Origin: Phytoseiulus persimilis | Lineage: Eukaryota > Arthropoda > Arachnida > Mesostigmata > Phytoseiidae | DNA length: 64,000 bases | Assembly (NCBI GenBank): GCA_037576195.1 | Contig: CM075103.1 | Coordinates: forward strand, 24,986,001-25,050,000 | Direction: 5' to 3' | In this document: one piece after another, positions 1 to 64,000 of the stretch | Layout of the letters: the number at the start of each line of letters is the position of its first letter | Position numbering within the stretch: the stretch's first letter is position 1 | Translations under genes and position numbers: made by a program | Notes under the pieces: generated by a model | Databases searched by the model: none | What the model saw: the letters and a program-made list of their open reading frames with translations, nothing else | Told to the model about the DNA's origin: nothing

Positions 1-3000
1 GCGGCAACATCGGATCGAGGCTGAGTTTCCGTACGATTTCCGTCCCAAACGGAGAAACGACGCGAACACTCAGTCCGGGGCGACCGTTTCAGAGACTGGA
101 TCATCGCGATGGAAACTCGTCGAGTCGTTCCACCCGCAGGAAAGCTTGCAACTCAGTATACAAAGCCATCGTTGTTTCCCCCCGGGATTGTTCCGAGGAG
201 CGTTGAGATGCTCCCCATGATGATCATCCTCCGTGGAAGGTTGGTTACCAACAAATCGCTTTTGGAAATCGCTGAAGTTGCTAAAGCACTGCGACAGACG
301 ACACGCTCTGCAGCGGGAAGTCTCGACAGGTACATCACCGCCGACCGTTGGGTACTTGTGCGTTTGGCCCCCTCTTCGGAAGCGGCGCGAAAAACAGCCT
401 AATGGCGAGTTCTCAGCCCGTCAGCCGGCGGTACAGGGAGAAAGGAGACGGAGGAAGGAGACGAAGTTAAGAAACGGGTCGGAGTTTCCTCAGGCAGTTC
501 GAATATCGCGCCTTTGGAAGCGGCGTTCCAGCCGCCGCGTCAGCCATCGTTGGCTGTCGGCTGGCGGGTTAGCCGGCTGTGATTTTAGAAGAGGGGGCCA
601 AACGCACAAGAACCGTTGCTCCTAGTGCCCATCGCTCGCGCACCAGCACCGAGCCGACTCCGTTCTGCTTCATGCAGTCAAACCATTTCCGTGACCATAG
701 CGTCTACGCCCTCTCTGCGTGTAGTTCTCGTGCGGCTCCCATAGCCCTGCCCCCAAATTGACCCGAGCCGGCCTTGACAGACTTTTCTCCACCTCGCTGA
801 GGTGAAGTGCCTCAACGAGATGAGCCATTCGAGCGCGTAATCCTCCGAGGTATCGTCAATGAGCCCGCCACACGATTCATTTCATTCGAGCGATTCTTGC
901 AAACGACGATGTTTGCCAAGCTCCAAAGAGGATGCTTTCCAAGAGGTTCTGTAACCATCTCGGGAGACGATGCTTTGATCCCCGCCCTCGGATACGGCCT
1001 TTTCCCGACTGCAATGCGCTAAGGGACGATCACTATTTTAGGTATCACCCGCGCCCCCCGGCGGCGGCGGCAGCAGCAGCAGCATCGTAATGAGCCAATA
1101 TCAAGCTATTACTTTTTGGCCATAACCAAACTGTCCAGGCGTGATATGGACCACGAGCTCGGACGTTTCACCGAGACACCACGGGCCATGAGCCTCGGCA
1201 TCGCGATGTTTATGAGGCGGATAACAGCTTGCTGCTCGTCTTCCTAGTCTTTGAGGCAGGCGAAAGATCTAGGGATCGCTTACGTCACGCCGAACGTCGA
1301 CCACCTCAGCCACCACTCTCCCGTCTGCTTTTAAACCAACTCCCTCACTCTCTCCCCGAAGTAAACTACAGTGAGGGCGGGGGTGCCGGCGGGCGGGCGG
1401 GCTGGCTAGCTGAAACATAACACCATCCTCCATCAAGTTCTCTCAAATAATGCCATCATGGTGAGCTGTCAGCCAGAGGTTTTCCATTAAATTAACCCCG
1501 AGGCATTAGAGCCAGCGCGCGACTGGTTCAGCTGCCTTTCACAAACTTCAGTTAGGCTGAGAGAGGCTTCTGTCGGGGCAACAGCTCATGATAATACCCT
1601 CGGCAGCTAATAAAAACCTCGCGAGCCTCCTCGAGGGTAACGAGCCCGTTTGAGCGTCTCCTTCTGTATATTAGCCGCCATCATTTTGATTCCAACGATC
1701 TTCCTCGGACGTTAGAGCCTGCATCCGAGCTGTGACGAGCGCGGGTGGCCGTTCTCCAAGTTCTTAGAAGAGTAGGCGAAGCGCTCGAAGACTCTCGGTC
1801 CACGTGAATGATTTTTCATGTCGAGCCCGTCTCGCCGGGAGCTTTTCTTCGCTGCTTCTTCCGTACGCGACCGATCCACGGCAACCCTCCGGATCGGTTC
1901 ACGTTGGTTGACATGTTTTCGAACCGAACCTGGCATATCACCTTCGTCTATTCTAGCGGATTCACGTGACGTCCCGAGTGGGGAGGATGCTCTAGGGATC
2001 AAGGACTCGAGGGGTGCTGAGTGTTCAAAAAACCAGGCTCGAATCGTTCCGATGAATCTGCCGTGCTTCGTTGTTCGATTCTTTCTTGAGTTCTCGTCAG
2101 GACTCCGCTGAGTTGACGCTCTCTCTACCACGGCAGCTAGCGTCACACAGTTCTCATTCATCACCCGATACTGCCCCTACGGTGTGACAAAACCGCCTGA
2201 GTTCTCCCACTGGTGGAGGCTCCGATTCATCACATGCTTCTGTCCAGCATTCCACCGGAGCTTTCGTCAATGAGAGGAGGCTTTGCGACCAGCCCGACTG
2301 GATCGCTTGATGCACTCTATCTGTCTGACATTTTGTGAGGAGAAGAATCGAATCAGATTCGGTTGGAAAGCATCCGACGAAAGCGTCCGCACACGAGCGA
2401 CGCGTCGGATGAAACAATGCCCGATATCCTGACACGATTCTCTCTGGAATCTCGCCGAAGTTGACGCCAGAAGTTTCTCTGTTGCTTGCTCCCGTGGCGA
2501 CACTCCGTGATCTTGTCGAAAGCTTCACGCTCTGAAGACACCGCAACGTTCCACTTTCGTCAGCCTGTGTAATGGGCGAATACGTCATCCGAAAGACGTT
2601 AACTCCTTAGATGACGAAGCAGCTGTTCAATGAGCGTGCGACCCGTTGCGAACGACGTCCGATGACTCTTTTTGGATCCTTCTTGATATTCGACCGGCCA
2701 TTACGACGAGGAGATGATGTCAAACTCTCGGACCCCCATCAAAAGAGCTCGAATGTTCACACATCAGAAAAAGCAAAAATTAACATGCGATCAAGCATCC
2801 AGAAGAGAGGAAAGATTCGTTATGAGGCTGAACTTGGCTTTCTCGATGATCCTCAGCCGACGTCGCCGGGAACCCACAGAACGCTGCGTTGAGAGTACTC
2901 GGCGGGAGTGCCAACGAGCCCGCTGGATTCGGAAGGGAGTCCGTCGCCTGGTGTGACTACGATTCTTGAAATCAACCTGTCCGTGTTCCGGCTGGGCTCA

Positions 3001-6000
3001 ATAGATTTCACGAGAACTTGCCCTCGAAAACTTCAGGGCTGTCGTTACGAATCGTTGCGGTTATGAAGCTCACCGGACTTGCGGGGAGTAAACGTGGGCT
3101 TCCACGAACCGTTGTGAGTCGGCCCATTTGTGCGGAAATATTCCCACACGCACGGAGAATGCCCCGTCCGTTGATTCAGTCGAACTTTGCGTCGAATGCA
3201 ATTTCCATGGACATCTGCCGTAGCCTCTTCATACCCAACGCGTTTTATCGATCCTGTTGCGAATATTCAATTTTCTGCTCGCCGCTCTGATCTACAAATG
3301 TTCCCGCTACACCGGAGACATGAGGAACACATCGGGTTCCCCATCATTCCAAGGCGGGAAGATCAATCCGAAGTCTCAGTGTCTGAGAGTCGGTATAAAT
3401 CGATCTTCTCCACCAAATCCAGTTCAGTCGCCGGGTTTCCCTCGGAGAGTCCGCATAACGCCTTGACAGGATGACGGAGAAATCGAGCCTGATTGGATTC
3501 CTTGGTCACGACCCGCTGACCGTATCGGAAGGAGATGAACGAAACACGCGGGAGTTCATTTCCACATTCGTTCACCACGGTCGCAGTAAAATCAGTTCTC
3601 AGATGTGGAATCTATTTCGAGCTGCCGAGAGTACATCAGGGGTCCAGCCCGTACCGAGGGGATCTTCGGTGTCTGACCTTGACAACTTTGTTTTCAAAGT
3701 ACGACCACGCTGGATAGATGAGGCAAGTTTTTCTACATTATTGTACCGCCCGTGGGTCATCATGCCGGTTTCAGACCTGTTCCAAACTGCAGAGGAAAAG
3801 GGTTGCAACATTCTCGGATTGATTGTCAGAGGAGGCAGACATGCAGACGACTTTCAGTCGCACCTCCGGGAGCTGAAAATCTCTCAGCGACGGAACTCCT
3901 AAGAGAACACGGATTCTGAAGCCGCTATTCTGCGTCGATCAACACTCTCGTTGGGCTCCTCGTGGAGAGGAGACTCGATCATATCCCTCATCAGAGTCGT
4001 TGCCTCGTCGAGTGATTCACGCAGCGGCGCTTTCTCAGCGGACCGTTAGTTCATAGAATGTATCGGATCGCAACGAAGCCGCGTGCGTAGATCAAAATAA
4101 TCGAAACGCGCTCTTTGCTATCAGCGGTGAAGTGAACAGTCACGCTCCAATGCCCTGTTGAGTCGAGCGTTGTCGTCTTTGTTGCGTCACGAGGAGTGAG
4201 AAACTGTCGCCCTGGCTCGAAATCATTCCAACGATAGATGATTCAGTGTGGCGTCATATCGGCTAAGTTTGACGAACGCATGTTGCAGTGACTTATGAGG
4301 TGCTCTTCGACGATGTTCTGATGGAGGCGTCGTGACGCGTTGGGAGTGAACGTATCTTCGGATAGCTGAACAGGTTCATTACGGCGTCATTCTTCAACTC
4401 GTCTCAGATTCCAAGAGGAGGGCAGAGAATCCCCGGCGGATCGAGACGGGAATCTGATATCGTTTTATGCTGCCGTCGGAAACTTTTCAAAGAAGATCGG
4501 AAGAAGCGTTCGTTCGAGGGTGCTTTTGTCGGGCTCGCAAGTTGCGGTGCTCAAACGACGAGCCGATAATCACTGTCTTTGCAGTTGAACTCCAGACGGG
4601 CAGATTGCGTCGTGCAAACGAGGCATAAACTCGACGCGGCAAGCGGACTCGAGCACTTCATCGAAAACTGCTGGAAAATGGGCCGGACGATCGAGTTGCA
4701 AGCGGCCTCGGTGTCAGATTTCCAACGGCAACCAAGTCCTGACTGACATCGATAAATTACCTACTTGCTATAAAAACGTCAAGGCGCTTAGCGTCAAGCT
4801 CCCTCTGCTCCACGGGTTTCCCCCAGTGCGATGCGGAAATTACGCGCAGCGACACTGAGAACTGGAGGAAGGGGGGGGGGAGTTGAGGAGTGATCGATGA
4901 TGGGCCCTGTGATGACACGGAAACGCAGTCGACTCTTGGAGTCATCTCATGTGAGCGGGAAAGGCCAAATCCGATGTCACGAATTCGGGCGAACAAGGAT
5001 TTCGGAATCCGCCTTCGCTCGGAGGAATTCGTGTCGCCGGATTATGGATTCAGTTCGAAACTGGCGTCCCAGGTCGCGACTCAATCGATGTTCCAGCGAG
5101 TTTTTGTGCGCAACACCTGTAGGCATTATAATCGCTGGAACCTCACCAGCAAATATACATGTGGAGCAATCAAGAAGCTCAAAGTCGGGGACATTCAAGG
5201 CGTTGCTGGGACTCATTGGAACCTGAGTGGAATCGCTGAACGACGAGGCATCGCGTGAGAATGTTCGATGAGAAACTCCTGATCGGAAAAAGTCCCCTCG
5301 AGTCTCTGCTTATGCGAGGATTCAGTACTCGAACTCGTTTCGTGAGTCTGTGCCCGATAACGATTCGAAGTCCGCAGGCATCTCGACGACAGGAAACCAA
5401 CGAAACGGAGAGTTCGTTGAATCTGTTTCAGTTGGGACTTCGAACCACTTTCGGACTGCGTCGGCGATCTCCTGACTGAGTCGAAGGCCCTCGAGGCCCT
5501 GGAAGCGCCCTAGAACGGGAGCCGCCCTCCATTCGAATCCGAAACCGGTTTCCTCTCAGAACGGTGTGCTAATGTTCGAGTAAACGAGCCGGAACTCGGA
5601 TTACTGGGAAGGAGGTGGAAGACAGAAAGCCTGCCCACCGCGACTTCCGGGGGTCGCGCGTGGTTTCGAACTTGACAAACAACGCGCTCTCAACGAAAGC
5701 CTTTTACGACAACTCGGATATCTTTACAATTTTCTCATCTTAATCCCCCTGATACCGCTGAGCTTTGAACTGTCTGCTGCGTTCCTATATAGTCGAAGGC
5801 TGCATCGTCATTTGACTTCGTGATTCTTTTTCGAGGCCGAGATCATCCCGCCAGAAAAAGCTCTGGCTTACTCTAGGCAGAATCTACCGCAACAGTCGGA
5901 CAGGAAATGTTGATGATCCTCTTCCGAAATTCCCAATTCCAACCGCTGTTTGTGGCTTCCAGGAAGTCCCCCATTCGACACCACTGCGGATGGAGACGAG

Positions 6001-8040
6001 GGCCACGTGAGTCGTTGATTACTGGTGCGGGGGGAGAGGAAGGAGGAGAATAACGCATTTCCCGGGGTCCTACACTTAGGCAACGGCCTCCTGAAGGCGT
6101 ACCTGCGCCTCAGTTCTTCTGAGCTAGACAGCGCGTAACCAGCATGAGCATAGTCGAAAATATTATTGTTTTTCCAAACATTTCCAGGAATTTACGACTT
6201 CGGCTGGAACTGCGCTTCATTCCGGGAGTTGACGCTCGTCATAAACGTGCGTTACAGTGAACTCATCCGATTGGTCAGAATTTTCTCGAATCGGAATACC
6301 GGAATAGTCGCGTAGGCCGTGACAGGCATCATAAAGAGTCAAGGAGACTATTCCTCAAAAATCAACTACCTCATCGATATCCCTCTCCTAGTTTGATTTC
6401 AGACTTTCCAAAGTAGACGAAGTGAAGTCTGGCCTAGCTGAACGCCGGATGCTGGCTCTTGGAACAGAGTTACGCGTATTATATCAGCCGCGATTCGCGC
6501 TCGTGGGCCCTCCCCTGTCGCTGAGTCGAACGGGGGAACGAAGCGTTCTTCTCCATCTCTCCATGGAACGAAACGATATATTGACTCGCAATGGTCGGAG
6601 GATCAATCGTCGAACTAGAGGGATGAATTCACTCACGACCGTCTCGAAACAGGCCATCATATGGTCAAGGATTTTCTGATCGAGCTTCCCATGAATGCCC
6701 AATAGCTTCAGAGACACGACTGCGCGTTTGTGCTTCGAGGCAAAGAGGACTAGCTTCATTCATACCAGTCGAGTCAGACGCTGACGATGCCTGCGACACA
6801 GCTATCGCGCATTTTATGGACAGCATCGACCTTCTAAAAAAAATCGAGCAGAGACCAAAAATAGAAGACGCGCTGTAGAGACAGAGTTGGAAGCCGAGCT
6901 TCGGAAGTCGTTCCAACAAGCCTGGGAGTACGAACACACTCGTGGATGAGTCACGTGGGAACGGCACGACCGCGACACGAGTGACATGGAAGGCTCGTCT
7001 GCCGATGAGGACGCACATTTAGTGTATGGCTCGCCGTACGCCAGAGACGCTCTCCGCCTGTTTGCACTCCAGTTTATCGTGATAACCTACGCAGACTCGA
7101 TTCTCCTCTGTCTGAGTTCGAGAGCTCCGCGAGAGCTTTTCCGGTCTTCCACTTCGGGAGTCAACGCGAGGCATTGACGGATAGCGCGGGAACCGATGTA
7201 CGAATGCATAATTCAGGTCCGTTGCGTTGCTCGACAATGGATAAGGTAGTTTGGAGACTGCCATTCTGACTGCCGGGCTCAAGAGCAGACGGAAGGTTTG
7301 CCCAACCCATCCAATGAGATTCCGGCGGCCAGTGAGAGAAAAAGCAGGTGGCGATCCGCCGCGGGAACGACGATCCCGGAGTAGTGACCTCGTCTCATGC
7401 GACCTAAGACGCCGACCTCGAAGAGCTGACTCAGGAATTCGTAACGATGGGATCTCGGCGATTCTCCGAACCGAATGGATGACATGCAGGCAGCGTCATC
7501 GGAAAATTCGAAACCTCCAGCTCAATGCTGACTAGACCTGCTTCTCTGCTCCGAACAATCTGCCACTGCCTGAGGCAGTCAGCAAAACAATCACAGGCAA
7601 CTCGTATCCCAATTATTGCGCGAAGTTCTTCAAGGTGAACGAAATTGAATCGTGACTTGTGCAGAAAGTTGTGGAGCAGGGATGATGTTTCGACATGGCC
7701 CTGATGCCGCGGTGCGAGAAGTGGTTTCCGTGAACGTATCTCTGAGTTGTCCGTTTCGGCCCTGGTCGAAAATTTGTTCCTCGAATCCCACAGCATAAAA
7801 GCTTCCTTGGGGTGCATCCACGACATACGCTTGTCGGAACGGGAACGAGTACGGCGCTCGTCCGTCACTGACCGAGAGTGGGAGGAGGCTCGCGGCGGAT
7901 AAAACGTTTTTCGTGCTCTCCAGAACTCAAAGCTGGTGACGTCAATGTCACGAACGCGGAATGTGAACCAGCGCCGTCGGCGGAACCAGCCGCTCGCACC
8001 AGTCAGTGTCGTCGGTCGGATACCGCTTCTCTGTGCGCAG
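1..8040. other. Gene-poor stretch upstream of the DEPDC1-like gene
   Basis: No gene, RNA gene or recognisable transposon was found here. The open frames are short, overlap on both strands and carry no motif I can name. Only low-complexity features stand out: a compound trinucleotide repeat at 1059-1083 and a run of ten G at 4871-4880. Exons of a multi-exon gene could be missed by reading alone. Confidence 0.5.
1059..1083. repeat. Compound GGC/CAG trinucleotide microsatellite
   Basis: A few GGC units run directly into CAG units. It lies outside any supported coding frame. Confidence 0.85.
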
Positions 8041-8049
8041 CTCGGGTCC

Positions 8050-8099
8050 GGCGCATGCGCCGTGCCGTTGCGCCGATGCTCTGGTTTGAAAATTGGCGC
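8050..8099 (+). promoter_or_regulatory. Candidate promoter of the DEPDC1-like gene
   Basis: Positions 8050-8061 are a perfect 12-bp palindrome (GGCGCATGCGCC) containing the canonical NRF1 / Drosophila EWG core GCGCATGCGC. TTTGAA at 8085-8090 matches the CHR element of cell-cycle promoters, and TTGGCGC at 8093-8099 resembles an E2F half site. The cluster lies about 460-510 bp upstream of the chosen ATG. DEPDC1 genes in vertebrates are mitotic genes, so a CHR/E2F arrangement would make sense. The motifs are seen; their use as a promoter is inferred. Confidence 0.4.
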
Positions 8100-8557
8100 T
8101 CCGGTTCCGATCGCCGACCTCCTCTCCAGAAGCGTGGCTTAGTACACCAAGGCTTGTGGTTCCCCAACTGGCCGCCGAGCGGTCACAGCGGCGGCCAAAG
8201 CCTGAGCGAGGGTGAAGATTTCAAACCGCCGAAGAGAGCTTTACTACCGTGGCCGCACGAGATGCGGAACCTCAGCTGTGTTTGTGATCATGATGTCCGT
8301 GCTGGTGAAGCCGTCTGATGCCAGAGATGTTTTGAAGAGTGCTCTCGTATGTTCGTCGTTACTGTTGTGATAGAGAGAAGACATCGTGTGCGATCGCTGC
8401 TGATATGTGACTCCAATGCGGCCATCTTGTAACGAACTTTACATCTGACCGAAATTGTTCGTCACTCGAACGTTGTGCCTATCGCTTGCCGGATATTTGT
8501 GAAGTTCCCTCCTCGAGCGGACTCCCAACGAATGTCGATCATCCGCCCTCAACAACG

Positions 8558-10084
8558 ATGAAAACCATGGACCCGAACGCCAACTATTCCGATCAGTTCC
8601 GCGCCACAAAGGTATGGAATACGATCGTGGCCGCCGTTCGGCAGGAAATGCCGGTCGGGAAACGTCGCAAGGGCCTCAAATCGTTTGACAACTGCTTCTC
8701 GGGAACGGAAGCCGTAACGTGGACGCTCGGGTACCTGAAACGGAACAAAGAGCTTCTCAGTCCGGGTCAGGAAGTCACCCGGGAAAAAGTGGTTCTGCTT
8801 CTGCAGAAGTTCGTCGACCAGAAGATCCTGCAAGACGTTCGCAACCGTAACACTTCGTTCAAAGACTCTACCACCCAATTGTACACGTTCAACAAGGAGA
8901 ACGTCGCGCCGAAACAGCAATCCACAGAGCTGGTCGTACGAAGTGGCAACCGTCAAGTGAGTCAATCGAACGGAGCGAATCTCGCCGCGGTTCCGCCGAA
9001 TCCGACCGCCTCGTCATCCCCCAAGAACCCGTTACCCCTGTCGGATCTCCCTTCGCTTTCCCAACACCTGCTTTGGGCCAGGGTGCAGCAGCTGTTCGCT
9101 TCCGGACTCGGCAACCCCCCGTTGTTCGGTACGCCGGACGTACTAAGCTCGTTCTCGCTGACTTTTTCAGATTTTTGCCCCATTGAGATTTGCCACAACA
9201 TTTGTCAAGTCAGCGCTTCTGGAATCGTCCTGCCGCGAACCAAGGGCGACGATGTACCGGCGTATGTCATGCAAGCTATGAAATGCCTTGCGAAATGGCC
9301 GCAATCTGCGCAGGGTTATCCGGCGTATCCCGGCTTCTTGTCAGACGTACTCAAAGTAGTCCTCGACTACTTCCGGGGCCGACTACTGCTCTCGAGACCG
9401 TTGTACGAGCTGTCCCTTACGGCGTTCGCGCCGATCATGGCATCCCTTGAAGAGCCCGAGGTCCCTGTCTCGGTTCAGTACGAAACCGCCTTCGTCACTG
9501 CCAACCCTGAGACGAAAATCATGCCTCGCACCGCCCGGAAAACTCCTCTGCCGAGATACGTTTCCCAAACTCCGAGCACCATGCCTAGACCGTTTGATCG
9601 GTCCGAGCGGCTCATCCAGACCTGCGTTCGGGCCGCGAGCGTGCGGCGCATAGGCAGTGCGGTCGGCTGTTACGTGAATTCAGCGTTTTCCGCGAGTTCT
9701 TCGAGTCTCAGCTCGGGTGTGAGCGCGATCTCTGACGCAAAAGCTCGCTCGTGCAAGCAAGTTCAGAGCACAAAAGAGCTCGTCATACGCCAGTTGCAAC
9801 ACCTGTATCTTCTTTTGTCGACGCGGAATCGACGGGCGATGCATCTTCTCCTGCGGTTCATGTACAAAGTCGGCCAGAACAGTTCGTTGCTGCTGAAAAA
9901 TCACAAATCCAACCATGAAGTCCTGATCGACACTTTCAGCGCGTGTCTCGTGGGCGCATCACGATCCAATCTCCAGCAGACGACCATGTTTATGACGTTC
10001 CTGGTGGATAATTGCGACGTAATTTTCACCGTGCCCGAGAGCCTCAAACAGGAAATCGACGCTGCCCTAGGACATCGGCTCTAG
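8558..10084 (+). CDS. DEPDC1: DEP and RhoGAP-like domain protein, DEPDC1/DEPDC1B homologue
   Basis: One uninterrupted frame of 508 codons. An N-terminal DEP domain spans about residues 14-112: it opens with FRATKVWN, has a CFSGTEAVTW core and ends with QLYTF, which is the DEPDC1 pattern. A degenerate RhoGAP-like region follows, with AMKCLAKWP near residue 239 and a helical C-terminal part from about residue 405 to 490. I see no arginine finger of the GxxR type, so GAP catalysis is doubtful. The linker at about 113-190 is rich in Ser, Pro and Asn, and a Ser-rich stretch lies near 375-390. Length is close to human DEPDC1B and shorter than the long DEPDC1 isoform. Family members act in mitosis and cell adhesion; C. 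elegans LET-99 controls spindle position. The frame is open further upstream from a TTG at 8486, but no in-frame ATG precedes 8558, so this ATG (A at -3) was chosen. ATG 8567 has an even better context (ACCATGG) and is a fair alternative. No introns are needed. Confidence 0.92.
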   Translation: MKTMDPNANYSDQFRATKVWNTIVAAVRQEMPVGKRRKGLKSFDNCFSGTEAVTWTLGYLKRNKELLSPGQEVTREKVVLLLQKFVDQKILQDVRNRNTSFKDSTTQLYTFNKENVAPKQQSTELVVRSGNRQVSQSNGANLAAVPPNPTASSSPKNPLPLSDLPSLSQHLLWARVQQLFASGLGNPPLFGTPDVLSSFSLTFSDFCPIEICHNICQVSASGIVLPRTKGDDVPAYVMQAMKCLAKWPQSAQGYPAYPGFLSDVLKVVLDYFRGRLLLSRPLYELSLTAFAPIMASLEEPEVPVSVQYETAFVTANPETKIMPRTARKTPLPRYVSQTPSTMPRPFDRSERLIQTCVRAASVRRIGSAVGCYVNSAFSASSSSLSSGVSAISDAKARSCKQVQSTKELVIRQLQHLYLLLSTRNRRAMHLLLRFMYKVGQNSSLLLKNHKSNHEVLIDTFSACLVGASRSNLQQTTMFMTFLVDNCDVIFTVPESLKQEIDAALGHRL

Positions 10085-10503
10085 CTCTAATCGTTGGGGC
10101 TTTGATCTCGAGTGAACAATAGAGATGTCGATGCCATTGACATCATTTATTGAAATTTAGAGGGAAAGTTACATTCCCGCGACAGAAAAATGCTCAAATA
10201 GGTTGTGTTTTAACTATTGCTAGCCCGGCCGCCGGAACTGTGGAAATGTTCATTGTGATTTAGAGATCGGGCAGCAGATTTAAGTAAGAGGACGGTGCAC
10301 GAGGTACCGCATCACTCCTCAGTGAAAGTGCCAACGTTTTCCGATTACGGCTCATAACCCACACGAAATGCTCGCCCCAGTTGTTCAGAATGCAGAACAT
10401 GCTACGGTTTTGAGCTGAAGCGAGAGAGGAGCGGACGGACGGGAAATTATTTAGGAACCTAATTCGAATTGTAAATAGCGGCGTTTAGATGAAAATGATT
10501 TAA

Positions 10504-10509
10504 AATAAA
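10504..10509 (+). promoter_or_regulatory. Candidate poly(A) signal for the DEPDC1-like gene
   Basis: This is the first AATAAA hexamer after the stop codon, about 420 bp downstream, in an AT-rich patch. Further AATAAA hexamers occur at 10615-10620 and 10692-10697. Which one is used cannot be told from sequence. Confidence 0.4.
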
Positions 10510-10709
10510 ATTAGCGGAGAAGAGTGAGCATGCTGCGAATTGGAAAATTATCACTACCTAGCTGCGGATATGTATTCTGGACGACGATTCGTTTTTTCAA
10601 CACATCATGGGCGTAATAAATTCGTCGGGGACATTCTTGATCGATCGGTGTCATTCCGACCCTTGGAAACGGTGAGCGACCCTCAATTTAAAATAAAATC
10701 TGTGACTCG

Positions 10710-13700
10710 GTGGGAAGTAATCGTGTACTTCGTTGATTCGGGAACTAGGGCTCGAGGATCTTGTTCCCCGACAATCCATTCACCGGAATGTTCAGATAGT
10801 TGAAACGCTAGATCGAGTCCCTCCTCTCGGTCTTTTGAGACCGATCGAGGGGGCGACAAGTTGGAGTCGGAAAGTTTCCACTTTATTTGCGGGTTCACAA
10901 CGTCTCGTCAATATTCGTTCAACGCGAGCTCAGCGTTGTTTGCTGTCGGGTGCCTCCCGGTCCGGCCCCCTCCCTTCGATTTGGTTCAGTTAAAGTCTCT
11001 TCTCTTCTCTGTGGGTCCGTGGTGCGCGTCCGTTCGGTGTACAGTCGTACCAAGAAATGAAATCACACGAAGCGACTGCTCGATCGAAAACAAAGCGTTG
11101 CCGTCGGGCCACCCGGGCCGCTGCGGGACAGCATCGGGGTTTCCCTGCACTACATGTTGCTCGACGTTCATATGTGCAACGGGTCGTTTGAAGTCGAAGT
11201 TATCTCCCGGGTAGCCCCTCCTGCCGGCTCGAGGAACCTGACTCTGGAGTCTCCGCATCATCACGCCCCCTCTGGCCCCCACGTTACGGACAACGTCGTA
11301 ATTCCTCTCATCAACACTACGTGAGCGGTTTGGTCGCACGGCATCGCCATCGCGTTTCGTCTGCATGTCGCTCCGTTGTCCCAGTTTGACGTGCTTGCGG
11401 TGACGTTCTCCATGAATATTCAACTGTTCGGCGATTGGTCGTGGAACTGATCGAACTATCTCGGCTGATCTGACAGGATTTCATTGCGGAAATGCCGGCC
11501 CCTTTTTCCGATGTATCGCAGATTCCGAGACGGGAAGAGAAATTCGTGGCTCGTAGTGAGAGTTGACGCGCAGTGAGAATGCCATGTAGCGAAGTATGCA
11601 GAGATCCAGGGAACTCTGATCTCATGAACGACTCGGAGTCATATTCGGAGGGATGGGAAATGTATCGAGTGGAAAGAAGGGAGATCGGTTGGCATTCCCT
11701 CGGAACCCATAGATGGGATCGCGCGGCAATTACCGGCTCCGTAGTGCCTGCATCTGAAGCTGACGAGGAATCGATGATACAGTCGAATGTCAGACCATCC
11801 TCCTGACAAGGCGCGAAGCTCGAGCCAAGCCTTGAGGGTTTTCCGCCCCTCGCTCCCCGAACCCCTCAGCCACGCAGTGATTCAGCCCTCGGTAGAGATG
11901 TGGCTTTTTCGGACACGTCCTTCCCGGAAATGTTTGATTTCCGAATGTTCTCAGAGAGAGGTCTCACAATCTCAGATTCCAGCGCTCCAGTGGCGTTCCA
12001 GCCGAAAGCTGTTCGCTGCCTCACGAAGAGAATCCTCACGTATTCCGATTTTAGACTTCGTCGATGATTTCCTCGTGATCAGTGTCGGGTATCTTCGAGA
12101 AGAATGTCCTCGGAAATCGTATCTCTGATAATTGGGACCACCGGACGTTTACTGCGCGGCATCCCCGATGCACGCATACAATTCCCAATAGCCCTGGCAT
12201 GTTCTCAGTCGAATATACAGTCAATATATAGTCGAGAGAAGCAGGCTAAATATTGTGAGCTTGAATTGCGCCCAATCGTCCAACTCGTCGGGATCGAGAC
12301 CCTGGGTGTGCTGGCCCGTTCGTCTGAGTCATTCCTCCAGGACTCGGGAAACGAATGGGGGTCGTGTCTGGGGACAAGAGGGCTGGGGAGTTCTTGGTGC
12401 AGAGGATCTCAATCGAGGTTCAGAGAGGCGATTGGGCGGCAGTCAGGGAGGGGATCGCTACCTGCCAGGGAGCTCCTCGTCGAACTCGGCTGAGACGGCG
12501 GCCTACTTCAACGCACTAGATCCCACCGTATCATTGAATAAAGTTATCGTTCATGAGGAGAAATGTTATCACCGAATCAATATATTCTGCTCTCGGAGTC
12601 GATGGGGACTCAAACTGGGGTTCCGTGAGGAAAATACCGCTGAGAGTTCAGGGGAAGCTTCTGAAAAGAGGAGTTGATGGGCTCCGAGCTCAAAACGAAC
12701 AGGCTGCGTTGTTCGATATCGATGAGGTGGTTCCTGACGTCCTTCCCAAAAATCGTTCTCGAGAGCGGGCATTCTTTCCAGGATTCCCTCTGATAGAGCC
12801 GTCTTCCGAAGCTTGAGCAGGTCCAGCTCGAAGACGTTGCCGGCGATGCTCCTCCGAGCGCTCCTATCGGTCACCGCGATAGAGGCCGGGTCTGATACAG
12901 ATCCCCCAGAGTCGATTCTGATCTGAAAATATCAGTCGTTCGCCATCACCACCATGGCGAATTCAGTACGTCGTCAATCGTCAACTCCGCTCTCGCAATG
13001 TTCGGACGAGCCTGGACGGGGGAAGAGCCATTCTCTACTCATCCAAACAAAGAATTGAGTTGGATCATCTTGGAAGGTGGTTCGCAAAGCTGAACGTGTT
13101 CACTGAATGATTCGTGGATGACTCTTGTTTTGACGATATCAATCAGCGAGATGAAGCCACTCATTCAGGCGTCGAGCCTTCCCACGCACACCGGTCACGA
13201 TTCAGACTCCCAAGTCCTGAAGTTTGCCGACACTCTCGCCGCTATAGAACTCAAGGCATGAGACATCTGCCGTGTTCGAGCCGGAGTTCGATCACGACTT
13301 CGTTTTGAGGAATTTCTGACCCAAATCGTTTCGGAGCAGCACCGCCAAGCCACTTGTAGGCTCTCTCGCCATCTCCGAGTTTTCTCGATGGAGAGTCGTG
13401 CAGAATTCCGTCCAGACCGAGAGGAAGCCGGAGAGATGGGATGGTGTTGTTTATTGATGTCCGACAGAAACATCGGTGCTTTTTCAAAAAGTGCTTCCTG
13501 AATCGTTCTGCTTCCGGGCGTCTCGAGAAAAGCTGAGGGATGCCTACTCTAGATCATCGACCACGGTCAAGAACTGGTCGGGGCCGTCATATAGGACACC
13601 GCAGTGGGTTCCTGGGCTTCGATAGCGTTTTCCCCAGCCCATTCTGTTCCCACACACACTGCCCCGATTCCGGAGGCTCAGTGTGTCTCCGAGATTGGTT

Positions 13701-16590
13701 CGGCCTGATTTGCGACCTCGACTCTCGGGCATAGTGAGCGGCGAGGAGAATTAACCGAAGTCAGAGCGAGCGTCACAGTCATCCAGTTTACTGCGTCAAC
13801 GAGCTCACTGTCCACCCTTCTCAGAAATCCTCTATACAAGAATCTCCTGCGGCGAAAACTGTCGTGCGATCGTCGCGCAGTGCTGCTTGAAATCTGATCT
13901 GGCAGACTAGGAAACTTCCCCTCGACACTCGCACGAAAGAGAGAGAGAGAGCACGAGCATCGTCTCCCAGAAGTTGCAGCACTGAGTGAGACACTCTCCT
14001 GGAGCCGCTTGATTGCCAGATTCTATTCTCTTCCCGAGAAGCAGGAATCCTCATCGTTCCATCAATGATTCCGTTTGGTCGGAGCCGAAAGTGATCTGAT
14101 GATGTGATCCATCATCTAAACCACCGAAGGTTCTGTCGAGCTCCCTGCGATCTGCAGGAGCTGGAGACGGAGTTGATGCAAATGCAGTCACACCTCGGTT
14201 GAAGCCTAACTCGACATTTTTTCGTCCGGCCCGGCCAACCATCTCCCTGCCGCGGCGTTCTTCTTCACTGAAACCCTCCTCGAACTGTTTCCAGACGCTG
14301 TATGGAACATTTTCGACCGAGTCCAACTTTCCAAAAGTTTCTCCTCGAGAATGGAGCCGAATTATGATTACAAGGTCGGAATTTTTTGACGCGCAGTAAG
14401 CGACGTGTATTTTGGGCTCCTCGAGAAATTATTGTTTTCTTTAAAAAAAGCGACGAAGCTGCTGAACTCTATATCTACGGAGGGCGGGGCGAACAATGTG
14501 ACTCAATGATGAAATGAAGAGGCGTTCCCGGGAAGTTCTCAAGTGTTCCTCATACGTTTCATAGTGATCGATGCTCTCTCCGAATATCTTCCACAGGTTC
14601 CACGGCTCCATCATCAGTGACTTCTCCCCGATTCTCGGTCCGATGGCGAGGAAGTAGTCCCAGGCGCGGTCGATTGGTTTTCAGAGAGCTCCGATATGTA
14701 ATCGGGAAGGATCTGGAGCAACCGGGTCGATCAGAAGACGAATATCCCACGGCTCAGACCAGACGCCAGAACCCCCGAGGGCCGTTCTCCACAGAGTCAG
14801 ATCCTGTCAGTCTCATGTGCCATTGTTTCGTATATCCGCGTATCAGCTTTTCGGGGCCGGACGGCGCATCCCAGCTCCGGGTTCGTCTTCAAGCAAAGTT
14901 GCTATACTCCTTCCCTATTTCGACGTCGCAGAATCTGAGACTAAGAACCAGCGGTGGCCGACTGGAGAGCTCCGCCCCCAATTTGCCCTGGGTCAGCTCC
15001 CTGTGACCACCGCGTTCTTTTTCGAAACGTATTGAGTTCTTTTCGAATTTACGAATACGGGAAGAAAATTGGAGACGGTCTTTATGACCAAAATCAGGTG
15101 CCCCGTGTGTTTTTCCCCTCTCATCATGCTCCAGAGGAGAATTACACAAGCAGGGCACGGGCCAAATTTGGTTGTTAGTGGAGCCTGGGAGTTCAGGCAA
15201 CTTTTCGAAACCTATATCTCTATCCATCTATCTATATATATAAAAGACGCCGGCCTCTCTAAGCTGTGATCCGAATAAACGCTAGGGCAGCGGCTCGGAG
15301 CTCGACGAAACCTCGCGTACTCACGCGGAATCGGGCCCAAATGGTTATAGGCCGCCTGATACTTTTCTTGAAAACCTCCGGGAGCCGGAATACGGAGGAA
15401 ACTCGACAACTTCCTTGTCGCTGGCCGCAGTATCTTCCAGTTCGAAAGGGCGCGACTCGTCCAACCGCTTTTCCCACGGTCACAAACCGAGAAAACTCGG
15501 AAACTTTGTCGTCGCATGCTGAATAATTTCTCTGTTCGAAAGAGCACGCCAAAAGCCAATGGTCTGCGGCGCGATCCTGTAGCGATTTTGGTAATGTGAA
15601 AAACGCGGTGCGCAGCGATTCGACTACGGCGGCCCACCCGATACAGGGAGTGCTCAGGTCGCCTTGCTTCCGAGCACGGTAAGGTTAACCTGCGACAGTC
15701 ACTTCCACGGCCCGACCGTCAACGCTCTTCCGCCGTTGCGCCCTCGGATCCACACCATTCCAAAACTACAAGGTAAATGTGAACCGTGAAAGAGATCAAT
15801 CATAAGCTTATGTTATCAACGATGACAGATACAGTTGACGCTGTTGACAGCGATCATGACGCCCTGGGCCACCTGAACCGCGAGTTCGGAGGAGAGAGCG
15901 CCAATCATGGTTATGAAGAACTTCAAACATTGAGACTGTTCAGTTAGATCGAAGTCGCTCAAGCCCGAACCCCGCAAAGCCAATCAGCACGACTTTTTTC
16001 TTCATTTCCCAATCAGTGGGAAAATATTCAAAGAGACCCTCGACCGTATAAATCGATACTGGCTGAAGCATTACCCATCCCCTCTCCTTTCTTCCCAGGC
16101 ATGGAACGAGATAAGTAGCACAACACTATCTCCTTCCGACTTACTAGATGAGAATCTCCGCGACTCATAAGAGAATTCCTGACCGAAGCTGGGGGAAGAC
16201 GAAATTCCTATAAGTACGTTGCGGATAAAACCATATCGATCTGATACGGGATCCTTTGGGTGATCTGCATGGTGGTCGAACCTCCTTCCGTCGGAAAGGT
16301 CGTCGATGGACGAAACGCGAAATCCAGGAATGGTCAATCAAATCTGGAACGTCCCCAGACCTCATCCTGGATCCGCCCAGAGAACAATTCGAGACAAATC
16401 ACCTCGGACATGAAAAGGTCCCCCCGAAGAGGATCATTGCGATAGGATAATGAAAAGCATGACGATGGAAATAAGCCTCCTCTATCATGGAGACAGATAC
16501 ATAATCTATTGAATGAATCACCTAGATGCCGCACATCAAGGGTCGACAGAGTCAGGGCCCCGGGACAAAATGGCTGGCGACCAGGAATCT
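10710..16590. other. Gene-poor stretch
   Basis: No gene could be supported. A frame at about 11120-11420 (+) reads like extracellular protein in places but is interrupted and matches nothing I recognise. A short GA microsatellite lies at 13935-13952. A TA-rich patch at about 15220-15245 is the only other composition feature. Confidence 0.45.
13935..13952. repeat. GA dinucleotide microsatellite
   Basis: About seven GA units in an otherwise unremarkable region. Confidence 0.8.
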
Positions 16591-16597
16591 GGCCCCG

Positions 16598-16792
16598 TTC
16601 ATGGAGGTGGTTCCTGGGTCGATCTGACCATACTTTTCAGGCTCCATGGGGGTGATTCCGAGGTCGGTCTGACCATGTCTCTTGGGCCAAGATTCCAAGA
16701 TCGACCTCACAATCACCCCCATGGACCACAAAAAGTACGGTCAAATCGACCTCGGAATCACATCCATGAAGCCTGAAAAGTATGGTCAGAGG
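16598..16792. mobile_element. Miniature inverted repeat of the 45-bp satellite family
   Basis: The left arm (about 16598-16684) holds two units with the order GGTGATTCC, then GGTCGATCTGACCATACTTTTC. The right arm (about 16686-16792) is the reverse complement of the same two-unit block, with only scattered differences. The arms are almost contiguous, so single strands would fold into one hairpin. The unit matches the 45-bp monomer of the large arrays at 57.96-63.89 kb (GGGTGATTCCG and CTGACCATACTTTTC are shared). The unit direction is inward (right, then left), the opposite of the large element. No coding capacity and no clear target-site duplication. Confidence 0.75.
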
Positions 16793-16799
16793 AAAAATA

Positions 16800-18160
16800 T
16801 GATTCAGACCGAGGCGAAATTATCCTCGAGAAGTCTCCGTAGGGCACGGATTCAAATACCTAGAGGAATTTCCATGATGCCGGGATAATGCAAATGGGGA
16901 GGGACAACTACGCTCAGATGCTATTCGTATCCGAAATCTGCCCCGGAAAGAGTTCTGGAGTTCAAAGATGAACTTCAGGTTGACCCAGAGGTACTCGAAG
17001 AAGAATCACCTAGAGAAGCACTCCTTCTCCCGGCGCCATGATCTGGAGCGTATCGTTAGCCCCGGGCGGAGGAAGTTTGTCGACCCCTGCCGCGGACGAA
17101 CTACCTCGGATGTCGCAGCGAAGCGCGATATTGTACGCTAGTTATTCTATAAATCTCACGGGATTGATTCATTGCGATGAGGGGATGATTTCGAAAAATT
17201 GCCTGAACTTCCAGGCTCTAGTTATCAGTGTATAGCGATAATCCGAGCGCATTCCACTCGGAGCATGGAATGAAGGGCTTCGCTCGTGAGCGATGGTACC
17301 GGCAAGCGACACGAAGAGCTCGACAAGCGAGGAAACTCTATTTCCAGGAACAACACAACTTGGATTTCATAGACGTAAAATCAGGTTTCGCTAAACGGGT
17401 TGAATCAATCGAGCGTCAACTTTCAAAAATCGATCGAATCAGGTATGAAATTCCATGGAGTGATATAATCGAGCTTGTGCTGTTCTAAATCCTTGTTCAT
17501 CCCATACCCGGCTGCACCGCTAGAATAACGTGCACGGATGAGGAGTTAGACTCCGCACCACCCCCAGGAACGAGATCACGAAGGGGTGGCAACACATAGC
17601 TGGTGGAATTCGTGTGGGAATATTTTTCGCGAATTGGTTGAGGCAAGTATGATATGCACGGAGTTTGAGTCTTCGGTAACATTCCTCCGACAAAACTGTG
17701 AATGTCTGACCGATGATTGCATCGGACTCCTGAAACTCTATCTAACCTCAAGACTCGATCCACGAAATCCTGGGAAGAGCAAGCATGATCTGTACTGTTT
17801 TCCGCATGCATTTCTGTCTCGATTTCACTCCGGAGCCCTTGAGGCATGTAGCTTTAGAAGACGGGGTCTGGAAGGGCTTTGGCAATTCACGTTCACTGTA
17901 TGACTTTTCCGTTGATACCCAAAGCTCACCAGATATCTCGCGAAATGGTGAACGAGTCATCGAGCAAAACTGATGTGAGTCCTCCGTTCATCGGGTCAAT
18001 TCTAAGGCCACACGAAGCGAATTCCGAAACGACGCAGACGGAGTTCTCGCGGTTGCCATCTCCAGAGGATATTCTCACGCGGTACTCTGAGTCTGCTATC
18101 TCTCAAGAGCGTAACGCTTGCCAATAACTCTGCATCGCCTTTAATGGTCGCCGAATCGTG
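16800..18160. other. Gene-poor stretch
   Basis: No gene supported. An 86-codon frame at 17228-17488 (+) is rich in Arg, Lys and Gln and could be part of a coiled coil, but I recognise no family and see no convincing splice context. Confidence 0.4.
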
Positions 18161-18167
18161 TACTTGC

Positions 18168-19394
18168 GCCCGAAGAGCCCGAAGACATCTGGAGCCCGAG
18201 TACATTTGAGCTCTAGGACACTGAGAGCTCAGGAGCATTTAGAGCCCAAACACAGTTTGAGCCCATCGACGTTTTGAGCCCAGCGTTCGTACAGGATTTT
18301 CGCGGAGTCCGGTTCTACGAATTCGGGAATTGCTACAGAATATGTTCGCTTCGATTAGCCCAAAGATGAGCCCTCAGTGTACGTCGGGGATCTCAGGTCC
18401 CCCGCCAACTAGGCTCCAGCCAGCGGCTCATGGTGCCCAGCACCGACGTCGCGTTGCCTCGCTGAGCATTCAAGGAGAGGCGCTGAGTCAAGAAGCGCCC
18501 CAGTCTTTCGTCTCCCGTTGCCCGCTCGAGGGCCTCCCCAACCTGGGCAATCAGGGTCCCGGTGTGGGAGCCGGGACCACCCATAGTCTCGAATGCGAAC
18601 GGCGAGAAGTGGTACCCGCTTGTCAACGCGGCATACTCGTTGATTTTTGCTGCCTCCGCCCTCGCAACGGCGTACCCTGCGCGGGACGCACCGGGACCGA
18701 CCAGGGAAGGGCTCAGAGAGTCGGTCACCGTTGCATCCCACACAAGGGCCCTCCCCCTGGAGAAAGGAATGAGCGTGAGGCCGTCAGGCCGCCTTCCGTC
18801 GTCGGGCATGAGACCAGAGAGCTCCAGCATGCAGGGTATCCCGGCTTAACGAAGAGCCCGTCCGAGGGTGTCGTTGAGAGCAGCGTGGCGCGATCGACGA
18901 CCAGCTGATAGGGCGCAAGACAGGCCGTGACGGGCGAGGAATTCGGGAATTGGAAAATTTCCTGATCGGAATCAGGTGATGAAAATCTTCTCCATAGATT
19001 CCATTTCTCTTTTGGTCCTCTCTTGAGAACGGTGCCTGTTGAGCGCGAACTTGAAACCTTGAAATTGAAGTTCGAGGGGATCCAGAAGCAGGCTCCATTC
19101 GCTTCGGCGCTGGAATGGTGTTTATTACCAATGGGGATCCCTCATTCATAAGGAACACATATGGTATCAACGAAGGAACATTGCATTGCGTAATCAGAAA
19201 CGTTCTCATCTCTAAAAAATCTTCGACCTCTCAGTATGGAGGCAGAGCTCAAGATGTCTTGGGGCCAAAAATTGGTTCGGGCTCAAGCGGTCCCTGGGAT
19301 CCAAATGTCCTCGGGCTCCATTTGTTCCTGAGCTCTGAATGTTCTTGGTCTTCAATTTACTCGGGCTCTAAATATATCCGGGCTCAAAATGACC
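18168..19394. mobile_element. Foldback-type element with 17-bp repeat arms
   Basis: The left arm (about 18168-18289) is seven degenerate 17-bp units of the form GAGCCCGAGTACATTTG. The right arm (about 19244-19394) carries the reverse complement (GGGCTC followed by an AAATGT-like core) at the same spacing, again with drifted units. The arms enclose about 950 bp of non-repetitive DNA, including a broken retroelement fragment. This is the layout of foldback elements, whose terminal inverted repeats are built from short tandem units. No transposase frame is visible. Outer borders and target duplication could not be fixed because the outermost units fade into flanking sequence. Confidence 0.65.
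18393..18939 (-). pseudogene. Broken retroelement fragment (nuclease-like C-terminal region)
   Basis: Read on the minus strand, this piece shows a conserved motif order that I associate with the C-terminal part of reverse-transcriptase-bearing elements common in invertebrate genomes: GLSC, then RHAALND, then DGRRPDGLTLIPF, then LVWDATVTD, and a terminal GNATSVLGT. The RPDG...VWDAT pattern resembles a PD-(D/E)XK nuclease fold. The copy is a broken fossil: only about 180 residues' worth is present, there is at least one break, and no reverse transcriptase part was found nearby. The exact element class is not certain. It lies wholly between the 17-bp-unit inverted arms at 18.17-18.29 and 19.24-19.39 kb. 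Confidence 0.65.
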
Positions 19395-19399
19395 CACAC

Positions 19400-22300
19400 C
19401 ACTCGCGGGGAGGATGTTAAGGCACTTGGCGAAATCCACGACTGGAAGATGAACGAAATCATACATACCGGAATCGAATCCTGGTATAAAAGAGATTCGG
19501 GAGTGCTAGAGTACTATACCGGCCGAACGCTCACAGTTCCTGAAAATCTCCGCGAGATCTTCCTTTCCGTACCAGGAAACATGAGTGCGCGCTGCACGCC
19601 ATGAACCTCAGACGCCGAAGACTATGGAGCGTAAAAGAATCCTCAAAAAGAAGGAGAACGTCAACAGACGGTAGCAGCGTGCCCAGCGGAACAACCAAGA
19701 CATCACGAGCTCCTGAACTCCATGAGTTTGTGCTTCCACTCAGCTTTGGGACTTGGATCTGCGTGGGGGAACAAGAATTGAAACTGAAGGAAGACGTATA
19801 ATCTCGGGGGTCCTGGGATGCCCTGGGAGTAGTGTCAGACGGGGCTCGCCCTCGATTTCTCAGACTCCAGACTGACGGACGTGAGAGCCCCGCTGGCTGG
19901 AAGGGAAAACAATTCGTCTCAGGTGAACGCCGGGCCATAACTCGCCTCGCCCGGAGAGAAGCCCATCAGAGCTGTTTTTTCAGAATTCCTCGGAAGGGCT
20001 GCGGACCCACTCTGGAGACGACGATTCGGCCACAAATCAAAGCCTGCTCCACACGGCACGCGCCTACTCAGCAGTGGTATTCATACGGAGCGGGGATGTC
20101 TCGGAGGGGAAACGCATTCAATGTCCATCAAGACGCCCAAATCCAGGCCTCATTGATTCAGCGGAGAGCATTTCGCTCCAGGTTCGTCAACATCGGCGAC
20201 AACAGGAGCGGCTGTTAGCCACTATTCATCGCTCCGTGGTGCACGCGGAATGAGCGAGCGGAATTGTGTTCCGAATGCCAGAACCTGCATGCTCGGAACA
20301 GACCGATACGGACACGCACTGCCAAGCATCCGCTGGCGGTCACGATTGCGATTCACTGAAGTCGGTGGAGATGTGCAGTTATCATCCTGATCGTTATCGA
20401 TTGCGTTCCGCTGTGGACCGCTTTTCGATTTCGAAAGCGAGCTAGGACCATGCCAACAAATACCGAAGACCCAGAAAACGATTCATCTCTCCGGCTTTCT
20501 CGGAGATGCCGCTCAGAAAGGAATCCTTTATTCTTGTGGATACGTATCGTAAGGATTCCGTGGAACCATCCGAATCGAACTCCCTCCCGACTCCTGGATG
20601 CGTTACAGATTCCGCGGAAATCGAGATGGAAAAACAGCATTCGGCAAGAATGCTGCTTATCTCAAATCCGCATCTAATCATCTCAATCCCGCAGGAGCAT
20701 TTTCCGCAAAAGCAAGATATCTGACTGGGGACTGCGCGCTCGGTCGAAGAACCGATGCTGCTCCGTCAACGCGACATTCGCTCATTGACTCTCTGTTCTA
20801 GGATGGTACATCATCGAACTCTTCGATTTCCCAAGTCGCCTTCAACTGCGTTCATCCCAGACATTTTGTGCGACACGGAGTCGACAGAGCTCTTCTCCGA
20901 AAGCTGGGAAAGCGAAATCCCGAATTCGGATTACTCGCATACGAATATGTACAATTTTCTCTGCTTGAAATGACATCCGATGTTTCCTCGCACTGGATGG
21001 GCGCTCTGAAACTCACCCTGTCAGCTCCCTGGATCGCCTGGAAACCCTGGGGTGCGAACGAGCTCCGGGAAACTCGAGGAATTTCAGGAGCATAGTCCGA
21101 TGATAATTTGTGGCGATTGGGATTTCCTAACGCTATCTCCCCAGACGCGCGACTCATCGAACTCCCACCGTACAACCTCTCGCGGTTCGACGAGTGTCTC
21201 CTGGATACCTACAGAATCGACGCGAACAGAGTTCATACTTCCAACTGACCACATATACTCAACGTCAGCGGATAGGCTCCCTCGAGACGAATTCGGCTTT
21301 GTTCTCCAAGAAGCCTCCCTGCCTCAACATTGTTCTCCAGATTTCGCTCCCAAGCTGTTATAGAAAAAATACTTTTTCATTTTAGAAAACGCCGGCTGGT
21401 CCAGTGTCGTTGGACCATACAAACTGGAACTCTGCGCAACCGAACAATGGCCGTTTGGCTTCATTGGATCTACAGCAGCAGCCACTGCAACGCAAACATT
21501 TTGATGAATTGAAACTGTATCCCAGTCACAACGATTTTTGGAGTGAAACTAATGACTCAAACTTAATTCTCCACCGGAAACTGAGCTTAGGCTCTGAGGC
21601 TTCGAGGAGATGGGAGCAATTTTTTCACGGAGCGCCGCACGGGACTGCGAAACACCCTCAGCCGCCCAATGTAGACAGGATTCGAAGATACTGGTTTTCA
21701 TTGCGCGCACGCAACCGGGCGGTGCGCTGCACGAGACAGCCCGTGCCTACTGCCTGTTCCATGTCAGATATCTTCATGTATATTCATCGCTCGGCAGAAA
21801 TCTTGGAGCCTTCGGAGGCAGGAGCTGAGAATGACTTTCTGCTGGGGACTTTGAACTGTCCGAAAGTGTGTTCTCGAATAATTTAATTACGAGTCCTTGT
21901 GCCGACAGCGGCAGGGATTCCAAACAGCCTCCGGTGGAATACATGGGAGTTTATTAACGAAACTTAGGAAACAGGATCGAGCCGGTTCTGAATAGGAGAA
22001 CTTTCTGAGTTCGGAACCCATTCCATAAATGCACTTCTTCCGTCTTGAAGAGAGGAATGCTCCGAGGTTGACTGGGTGTTGCGTTCAGGAAATGTTCCGA
22101 ACCGCCTCGTTCAGGAGGACGCCCGTCAAGTGTTTCGAGGATCGTAGGCCCGCCCGTCATTCGGGAGTCCCTTCCGGGAGAGACTGCTCACTCATACGTC
22201 CAACTAGCTTCCGAATTTTTATTCACTTCTTGAGAATATGAAGCACGGAGTTCTTGGGTTTATCCGACTGTTGAAAGACATGAACTCGCTGAGACTCCAT

Positions 22301-22930
22301 GTCCAAACTAGACAAAGCACGATAGCACATGCATGGACTCGTTACTTTGGAGCTCTTATCTGAGGCGAGTAGTAACGGTTAATGTGAAACAAAAGCTGTT
22401 TTTTGCGCCGAACCGTTCTTGCACAGCGAAAAGGAGGTCGAACAACGAGTCCTTCTATCCATCCATTCGTAAACTCCACCAATGGGGGAGTGGCAGACGA
22501 TTGTTCTCTAGGACCATGAGGATTTGTTTTTGAAAGACGAGAGAGAAGAGAGAGAGACGAGAGAGAGCTCCATCGAAGAGAGCCTGTCCGATCATGACAG
22601 GGAGTGTGGTACATGTAAAGCATGAACCTTGTTCCCGTCAACTTTGAAGATGACCAGGAACTGCGAATCGAGTCGCTGCAGCATATACTCGAGAACCTTG
22701 TTTTCAGCTTTCCTGTAAGCACTCCATCATCTCTGTTCTTGCAAAAAGGCTGGATTATGAGCGCCTGAGGACGTTTGCTAATCTAAGAATATCAACTGCG
22801 CAGCAGAGTTTTCGATCGCAGATTTTCGACGTTCAAAATCAGTCTCAGACTGATTCACACGGTGGGAAATTCTTTCATGCGTTGTGTCGAGAGGGGGTTC
22901 AAGCTCCTATTGATCTCAAACAAATCCAAG
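19400..22930. other. Gene-poor stretch
   Basis: No gene supported. Several partly overlapping frames at about 20.6-21.3 kb (+) look mildly protein-like, but they are short, interrupted and match no family I know. A GA-rich tract lies at 22533-22568. Confidence 0.4.
22533..22568. repeat. Imperfect GA-rich microsatellite
   Basis: Runs of GA broken by single A or C insertions. Confidence 0.8.
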
Positions 22931-23234
22931 GAGTGAGGTCCGCCACCCCCTTGGCCGGAGAGCCCGAAAGTTAGACGTCCACCCAGTGGAGGTTCACATT
23001 CGGGGGCATATTTTGTGAGGTCTGCATCGTGGGCTTTTTTCGCAAGCACAGACATACATACATCCATTCATCTCTATTTATAGAAGTCCAGTATCTGTTA
23101 GTTTGTGTGTCCTCTCCCCAGCGATTGATCGGGTCGACGTGGAATCAACGGCATGTTGTACGGCGGACAAGGGGAAGGGCATAGGCCACCCACCTCCTGT
23201 CCCTCCAGCCGCTAGCCCCCTTCTGACCTCTCTC

Positions 23235-23470
23235 TGTGCTATCATCGGTACGCGAATCGTAGCGATAAGGTGTACCGTCCCGATATGATGCCAGCTAGGC
23301 GCCTTGGCCTCTCCTCAAGGTCCCATGATACGCACGCAGTCCCTCTCTGACTTTCTCCTCTCAAATTAAACTGTGTGTTTGTATGTATTACCGGGACCCG
23401 AATCCTGACGATAAGGCGCACCGCCCCGGAATGATTGCAGCCGAAATCCTCGGCCTCACATCTTCAATGA
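23235..23470. repeat. Diverged direct duplication, offset about 146 bp
   Basis: The blocks at about 23240-23320 and 23393-23470 align in the same direction: both have CGAATC, then CGATAAGG, then an ACCG...CCCG core, then ATGAT..CAGC and a CCTTGGCCTC-like end. CGATAAGG starts at 23263 and again at 23409. The text just before (23095-23110) also has a TTGTGTGTCCTCT patch like the spacer, so a third, poorer copy may exist. Possibly part of a short interspersed or MITE-like element; no family recognised. Confidence 0.5.
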
Positions 23471-23479
23471 TGACACTTG

Positions 23480-26400
23480 ATGCATAGAAGACAATATCTG
23501 TCTGTCATCAGTGGAGTTCCAAAGCAAAGGACGGGCCGGCCAGCGTGGTCGGCTAGTTGTGTACACAAATAGAGAGCATATCCCTCACCGTTCTCAGTAT
23601 TCTCCTGTGAGCGATCCCTACATGTGCAGTTCCCGCTGTGATTTATCCTCGATGTATCTCACCCTACATCCATACACCGGATGATCCAGAGTCTCAACGG
23701 ACCGGTGTCTGGCACACGTCTGGATCACATCTCCATTGGAATCCATGCGATATTCATCTGCCTGACTTCTCTATTCTCCGATCGTTTTCCGGTGTCTCTC
23801 GACCTCACCAACGCGCCGAGTCTCCTGTCCTGTTCCAACGAATTCTGAGGTCGAGCTGAACTCCTCGACCGCTTTGTCGATAGAGTTGGCTCGCTGACAT
23901 GCCGCCACCTGGGCATCGCCAACAGAATCGACGAGATGTTCAGGTCGAACTATCCCTCGCCGGTAGGAATACGGGGACTGTGTTCTGATTGTTCTCCGTG
24001 GACCGCCAGGTGCCACACACGAACCCTCCGTGTTCAGCCCGGGTCGAACTCGGATGCCCGCAGGCTGACGTCAGCGCATCGTACTCCTGGCATTGGAACA
24101 CGCGTTCCCGAGACCCGGGAGGAATAGGGAATGCTCCCAATAAGGCTGGAAGTTAGGAATCACGTGCCCTCGGAAGCACTCTCCGGGCGGATGCTCACTG
24201 CCGACGGTGATCGGAATGGTCTCGTCAACAGTCTAATGTCTTCAGAGGAATGACGGGAATGGTACATTTTAAGCATTTTTAGCTTCCACGGAGGCTGGCC
24301 CTGAATTTTCGAAAATCGTCGAAACCGTCTATCATGGCAACGTGCCAAGGCTCAAATCCAACGGAGATTCGAGAGGAATGAATTCCAGCCGCCATTTACT
24401 CGGAAATTCTGATTATCTTGGACGCTGAACTCCAATGCCCCCTCCATGGGACTCCGAGTTCACGGTATAGAAAAGAACGAACAATGACATTTCTTCCGAG
24501 CACCGACAACCCATGACAACTTTGTCATCATCAGTATTGGTCGCTGAAAACACGATCACAACTTTAGTGGGGAACGTGAACCACCGCCACCATGAGCGGG
24601 TATACGTGTCAGTCGACGCGAGCATGTTTGGGACAGCAAGTTTATTAGTCATTTAGCCGTAACACTTCTCTTGCGTGCGTTTGCCAACAGTTGAGCGTTT
24701 CTAAAATCTCAAGGCTGTATCTCATACGATGAATCTTTCGCGTGTGGGAAGGACGGCCCCTGCTCGGACCGCAAAATTTCAATCGCTCACAACTCTGCTA
24801 CCCTCACGATCTGGGAGCTGGGGATGAAGCCCAGGAAGTTCCGCTAGAGTCCGAGCCTGTGGATGAGCTCTCGAGCTTCCCAATCAATCTGAGTTCTCTC
24901 TTTCGACCTATGCGACTCACATAAGGAGAATTAATTATTGCTCTCAGAGCTGTGCCATTTCTGACTCCTTTTCCGGTTGTTGAGTCTTGGGGCCACTTCG
25001 GGATGGAACGACCCAGGGAAGCACAAGAAAAAGCGATCGAGCTTTCGCGTGTTGCACGCCGTTCCTCGTGCGTTGGTGGGTTAGCCGACCATGTTCACCC
25101 ATAGGGGGGTCTGAGACGAAAGTTCCCTTGGTCACTCTCCAGAGGCCGTGATGGGTTCGTAAGCATCAGGATGGTAAAGGCAAACTGGTGTGCAATGCAA
25201 AACCAGTTCTCGAACCGTAAGTAGTACCGCACGCTGCCTTCAAAGGCTTCTCAAGCAGGCTGCGCTGCACACGCACAGGACACAGGCCAGCCTGCGAGTC
25301 CGCATGTGAGGATTTGAGCTGTTCAGGATAACTGCACCCAGAAGCGTACTGACCTCCGGCGATTCTGGGCCGGGCCCTCGGTTTGATGCCTCGCGTGGGC
25401 TCAGGCAGCACGTCTAATTCCAGATGATAAATTACAACAAGGCATTTCATGTTCATGCGCATGCAAAGCCGGGAAGCTGTTTAAGGAAGTTTCGACGCTC
25501 TCCACCGAGGAGGAGACGACGACAGCCGGTTGGACCGGTCGCTCAGTTTCTCGAGGACGAAACGTGAATAACGAGAAGTCCCGCGTGGTTTGAATCAATC
25601 TTCTCGAGTGGTCGAAATGAGAAAGGATGCATTCCTGAACGATTCCCTCCAAGATGAGCGGTAGGTGGAACATATGCTCAGCTCGGGAGATCCCAGTAGC
25701 GAAGTCCTGAGCGCTCGATGAGACATTCTTTTCTTTGAATTTCTGTGGCTTTCCTAAACAACCGCATCGAACTGAATTTTATAGCGGACCCGGTGCGAAT
25801 GGCTCTAAGGATGACTTCTTCGATGTTGTGTTCGAAAAATTCAGCTCGCGCATGCGCCCTGACGTTCCGAAGCTTTCGTAGCGATGAGCATGCGACCTCT
25901 TAGAGGAGCCCCTCGGTCCGAGAAATAAGACGCCGGAACGTTGTGAAAGTGGTTCACAACTCGCGCGGACTCGACGATGATGCTCTGAGGCGTTCGAGAG
26001 ACAGCCCCCGGAAAGCATCTGGACGGAGAACGTGTCAGCTCGCTTGGAACTTGGCCAGTCGTTACAGAGTCCTCAATTAGGCTCAACGCAAATACTAATT
26101 ACGACAACGCGGAGGTCGAGGGCGACTTGTTGTCGTGGAGCCTCCTTGTCATACATGACTCCTTGACACGTTGTTCCTCACAGCAGAGTTGGACCTGTCG
26201 GTTCGCAATCGATTCCGTGCAAAAGTTCGTGATTGATGCGGGAACTTGGCGGAAGCGGGTGACCCCGATAGTTGACGGGAGTTGTGGAGACCGAATTCGA
26301 GAGAAGTCTAAGAAACCAACCCCGCTAGAATTGTTCGCTATAATCACCCCCACTCTCTACTCGGGACACTCTCGACCACAAAATATTGTCGGTCTTCGCG

Positions 26401-26990
26401 TATCATCCAAAACGAGACGAACAAGGTTGGTCCATGACACTTCTATGACTGACTTCTTGCTGTTGCTGAGGAGCTCAATTAGTTGCTCTCCGCCCACAGC
26501 TCTCTTGAAACTCCCACCGAGCGACTGAGAGAACTCCGTCTCTTCTGTCGGACAAAACTCGACACCTCGGCGTCATTCGGAGGAAACTCCTCATTTTGAT
26601 TTGGAACCCCAAACCGTTCATCCGATTGCGGCCAAACGCCAACGATGTGTGTCATATCGTTTTTCGATCGAGGATCAGAGCACTCTTACCCTTGAGCCCC
26701 GGGGTTTGTGAGAATTTCTGAGATCCTCCAACCGATGTCGAGTCCGCGCCCCGGTAGGGGAGCGCGGGGGTTATCGATGCAATAGAATGCGCGTCATTCG
26801 GTTTTACTCCGACTTATCGTCTAACCGAGCGATACTGAACCGTCTGGATTAGCTTCCTCGAGGGCTGGAAGTGGCTTGGCAGGCCAGAGAAGGCGCCACA
26901 ACGGAACAAGGGAAGGCGGGAACCTTTTTATCGTGTGCAACGAGAATGTTATGGGATGCGATCTCTCTCCCATGTCATCGGAGGAGGTGC
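23480..26990. other. Gene-poor stretch
   Basis: No gene supported. The only regulatory-looking item is a perfect NRF1-type palindrome at 25848-25857. Open frames here are short and overlapping. Confidence 0.4.
25848..25857. promoter_or_regulatory. NRF1-type palindrome GCGCATGCGC
   Basis: An exact match to the NRF1 / EWG core, identical to that in front of the DEPDC1-like gene. A 10-mer is expected about 0.06 times in 64 kb, so two copies are more than chance suggests. No gene was recognised next to it. Confidence 0.3.
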
Positions 26991-26999
26991 AGATCTCCA

Positions 27000-27280
27000 C
27001 AGAGGAGTCTGGTTGGGATCACGTGACAACGCGGCCCGCACCCAAACCGTGATCTCTTGCGAACGCTCTCAGGGCTCCGGAAGAAGAATTCTGAGAAAGT
27101 TCCAGCCCTCCACTGCCGCTCGCATCGGTTTGTTCCTGCAAAGTCCAAGCACTCGGATCTGACATGAATCGGGAACTCGTTGAGCCGCTTCGTTAACAAC
27201 TTCCCGAAAAGCTCTCCACGCAAGCTCCGTATAGGGAAATGAAGGGGCCGGAAATTCATAGGAAGGTTGAGTTTTGGTCA
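27000..27280 (+). repeat. Left member of a diverged inverted repeat pair
   Basis: Several blocks match the reverse complement of 29370-29620 in the same order: CCGTGA, ATTCTGAGAAAGTT followed by CAGCCCTC, CTCCACGCAA, and GGGCCGGA. The blocks are separated by poorly conserved spacers, so this is an old dispersed repeat or the eroded end of a 2.6-kb element. No coding signal seen. Confidence 0.5.
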
Positions 27281-28235
27281 CCGCCGTGACACCGCGGAAA
27301 ACGTTTGTGGCTGTCGCAGCAGGCTGCTTGGACTGTTTATGATCTCCCAGTTGGGTGGACCAAGATAACTGAATGATTTTGACTCATTCTGATCTCATGG
27401 GTTGAGATAATCCCATGGAGCGAGCTTCCGATATTTTTTCCGAACGACGGCGAACTTGAGTCAGTCAAAACTTCTTGACGGGCCTATCTACACGGAACGT
27501 TTCCAAAGCTGCACTCCGCGGCATTACCGGTCTCCGCCAGAGCGGTGCAGTCATAGATGGCACCTGGAAGTACCTGGATTGCCTTCTCACAAGCTTGAAG
27601 TTCGTTGATTCTCGGGGAGGTCACAGGGCTGCGTCCCACTCACGATTCGGCATGAGATCTGTATACGTCATCGAGGAGCTGACTTTCGAGTTTATCAACG
27701 TTTCTCGTTGCAATATCCACCTCATTTCTCATCAGATCACGATTTTGACTGAAAGTTTTTCATTCTGTCGTCCCTGAACGTCTTTTCGTGGCCGGAGACG
27801 GCGGTATCACACTATTCCCTCAGTGTTACTCGACAAACAATGAGTCTCCTCGAAATATTCCGACCACCGGAACCGGAACAAGAACCTGCTTGCAACCATC
27901 GGTCCATTCTTCGCTGATGACAAAGACAAATCGAAGAACATGTATTTGTTCAGCTTAGAACAATCGTGTAACCTGCTTCTTGATTGTTGTGGTTGCTGGC
28001 GATCCGCGGAGACGGTTGAGCACGTTCCTCCCGCCAAATGCTTTTGAAACCGCATCGGATCGAGCGCTTCGACACGCGTTGTAATTAAGACAAAACAAGG
28101 TCGTGTGAGCGATCCCTCCCGAGCTGCGGATCCGACGGAATTTTGACGCACGAGCAATAGAAGAGTTCCTGGATTGGTTATAAGGGGAAAGAGTGCAATC
28201 GAAAGGCGTAGATGGATATTCCCGGATTGTTTCAA

Positions 28236-28330
28236 GAGGGGCTCTCATTTTCTCCTCACGGGCCCCCGGGGACCACAGAAATGCCTGATGGACCCCCTGG
28301 GGTCCGCGACCCCAAAATTGAGGGCCGGTG
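28236..28330 (-). mobile_element. hAT-like terminal fragment
   Basis: Read on the minus strand from 28330, the sequence begins CACCGGCCCTCAATTTTGG and then GTCGCGGACCCC. This resembles the ends of many hAT elements (CAGTGGTTCTCAACC... followed by a GCGGACCCC block). The first bases deviate from CAG. The partner end was not found, so this is probably a solo or truncated end. Confidence 0.4.
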
Positions 28331-29369
28331 TTCTAATGATTGAATGATCCGTCAATCGAACTGCGGTTTTCAAAGCACACAACGGAGGCTCGAATCCTTT
28401 CCTGCGCGAGCTCTCGCGGGTCATGTCTCCTGGGAAGATGGTTACTTTGCGGTCATTTTCAAGACGCTGCTCCCTCGTCATCACTTCCGTCCGCCTATTC
28501 TGATCGAATTTCCTTTCCTGGGCGAGGGCTCTTTCGACTATTCGACCGGGATCACAAGTCACGAGGAAACCGGCGATCTACACGGGAGGGGGGGGGGGGC
28601 GGAGGGACGTCAGACCCCGGACGATTCGAGATCGAGCGCTTGCTTTCAACAGAGAAACGCCCGGCAGGATGAAAATGTCCCTGGAATGTCTGAGAAGATT
28701 AGTCCGGCTGTTGCAATGACTCGTAGACCTTCCGCGTCGAACAATGCCAGGTCGGGAGACTCGCATTGTCCGAGTGGGGACGAGTCGGATTTTAGCTCTC
28801 TTCCAACCGCTTTGGATATCACTTGCCCCGACCATATAGCGTCAGACCCTCACATGAACTAACGTTGTCCCACCAAAATCAGGCAACAACGTTGCTTTCG
28901 CCTGAAAGGACTGACAACACTCGGCTGCTGCTCCTTGGTTGCGCGCGCCATATTTTACTGAACCTGTGGAAGGCACCTGTCGTCGATGCCTCATCGTCAC
29001 GCGTCAGAACTAATCGGCCTCTTCGTGCCTAGTGGAGCTGACGGGGACAACTCCAACACAGGCATATGCTAGTCGATGTTTACAATCAATGCTGCAGCTG
29101 ACTGAGGCGCGCAGCCTAGGAACACGTCTTCCGCGTTATACAGTCATCTCCCTGATAAGTGTTCACTGATGAGATCGGCGGATAGATGAGTCCTTTCTGA
29201 TTCAACATCCTGGCGAGCCAGAGGGGCAGGTATATTTCCGACGACAACGGTGTGCTCAGCATGAAGGAACCCGGTTTGGGTTCTACCTCGAAGTCTGGTC
29301 GCGAATCTTGATCCGAGTTGATGTGGATCAGGAAGAATGAACCACGGTGGAAGATCTATCAGAAAGAAT

Positions 29370-29620
29370 CGACTTCTGAATCCTCCGGCCCGCAATTAGC
29401 CAGATCCTACCTTTTCTGTTCGAGATTTGCGTGGAGGGCTTCTGGATCCCTATTCTTGGTTCCTCGGTCTTTGACCCCTAAACCAATCAGGTCAGCAGAG
29501 GGCTGAAACTTCCTCAGAATACTTCTCTTAAAATCCGAGGAGCACTGACGCAGTGTCACGGATTTTCGAAAGCGGGGTGTTTTACGGAAAAAGGTTCCTG
29601 GCGAACATTCAGCCACACGA
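29370..29620 (-). repeat. Right member of a diverged inverted repeat pair
   Basis: Reverse-complement counterpart of 27000-27280. The clearest shared block is TATTCTGAGGAAGTTTCAGC on the minus strand at about 29500-29525. The two members enclose about 2.1 kb, within which a hAT-like end lies at 28.3 kb. Confidence 0.5.
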
Positions 29621-29624
29621 TGAA

Positions 29625-31680
29625 CCAAACCTCCTTTGATGAAGCGATAGAGTACGATTTCAGCAAGTTCGATGGGGATTGTTCCGAAGAAGGGATGCGT
29701 CAGAACGAACGTGAAGCCGGTATTTGAGGGTTCCGGAAATTCTTTCCGGGGGTTATGAATGTCGGTTTACATTGTTAAATTAATTACCTCACCCACATTG
29801 TTGCGGCAGATTTCACACCTACTCCAAACGCAAATTTCGGTGAGCTCCGACCAATAGGCGCTGCTGCAGTTGATGAGATCGGGAGCTTGTCCCCGCCCCC
29901 GAGAGCACCTCAGATCCCAGATTCGATGCGAAATCGTAGCAGACGATCTCCCGTCGGGTGAGACTATCGCTTCTTCCGGTTGTGGTGTAATTCTGTAGTG
30001 GTATTCGGAATCGATCGCGAAGCGGAGTTTTCCTAAACGGGATAATGTTGTGATTGCTTGTGGCTGTACCTCGGCAGTAGCCTGAGGAATCAGAAAGATG
30101 AGAGTCATCGTGGAGACCCATTGATTTTTCGCCCGCGGAACGCAGCAATGCCTGCGATCCTCGACGCTTCCACGGAGCTGTGGGCCCTCCCTTCGGGGAA
30201 CTGCCGAAGTCTCGTTTCTTCAGTTGAGTCCGCAATCCATCTCTCAGGACCCATCATCGATTCGAATTTCCGAGAGAAAACTCCCAAGGTCGATCCGGAT
30301 CGGCTCACGCACCGAAAGTTCGGAACTTTCCGGACTTCGAGAAGGGGCGTCGAAACGCGGAATCGTGATTAGGGAGGGAGATTTCTTTGAGTCGAACAGC
30401 TGAGGCAGTCCACCCGATAAATTGTTACGCGCGAAGTCGAGGTGAACTCCCATCTCGCAAAAGTTGAAGCTTCCCCCTCGCTTCCTTGACCTTCGCCGCC
30501 TCCACCGGAGGGGGAGAATTCGGCCAGGAACGGCTCTCCGAGGAACGACCCCAGAGCTGTGATGAAGACTTTGATCTCGGGGAGGAATCTACTGAGCATA
30601 GATTCACGGTTTTTTGCATTTGGACTTCGGCCCGCTCTAAGAATCGCGCTCACAAAGCAACGCGTCCCGCGCTCCCCCTCGTCTGCCTTGTGACGTAACT
30701 CCATCGACGTAGTATTCAAGAGCTACCCACGCTGGATTTTTTTTACGATCGAGAACTCCGGTGGACTGCCATCCACGCCCACATTCGCTGCAAGCGTTGT
30801 TCGATGGGGATAATCGTCTCGCAGCTCCGACGCTGGAGTGACATTCGGAGTTGAGCTCGAGCAAGCTAGGAAAATATGATAACGCCTGTCAGCATGCTAT
30901 GTTCAAAGGCTGTAGGCTCTCGAGCGAAAACGGGACGAAAGCCCATGTTTCCGAGTTTTCCCTTCGTGCCCAATCGGTTGCCGAGTCTGCGCGACAGAAT
31001 ATTGACCTCACCCACCCCGATGCCACCCAGTGTGCGGAACCAGGAACATCTTCTTCGAGTGCGACGACGTCCATTCCACAGAAAATGATATGCTCGAACG
31101 ACTTGGACTCCTCGGGGGGAAAACAGAACCCATCTCTGCTAAACAAAACGAGAAGAATCCTGGGAGGAAGGAGTCCACCCGATCCGCGAGAGCACCTGAC
31201 ATGAAAGGCGGAGTTGGGCTGGATGGATCATGTACCAGTTACCCGAAGCCCAGTTACCCGAATCCAAATCACCGCTAAACGTCATGCGTTGAAGCTCCTT
31301 GTGTTTAGCGATTCGCACGCCCATAGAACTTCGGAAGTTCAACTCAACCCATACTACCTTTCCCTCGAGAATGACGTTACCCAAGAGTTCCAGTCTCCTA
31401 TCTCGCTTGAAGTTTTCAATATTTCCACTGCGACTCCGAAAGTCATCCTTCACAGTGAAGTATCGTTCTCAATATTCTTAACTTGATACTCTCTCGTTAG
31501 TTTACTGGTCAAGAATCGCCAACCCTGCCATGGCCTGCTCTGCTGCGCGCGCTTTTCGGGAAATCCGGCTTCATACGGGAGGACCTAGCAGATCCCCGCG
31601 AGTTTTCGCTCGTGGGTTTCCATGATTCTCAAGCGATATTTGTCCATGGGTCCGTCGTGACTCTAGGCTCTGCCGGACCG
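29625..31680. other. Gene-poor stretch
   Basis: No gene supported. A 113-codon minus-strand frame (29767-30108) has an acceptor-like TTTCTGATTCCTCAG at its start and a donor-like GGTGAGG near its end, so it could be an exon, but the translation is not recognisable and no partner exon was found. Confidence 0.35.
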
Positions 31681-31757
31681 GAGCAGGGGTGGGCAAAGTT
31701 CGGCCCGCGAGTGGACCACGGCGTTTGAGCAGGGCTCTGCGCATTTCGAGCGCTTAA

Positions 31758-33611
31758 GGGGGTTCCCTACTTTTGTTCATGTTCCTCGTTTTAAGCCCCT
31801 GTATGACCGAGAGGGCTGAAACTTCGCTTGGCCCTCCCTCGGCCCTCGAAACGAAGACTGAAGTTGGGGCATGGCGGGCAAAAAAAGGGAGAGGGCTCTA
31901 GCCCGATCTAACGAAAAACCTTCGAATTCGAGCGGCCAACGATATTCGCATCGAGAACGGATGGAGACGCTTTCGTTATGACTCCATATTCGGATTCCTC
32001 GTCGAAAATGCTGTTGATTGCAAAAAAAATTACTCGATTCGGCCAAGCTCTCATGTAGTTATGGCGGACACAAACCACTGAGTTAGTCCAGAATGACGTT
32101 TCTGGTTGATGGATCGTAGATATCTTCGCTCCTGGTTGAGATAATTTCATGAAATTGGGTTGTTTTATAGCCATACGTATCCCATACATGCACATCGAGT
32201 TTGATTCGATTAGGCCTAAGGGCAGCGGAGATGAGAGCGACTGCATTACTTCACACTCACTGCGCTAAACGTAAAGGACATTTTTGAACCGAGAACGGAC
32301 AGAGAAGCTTTCGGTTTGATTGCATGTTCGGATTCCTCATTCGAAATGCTTTAATTTCAAAAAAAGAAATGCTCGATTCGACCAATATTTCGCGAAGATT
32401 GAAATCCGAGCTCCGAATCGCTCAGATCACATCGAGCAGCTGATGGGGCACGCCTAATCTTTGCCGCCTTTCGACCTAGCTCGATGAAATTTTCTGTGTG
32501 TGTAAAGTCCATGGATGGCTATCGCAGGTCAAAACTTCATGAATTTATCTCAACCTGGAGCGAAGATATTCAAGCTCAACCAGCCAGGATCATCTTTCTG
32601 GACTATCTCGAAGGGTTGAACGATTCTTACTTCGCGGAATCTTGGTCGAATCAAGCTCTTCGTTTGACTGAAATCGTAGCATTTTCAATGAGGAATCCGA
32701 ATATGCAATCAGACCGAAAGCGTTTTTTCCGTTCTCGATCTGAAATCCGAGCTCCGAACCGCTCAGATCACATCGAGCAGCTGATGGGCCACGCCTAATC
32801 TTTGCCGCCTTTCGACCTAGCTCAATGAAGTTTTCTGTGTGCGTCAAGTACATGGGTGGCTATCGCAGGTCAAAATTTCATGAGTTTATCTGAACCTGGA
32901 GCGAAGATATTCAAGCTCAACCAGCCAGAATCATCTTTCTGGACTATCTCGAAGGGTTGAGCAATTCTTACGCCGTGAAATCTTGGTCGAATCGAGCCCT
33001 TCTTTTTTCGAAATCGGAGCATTTTCAATGAGGAAGCCGAATATGCAATCAAACCGAAAGCGTCTCTGTCCGTTCTAGGCTTCAAAAATGTTGTTTACGT
33101 TCAGCACAGTGAATTCGAAGTAATGCGGTCGCTCTCATCTCCGCTGCCCTTAGGCCTAGTTGAATCAAACTTGGTGTGCGTGTATAGGATACGTATGGCT
33201 ATCAAATTACCTAATTTCATGAAATTATCCCAACCAGGAGCGAAGATATATGCGATCCAACAACCAGAAACGTCATTCTATATTGACTCAGTGGTTCATG
33301 TCCGCCATAACTACATGAAAGCTTGACCGAATCGGGTCATTTTTTTTTAAATCGATAGCATTTTTGACCAGGAATCCGAATATGAATTCATAACCAAAGC
33401 GTCTCCATCCGTTCTCGATGCGAATATCGTTGGCCGCTCGAATTCGGAGGTTTTTCGTTAGATCGGGCTAGAGCCCTCTCCCTTTTTTTGCCCGCCATGC
33501 CCCAACTTCAGTCTTCGTTTCGAGGGCCGTGGGACAGCCAAGCGAAGTTTCAGCCCTCTCGGTCATACAGGGACTTAAAACGAGGAACATGAACAAAAGT
33601 AGGGAACCCCC
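31758..33611. mobile_element. TTAA-flanked foldback / long-TIR transposon
   Basis: The arms at 31758-32396 and 32974-33611 are close reverse complements of about 640 bp, starting GGGGGTTCCCTACTTTTG. Both ends are bordered by TTAA (31754-31757 and 33612-33615), a candidate target-site duplication as used by piggyBac, Kolobok and Sola3 elements. The loop and inner arms consist of a tandemly repeated module of about 340 bp that is itself related to the arm sequence, so the element is largely one module in four orientated copies. No transposase frame is visible: an open frame of 104 codons in the loop looks incidental. The element sits inside hAT-like DNA and is therefore younger than it. The high arm similarity also suggests fairly recent insertion or gene conversion between arms. 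Confidence 0.85.
32401..33076 (+). repeat. Tandem duplication of a ~340-bp module inside the foldback
   Basis: The block starting GAAATCCGAGCTCCGAA at 32401 recurs at 32742 (offset 341) with few differences over its length. Each copy contains a sentence also found in the terminal arms (TTCATGA.TTTATC, GGAGCGAAGATAT, AATCCGAATATG.A). Confidence 0.85.
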
Positions 33612-33999
33612 TTAAAGTCGACAAATCGCTTCCATGGAAAGAGATTCAACATTTCCTACGATCTTCCCCAACCCGAGTGAGTCTCCTCACCTTGGTGGAC
33701 CGGTGAGTCGTGTGTTCACTCTTCGTTAGTCACATCGAGGTGTTGTGATTTTTCTGGAGTTCAGATTTCTCATCCACTCCAAGGATACGATTCCTGAGCT
33801 TGAACCCTAATCTTCGCCGGATGTCGCTCTTTGGAGACATGTCATATGGACCACGAACACTTCGAGCTTGCCGAGATCCTCTGGCGGCCCGTGAGTTTGC
33901 ACGGCCGCATTGGTGCTCTGCTCTGCGGCCCGCGAAGCAGCTCGTAGGGCGCGCGGGCCAGATTTTGCGGCCCGGGTAACAGGGATAGGACGGCTAGAG

Positions 34000-36830
34000 T
34001 TGAGCGTTCGAATCGCTCCAATTTGGCCAAACAAGTACCCATGCTCGCATGATTTGTGCGCGAGTTTCTCCCATATCCAACTCGACCGCTGACGATTAGC
34101 AGCGGAGCTTGCGGTCCGGAGCCCAGTTGACAATGGGGTAGGCATGGCAGGGAAAGTACTCCGATAGCTCGATCCGACAGTTGCGAATAAGGCGAGCGAA
34201 AGACACCGTTCCTTCTCGACAATGTCGAGTGCTTCATAACACTGAACTCAATTCCACCAAATTCATCTCAATCTCCACCCACGGTTCGAATGAAACACAC
34301 GGCTTGAAATGCTTTCGTCTCATACTCAATCCGTCTGATGAGAAGAAGGAAATCTCATTAGTGATTGCGGAACGCCCGATTTTCGAGGGCCTCGGTTGCA
34401 AGAAGAGACTATATTATGAAGTGAGCCCGTTCTACCGAGCGATGTAAGTCAATCGATTCACTCGTCCCATAGGGATTTGAGGGGGAATCGATAATAATTC
34501 ATGCTTGGAAGTACGGGCTCCGGTGATGACGAACGAGCCTGTAAGCCCCGATGTTTCGACGGTCATGCGCTGATTTGAAGTTAGAAAATCTCGTGATTGT
34601 CGCGAAACAGACGCTTGATACGCCAAGCACTGTGACCAAAATATGCGGGAAATCAAAAGGCGGCGAAATTACGAATAACACTGGTCTACGAAGTTTTGAA
34701 TGCTTGCTTCGCCTAATCATCCGTAGCGGTGAGTCTTGATAGACTCCACGCCAGTTCAACCTCTCAGACAGAAGTTTGCCGTATTCAAACGAAAGCTGAA
34801 CCGAAACCACTGACTGGAGCTAACGCATGTCGAAAACAGAAACCACCGATACCACGGAGTACGAGCTCCAGCTGACAGAAGTATTGCGCAGTACACGTTG
34901 GATATGAGTCGCATACCACCCAATTATCGAGAAGGCTCGGTCTCGACCTGTCGGGGCATTGGAACTTTGCGGTCCTCGTTCTCGGGCAAGGCCGAACGCC
35001 CCCAGTCCCTCATCGCATGGCTCATCTGCTGACGAGGAGGAGCGCTCCTTACATAAATGTCCCCTCCAGGATTCTCTGACCGCCGACGGCGACGTCGGGA
35101 ATACGTGATTGCATAACTGATCGAAATTTCCGCTGACATGAACCTCTCGAGTCAGCGATTGTTTCACGATAAATATTGTGTAATGAATCTGACATGCCGC
35201 TGGGTGAGGGCGTGGAGTCATGAGCCACCGAAGCTCGTCGTTCCTACTTCAACGGAGCGATCTCTTCGCGGTAGAAACAGAGTGACTGACTCACCCATTC
35301 GCGAGCATCCAACCTTAACGAATTTCAATCCCTAGTGCGATTATTTGTCGTTTGCGCTTCCACTCTGCTGCCTCGACGCCCACCGTTTGGCCGAGTTGTG
35401 CCGCTGCACTTCTTGCTCAATAGACTTCATTATGGGAACAAGCGATTCGAAAGTTGGTCAATCGTCACAGGAATAATGCGGGGGGGGGGGATGAAACCGA
35501 GCCCATGGTCCCGCCTTTCGAAACCTTCACACAGATCAGGGCCACATGCTGACATAATAACTCAAGTCAGATATCCTCATTGTGAGCACTGGGCAAATCA
35601 TGTTGAAGGGTGATAGCAAGCTAGATGACAGCGCATCTCGGAGACAAACACCTAATGAATGATTTTCGATTTGGAAGGGCAGAAGAGGGAGCTCAGAGGA
35701 TGCCGCTTCCGCTGACTCCGTCAGTGGGTCTTTTGATGAATCGTCTAGTTTTGTAATAATCTATTGCTTTGGCAGAGCGTGAGGCGCGATCAATCATACC
35801 AAACTCATTCATGGAGTGGAGTGCCTCGCTGTTATGGACAGTCCTCTGTTGAATCGGGTGCTGCGGATCTCAGGCTGACCCAAGGTCAACCTCGGAGCGA
35901 CGAATCGAGAATATGTCCGAGCAATCTCAGGCCAGCCGGGTATTTCTGCTGACTTTTCCCGCGACCATTTCATTACTGCTCCCCCCCCCCCCCTCCCACA
36001 GACTGTCGTTCTCGGAAAATACGTTTCTAACGCTTCACCCTTGTCGGGCTCAGGTTTCTCCGAGCTTCGGCACCGAAAAGCCCCGTGATTGGAAGTTTCG
36101 CGAAAGAACGGGCTCCGTCGGCGCGAGAATGTCGAAGCATTCGAGACGTTCGGTGGGAGGTTGCTTTACAGTGTCCTCCGAGAGCTCATGTGCCACATTA
36201 CTCAGGTGCAAACCCTCGATGGTCTCGGTTCCAACGAACTTGTTCGGGAGAATCCGTCATCCACGACTTCCTGCGACACGTTAGAAGGGTGCTCAGACTA
36301 TTCCGCCGTCCGGATCGAAATTCACGCACAGGAGCTTATCGAAAGCTCTTCGCAGAGGCTGCAAAACCTTAGTCCGCGGAGCGATCGTGCTCTGCCACCC
36401 ACTTTCCATTGTTCTGCAGTCGAATCTCCGTGGAGCACTAGGACTGATCGGCTCTATTTTTTCAAGCTTGTCGAGCACTTGAAAGTCGAACAAGGACTCA
36501 CCGAATTCATAATAGTGAGCTCGCTCGCGCAGGGCGGGGGCCCGTCAACGAAGCACGTATACCGAGACCGGCAAATTAGGCTTTTCGACCTTACCTTAAA
36601 GTACAACGATCGCAACATCCTGTCGTTTCTAGAGGCCGTAGCGCACAACATCTCATTCCGGAGACCAACTTCCGCTTCATGAATCTCCATGTGGTTCTTA
36701 CTCACTCGCTCTTGAGTGTTGCGTTTTGCTGTGATTCCATAAGAAAAATCCACAGAGTTCGATGTGTTTTCATTATCAGCTGTACCGAATACCCAGAGAA
36801 TATGAGAGCCTCGGGATTACTTCGGAAACA
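34000..36830. other. Gene-poor stretch
   Basis: No gene supported. A long frame at 36089-36682 (+, 197 codons from a TTG) lies after a C-run ending in a splice-acceptor-like CCCACAG (35994-36000), but an in-frame stop directly precedes it and the product is not recognisable. Homopolymers: G-run at 35480-35490, C-run at 35981-35993. Confidence 0.4.
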
Positions 36831-36835
36831 CTCCC

Positions 36836-36968
36836 GCTCAAAGTTCCGTCCCGCTCGAGGGTCCGTTCAGCTCAGAAGTCCGTTTCCGCCCAAAACGTTC
36901 CGCTCGAATTTACTTCCCGCTCAAATGTAGGATCGCTCAGGTGTACGTTCCGCTCGAATTACTCGGCA
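36836..36968 (+). repeat. Degenerate 17-bp tandem array (CCCGCTCAAA-type units)
   Basis: About eight units with a CCGCTC core recur every 15-17 bp, e.g. TCCCGCTCAAAGTTCCG and TTCCGCTCGAATTTACT. The period and degree of drift match the arms of the foldback-type loci elsewhere in the window, but I found no inverted partner here. Confidence 0.65.
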
Positions 36969-36980
36969 TCGGAAAAGTAT

Positions 36981-37001
36981 GTGGGTCCAGTCGGGACCCA
37001 C
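36981..37001. repeat. Perfect 8-bp-stem hairpin next to the 17-bp array
   Basis: GTGGGTCC and GGACCCAC are separated by five bases. It lies 13 bp beyond the end of the 17-bp array and could mark an element border. Confidence 0.6.
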
Positions 37002-37009
37002 TGAATTTC

Positions 37010-40000
37010 GGCGCCTTGAGAGTTCAGAGGAACCTCCAGTCCATGAAATCACGATTTTTGAGCCTTAATCATTCAGACTTTGCATAGCTGACCATCGGTT
37101 CGATAACGGTAGCGGTCGCTGGTGGTTGCGGTAGAGACTGGTTATCGATTATTAGGATTATCAATACGACTGAAGCAACAATTCTTGACTGCCAGGGTGG
37201 ATAGTGAAGGCAATAAACGGCTTGCTACAGATGACTCCGATTTATTGACCTCTCTTGGCAGTCATCAGGCTCTCTACTCGATGTTATATTTCGTGTTGAT
37301 AATCGGTTTTCGGAAAAATAAGTGATCTCTCCGTATGTAACAAGACATCATCTCGAAACTTTCCTTCGTCCCTGTCACATCTGGTGAATCAAAACGTCAT
37401 ACAGCAGAATTTCATAAGGACAGCCTCAATTGGATGAAGATTCATGAATGCCTTCTCGCTTGAATAACACTCTTGCATATTGCGATATTCTCGTGAGCTC
37501 CTAATCGAACGAGGACGTTCCTGTCCAGTTTTCCTGTGAGGGCCCTCCGCCGACAGCAAGCGGTTCTGCGGTCGAGATCTGTATACAACAAGACTGAGCA
37601 GTTCGCCCAACGCCCAAGTTAGTACCACTGCATGCAAGGAGAGGAGTGCGCCTTGAGAGAAGAGGAACCGGATGAAAAGATGCGACGAGAATGCCGGAGG
37701 CGACACATTCTCCGAGCCAGCTTGGTTGACCCGACGCCAAGCTCCTTCCGTCTGTGGTCCAGCCGAACCAGAGTACCGTCAGGGCCCCAGAACTTTTGCC
37801 GACATCTCTCACGTTCCAGCTCGACTAGGTTCATGGTCATCGCACTCAATAATAGAGAATGTTGACCCTCGACTCCTCTCAGTTTCCACCTCGGAGGAAA
37901 AAGATGGGAGACGTCCTGAACCAAATCATCGGGTTAAGGCCGGGTGGTTCGGGTGAGAAAACGATCTGAGAATGAAAAGGGCCTGAGACCGCACAGGAAT
38001 CTTCTTTTTAGCGATTTGAAACTCGCCTGAGAACCCTCTCGTCGGAATCGCGCGGAAATCGATTCCAATTCCCATCGTAGGCCTTCGTAGGGAACGCCAG
38101 AACCGTTCCTTTCCGTTGCTCCACAGCCCAAATCTATGGGGAAAATTCTATTTTGAGGCAAATGGTGGAGATTGCATCCAACATGGATTTTGTGGCAGTG
38201 CGGCGAGGATGTTAGACCCAACAGGTGTATGAGTGTAGAGAGGAAGAGAAACTCCAATCGGATGGAATATAGACTTTACGAATGTAACACATAGCGGAGA
38301 TAAGTTGTGATGGGGAGTGAATGTTTCGTGACACAATGAATTTGAATGAGACCCGACATCACGCCCCTTGTGGGGATGAAAGGTGCAAACTCCGACTCGT
38401 CCTTCGGCTATTGATGCGTTCCACGAGCGAAGTTTGTATCCAAAACCTCAAGTTCATTCTCAAAACTCATTCGGAGAACACTCCGACCTATCGACTCACC
38501 ACTCTACTACTCACCAACTACTCTCAATGAATTGGGAGAAAATAGCTCATCCGAGCAGGAACCCTACTCAAATCGACAGTCGGAGTTTTCCTTGTTAGCG
38601 TTCGGAAGGTCGAAATTTCTGGGGATGAATTCCTCTCCACAGGTATTCATGTCGTCCGAGAACCGGCCCCGCTAGCGATGATGCACTTTCGGGGCTGATG
38701 GTACGTCTCGGCGCACTCGGAATTTCAGACCTTCTGGGAAAGTTCACGACCGGCACAGCGAAGAGCATCTCGTGAACTCTAGTTTTTTTTTTCTCGCCAC
38801 GTTGGGCCTAAATAGCCTCGACTATCGTGGCTATTTCTCCGATTACCTTTCCACAACGCAAGGAATCGTTAATCAATTTCCCAGCGAATCGTCAGACCCT
38901 CGCTTTCTCAGGCGCTCTCGCGAACATATCGGAAGCCCACTCTATCACGAGACCTATGAGCGTCAGGATTCTGGCATCGTTGGAGAGTGAAACTCCGCGT
39001 TATTCCAGTCACTTGCCAGCACCGCCCTCTGAAGCTGACCGGCATCTGAAAGGCTACGATTACGTCGCGTGCAACGTGAGTCGCAACGCTCTCCGCGGCG
39101 CCCATGAAAAGTGTGTCCGACTCGAACTCGTGGCGATTTTCGTAGGAATGGAGAGCCTGTCAGAACAAATGCCGAAAGTGTGATGAAGACGCGTATCCGA
39201 TAAAAGAGAACGAAGTCACTGTGTTGAATTCGCAGGAAGCGAAATATCTCAATTTTCATCATCGAGGCGATGGAATCGTACAAGCTGACGAACCGAGGAG
39301 TTATGGGGCGATCCCGGCAGGAGCTAATGAGTGTAGGGTTCGCTGAAACTCGAGGCCAACGGCTATGAAACTTGGGTCATCCCGGGATCGGGGAGACTCA
39401 TTCACATAATTGAGCCTCGAACACTGCAAAACTTCAGAGGCCGTGTTTCTGTTCTATTGGCAGCTGCGCAGGTCGCCGATCTGCATCGAAAAGTGGGAAC
39501 AACTAAAAGTCTCCAAGGATTAACGAGCTCCGATCCTCCGGCAACCTCCGGGGGAGCTTTGCATCCACCACGTGTTCGAGTGAAACGCATAAGCCTCGTC
39601 ATCGGTAGGAAATCCACACAACTCTTTGGGGACTCCGCGGATTCCGTCGAATGCGTTCGAAAGTATCGTAACAAAGCACGGCGATCCGTCATCCCAGGGC
39701 CGTGGAAAGAGCAGGCCCCGCGCTCGCAACTCCTCGTTCGAAAGCAAACAGGAGCGAGACTGCGAGCACACCTGCGGATACGAGAACTCTAATCGCTCAA
39801 TCAAGCATTCGCAGGCTGGCAACAATGTTTGCAAAAGCGGCTCTATTCGCTGTTTGCGTCGCACGAGCAGGTTGATTCAAGAAAACCACCACCACTGGAG
39901 TCGTCTCTCGTTCGCCCGATGGACCGCCTTCTTCGAACCACCTTCTCCAAACTGCCGCGTCGATGTCGGAGCTATGCGCGACCGGCTGTTGGAGCAAAGA

Positions 40001-43000
40001 CGAACACGAAACGTATCCTGTTCCTGCGGTCGGCGCTCAGGCCTCCGATTTTGAGGCTACACCGACGGATCTTTGGGGACTTCCCGGCTCATTCTGAAGT
40101 CTGAACGCACGCTCTCCCGGCTCATTCTGAAGTCTGAACGCACGCTCTCCCGGCTCCGAGGCTATTTCCGAAAACAAAGGCAAGTGCGCGAAGTGTTCCC
40201 TAAACCGAATTTGGGGCGAATGAAGCCAATAGAAGAACTTCCCTTCGCTCTCAGCATAATTGGTGACGCCCGAGGCGGTCGAAGCTCCTCTTCATTATCC
40301 TGCAGTTTCCTTGTTAGGTTCCTGTGAGGACGAGAACTCGGAAAAACAGAGGAGTTCCTCTCGGCCTTGGCAGCAGCCCGGCCCCTGCCCAGTAACGCCG
40401 ACAAGCCGTTGGATTCAAAAGGCGCCGGAGGACGTCACTCCCTTGTGGGCCTACGCCGAGGCCTGGGACGGTCGAGGCGTCTGCCGGAACCCCCTCTCGG
40501 AACAGGGTCTTGGAGGAGAACGCAGGACTCTGGCTCGCAGCTGAGGAGTGGGGAAAATCCCGGAGCGGGGCGTTGATAGTGTGGGTGCATGCAGCCGTTT
40601 CGCAACGCAGATAAAAACACGTCGTATGTGGAGCGAGCGTACCAGGACATCAGTCGCTTGACATCCAGCTGAAACAATGGCCTTCGATGTTTCCCGGAGA
40701 AGGTTTGGCTGTTCGCGGAACGCGTCGCACTGCTGCAGAGGCTTACGTTGTGTTAACAGGTCGATGCGATTTGCGTGTCGCGGCTCAATGCGGTTCTCTT
40801 CGCCCGAAGCGAAACGCGGAGGGATCGCCTCTAATCGTGGCGCTCGGATCCCGCGATTTTCCGAAACGACTCGCGGAGGCGTCTCGCGATGCGACACAGG
40901 AATAGAATCCCTCAGTTCTGGCTGTGTTCCAATGAAATGCTCGTAATGGATGCGGGAATCGCTCACTCAGAGGTCCCGGGAGCGCGTCTTGGCGCCATAG
41001 ACTATAATGCATTTCCGAAGCGTTGGAACGCTCGACCGCGGTGGTGCGCAGCAGTCGCATGGCAACCGACCTTGCCTTCCACAGCACTTGGCCGCATCGT
41101 ACTACGACGGCGAGTTCTACGAAGGGATTCTCCTGCAACTTCTCCTTCCGGTCTGTACCCCGCGCGGGTGACTACGTCCGTGATACGTTCACGCTTACGC
41201 TGGTTGAAATTCTTTGATCGATCTCTCTTCGATCGCTGGAAGCTAACCCCTCGGGATATTTTTAGGCGTAGAAACATCTGGACGGGAAACTCGGCTTTTT
41301 TTACCCCACACTTTGCATGGAAAGCCCGATGAACTCGAAGGAGCGAGCGAAGGAGGAGACGGGGACACCGCGCCGCACGGAACCGGGTATCCGGCGTTCC
41401 TCTTGTTTGAATACTGGTCCTCCTCTTGTCCGATTCACAGATCAAAACCTCGAAACTCGCTTTGAGATGGCTCCCTCCATTACAACTCGTCTGCTCTCGA
41501 AAGGGAGAGCATACATAGACTTCGCATCGGGAACACTTAAGGGTAAAGTGAACCTTCGATACGGCTCGGCAGGCCGGTCGGGTTGGACTGCAAGAGTAGC
41601 GCACTCATCTTTGTTCCCCGTGCAGAGCTTCTTGAGAATAACTCACTCCGAAGTGCTTCTTCGACCGAGAGTGCGAGGAAGTTGGATCCACAATCCGTGA
41701 ATATCAACTGCAGGACCGGAGACATACGGGCCAGGAACAGTTCTGGCGAGCCAAAGTTGCGTTGTTTTGCCTATTCGATCAGTGATACACCTTTTCCAGA
41801 TCTTCCGATTCCAGGAATGCTCGATCAAGACGGTGTTTCTCGTGTCATCCAGCTTCTATCAAGCATATTCATCTCTTGAAGAGTGAGCTGACAATATTCG
41901 ACACCCTGTAGAACGCTCGGTGCCACACAGAGCGGAAACGATACCTCGTCCCATCTGATCGCGTATATGAAGCAGATGAGAAAGAAATTCAAATGTTTCA
42001 CCCATAGGAAAAATCTCTCATCGTTTCCTCGCAGCATCAGTGATGGTGTCGGTGCTACGTTGAGCAAGGCGGGGAGTCCTAGTCTCCAAGATTGGGCCTG
42101 ATTTGCGCCAGAACGACGCGGGGCAGAGGGAACCGTCAAGACTAGAAGCTGTGTTCAAGCTGTGAAGAGCAGCTTTCAGCGTTGTTCTACGCGGCTACCT
42201 TTGAATACTCTCGAGAAGCATATCTCCATTCTCGGCCGACTGATCACCCGCTCGAAGCGGACCTCGCGACCATGCATGAGTCTCTCGAAATGAGAGGGGA
42301 ATCTCGCGGAGAATCACTCAAAGAGAACGAATTGGGAGACCCACGAGACGGAGAAGCTAACTTGAAGGTCGGGTAACCCAACACGTTGGAAAAAGACCCG
42401 ACTCCAGCTGGAAAATAAGAAACTGTTCCCGAGCAGGTATGTTCAGCGTTTGAGATTGAAAAGCTTCAACCAACAACATTGTGACTCAGTCAACCGCAAC
42501 TGCTCCGAACGAGCTGGTCGCGGGAGACAACGCGAATCACTTCAAACAGACCATAATTTCTTATGCTTAGAAAAATTCATCAAAACGCAGCACGAGGAAG
42601 TCCCAGGCCGATGATGTTCAATGTCCCTCGAGGAGACTGTCGGCCCAATTTCCGCTGATCATCAAGCCTCCCTGACCACCCGCATCCGTTGTTCGCTCGC
42701 GGAGGGAAGAGTTACAAGTGAGCGCAAACTTCCCAAAATGGCCGGTGTCGCCACTGATCATCATTCGCTACGAAACTTAACGTCAAAACCGATGCGGGCG
42801 ATGCTCAGATTGCAGCTCCGTCTCTGGGAGTTCTGTAACTCGGGGAGCGGATGAAAGAGGGCTCGTTTTAGCCTTCACTCGATGTCGGGGAGCTCTTAGA
42901 ATGTGCAAACGTCCGTGCTCCTCGTTCATTGCTGGGGCAAGACTATTTGGTTTCGGCTTCTAACTAAAGCTCTTCCCAGTGAGATGGACACGTCGCGACG

Positions 43001-43280
43001 ACGCGTTCTCAATGCGGCGAGAGAACAGTTCTTGGCAACTCTTGTTAGTATTAACAACTACACTCGACGTTTTAGGAGCACTCTCTCCGGATCCGAAGTC
43101 AACTCTGATGTTTGAAGGAACTGTATTCAGTCCTTTCGGGCCGGAAGGGTCTCCGACTCCACACGCCTCACAAAGACGTTGAATTGACAGTAGCGTTCGA
43201 TTCTTGTCCAAGATTCCGTTTCTCCCATACCAACCGTAGAATAAGTGGGTGTCAGTTTTGTCCTGTCACCATGTAACGTG
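37010..43280. other. Gene-poor stretch
   Basis: No gene supported. Long frames on the minus strand at 40451-40966 and 41002-41604 overlap plus-strand frames of similar length, and none gives a recognisable domain. A perfect 33-bp duplication lies at 40085-40158. Confidence 0.4.
40085..40158 (+). repeat. 33-bp tandem repeat, two perfect copies plus a partial third
   Basis: The block starting CCCGGCTCATTCTGAAG at 40085 is repeated without change at 40118 and begins again at 40151 for eight bases. Confidence 0.9.
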
Positions 43281-43888
43281 GGGGATTCTCGGAGTTATTC
43301 AGATAAAGGGTCTAGCCGGATAAGGTAGGGTTAGGTGCCCCACCTCGACCGATCTTCTTGAAGACGACAGGATCGTGTTCCCTGAGTGGAAGAACGTATT
43401 CCTGAAGTTTTCAGCCTTTTCCGTTACCTAGATCCAAATCCATTAACATTAATTAAAAATAGTTCAATTAAATCCGCATGGTCTAGAGCAAACTTAAAAT
43501 CGTTATATCTCGAGAACCGCTGGGCGTACAGCGTCGAACGACAACTTTTTGGAAAGCTCTCATCGAGGGCAATCTTCTCATATTCGAAGGCATCAAAAAT
43601 CGAGGGTTTCCCAATTTAGACGGTTGATACGCTTCCCGTGGCCGGCCAAGAATCGGCGAAAACCAGAATGTAGCCCCAAGTACCGTCTTCCTACTCAAGA
43701 AGTTTCATCCAAATCGAAGCTTAGCCTTCGGAGTTATCGCTCCGAGTAGGTAACCGACCAGACCCCTCTCTCACTTTGGAGTCCGGAAATTCGACTCAAA
43801 CGCGCTTGAAACGTTCAAAATATTGCAAAAATCTCTGAGCCACATCCTGGAGGTTTTTTTCTCGTTTATCTTCTCTCCCTAGGAATCC

Positions 43889-44296
43889 TCAACCCTCGAG
43901 ATCGCTTTCTTCCGATGCTGTCTCGGGCTCCGAAACGAGAAAGAGATTCGAGAGTTCGGCCGCCGGTCGCCGAATCGGGAGCTCGTACCTAGCCAGAGCT
44001 AGGTAGTACACGGCAGCAGCCACGTGGGCACAGCATCCTACGGTCCGATTACCATTTTGGCATTCGCACCAGTAGGCCGAAATCCCTCCGAGATCGTTCT
44101 GGCAAGGCACGTATCGGATGAACACCTGCAAGGGATTGACGAAGACGGTTCGCCGTTTAGACAACAGCTGGAATCTCATACGGTGACCAGTAGAGGGAAT
44201 TCCGAGCTGACAGACAGCGAAGTGGAATGATGTGTCGACAGAATCGAAACCACTCAGACGATCCGAGTGAAATCTGTGTTCACTTTTCTCTGACAA
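43889..44296 (-). pseudogene. Truncated transposon protein with SWIM zinc finger (left-arm copy)
   Basis: The frame of 135 codons ends inside the left arm of the palindrome. Residues near 72-91 form a CxC...CxH zinc finger (AYWCECQNG, then TVGCCAHVAAAVYYL), the SWIM pattern found C-terminal to transposase domains in several DNA transposon families. An acidic Ser/Glu tail (SEPETASEESDLEG) follows. The part before the finger (RRTVFVNPLQVFIRYVP) continues into the palindrome's spacer. No catalytic DDE region is present, so this is only the C-terminal end of a longer protein and cannot be an active transposase alone. Confidence 0.65.
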
Positions 44297-44489
44297 TGAG
44301 TCAACCTGGTTCTGAGGGAAACGAAAAGATGAAGCCTACACGCCCGATAACTCTTCCGTTTGACGTGTCGGGATCTGATGTCGAGCCGCACAATATCCCG
44401 CATCTCTTTCACGTAGCTCATAGAAATATTCTCATCTTCATCCATTATTTTGGCCAGATTAGACATGCCCAAATGGTAATCGGACCGTA

Positions 44490-44639
44490 GGATGCTGTGC
44501 CCACGTGGCTGCTGCCGTGTACTACCTAGATCTGGCTGGGTACGAGCTCCCGATTCGGCGACCAGCGGCCGAACTCTCGAATCTCTTTCTCGTTTCGGAG
44601 CCCGAGACAGAATCGGAAGAAAGCGATCTCGAGGGTTGA
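44490..44639 (+). pseudogene. SWIM-finger transposon protein end (right-arm copy)
   Basis: The mirror copy of the left-arm frame: GCCAHVAAAVYYL, then LPIRRPAAELSNLF and the same acidic tail up to the stop. The first half of the finger (the CxC pair) is missing, because homology to the left arm starts only at about 44464. It shows that the palindrome arose by duplication of the 3' end after the coding sequence existed. Confidence 0.65.
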
Positions 44640-45239
44640 GGATTCCTAGGGAGAGAAGATAAACGAGAAAAAAAAACTCCAGGATGTGGCTCAGAGATTT
44701 TTGCAATATTTTGAACGTTTCAAGCGCGTTTGAGTCGAATTTCCGGACTCCAAAGTGAGAGAGGGGTCTGGTCGGTTACCTACTCGGAGCGATAACTCCG
44801 AAGGCTAAGCTTCGATTCGGATGAAACTTCTCGAGTAGGAAGAGGGTACTTGGGGCTACATTCTGGTTTTCGCCGATTCTTGGCCGGCCACGGGAAGCGT
44901 ATCAACCGTCTAAATTGGGAAACCCTCGATTTTTGAAGCCTTCGAAATCATGCGATCTGATCACTGGCTATATGAGAAGATAGCCCTCGATGAGAGCTTT
45001 GCAAAATGTTGTCTCTCGACGCTGTACGCCCTGCGGTTCTCGAGATATAACGATTTTAAGTTTGCTCTTGACCATGCGGATTTGATTGAACTATTTTTAA
45101 TCAATGTTAATAGATTTGGATCTAGGTAACGGAAAAGGCTGAAAACTTCAGGAATACGTTCTTCGACATAGAGAACACGATCCTGTCGTTTTCAAGAAGA
45201 TCCGTCGAGGTGGGGCACCTAACCGGCTAGGCCCTTTCC

Positions 45240-46245
45240 AGGATTCTCGAGCGATGCTCCTGTTTGAAGTTCAGATTATGCGGGAGAACGGTCAGAGACA
45301 GTTCTTCAGAATGTTCTGCGTCGTTAAAGTCTGGAATTCTGTAGAAACGCAGGAACGGCTTCGGGTCTCCATTGGCATCAGAACCCGATGGGAATCAAAA
45401 GGGACGACGGTGTGTTTCCACCGTGAAATTCTTTTCAATGAGATCGGTGAATCGAGAGACAATGAACGGGGCCCTATTGGATTGAGTCGTCGTACGAAAG
45501 ACGACCCGGGAGTAGTCATCCCCGGCCCTCGACGCGGAGCCCTGGGATCGGTGAATGGGAACAAAAGACCGCTTGCCATGTATAGTTCCAATGGGCGGAA
45601 CATGCTCTCTTTATATCCACCTCGGGTTGGTGTTGGAGTTCTGGAGACGAGGTCTCACCAGATATTGGAGGTCAAGTATCGGACGCAGATCGTCCTCTGG
45701 CCCCAAACACTGAGAGAGCCAACCGCCCGAGGAAGATGAGTTCAATGAGAACCGTCCTCGAGGAGAGGGCGTTCGCGGTAAGCTACAGCTCAAGCCTCCG
45801 GAATCGAGCTGTCGCTTGCGCTCTGACGGTTTTTTCGGAGGAGTCGCCATGCTCGAGCCGTGCGGACCGCCAACCAGTGAGGTGGAGGGGTGAGCTAGCA
45901 ACATATGTAGACACAGAGGCGGACAATGAAATAGAGCCGCCCTCAGAGATCGAAACTTCTTCCCGAACATCCGAAGCCTTTTCGAGCATGTCCCGATTGT
46001 CGATAATGGGGGAAGAAGATTCCTAGAGGAAAACGAGTGCTTCTCAATAGCATTTTCGAGAGGAAGAAATCCTATAATCACGGTGGGAATCGACTCCGTT
46101 CCTCACTAGTTTTCTGTGTTTTTCAGGTTGTTACCGAGGTCAAGTCACTTGGAACGGCGGTGGTTGCACCCATAAAATGGATCACATTGTGGCACAAGAA
46201 TAGAGCTTTTAATTGTTCCTGCGAGTCGTGGAATCGGACGCCTGG
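45240..46245. other. Gene-poor stretch between two transposons
   Basis: Frames of 161 codons (45254-45739, +) and 156 codons (45611-46081, -) overlap in antisense. Neither gives a recognisable domain. Probably non-coding. Confidence 0.4.
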
Positions 46246-46248
46246 GCC

Positions 46249-47298
46249 CAGAGCTGAGGATGCTTACGAGGTCTGCCCCGGGCGGCACTTTCCGGGGGCG
46301 GCATTGTCATCATTTCCTGTCACGAGTTCCGACATCAATTTGAAAAAAACACGGTTGCTAGAAAGCCACGCATCAAGATTTCAGTTCAATTTCGCCGTCT
46401 TTCAAGACCCCTCTCTTCAAACCGTTGGACTTACGATAAGAGCCAAGGCGTAGAAACCTGGGCAGAACCGTTTACTAATAGTTTTGCATGGTGACGTAGC
46501 CGTTCGTTTGTCAATCAAGTCGAGGAAGTCAACAAGAAAGTTCAGTTGGACATGAAACGCGTCAAGGAAAGCGGTGCCGCATTCCGGAAGAAGCGGAAAT
46601 TGAGGGAGGGAGAAATGAAGAAACTGAGGGGAAGTTTCCTCAAGTACTTGCATCCACAAGGGGCCATGGCTGAAGCTTCCAGGAATCACAACTCGTCAGC
46701 TGCGGACGATACACGTAACGCATCCTCCAAAAATGTCACCCAGTGATACTGCAGACCAAATTACCAACGAACTGGTGTCAAACCCGGAATTCAAGATCGA
46801 AAGATCTAGACTCCAAAGTTTGATTAATTCTGCCGAGTTTGGAGAGAGGAAATGAATCGAAGACGGAGGCCCACTCGACCTTCTACATTCCATACAGAAA
46901 TACGAGCTCGGGAATTCACTTGCGAACATCGTGATTCTAATTCGTATCTTCCTGACCATCGGGATCAGCGTTGCGAGTTGCGAACGCAGTTTCCCCAAAC
47001 TGAAGTTAATAGAGTTCGCGGAGAACAGTTGTACTTTATCGTAAGCGGAGTTTGTAACGAAAATGAAAGAGAAGAGAAAACGAAAAAAAGTCTCTCATTG
47101 TCCAAGCATCCACGTCGCGAGGGATGGAAACCTTCCCAATAATCAGACCACGGCTAGTTAGACTTGAGTTCGCTGACACTGACGAAGCTGCCTCCAGAAA
47201 TGTGATGCCGATAACTTCAGGGGAAATCAGTGGAGGGGCGGCATTTTCCAAGTCAGGCGGTTCCGCCCCGGGCGGCGCTAGGTAGATGCACGCCACTG
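46249..47298 (+). mobile_element. Internally deleted hAT transposon (ZMYM1-like type)
   Basis: The right end, read inward from 47298, is CAGTGGCGTGCATCTACC, a standard hAT terminus. A GCCCCGGGCGGC block lies near both ends (46280 and 47265 regions), as in this group of elements. The left end at about 46249 (CAGAGCTGAGGATGC) is drifted. Between them remain only the first about 65 residues and the last about 100 residues of the transposase, so most of the catalytic core is gone. No matching 8-bp target duplication was found (CCTGGGCC left, GTCCATCA right), consistent with an old copy or a misplaced left border. Confidence 0.7.
46552..47044 (+). pseudogene. hAT transposase remnant: N-terminus joined to the dimerisation domain
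   Basis: The N-terminal piece (46552-46743) has the SGAAFRKKRKLREGEMKKL basic start typical of ZMYM1-like hAT proteins. From about 46750 a different frame gives the C-terminal hAT dimerisation domain, with ANIVILIRIFLTIGISVASC followed by ERSFPKLKLI; the family consensus is L...LTIPVTVAS.ERSFSKLKLI. The parts are out of frame with each other, and the second has one in-frame stop (TGA before IEDGGP) and ends at 47044. The DDE catalytic region is absent. Clearly inactive. Confidence 0.8.
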
Positions 47299-47299
47299 G

Positions 47300-49295
47300 T
47301 CCATCATCCGCCGGGTCCGTTATCTGAGAGATGATTCGTTAAAATTTAGGGCTTGTTATCTGCGGGATTTTAGGGTAGGTACTTTGATTGGTTGCAATAA
47401 TAATATGGGCCTTCCCTCGTTTGCGTTGCACGGTCTGAATGGAACGTCCGTTACCATCAACTGCATCCCCAACCGTCAGGAAGTCGACGGAAAGATCTGC
47501 GGTGTGCGCTGCTTCACCACGGAAGGAAAGATCACACAGCTTCAGCATGGACGAGTCGAAGCGTTGAATGTCCGCCATTAAAACGGTACCTCGCTCGCTT
47601 TGGCGATTATCCGGAGTTGAGTCCACCTCTTTCCGTCCGGGTGTACTGCATGCGTACGACGAGTTAATCATACAATTCGCTCTGGCAAACTCCGTCGCAT
47701 CGCATGAAGGGTGTTCGTTGAAGCATATTAGATGTCATTGAGTTTCGCGAACGGCGTCCTGCGTGATATTTTGTCTACAAGTCAGGTTTCGGCGAGAGGA
47801 ACCCAAGTCAGATCGAGGTTGTGAGCAGCACGCCTGAATGCTGCATGTTTGGATCGCCGAGCCCGATGCATATCGTTGTTGCTTCGAAGTCGTTGTTTCC
47901 TCCGCTCTTCTGTTTCAGACGCAAGTTCTCGGACTCACCGGTGCTGTCTAATCTGTCGTCTTCCTTCGCTTGTTTCTTCGTTCCCGAAGCTGAACTCTGC
48001 GCTCTCCGTTCACGCTCAACCCTAGTTTTCGTCGCCAAAGTTCCCCTCGTCTGAAGTTGAACTCTGCGCTCTCCGTTCTCCGCGAGTTTCCGCCGTTCGC
48101 TGTCGAGTGAGATGACTGCGATCGGCTACAGAGCTTCAAGGTTTCTCTGTAGCACTTTCTGCCCCTCGTGCGATCTTTTCCCGTTTCGCGTCAGGCGTTC
48201 TAGCTTCCAATATTCACGCCTCGGAGCCATGAATGATAACATGTGCGTCCAATCAGACCCTCACTGCTTTGGCCTAATCTCACTCGTTTGGTCTAGTCCC
48301 CATGGTTTCCTGAGTGGTCTTAATTGATCGGCGGTTCACTCACATCAATGACACTGTGTCGATCATCCGATTCAATATTTTCCATCCGAGGTTGAGATGA
48401 GTCTCGGGCCCATGGAGGATGCACAAATTCATTCGCCCCCAACATCGACTCGCGCCAAAGACACGAAACTCTTGTGATCCTCAGAGCTGGCCGCTACCGA
48501 GGTTGTTATCGCCCAACGGTTCTGACGACGCACCAGGCTTGAGTCCGTTTGTCACCATACTGACTGGAGGTTCCGATTTCGATGCCACACACTTGGACAG
48601 GATTACAATGTGACGTTCCAATACAGGCCCAGCCCACTGTGAATCCTGTTTGAATCGAAATCGAACGCTCCGTGCTATCACCCTGCCTGCTCCAAATTAT
48701 TCCTGGAGCCTCCTCCTGAAGTTGAAATCTTGCGTTGAACCGGAGGGAATATGGTCCTTCGCTTCAAGTGTAGCAGCCCCGCGTGCCGTTCCGTCCGGAC
48801 GAGCCTCTAAATCTTCTGCTTGAGAGTATTCTCACTTCTCCCAAGTCTCACAATCATTGGCTATCTCACTTGCGAGTGCTCGGTGGACATACAGAGGAAA
48901 CAACCGCTCAATTCGCTCATGTATATTCAGATGACTCATACCGCGGAAAAAGCTGTGCAATCTATACGTTCCGCCCAGTTTGGAGCCCTACTTCCGTTCA
49001 ACTCATTCCATTCCTGGGCTGATTCGAGTCTTGACTTTCGGTGTCTCGAATTTCAGAAGGGGTGAGGGTCTGAAGTTGCGCGGAACTAGCGGCTCATTGA
49101 GGATGTGCACTGGCAAGATGTGAGAGTCTCTTCTTCGAGCAAAGGTTCGATCATATTGTTGCTCGCGTCTTGGATGATATCCGTTACTGACGATCTGTTG
49201 GCTTCGTCTTCCGATCTCTGTGGGTTATGATTCCCTAACTCGGGCCTCGTCTCGAACAGCGCAGAACGGCATCGGCTACCCTGCTGATTCATCGC
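47300..49295. other. Gene-poor stretch
   Basis: Nothing recognisable was found. Short overlapping frames only. Confidence 0.45.
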
Positions 49296-49299
49296 CCCA

Positions 49300-50210
49300 T
49301 GGCACTTGCTGAGCGGTCTAGGACATTTTGGCGCAGGATGTTTCGGCGCAGATCCAGTTAAAGCTACCGAGAGTAATCGGAACAGTATTATTCAGTGGCT
49401 ATCGATGCTTCATGTGGCGAATGTGACCAACGGAGCTTTCATCGATAGTCTCCGTTCCCACATGCACGTAAAAGTTCGCTCAAATCGCTCACTTCGAGAG
49501 CTACTCGCTCTCAAGTGCGCAAGCGCCGTCGGTGCAGACTCGGCAGTAGTTCTCAGCAAAATAACGCGTTGAAGCATGAGCTCCCGATCGGAATGTTGAC
49601 GTACGCTGGGAGAACTGTGTGGGACTCGGTCGGAACGAATTTCACGATGTTCAAAGCTATCACTTGTCTGTCTGAGCGACGGACTCGTGATCCCACAGCG
49701 CACTTTCATTGGTGATTGCCCGAAAGCTGTCCACATCTTATTGACCCTCACGGGAAGCACTGACATCGGGATCTCTCAAAGCGATCCGATCCCTTCTATG
49801 AACAGTTTCAACCGCGAGCGGAAATTGTGAAGCATGATTCAAGGACCTCAGACTTCGGTTGATAAAATCGTCTCGACCGAGTTCCACACTGTTCTCCCAG
49901 CGTACGTCAATATACCCACCGGGGGGTGGGGGGCATCTCAAGGCAATCTATTGCAGACTCAATCGAGGAAAAAAGAAAACTTTGGAGCCGCTTCTGCAAC
50001 GACAACACCTGAATATTCGAAACCCAGCTACTATAGGTGTGGGCGATTCGAGCGAAATTTTTCGAGCATGTGGCACCGGAAACTATGGGGTATAGATGAA
50101 AGCTCTGATGGTCTTCTGCATCGCGAAAAAAACATCGGTAGCTCATTTGAGCTCCGTCTGAATCTGCGGCAAAATGTCTGCGCCAAAATGTCCGGGCCCC
50201 ATGACCTCGA
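49300..50210. mobile_element. Foldback-type element with 15-bp repeat arms
   Basis: The left arm (about 49300-49375) contains GACATTTTGGCGCAG followed at once by a second unit GATGTTTCGGCGCAG, then ATCCAG and AGCTACCGA. The right arm (about 50135-50210) has, on the minus strand, the same order: CATGG, GGACATTTTGGCGCAG, ACATTTTGCCGCAG, ATTCAG and AGCTACCGA. The arms enclose about 760 bp without a recognisable gene. The period of about 15 bp and the general layout match the other short-unit foldbacks of the window. Confidence 0.65.
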
Positions 50211-50214
50211 AAGC

Positions 50215-51450
50215 GCAGAGTTTATCGATAACAGATCCTCTCCTGCGAGGCCGAGCTGTCTCCTTCACGGGAGTCGGAAATTCCAGCGTGCAAGCCCTCG
50301 TTCCGTCTCTCTCGCGTGATTGGTATCCCACTAGAGTGTGTTTTGTATCATGAGCTTCACGCGTCGCGATGAACTTCGTCGTTTTCGGCGTCCGAGAAGA
50401 AGAAGTAGTGTCGATGATTCGGTGTAGCAGACTGTATAACAAGCAACTTGAGATTTGAAATTTGAAACATGAGCAAAATTTAGCGACGTCTTGCGCGGTT
50501 GTTAGAGGGCCCCTGCGGAGACTTCTTGAGAAATCGCTGCTTTCGAAAGCCGAGATCGGGTCCGTGGCAGTAAGATGATTCACGTGGCTAAAGGGATGAG
50601 GACGAGTGAACTCAATGTTTCGTTTTCTTGGGTGTTCGTCCATAGAATCTGACCTTGCTATCATATTCGACCTCCTTCGAGGTTTGGGGAGAGACGATCG
50701 TTTTCGGATAGATGTCCTCCTCTTCTCAATCTAATGCCCCGGTTTCGCTGGAGTTCACACACAGCCCGAATCGTTTCACTTCGTTCGACGGTGAACTGAT
50801 GGCGGTTTGCTGAGGGTACCTGCTCACGGCGTACATTACGATGTTAACTGCGTACATGACCCATATCCCGTTCAAATCGAGAAGAAGATGGGACTCGTGT
50901 CTTCCCAGAAACACAATCTGCCCACATCGACTACGAATCAGCTTGGCGAAATTCGGAGGTCCCGGTGTGAGAGTGGGAAATCGAGCCGAACGGCGGGTCG
51001 ATGCCAGTTTCCTCATGAGTCCTGCCCGTGACCTCACACGAATCTTGAGCTTGACAGTAAAGTTGAAGAATCTCTCCGTGCCATCTGGACATGGAACGGA
51101 CTCAGAAAAGGATGACGCCGGTGCCTGACGGTTGAGAATGAACGAAATCTTAGAACCCCCCTTTGACTCTCAGAGTGTATCTCCTCCTTCTGCTCGTGTT
51201 CACACAGGCACCGGAGCGAATCGGAATACAATTGGTCTCAGGAAAAATCTGAATCATAGCATGGACCATGTTATCGAGTCTTCCGGCCATTATTGCATGA
51301 AACGGACACTAGGGATTAACTTGGCGGAAACGAGAGAAGCGCGTGCGTCAGGCTCCTATGAAGCATGAATTGCAGTCCGTTCGAGAGATCTCCCCATGTT
51401 TTCCAAAGAAGTTTTCTGCAGGCGGCACCAGATCGCTTCTGTCCGGTCAT
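50215..51450. other. Gene-poor stretch
   Basis: No gene supported. The last few hundred bases may hold more decayed LINE sequence, but no reverse transcriptase motif could be made out. Confidence 0.35.
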
Positions 51451-51459
51451 CACGAGGCA

Positions 51460-52521
51460 GGAACATGAATGAGGGTTGGGATCTTTGGAGCGCTGACGAA
51501 AGCATCGCGGAAGAGAGATCGGCCTCCAGATACAAGGCAAAGTCCTGCCTGTCAGCCGTGAGTACACATATCTAGAGATCACTCCGAGTGACGACTCCAA
51601 CTACCTCTCCAAGCAAGAAGAGAAATGTAAGATGGATGCGAACAGAGTCCTTCACCACATGCACGCCCAGACACTATGGATATTCAACGGGTTTGAACTG
51701 TCCAAAACAATCTGAAAGGGCGTCGCTGTCCCGAAAATCACGTACGCAGATGCTCTTTTCCGTGAAGACAACTAACACAGCGAACGAACTGGAGAAAGCC
51801 CAGCTCGATGGACACTGGGTATACCAGGATGGAAGGTAGCAAACGAATACCTTTCATCGGAGCTGAGCTGAAGCTCCTTCGAAGCAAGGGAAGCCAAAAG
51901 TAGGCTCAGGTATTTCGCGAGGATCTGCTCAATGCCGGACTCGAGATGGCCCAAAATGCTACTTGATGCAGTTGAGCTACAGAAAAACAAAACGAAAGCC
52001 TACCTAAGAATGGGAGTTCTCAGAATCAATTTCGATTGCGACGCACTGACGATCGAACACGACCACGAAAACCGAGCACTCCTTGGAGTCTACTACCCGA
52101 AGCTATCCGGAAAAGCTAAGACCATACAGAATAAAGCCTGCGAAGACGGGATGGAGAAGAGATCCACTCCCGAGCATTACCGAGCTCACAAAGAGTCAAG
52201 GACCACAATCACCCACATAAATGACAATAGTAGAGGATCCTCCCCACTGCCCCAGACACATTCTGCGACCAATGTGGAGTTCACCCCGAATTAATGGCAC
52301 ATGTGATTGAATTGGAAGATTCATTCATAAATACAAAAATCAGATCCAATGAATCATGCGTTGCCTCTTTCTTGGGTTGTATGCCTCCATATATCGAATT
52401 CATCAGGGAGAAGAGCGCTCTCGTCGTGGGAACTATAGGGAACGTCGGGATGCCGTTGCTGGAAGCTCAGGGAACTCCTTGCTTCATTGGTAGTCAAGTG
52501 CGAGCTGGTTCGTTCTCGTGA
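51460..52521 (+). mobile_element. 3' end of a degraded LINE (non-LTR retrotransposon)
   Basis: Three frames in turn give the region that follows the reverse transcriptase in RTE/CR1-like LINE proteins. The first (about 51521-51780) has VSREYTYLEITPSDDSNYLS and LHHMHAQTLWIFNGFELSK, interrupted by one in-frame stop before KGVAVPKITYADA. The second (about 51810-52294) has WTLGIPGWKVANEYLSSEL, another stop, FEAREAKSRLRYFARICSM, RWPKMLLDAV and a long Lys/Glu-rich part. The third ends with a zinc-finger-like DTFCDQCGVHPELMAHVIEL and closes at 52521. Frameshifts lie between them. The catalytic core was not found, so the copy is 5' truncated, as usual for LINEs. No poly(A) tail is evident. Confidence 0.65.
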
Positions 52522-52524
52522 TCT

Positions 52525-55500
52525 TGATAACGAGCAGCCACAGACGACAGCGGACTCGCCCACCGGGTGGGCTAGAGTCCGTCGGCGGTCGCAGCATTTG
52601 AGTCGGTTGCGACGATCTCTACCGAGGGGGAGCATGAGTCCCCCTGAAACATCATTTCCGACGACAAATTTTCACGCCCTCCCCAGTGCGTGAAGGTCCG
52701 GGCTCTGGTCTCAGAAGAGTTCTGACAGGATTTCAAACAAATCGGGTATAAACGATGACAGTATTTCGTGTGACTTATCCATCTCGAGCTCGTTTCATCT
52801 TTGATCTTCCGGTTGCATCTTCTTCGTCTTCGGAGCGGGCGTCTACTAGCCTATGCTAGGAAAACGTCTGTCGCCGCGCGGTTGCAAAAACTTTCTCTCT
52901 GAATTTCCCGCGGTCGAAGGTTCTCACGCACGACGAAGTCGCGCAGCGTATCGGTTAGCACGCTCCGCGAAGAGCACTCCATCGAACTTGAGTTCTTTCA
53001 GAAATCTCTAAAATGGGCATGCACGCTTCTCGAGCTTCGTTGGGAGCCCCGTGCGATTGACTTTTCATTTAAATGGTCGTGAGCGCTGGGAGTAAAACAA
53101 GGACCCAATCGTGGAGACGGGAGCCGGAGAAGTAGTCACTCGCCGAGATCCTTAGCTCGTGCCTTCTGCGAATTTCAATGCGCTGTGAAGAAGAACCTTC
53201 ACTCGTGACCGGCTAGGCGGAGCTGCGAATCTTTACGGAATTCCAAAAGCGAAGCTGGTGGCGGATGAGTTTTTCTTCCGAACGTTCCACTTTTCCAAGT
53301 ATCCTGGAACTGGTTGAAGTGGATGCCGAGCAGTCCTCTGTCAAGTTCCCTCGGGCATTTGCCGTGCGAAGGGCGGTCTCATGTAACGGAGGTCGTCCAA
53401 CATTGCTCGAGTCCGAGGGAGACCGTGACCATAATTCTCGTCCGTTTATCAGCGGCGTTACCAGCATGAGGCTTCATTGAATTCGACCAGTTGGGTTTCC
53501 TCTGAGAATCCGTTCAATGTCTCAAGCGCACCAGGCTCAACTCACATGAGTTCACAGCCATTATCTCGAGAGAATGCATGACGGATCCCCCCGGATGTCG
53601 GCTCCATGCGCGCTCGAGAGCACGGTTCAGTTTCCACTGAGAATCTGGCTCCTCATCTTCGGAATCAGCATGCCTCCTTTTCCGAACAGACCGGCCTCGT
53701 CTGCTTCTCCGTGTGAAAAGCTCGATTTGCCGCTGTGTTCCAACAGAGTTTTCGCGGAGCCTGAATGTCTGCGAGTCAGATCCTGGTACTATCCAACGCT
53801 CAATGATATCGAGCAATGATTAAAAGCTACGTAACCCTGAGGCGTTCCATCCCGAGAACGAGTGGAACCAAAAAATGCGGCTCGTCAGCGTCGACGATGG
53901 AAGATGTGACTCACGTAGTACAGCTGCACGCAAAGTTGGCAGCGAGAATCGAGGGTCCTCTTGCTGTTCGCTTTCCGCGGATGGGAGACGCAACATTAGT
54001 GGAACGGAGCAGCTGGGCGTTTTTCAGAGGTTCGTCCGTGGGACTGAAGTTGTGGAGCGATTCATGGGCTTCCATTCGTTGTGAAAATCCGACGTGGAAG
54101 CCATCACGGGCGGCATTGCGACTCTGATGCGGTGCTGTACTTTCGGATTCAAAGACTCTGTCGCGCTACGATATGATGGGGATTCAGTGTGTCCGAGACT
54201 ATGATCCGAAGTCCTTGTGCAACGGGGATGCCCGTATGTTCACGCCTGTCTGCTGATTTAATTGGAAATCACAATTACTGCTCGGAATTCACCTCCGAGG
54301 TGATCTCATTCGGCTGAAGCTCCATCAAACAACGAGTTCCATAGGCCAGATACCCTTGAATCTAGCGTATGAAGCTTCTTTAACGCGGGTCTTGAGCTTA
54401 TCCAGAAAAGCTTCAACGCATCAGGCCCCTTTCCCTCTTCTTTTTCCTCTCCTCTCAACCAGCCGTCGGCAGCAATAGCACCGGCAAACCTCCTTAAGTC
54501 ATTCGTCTTTCTCTGTCCACAGTCTCTTATGTTAGAGCACCTTAAGAAACATGTTCTCCGTTTGCTGGCATGGGTTCCGGCGGGCCGCGCCGTCCATCCG
54601 CTTCCCGAATACAGACTTGTGGTTTGCCCAGACTGCTGTTCGCTGTGATGAGCAAGGGTACGACGAACAAGTACGAGAGAAAGGGGTGACCCCGCAGAAC
54701 CCAGTGGCATTCTTCCCTACGGACCCTATCATAAGCAGTCGGCTCTAAAATTCGAAGCCGAGTGCGATCCTCGGCCTCCCGCGGCCGGTTCATCTCGTCG
54801 GAATCCTTGAATTCCTTGAAGAGATTACAACTCGTCTCAGATGCACGGGATTCGAAGTTTAGGGTCGTGTAACTTCCTCGAGGGAAACATCTCCCGCCGG
54901 AGACCAGCTCGATGCTCCTCCAGTCGGGAAAAGGGTGGCACCATGTCGATAAAACTTCAAATCCGTGTCTGTTTCTGTCCATTCGAAAAAAGCTGTCGCG
55001 GAGAGTCGCATGGTTGCCCAACTGTTGATTGTACTCCGACTCCCGAGAGTAGCGATCAGACGCGCTCGCTCGAATCTGCGTGCGAGGAGCTCCAGTCGTA
55101 GTTGCTGTTCATCTGATTCCCTCTTTCCAAAAGCAGCTTACGACACCAATACCATTGCAGCTGAAACCTTTGGCGGAGCTCGAGCGGACACTCCTGCGTC
55201 TTCCGTCCCATCTCTCTGACAAGAAGAAAACACTCGCCGAGCGACCACCACAGTCAGTATCCTGCAGATGAGCCAAACAATAAAGCTCGGCGGTGGCGCA
55301 CTGCCTGCCAGTGCCGATCAAACCGAGAATCAACCTGAGACGAGAGAAACCAAATGCAAGGCACGCGGAGAAACGAAGAGAAGAGGGTTTCCGTCGGCAG
55401 TTTCGACGACGACTCGGAAATGAAGCGGAGCGAGCCACGCCGGCCCTGACGGTGGTCTCTGGCCGAGCCTCGGCGCTTCCTTAGAGTTCTATCATAAAAT

Positions 55501-55975
55501 GGAGAGCGGGGTCGTGCTTATAGCTCGGTCAGAGGTTGCTGGAGGCGCGGAGTGGGAGGATCGAGCCCGAGAGATTCGCGACTCTCGCTTCAGCCGCGGT
55601 GATCACGCGTCGAAACTCCGTGAATCAAAACAAAGCTTGAAGAGACACCGCGACGACATGGACTCTCTTTACCGAATGACCCCGGCCGACCGCGTGATCA
55701 AACAGACAGCACTCAAAAGCTAGCGGAGGTGATCTCACAAGTGGAGCTCGAAGAACCGTTTGATCGCACTCCACATCGACATCCGTCATGGTCACTTGGA
55801 CAGGGAGGCGAACACTTTGATACCCTGCTCGTCTCGGCATTCGGGCTAGCAGACTCCGGGACAGGGAACCGTTGCGAAGGCTCGTGAGCAACTGTTTGTC
55901 AGCGCGGCAGTGCCAATCAGCGGTCCGACTTGATTTTGGGACGGGTCGATTTGAGCGCAAGGTTGATTCAGAGGT
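52525..55975. other. Gene-poor stretch
   Basis: Nothing recognisable was found. Frames of up to 178 codons overlap on opposite strands and carry low-complexity Arg/Ser-rich translations. Confidence 0.4.
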
Positions 55976-55979
55976 TTGG

Positions 55980-56909
55980 GTCCGGAATGCCGAAAACCCG
56001 GAATACCGAAAACCCGAAATACCGAAAACCCGAAATACCAAACGCCCTGAATCCCGAAAACCCGGAATGCCGAAGGTGTTCCCCTCCCGTCGGAGAGCAG
56101 CTGAGACTTCTATGTCGAGCGCCGAGCCCGGCCGTGGAGGCTTACTCGAAAGCATTGACATTCACGGAGGACTGCCGGAATCATTCGCCGGAGCCTACCC
56201 GGATCATTCGGGAGCCGTTGTATGCTGGGTTGAGCCAAGCAAGGTTGTCAGGAATCTTGGGAATCTTATGACAGTCCTCGAAAGTTCGAGATTCTTTGAT
56301 GAATGCCAGTCCTGATAAGCCTGCTCTGCCCGGTTAACTTGGCGAAACTTGAAGTCGAATTTTCGGAAGAGCTCGCCTTGTTCCGTACAAGAGTGGCTGA
56401 TTGACCACGAAAAGCCCATACACGAGGCCATCTGAATCTGAAATCCTCATCTGTTCCCTTCAATCGTATCTGGTTGTATACGGAACCCGTGCCGGCGCTC
56501 GTTTGACGATCAACGTCAGCGCTGAATTGAGAACAGCATTGCAGATCTGGGAGCTATGCGCGGTTTCAAATAGGTTTTGGGTTGGTGGTGAAACGGGACC
56601 TCTTCGACCTCCGGGACCCACCAGCGAAGCGGGTCCCCGACTGTTCTCGTATATGTGAGCGGCTGCTGTATGTTGGATACGATTTATGAGGAGACTTGCT
56701 CACAGATTCGGATTTGAACCGTTCTGGAATCCATGGATGTTAGTGAGCGCCGTCGAATCCACCTTCATGGCTGGAATCCGCACTCGGCATAGAAGCCTCG
56801 GTTGATGTAACACGAGACCAAAATGATTTTCGGTGTTTCGGGTTTTCGAGATTTCGAGCGTTCGTTATTTCGGGTTTTCGTTATTTTGGGTTTTCGGGAT
56901 TCCGGGTGC
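55980..56909. mobile_element. Foldback-type element with 16-bp repeat arms
   Basis: The left arm (55980-56076) has about six units of CCGAAAACCCGGAATA. The right arm (56827-56909) has the reverse complement (GGGTTTTCGGTATTTCG-like), also about five units with drift. The arms enclose about 750 bp without a recognisable gene. Just outside, both sides carry a GATTCAGA-like word (left at about 55965, right on the minus strand at about 56915), so homology may extend a little past the arrays. Confidence 0.7.
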
Positions 56910-57127
56910 ACACCGATTCAGACGCAACCGTATAACCCCGCCTTAAGCTCGCCCTTCAAACAGATCCTTGGCATCGACGGCAATCTCAAGGGAGTGGGCA
57001 ACATCTCGGCCGGTGCCGGGTTGAATTCCGCGCGCGATTCCGAGAATGGAAGTCCCAGAAGATAGATATTCGCGACCGTAAACGATTATTTCTCACACGC
57101 GGGCCTCTGACCGACGGTTAGGGTTCG

Positions 57128-57851
57128 ACACGCCGAAAATTCGAACCCGAAAAGCATAAAGCCGAAAAGCATGAAGCCGGACACCTCCTCTCCCAACAGC
57201 GGAGTGGTCGGGACTGGTTTGGCGGGATGGAATTTTGGTGTCGTTCCGTCGATCTGTACTTTTGTGAGACTCCATTGGATGACACGCACCTGCCGCGAAG
57301 AATCAGTGAGCTCGATTCGCCGCTCGGTGCCAATGAGAGTCCCAGGCAGGTTACAGGCTCATTGAGGTGATTCGGGAGCACCGATACGTGATATCACCGA
57401 ACCGTCTGGTTCACTGTATCACTTGCTGACCACGGAAGACACCGGCCGTCGGTGGCTTCGAAGATTTAGTTCCAGACAGCTGAGCCATCGCTGATCGATT
57501 CCGGTTTTCCCTTTCCGGTAGGAAAAACAAGGCGTTGTAACAGCGTGTTCTGCGAATAGTACTAGAGCTGGAGGTGAAGGTGAAGGTTCATCATCAGATC
57601 TAGCAAGTTGACCTCGGAAACTTCAAGATTTGCGTTCAGCGAATTACTTCCTGTAGCAGCAAAACCTTTGCTCGAACACTGTAGACGCGGAACAGCGAGG
57701 CCTGAGCGTAACGAAGCTGCGATTCCTCCTCGCTGAACCAGTCCAGACCTGTTGGGAGAGGAGGTTTTCGGCTCCACGCGCTTCGGCGTCATGCTTTTCG
57801 GGCTCGATTTCTCGGCTTCATGCATTTTGGGCTCGATTTTTCGGGATCCAG
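57128..57851. mobile_element. Foldback-type element with 15-16-bp repeat arms
   Basis: The left arm (57128-57235) has CCCGAAAAGCATAAAG, CCGAAAAGCATGAAG, then ACCTCCTCTCCCAACAG and a GGACTGGTT word. The right arm (57722-57851) has the same order on the minus strand: CCCGAAAAGCATGACG and further AGCCGA-type units, then ACCTCCTCTCCCAACAG, then GGACTGGTT. The exact 17-bp word shared beside the arrays shows the arms are one inverted repeat, not two unrelated arrays. The middle (about 490 bp) has no recognisable gene. The right border touches the left border of the giant foldback that follows. Confidence 0.75.
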
Positions 57852-57956
57852 GTTATAGACCTCGCCGACTGGAGTTGGCCGCGCTGCGCGCGGTTGGACG
57901 GCGTTCCCTGGCATCGAGGCACTTTTCTCTCTCTCCACTGGGTCAGCATCATGGTT

Positions 57957-60900
57957 TCGAAAAGTATGGTCAGATCGGTCCCGGAATCACCCCTCCAGAA
58001 TTGAGAAAGTATGCTCAGATTGCTCCCGGAATCACCCCTCCAGACTTGGAAAGTATGGTCAGTTCGGTCCCGGAATCACCCCTCCAGACTTGGAAAGTAT
58101 GGTCAGTTCGGTCCCGGAATCAGCGCCGCCCCCCCCCCTCCAGACTTGGAAAGTAATGGTCATATTGGTCCCGGAATGGCCCCTCCAGACTTGAAAAGTA
58201 TGGTCAGGTCGGTCCCGGAATCGCCCCTCCAGAATTGAAAAAGTATGCTCAGATTGCTCCCGGAATCGCCCCTCCAGACTTGAAAAGTATGGTCAGCTCG
58301 GTCCCCGAATCGCCCCTCCAGACTTGAAAAGTATGGTCAGATCGGTCCCCGAATCGCCCCTCCAGAATTGAAAAAGTATGCTCAGATTGCTCCCGGAATC
58401 ACCCCTCCAGACTTGGAAAGTAATGGTCAGATTGGTCCCAGAATCACCCCTCCAGACTTGAATAAGTATGATTAGATCGGTCCCGGAATCACTTTTCCAG
58501 AATTGAAAAAGTATGCTCAGATTGCTCCCGGAATCACCCCTCGAGACTTGGAAAGTAATGGTCAGATTGGTCCCACGATCACCCCTCCAGACTTGGAAAG
58601 TAATGGTCAGATTGGTCCCAGAATCACTCCTCCAGACTCGAATAAGTATGATTAGATCGGTCCCGGAATCACCTTTCCAGACTTGGAATGTAATGGTCAT
58701 ATTGGTCCCGGAATCACCCCTCGAGACTTGGAAAGTAATGGTCAGATTGGTCCCAGAACCACCCCTCCAGACTTGAATAAGTATGATTAGATCGGTCCCG
58801 GAATCACCTTTCCAGACTTGGAATGTAATGGTCATATTGGTCCCGGAATCACCCCTCTAGACTTGGAAAGTAATGGTCAGATTGGTCCCAGAACCACCCC
58901 TCCAGACTTGAATAAGTATGATTAGATCGGTCCCGGAATCACCTTTCCAGACTTGGAATGTAATGGTCATATTGGTCCCGGAATCACCCCTCCAGACTTG
59001 GAAAGTAATGGTCAGATTGGTCCCAGAATCACCCCTCCAGACTTGAATAAGTATGATTAGATCGGTCCCGGAATCACCTTTCCAGAATTGAAAAAGTATG
59101 CTCAGATTGCTCCCGGAATCACCCCTCGAGACTTGGAAAGTAATGGTCAGATTGGTCCCAGGATCACCCCTCCAGACTTGGAAAGGAATGGTCAGATTGG
59201 TCCCAGAATCACTCCCCCAGACTCGAATAAGTATGATTAGATCGGTCCCGGAATCACCTTTCCAGACTTGGAATGTAATGGTCATATTGGTCCCGGAATC
59301 ATCCCTCGAGACTCGGAAAGTAATGGTCAGATTGGTCCCAGAACCACCCCTCCAGACTTGAATAAGTATGATTAGATCGGTCCCGGAATCACCTTTCCAG
59401 AATTGAAATAGTACGCTCAGATTGCTCCCGGAATCACCCCTCGAGACTTGGAAAGTAATGGTCAGATTGGTCCCAGGATCACCCCTCCAGACTTGGAAAG
59501 TAATGGTCAGATTGGTCCCAGGATCACCCCTCTAGACTTGGGAAGGAATGGTCAGATTGGTCCCAGAATCACTCCTCCAGACTCGAATAAGTATGATTAG
59601 ATCGGTCCCGGAATCACCTTTCCAGACTTGGGATGTAATGGTCATATTGGTCCCGGAATCACCCCTCGAGACTTGGAAAGTAATGGTCAGATTGGTCCCA
59701 GAACCACCCCTCCAGACTTGAATAAGTATGATTAGATCGGTCCCGGAATCACCTTTCCAGACTTGGAATGTAATGGTCATATTGGTCCCGGAATCACCCC
59801 TCGAGACTTGGAAAGTAATGGTCAGATTGGTCCCAGAACCACCCCTCCAGACTTGAATAAGTATGATTAGATCGGTCCCGGAATCACCTTTCCAGAATTG
59901 AAAAAGTATGCTCAGATTGCTCCCGGAATCACCCCTCGAGACTTGGAAAGTAATGGTCAGATTGGTCCCAGGATCACCCCTCCAGACTTGGAAAGTAATG
60001 GTCAGATTGGTCCCAGGATCACCCCTCCAGACTTGGAAAGGAATGGTCAGATTGGTCCCAGAATCACTCCTCCAGACTCGAATAAGTATGATTAGATCGG
60101 TCCCGGAATCACCTTTCCGGACTTGGAATGTAATGGTCATATTGGTCCCGGAATCACCCCTCGAGACTTGGAAAGTAATGGTCAGATTGGTCCCAGAACC
60201 ACCCCTCCAGACTTGAATAAGTATGATTAGATCGGTCCCGGAATCACCTTTCCAGACTTGGAATGTAATGGTCATATTGGTCCCGGAATCACCCCTCGAG
60301 ACTTGGAAAGTAATGGTCAGATTGGTCCCAGAACCACCCCTCCAGACTTGAATAAGTATGATTAGATCGGTCCCGGAATCACCTTTCCAGACTTGGAATG
60401 TAATGGTCATATTGGTCCCGGAATCACCCCTCCAGACTTGGAAAGTAATGGTCAGATTGGTCCCAGAATCACCCCTCCAGACTTGAATAAATATGATTAG
60501 ATCGGTCCCGGAATCACCTTTCCAGACTTGGAATGTAATGGTCATATTGGTCCCGGAATCACCCCTCGAGACTTGGGAAGTAATGGTCAGATTGGTCCCA
60601 GAACCACCCCTCCAGACTCGAATAAGTATGATTAGATCGGTCCCGGAATCACCTTTCCAGACTTGGAATGTAATGGTCATATTGGTCCCGGAATCACCCC
60701 TCGAGACTTGGAAAGTAATGGTCAGATTGGTCCCAGAACCACCCCTCCAGACTTGAATAAGTATGATTAGATCGGTCCAGGAATCACCTTTCCAGACTTG
60801 GAATGTAATGGTCATATTGGTCCCGGAATCACCCCTCGAGACTTGGAAAGTAATGGTCAGATTGGTCCCAGAACCACCCCTCCAGACTTGAATAAGTATG

Positions 60901-61595
60901 ATTAGATCGGTCCCGGAATCACCTTTCCTGAATTGAAAAAGTATGCTCAGATTGCTCCCGGAATCACCCCTCGAGACTTGGAAAGTAATGGTCAGATTGG
61001 TCCCAGGATCACCCCTCCAGACTTGGAAAGTAATGGTCAGATTGGTCCCAGAATCACCCCTCCAGACTTGAATAAGTATGATTAGATCGGTCCCGGAATC
61101 ACCTTTCCAGACTTGGAAAGTAATGGTCAGATTGGTCCCGGAATCACCCATCGAGACTTGGAAAGTAATGGTCAGATTGGTCCCAGGATCACCCCTCCAG
61201 ACTTGGAAAGTAATGGTCAGATCGGTCCCAGAACCACCCCTCCAGACTTGAATAAGTATGATTAGATCGGTCCCGGAATCACCTTTCCAGACTTGGAATG
61301 TAATGGTCATATTGGTCCCGGAATCACCCCTCGAGACTTGGAAAGTAATGGTCAGATTGGTCCCAGAACCACCCCTCCAGACTCGAATAAGTATGATTAG
61401 ATCGGTCCCGGAATCACCTCTCCAGACTTGGAATGTAATGATCATATTGGTCCCGGAATCACCACTCGAGACTTGGAAAGTAATGGTCAGATTGGTCCCA
61501 GGTTCACCGGTCCAGACTTGGAAAGTAATGGTCAGATTGGTCCCAGAATCACCCCTCCAGACTTGAATAAGTATGATTAGATCGGTCTCGAAATC
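57957..61595 (-). repeat. Left 45-bp satellite array with higher-order structure
   Basis: About 80 monomers (length divided by 45) of the type GGTCAGATTGGTCCCAGAAT, CACCCCTCCAGACTTGGAAA, GTAAT. Three monomer variants alternate: one with ATTAGATCGG and CACCTTTCC, one with GGTCATATTGG and CCCTCGAGAC, one with AGAACCACCCC and TTGAATAAGTAT. ATTAGATCGG recurs mostly every 135 bp (three monomers), with some 180- and 225-bp steps, which is a trimer-based higher-order repeat. A C-run interrupts the pattern near 58127-58138. The minus strand is open for 637 codons (59532-61445), a by-product of the period. Confidence 0.95.
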
Positions 61596-61601
61596 ACCCT
61601 C

Positions 61602-61727
61602 ACATCTTCCAGAAAACGTGCGGACGAACTGACAGACTATGCCGATCCTTACTATATATAATCGGCTTAGTCTGTCAGTTTGTCAGTTTGTCAGTCTGTC
61701 AGTTCGTCCGCACTTTTTCTGGAAGAC
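61602..61727. repeat. Palindromic centre of the giant foldback
   Basis: CTTCCAGAAAACGTGCGGAC, GAACTGACAGAC and GCCGAT (61605-61646) are mirrored by ATCGGC, GTCTGTCAG, GTTCGTCCGCAC and CTGGAAG (61661-61727) around a TACTATATATA loop. The right half is longer because TGTCAGTT-like 8-mers are repeated about four times, against one on the left. Confidence 0.9.
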
Positions 61728-61732
61728 ATGAA

Positions 61733-63885
61733 GGTGATTCCGGGACCAATCTGAACATACTCTCCCGAGTCTGGAGAGGTGATTCCGGTACGAGTCTGAC
61801 TATACTTTTCGAAAGCTGGAGGGGTGATTCTAGAACCGATCTGACCATACTTTTCAAAACGTGGAGGGGTGATTCCAAGACCAATCTGAGCATTACTTTC
61901 CAACTCTGGAGGGGTGATTCCGAGACCAATCTGAGCATTACTTCCCAACTCTGGAGGGGTGATTCCGAGACCAATCTGAGCATTACTTCTCAACTCTGGA
62001 GGGGTGATTCCAGGACCAATCTGAGCATTACTTCACAACTCTGGAGGGGTGATTCCGAGACCAATCTGAGCATCACTTCCCAACTCTGGAGGGGTGATTC
62101 CGAGACCAATCTGAGCATTATTTCCCAACTCTGGAGGGGTGATTCCGAGACCAATCTGAGCATTACTTCTCAAGTCTGGAGGGGTGATTCCGAGACCAAT
62201 CTGAGCATTACTTCCCAACTCTGGAGGGGTGATTCCGAGACTAATCTGAGCAATATTTCCCAACTCTGGAGGGGTGATTCCGAGACCAATCTGAGCATTA
62301 CTTCCCAACTCTGGAGGGGTGATTCCAAGACCAATCTGAGCATTGCTTCCCATCTCTGGAGGGGTGATTCCGAGACCAATCTGAGCATTACTTCCCAACT
62401 CTGGAGGGGTGATTCCGAGACCAATCTGAGCATTACTTCCCAACCCTGGAGGGGTGATTCCGAGACCAATCTGAGCATTACTTCTCAACTCTGGAGGGGT
62501 GATTCCGAGACCAATCTGAGCATTACTTCCCAACTCTGGAGGGGTGATTCCAAGACCAATCTGAGCATTACTTCACAACTCTGGAGGGGTGATTCCAAGA
62601 CCAATCTGAGCATTACTTCACAACTCTGGAGGGGTGATTCCGAGACCAATCTGAGCATTACTTCACAACTCTGGAGGGGTGATTCCGAGACCAATCTGAG
62701 CATTACTTCCCAACTCTGGAGGGGTGATTCCGAGACCAATCTGAGCATTACTTCCCAACTCTGGAGGGGTGATTCCGAGACCAATCTGAGCATTACTTCT
62801 CAACTCTGGAGGGGTGATTCCAGGACCAATCTGAGCATTACTTCACAACTCTGGAGGGGTGATTCCGAGACCAATCTGAGCATCACTTCCCAACTCTGGA
62901 GGGGTGATTCCGAGACCAATCTGAGCATTACTTCACAACTCTGGAGGGGTGATTCCGAGACCAATCTGAGCATTACTTCCCAACTCTGGAGGGGTGATTC
63001 CGAGACCAATCTGAGCATTACTTCTCAACTCTGGAGGGGTGATTCCGAGACCAATCTGAGCATTACTTCCCAACTCTGGAGGGGTGATTCCAAGACCAAT
63101 CTGAGCATTACTTCCCAACTCTGGAGGGGTGATTCCGAGACCAATCTGAGCATTACTTCCCAACTCTGGAGGGGTGATTCCGAGACCAATCTGAGCATTA
63201 CTTCTCAACTCTGGAGGGGTGATTCCAAGACCAATCTGAGCATTACTTCACAACTCTGGAGGGGTGATTCCGAGACCAATCTGAGCATTACTTCCCAACT
63301 CTGGAGGGGTGATTCCAAGACCAATCTGAGCATTACTTCACAACTCTGGAGGGGTGATTCCGAGACCAATCTGAGCATTACTTCCCAACTCTGGAGGGGT
63401 GATTCCGAGACCAATCTGAGCATTACTTCCCAACTCTGGAGGGGTGATTCCAAGACCAATCTGAGCATTACTTCCCAACTCTGGAGGGGTGATTCCAAGA
63501 CCAATCTGAGCATTACTTCCCAACTCTGGAGGGGTGATTCCAAGACCAATCTGAGCATTACTTCCCAACTCTGGAGGGGTGATTCCGAGACCAATCTGAG
63601 CATTACTTCCCAACTCTGGAGGGGTGATTCCGAGACCAATCTGAGCATTACTTCTCAACTCTGGAGGGGTGATTCCAAGACCAATCTGAGCATTACTTCA
63701 CAACTCTGGAGGGGTGATTCCGAGACCAATCTGAGCATTACTTCCCAACTCTGGAGGGGTGATTCCAAGACCAATCTGAGCATTACTTCACAACTCTGGA
63801 GGGGTGATTCCGAGACCAATCTGAGCATTACTTTCCAACTCCGGAGGGGTGATTCCGGGGTCAATCTGACCATATTTTTCAAAAT
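61733..63885 (+). repeat. Right 45-bp satellite array, nearly homogeneous
   Basis: About 48 monomers of the type CTCTGGAGGGGTGATTCCGA, GACCAATCTGAGCATTACTT, CCCAA. They differ mainly at two places (CCGAGACC or CCAAGACC; TTCCCAAC, TTCACAAC or TTCTCAAC). The outermost units at each end are more diverged. Compared with the left array, the typical monomer differs at about six of 45 positions. Plus-strand frame 61688-63904 is open for 738 codons, giving a 15-residue repeat (LWRGDSETNLSITSQ), but it starts at TTG in the palindromic centre and two minus frames are equally open. Confidence 0.95.
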
Positions 63886-64000
63886 CAGAATGCTGACCCA
63901 ATGAAGGGAGAGAAAAGTGCCTCGATGGCAGGGAGCACCGTCCAACCGCGCGCAGCGCGGCCGACTCCAGTCGGCCAAAGGCCGGCTGGTTATATATAGC

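Follow-up and report, generated by a model that had tools for sequence, protein, structure and literature searches.

The window (the whole stretch of DNA that was analyzed; 64,000 bases, 51.5% G+C, without N) contains one clear gene, a DEPDC1-like piece at 8486-10084 on the plus strand, which consists of a single open exon of 532 amino acids with a DEP domain (E = 1.5e-14) and whose product has DEP domain-containing protein 1 as its best match among solved structures; this gene suggests that the DNA comes from an animal. No tRNA was found in the window by ARAGORN, and no Rfam family matched at gathering scores. The focal element is a palindrome of about 6 kb at the right end of the window that is able to fold back and whose arms consist of dozens of copies of one short repeat running in opposite directions. 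Its features, together with the diverged relatives of its repeat unit, are:

16598-16790, no strand: inverted pair of diverged 45-bp unit relatives outside the focal element, about two per strand (dimer profile; arm match)
57851-57857, plus strand: left copy of the candidate target site duplication GGTTATA (7-bp direct repeat, weak)
57864-57948, plus strand: left terminal domain, 85 bp
57957-61598, minus strand: left array; 81 units, each about 45 bp, in higher-order repeats of three and four units (TRF and unit cutting; outer limit from the unit table)
61605-61638, plus strand: left inner domain, 34 bp
61639-61692, no strand: center, with a small hairpin (GCCGAT/ATCGGC) and 8-bp tandem repeats of the AGTTTGTC type (TRF, inverted-arm match, folding)
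61693-61726, minus strand: right inner domain, 34 bp (alignment with the left inner domain)
61733-63886, plus strand: right array, uniform; 48 units, each 45 bp (TRF and unit cutting; arm limit 63886)
63891-63975, minus strand: right terminal domain, 85 bp (inverted match to the left terminal domain)
63967-63989, no strand: right-tip hairpin, 10-bp stem and 3-nt loop (folding against shuffles)
63988-63994, plus strand: right copy of GGTTATA (7-bp direct repeat, weak)

The order of domains is the same in both arms: an 85-bp terminal domain, a 45-bp tandem array and a 34-bp inner domain. From terminal to inner domain the left arm measures 3,775 bp (57864-61638) and the right arm 2,283 bp (61693-63975), and the opposed arms are 79% complementary without gaps over 2,194 nt at a spacing of 54 nt. 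The terminal domains (57864-57948 against 63975-63891) are identical at 78 of 85 positions (91.8%; E = 7e-28) and the inner domains at 33 of 34 (61605-61638 against inverted 61693-61726, counted on the MAFFT alignment). The predicted folding energy of the center (61600-61735) is -43.8 kcal/mol, compared with a shuffle mean of -12.5 (z = -11.65; none of 200 shuffles was as good). Both arrays continue into common outer and common inner sequence and are thus parts of two inverted repeats. Two opposite 45-bp arrays, a palindromic center and a foldback anatomy had been proposed in the initial annotation, and all are borne out, by the TRF arrays and the units on opposite strands, by the folding of the center, and by inverted repeats of three domains as in the published layout of Tetris. 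The unique ends described there as inverted copies of each other do form a matching pair, but the left end of the match lies at 57864 and not at 57852; the right border, which had been placed beyond 64 kb, may lie inside the window, as the match ends at 63975 and GGTTATA follows at 63988-63994.

TRF reported the left array at 58135-61599 with periods of 135 and 180 bp, i.e. three and four times 45 bp, and the right array at 61733-63873 with a period of 45 bp. Units were cut against one consensus, which yielded 81 on the minus strand (left) and 48 on the plus strand (right), incomplete edge units included; in both arrays they read from the center outwards. Four of the 45 columns differ between the left and the right consensus unit, and the mean unit distance is 14.0% in the left interior (L04-L70), 3.5% in the right interior (R05-R46) and 18.4% between the two sets. 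In the left array a unit most resembles the one three places away (3.82 differences at lag 3, 7.51 at lag 1), which is the mark of higher-order repeats, whereas lags 1 to 15 in the right array all give 1.46-1.70 differences. A FastTree tree that includes all 129 units places the 44 units R04-R47 in a single exact group (support 0.77), outside which the right edge units R01-R03 and R48 fall. The smallest distance between a left and a right unit is 5/45, no left unit being within 4/45 of a right one. Exact blocks are repeated in both arrays, 336 bp long with an offset of 10 units in the right one and 264 bp long with an offset of 11 units in the left one. These arm-specific unit groups and offset block repeats indicate that the arrays expanded and were homogenized separately, and no exchange between the arms was seen in the comparison of the 81 left with the 48 right units. 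Unequal exchange would be the natural mechanism behind this growth. The contrast between the arms is the most unusual trait of the element. For Tetris the unit has been proposed to derive from the terminal or inner domain; a corresponding origin of the 45-bp unit was not supported here, the lowest P among 16 comparisons being 0.098 (local alignments, 1,000 shuffles each).

Only about 300 bases of the focal element lie outside the arrays, which leaves no room for a transposase gene, and apart from two array ORFs it contains no ORF of at least 200 amino acids. The two array ORFs (637 and 738 amino acids) share one frame of the unit, and taken together they exceed the cut-off for eight Pfam families, which might point to a repeat protein with units of 15 residues. 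However, three of the six frames are open in each consensus unit, the 11 variable columns of R05-R46 split 3, 4 and 4 over the codon positions, and the eight Pfam families are mutually unrelated, seven of them without any single passing stretch, as repetitive sequence would give. On the strength of the codon-position spread and the unrelated Pfam matches we rejected protein-coding arrays, the probability of which we consider close to negligible, and the earlier observation that no transposase is visible holds. A transposase of the MULE type or with a PHD finger, as in Rehavkus, was not detected by Pfam in the 27 scanned ORFs of the window (of 459 open stretches of at least 65 amino acids up to position 57,900); the sole trace is a SWIM fragment below the cut-off in another element.

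GGTTATA brackets the focal element as a 7-bp direct repeat and weakly suggests a target site duplication: a match of at least 7 bp between the flanks is expected by chance with a probability of 0.022 for shuffled flanks and 0.027 for random window pairs (20,000 trials each). Unmatched tips of 6 and 12 bp, which are dissimilar, lie between the inverted repeat and GGTTATA. Such tips are not fatal to a transposon reading, because most Tm1 elements are described as carrying dissimilar 7-bp motifs outside their terminal inverted repeats (TIRs) (PMC3169594). A looser match between the flanks, CAGGTTATA against CTGGTTATA, agrees at 8 of 9 positions, and under the same rule, which accepts 8 exact bases, or 9-10 bp containing one mismatch, at up to 60 bp, about a quarter of random pairs score as well (24.9% of 1,500). 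The right-tip hairpin was equalled by 3 of 200 shuffles; folding revealed no counterpart at the left tip, which does not stand out from shuffles (19 of 200).

Inverted-repeat elements are common in the neighborhood, as self-comparison of the first 57,850 bases at E < 1e-3 yielded 13 inverted and 4 direct matches, against none of either kind in each of ten dinucleotide shuffles. Several of the 13 inverted matches belong to one compound element, and they were treated as nine units (A to H and the nested F2). Exact direct repeats of at least 8 bp within 60 bp outside the arms are present in three of the nine (G, E and F2), compared with 5.2% of random pairs, and were not found for A, B, C, D, F and H. 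Element G (55965-56922), the arms of which contain 16-bp tandem units of the CCGGAATACCGAAAAC type, has the 8-bp direct repeat GATTCAGA just outside, 9 and 7 bp from its arms, and is a second, small foldback-like element. The direct repeat of F2, TGCAGACTC, lies 41 and 28 bp outside its arms. Element H (57132-57850), an inverted repeat whose arms (76% over 102 bp) contain tandem units of the CCGAAAAGCAT type, is directly adjoined at its right end by the focal element. Element E (43283-45249) has inverted-repeat arms at 43329-44063 and 44465-45224 (93%). On their outer sides, at distances of 37 and 16 bp from the BLAST arms, lies the exact 9-bp direct repeat GGATTCTCG; visual inspection showed another short inverted match in part of the gap between arm and GGATTCTCG. 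Element E includes the SWIM-like fragment (43892-44335, minus strand; E = 0.0018, 18.2 bits, below the Pfam cut-off of 19.6) and is possibly a Mutator-like element. SWIM fingers are described for some MULE groups, and MULE target duplications of 8-11 bp are given in the same source (PMC6446971). No match at E < 1e-3 connects element E with the focal element, and E thus does not name the mobilizer of the latter.

A search for further copies of the terminal segment, suggested in the initial annotation for the genome and run here within the 64-kb window, recovered the segment only as the inverted pair of the focal element, and the first 57,850 bases contain no additional one (the best E-values were 0.3 with nhmmer and 0.22 with blastn). 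Pattern scans of viral and prokaryotic contig collections with 20 bases of the terminal segment and 24 positions of the unit gave no match, nor did a blastn search of the terminal segment against phages, all of which has little bearing on copies in animals. Sequence strings of the element were not found in literature text, where strings split over lines or placed in supplements would escape. Relatives of the unit do occur 41 kb away, at 16598-16790. A dimer profile detected them on the plus strand (E = 2.9e-8) and, in two overlapping matches, on the minus strand (E = 0.0019 and 0.0044), whereas a single-unit profile gave significance only for the first plus-strand unit (E = 0.0012; others 0.021, 0.19 and 0.76). 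Their inverted arms are identical at 60 of 73 positions, with a score of 81 compared with at most 27 in 500 shuffles. The units face the center, the reverse of the arrangement in the focal element, and no terminal segment was found near them. These relatives show that the unit family is wider than the focal element; they do not show spread by transposition. The earlier proposal that transposition may spread the satellite is not supported in the window, where the only other unit-like repeats found have reversed polarity and lack the terminal segment. A 30-bp terminal inverted repeat (93%), its copies 2 kb apart (15181-17218), encloses the relatives; no target duplication was found around it. 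Element B has a terminal repeat that matches the edge of the left array over 13 bases, which was taken as chance (E = 0.23).

The focal element has long inverted repeats made of short tandem units, the structure on which the foldback class is based. Tetris, a foldback element of Drosophila virilis, is described with TIRs composed of an outer flanking, a tandem-repeat and an inner domain and without transposase, and its repeats also form satellite arrays (PMC4079207); the three-domain TIR and the absence of a transposase are common to both elements. By description, Tetris is set apart by its unit of about 220 bp, an outer domain of up to 866 bp, TIRs of up to 1,735 bp and target duplications of 8-10 bp in several copies (PMC4079207), compared with 45 bp, 85 bp, arms of 3.8 and 2.3 kb and a single copy here. 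Rehavkus-1_TC of Tribolium castaneum, with TCsat23, likewise carries tandem satellite arrays within the inverted termini of a DNA transposon, but is reported with a 164-bp unit, mostly five and eight monomers, a length of 9.5 kb and several copies (PMC10218199), whereas the focal element contains no gene and its 45-bp units number 81 and 48. For Rehavkus, 9-bp target duplications and a minisatellite are mentioned (PMC6446971). Tm1, a Mutator/foldback family of root-knot nematodes, resembles the focal element in TIRs of short tandem units, unequal in number at the two ends, and in dissimilar outer tips; it differs, in the account given, by a 14-bp unit in 1-9 copies, a transposase in some copies and common 9-bp target duplications (PMC3169594). 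Galileo of Drosophila mojavensis also has long TIRs with internal tandem repeats, the longest in transposase-less copies, but the repeat is of about 210 bp in two or three copies, the TIRs reach about 1,260 bp and a transposase of the P superfamily is known (PMC3573991). Cg_HINE, non-autonomous Helentrons of the Pacific oyster, are mobile and contain satellite-like arrays as central repeats (PMC7492417), in contrast to the inverted arms of the focal element. TIR-derived satellites, including those of Tetris and a Xenopus MITE, are covered in a review (PMC9659126), and TIRs of arthropod MULEs are stated to reach 1,193 bp (PMC13359780). The focal arms are large beside the TIRs described in these sources for Tetris, Galileo, Tm1 and arthropod MULEs.

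The focal element is probably a non-autonomous foldback transposon (class II, TIR type) without a gene, the two arrays of which have grown separately. This reading is supported by the equal domain order, the shared inner and outer junctions, the sharp-ended matching terminal domains, the candidate target duplication, the many inverted-repeat elements nearby, the separate histories of the arms and the layout shared with Tetris and Rehavkus-1_TC; against it stand the single copy, the missing transposase, the weak and asymmetric target duplication, and the unit relatives at 16.6 kb with reversed polarity and without terminal domain. A transposase encoded elsewhere in the genome might recognize the ends of the element and move it by cut-and-paste, leaving a target duplication of 7-9 bp. 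Of the arrays, which have diverged, the left has been homogenized into a higher-order-repeat satellite of 81 units and the right, independently, into a uniform array of 48; unequal exchange would have driven both. Of the initial view that the satellite is part of a transposon, the structural part stands, the array being integral to both arms; mobility is weakly suggested by the target duplication around the single copy examined.

An inverted duplication that never moved would yield identical anatomy, and anatomy by itself cannot tell duplication from transposon. A unique segment and an ordinary minisatellite could have been duplicated once, by template switch or break repair at the small hairpin, with the arms diverging later and the whole never being mobile; only a single copy is known, the terminal domain is absent elsewhere in the first 57,850 bases, and unit relatives occur without it, all of which fits such an event. 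The candidate target duplication GGTTATA does not, and neither do surroundings rich in inverted-repeat elements, among them G and E with outer direct repeats of 8-9 bp, close to the arms in G and at a distance in E. We regard a one-off duplication as unlikely, though as a serious alternative. Long arrays are prone to misassembly, and near 58130 the left array contains an interrupting run of C, which would be in line with an artefact of hairpin reads or with two separate arrays having been misjoined. However, a hairpin read would give near-identical arms, whereas the arms here are of unequal length, have different higher-order structure and disagree at 4 of 45 consensus columns; moreover, the main right-arm units are a separate group in the unit tree, and the inner and outer domains are common to both arms. 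Given the differing arm lengths and repeat organization and the right-arm unit group, it is very unlikely that two strands of one molecule were misread as a palindrome. Some misjoins are conceivable, and an assembly artefact as a whole seems highly improbable.

The palindrome looks like a transposon that lacks its own enzyme, and elements of this kind have been described from flies, beetles and nematodes. Satellites can be supplied by the termini of foldback or Rehavkus elements, a principle that is already in print (PMC4079207, PMC10218199), which limits the surprise. If mobile, the element would be a large example of satellite growth inside a transposon. As the arms share origin, neighborhood and age, their differing repeat organization is a within-locus comparison that bears on the rise of higher-order repeats and on how little inverted arrays exchange units. 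It is possible, though less likely than not, that one mobile palindrome carries two arrays of common origin on different courses, one toward higher-order repeats and one toward uniformity, without detectable exchange between the arms. If so, satellites and their higher-order structure would originate within the foldback elements of this genome, which would act as nurseries and would have given rise to the dispersed 45-bp family with its diverged inverted relative 41 kb away.

Element D (31754-33615) is an inverted repeat with arms of about 640 bp at 90% identity, an internal 341-bp tandem duplication and TTAA at its start and end; TTAA is the target of piggyBac and Kolobok elements. Pair C (18175-19385) is inverted, with 73% identity over 107 bp and 17-bp tandem units at the left end, and element A (351-614) is a short inverted repeat of 264 bp with a 27-bp terminal match (96%). 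A perfect 33-bp tandem repeat of 2.3 copies is located at 40082-40156.
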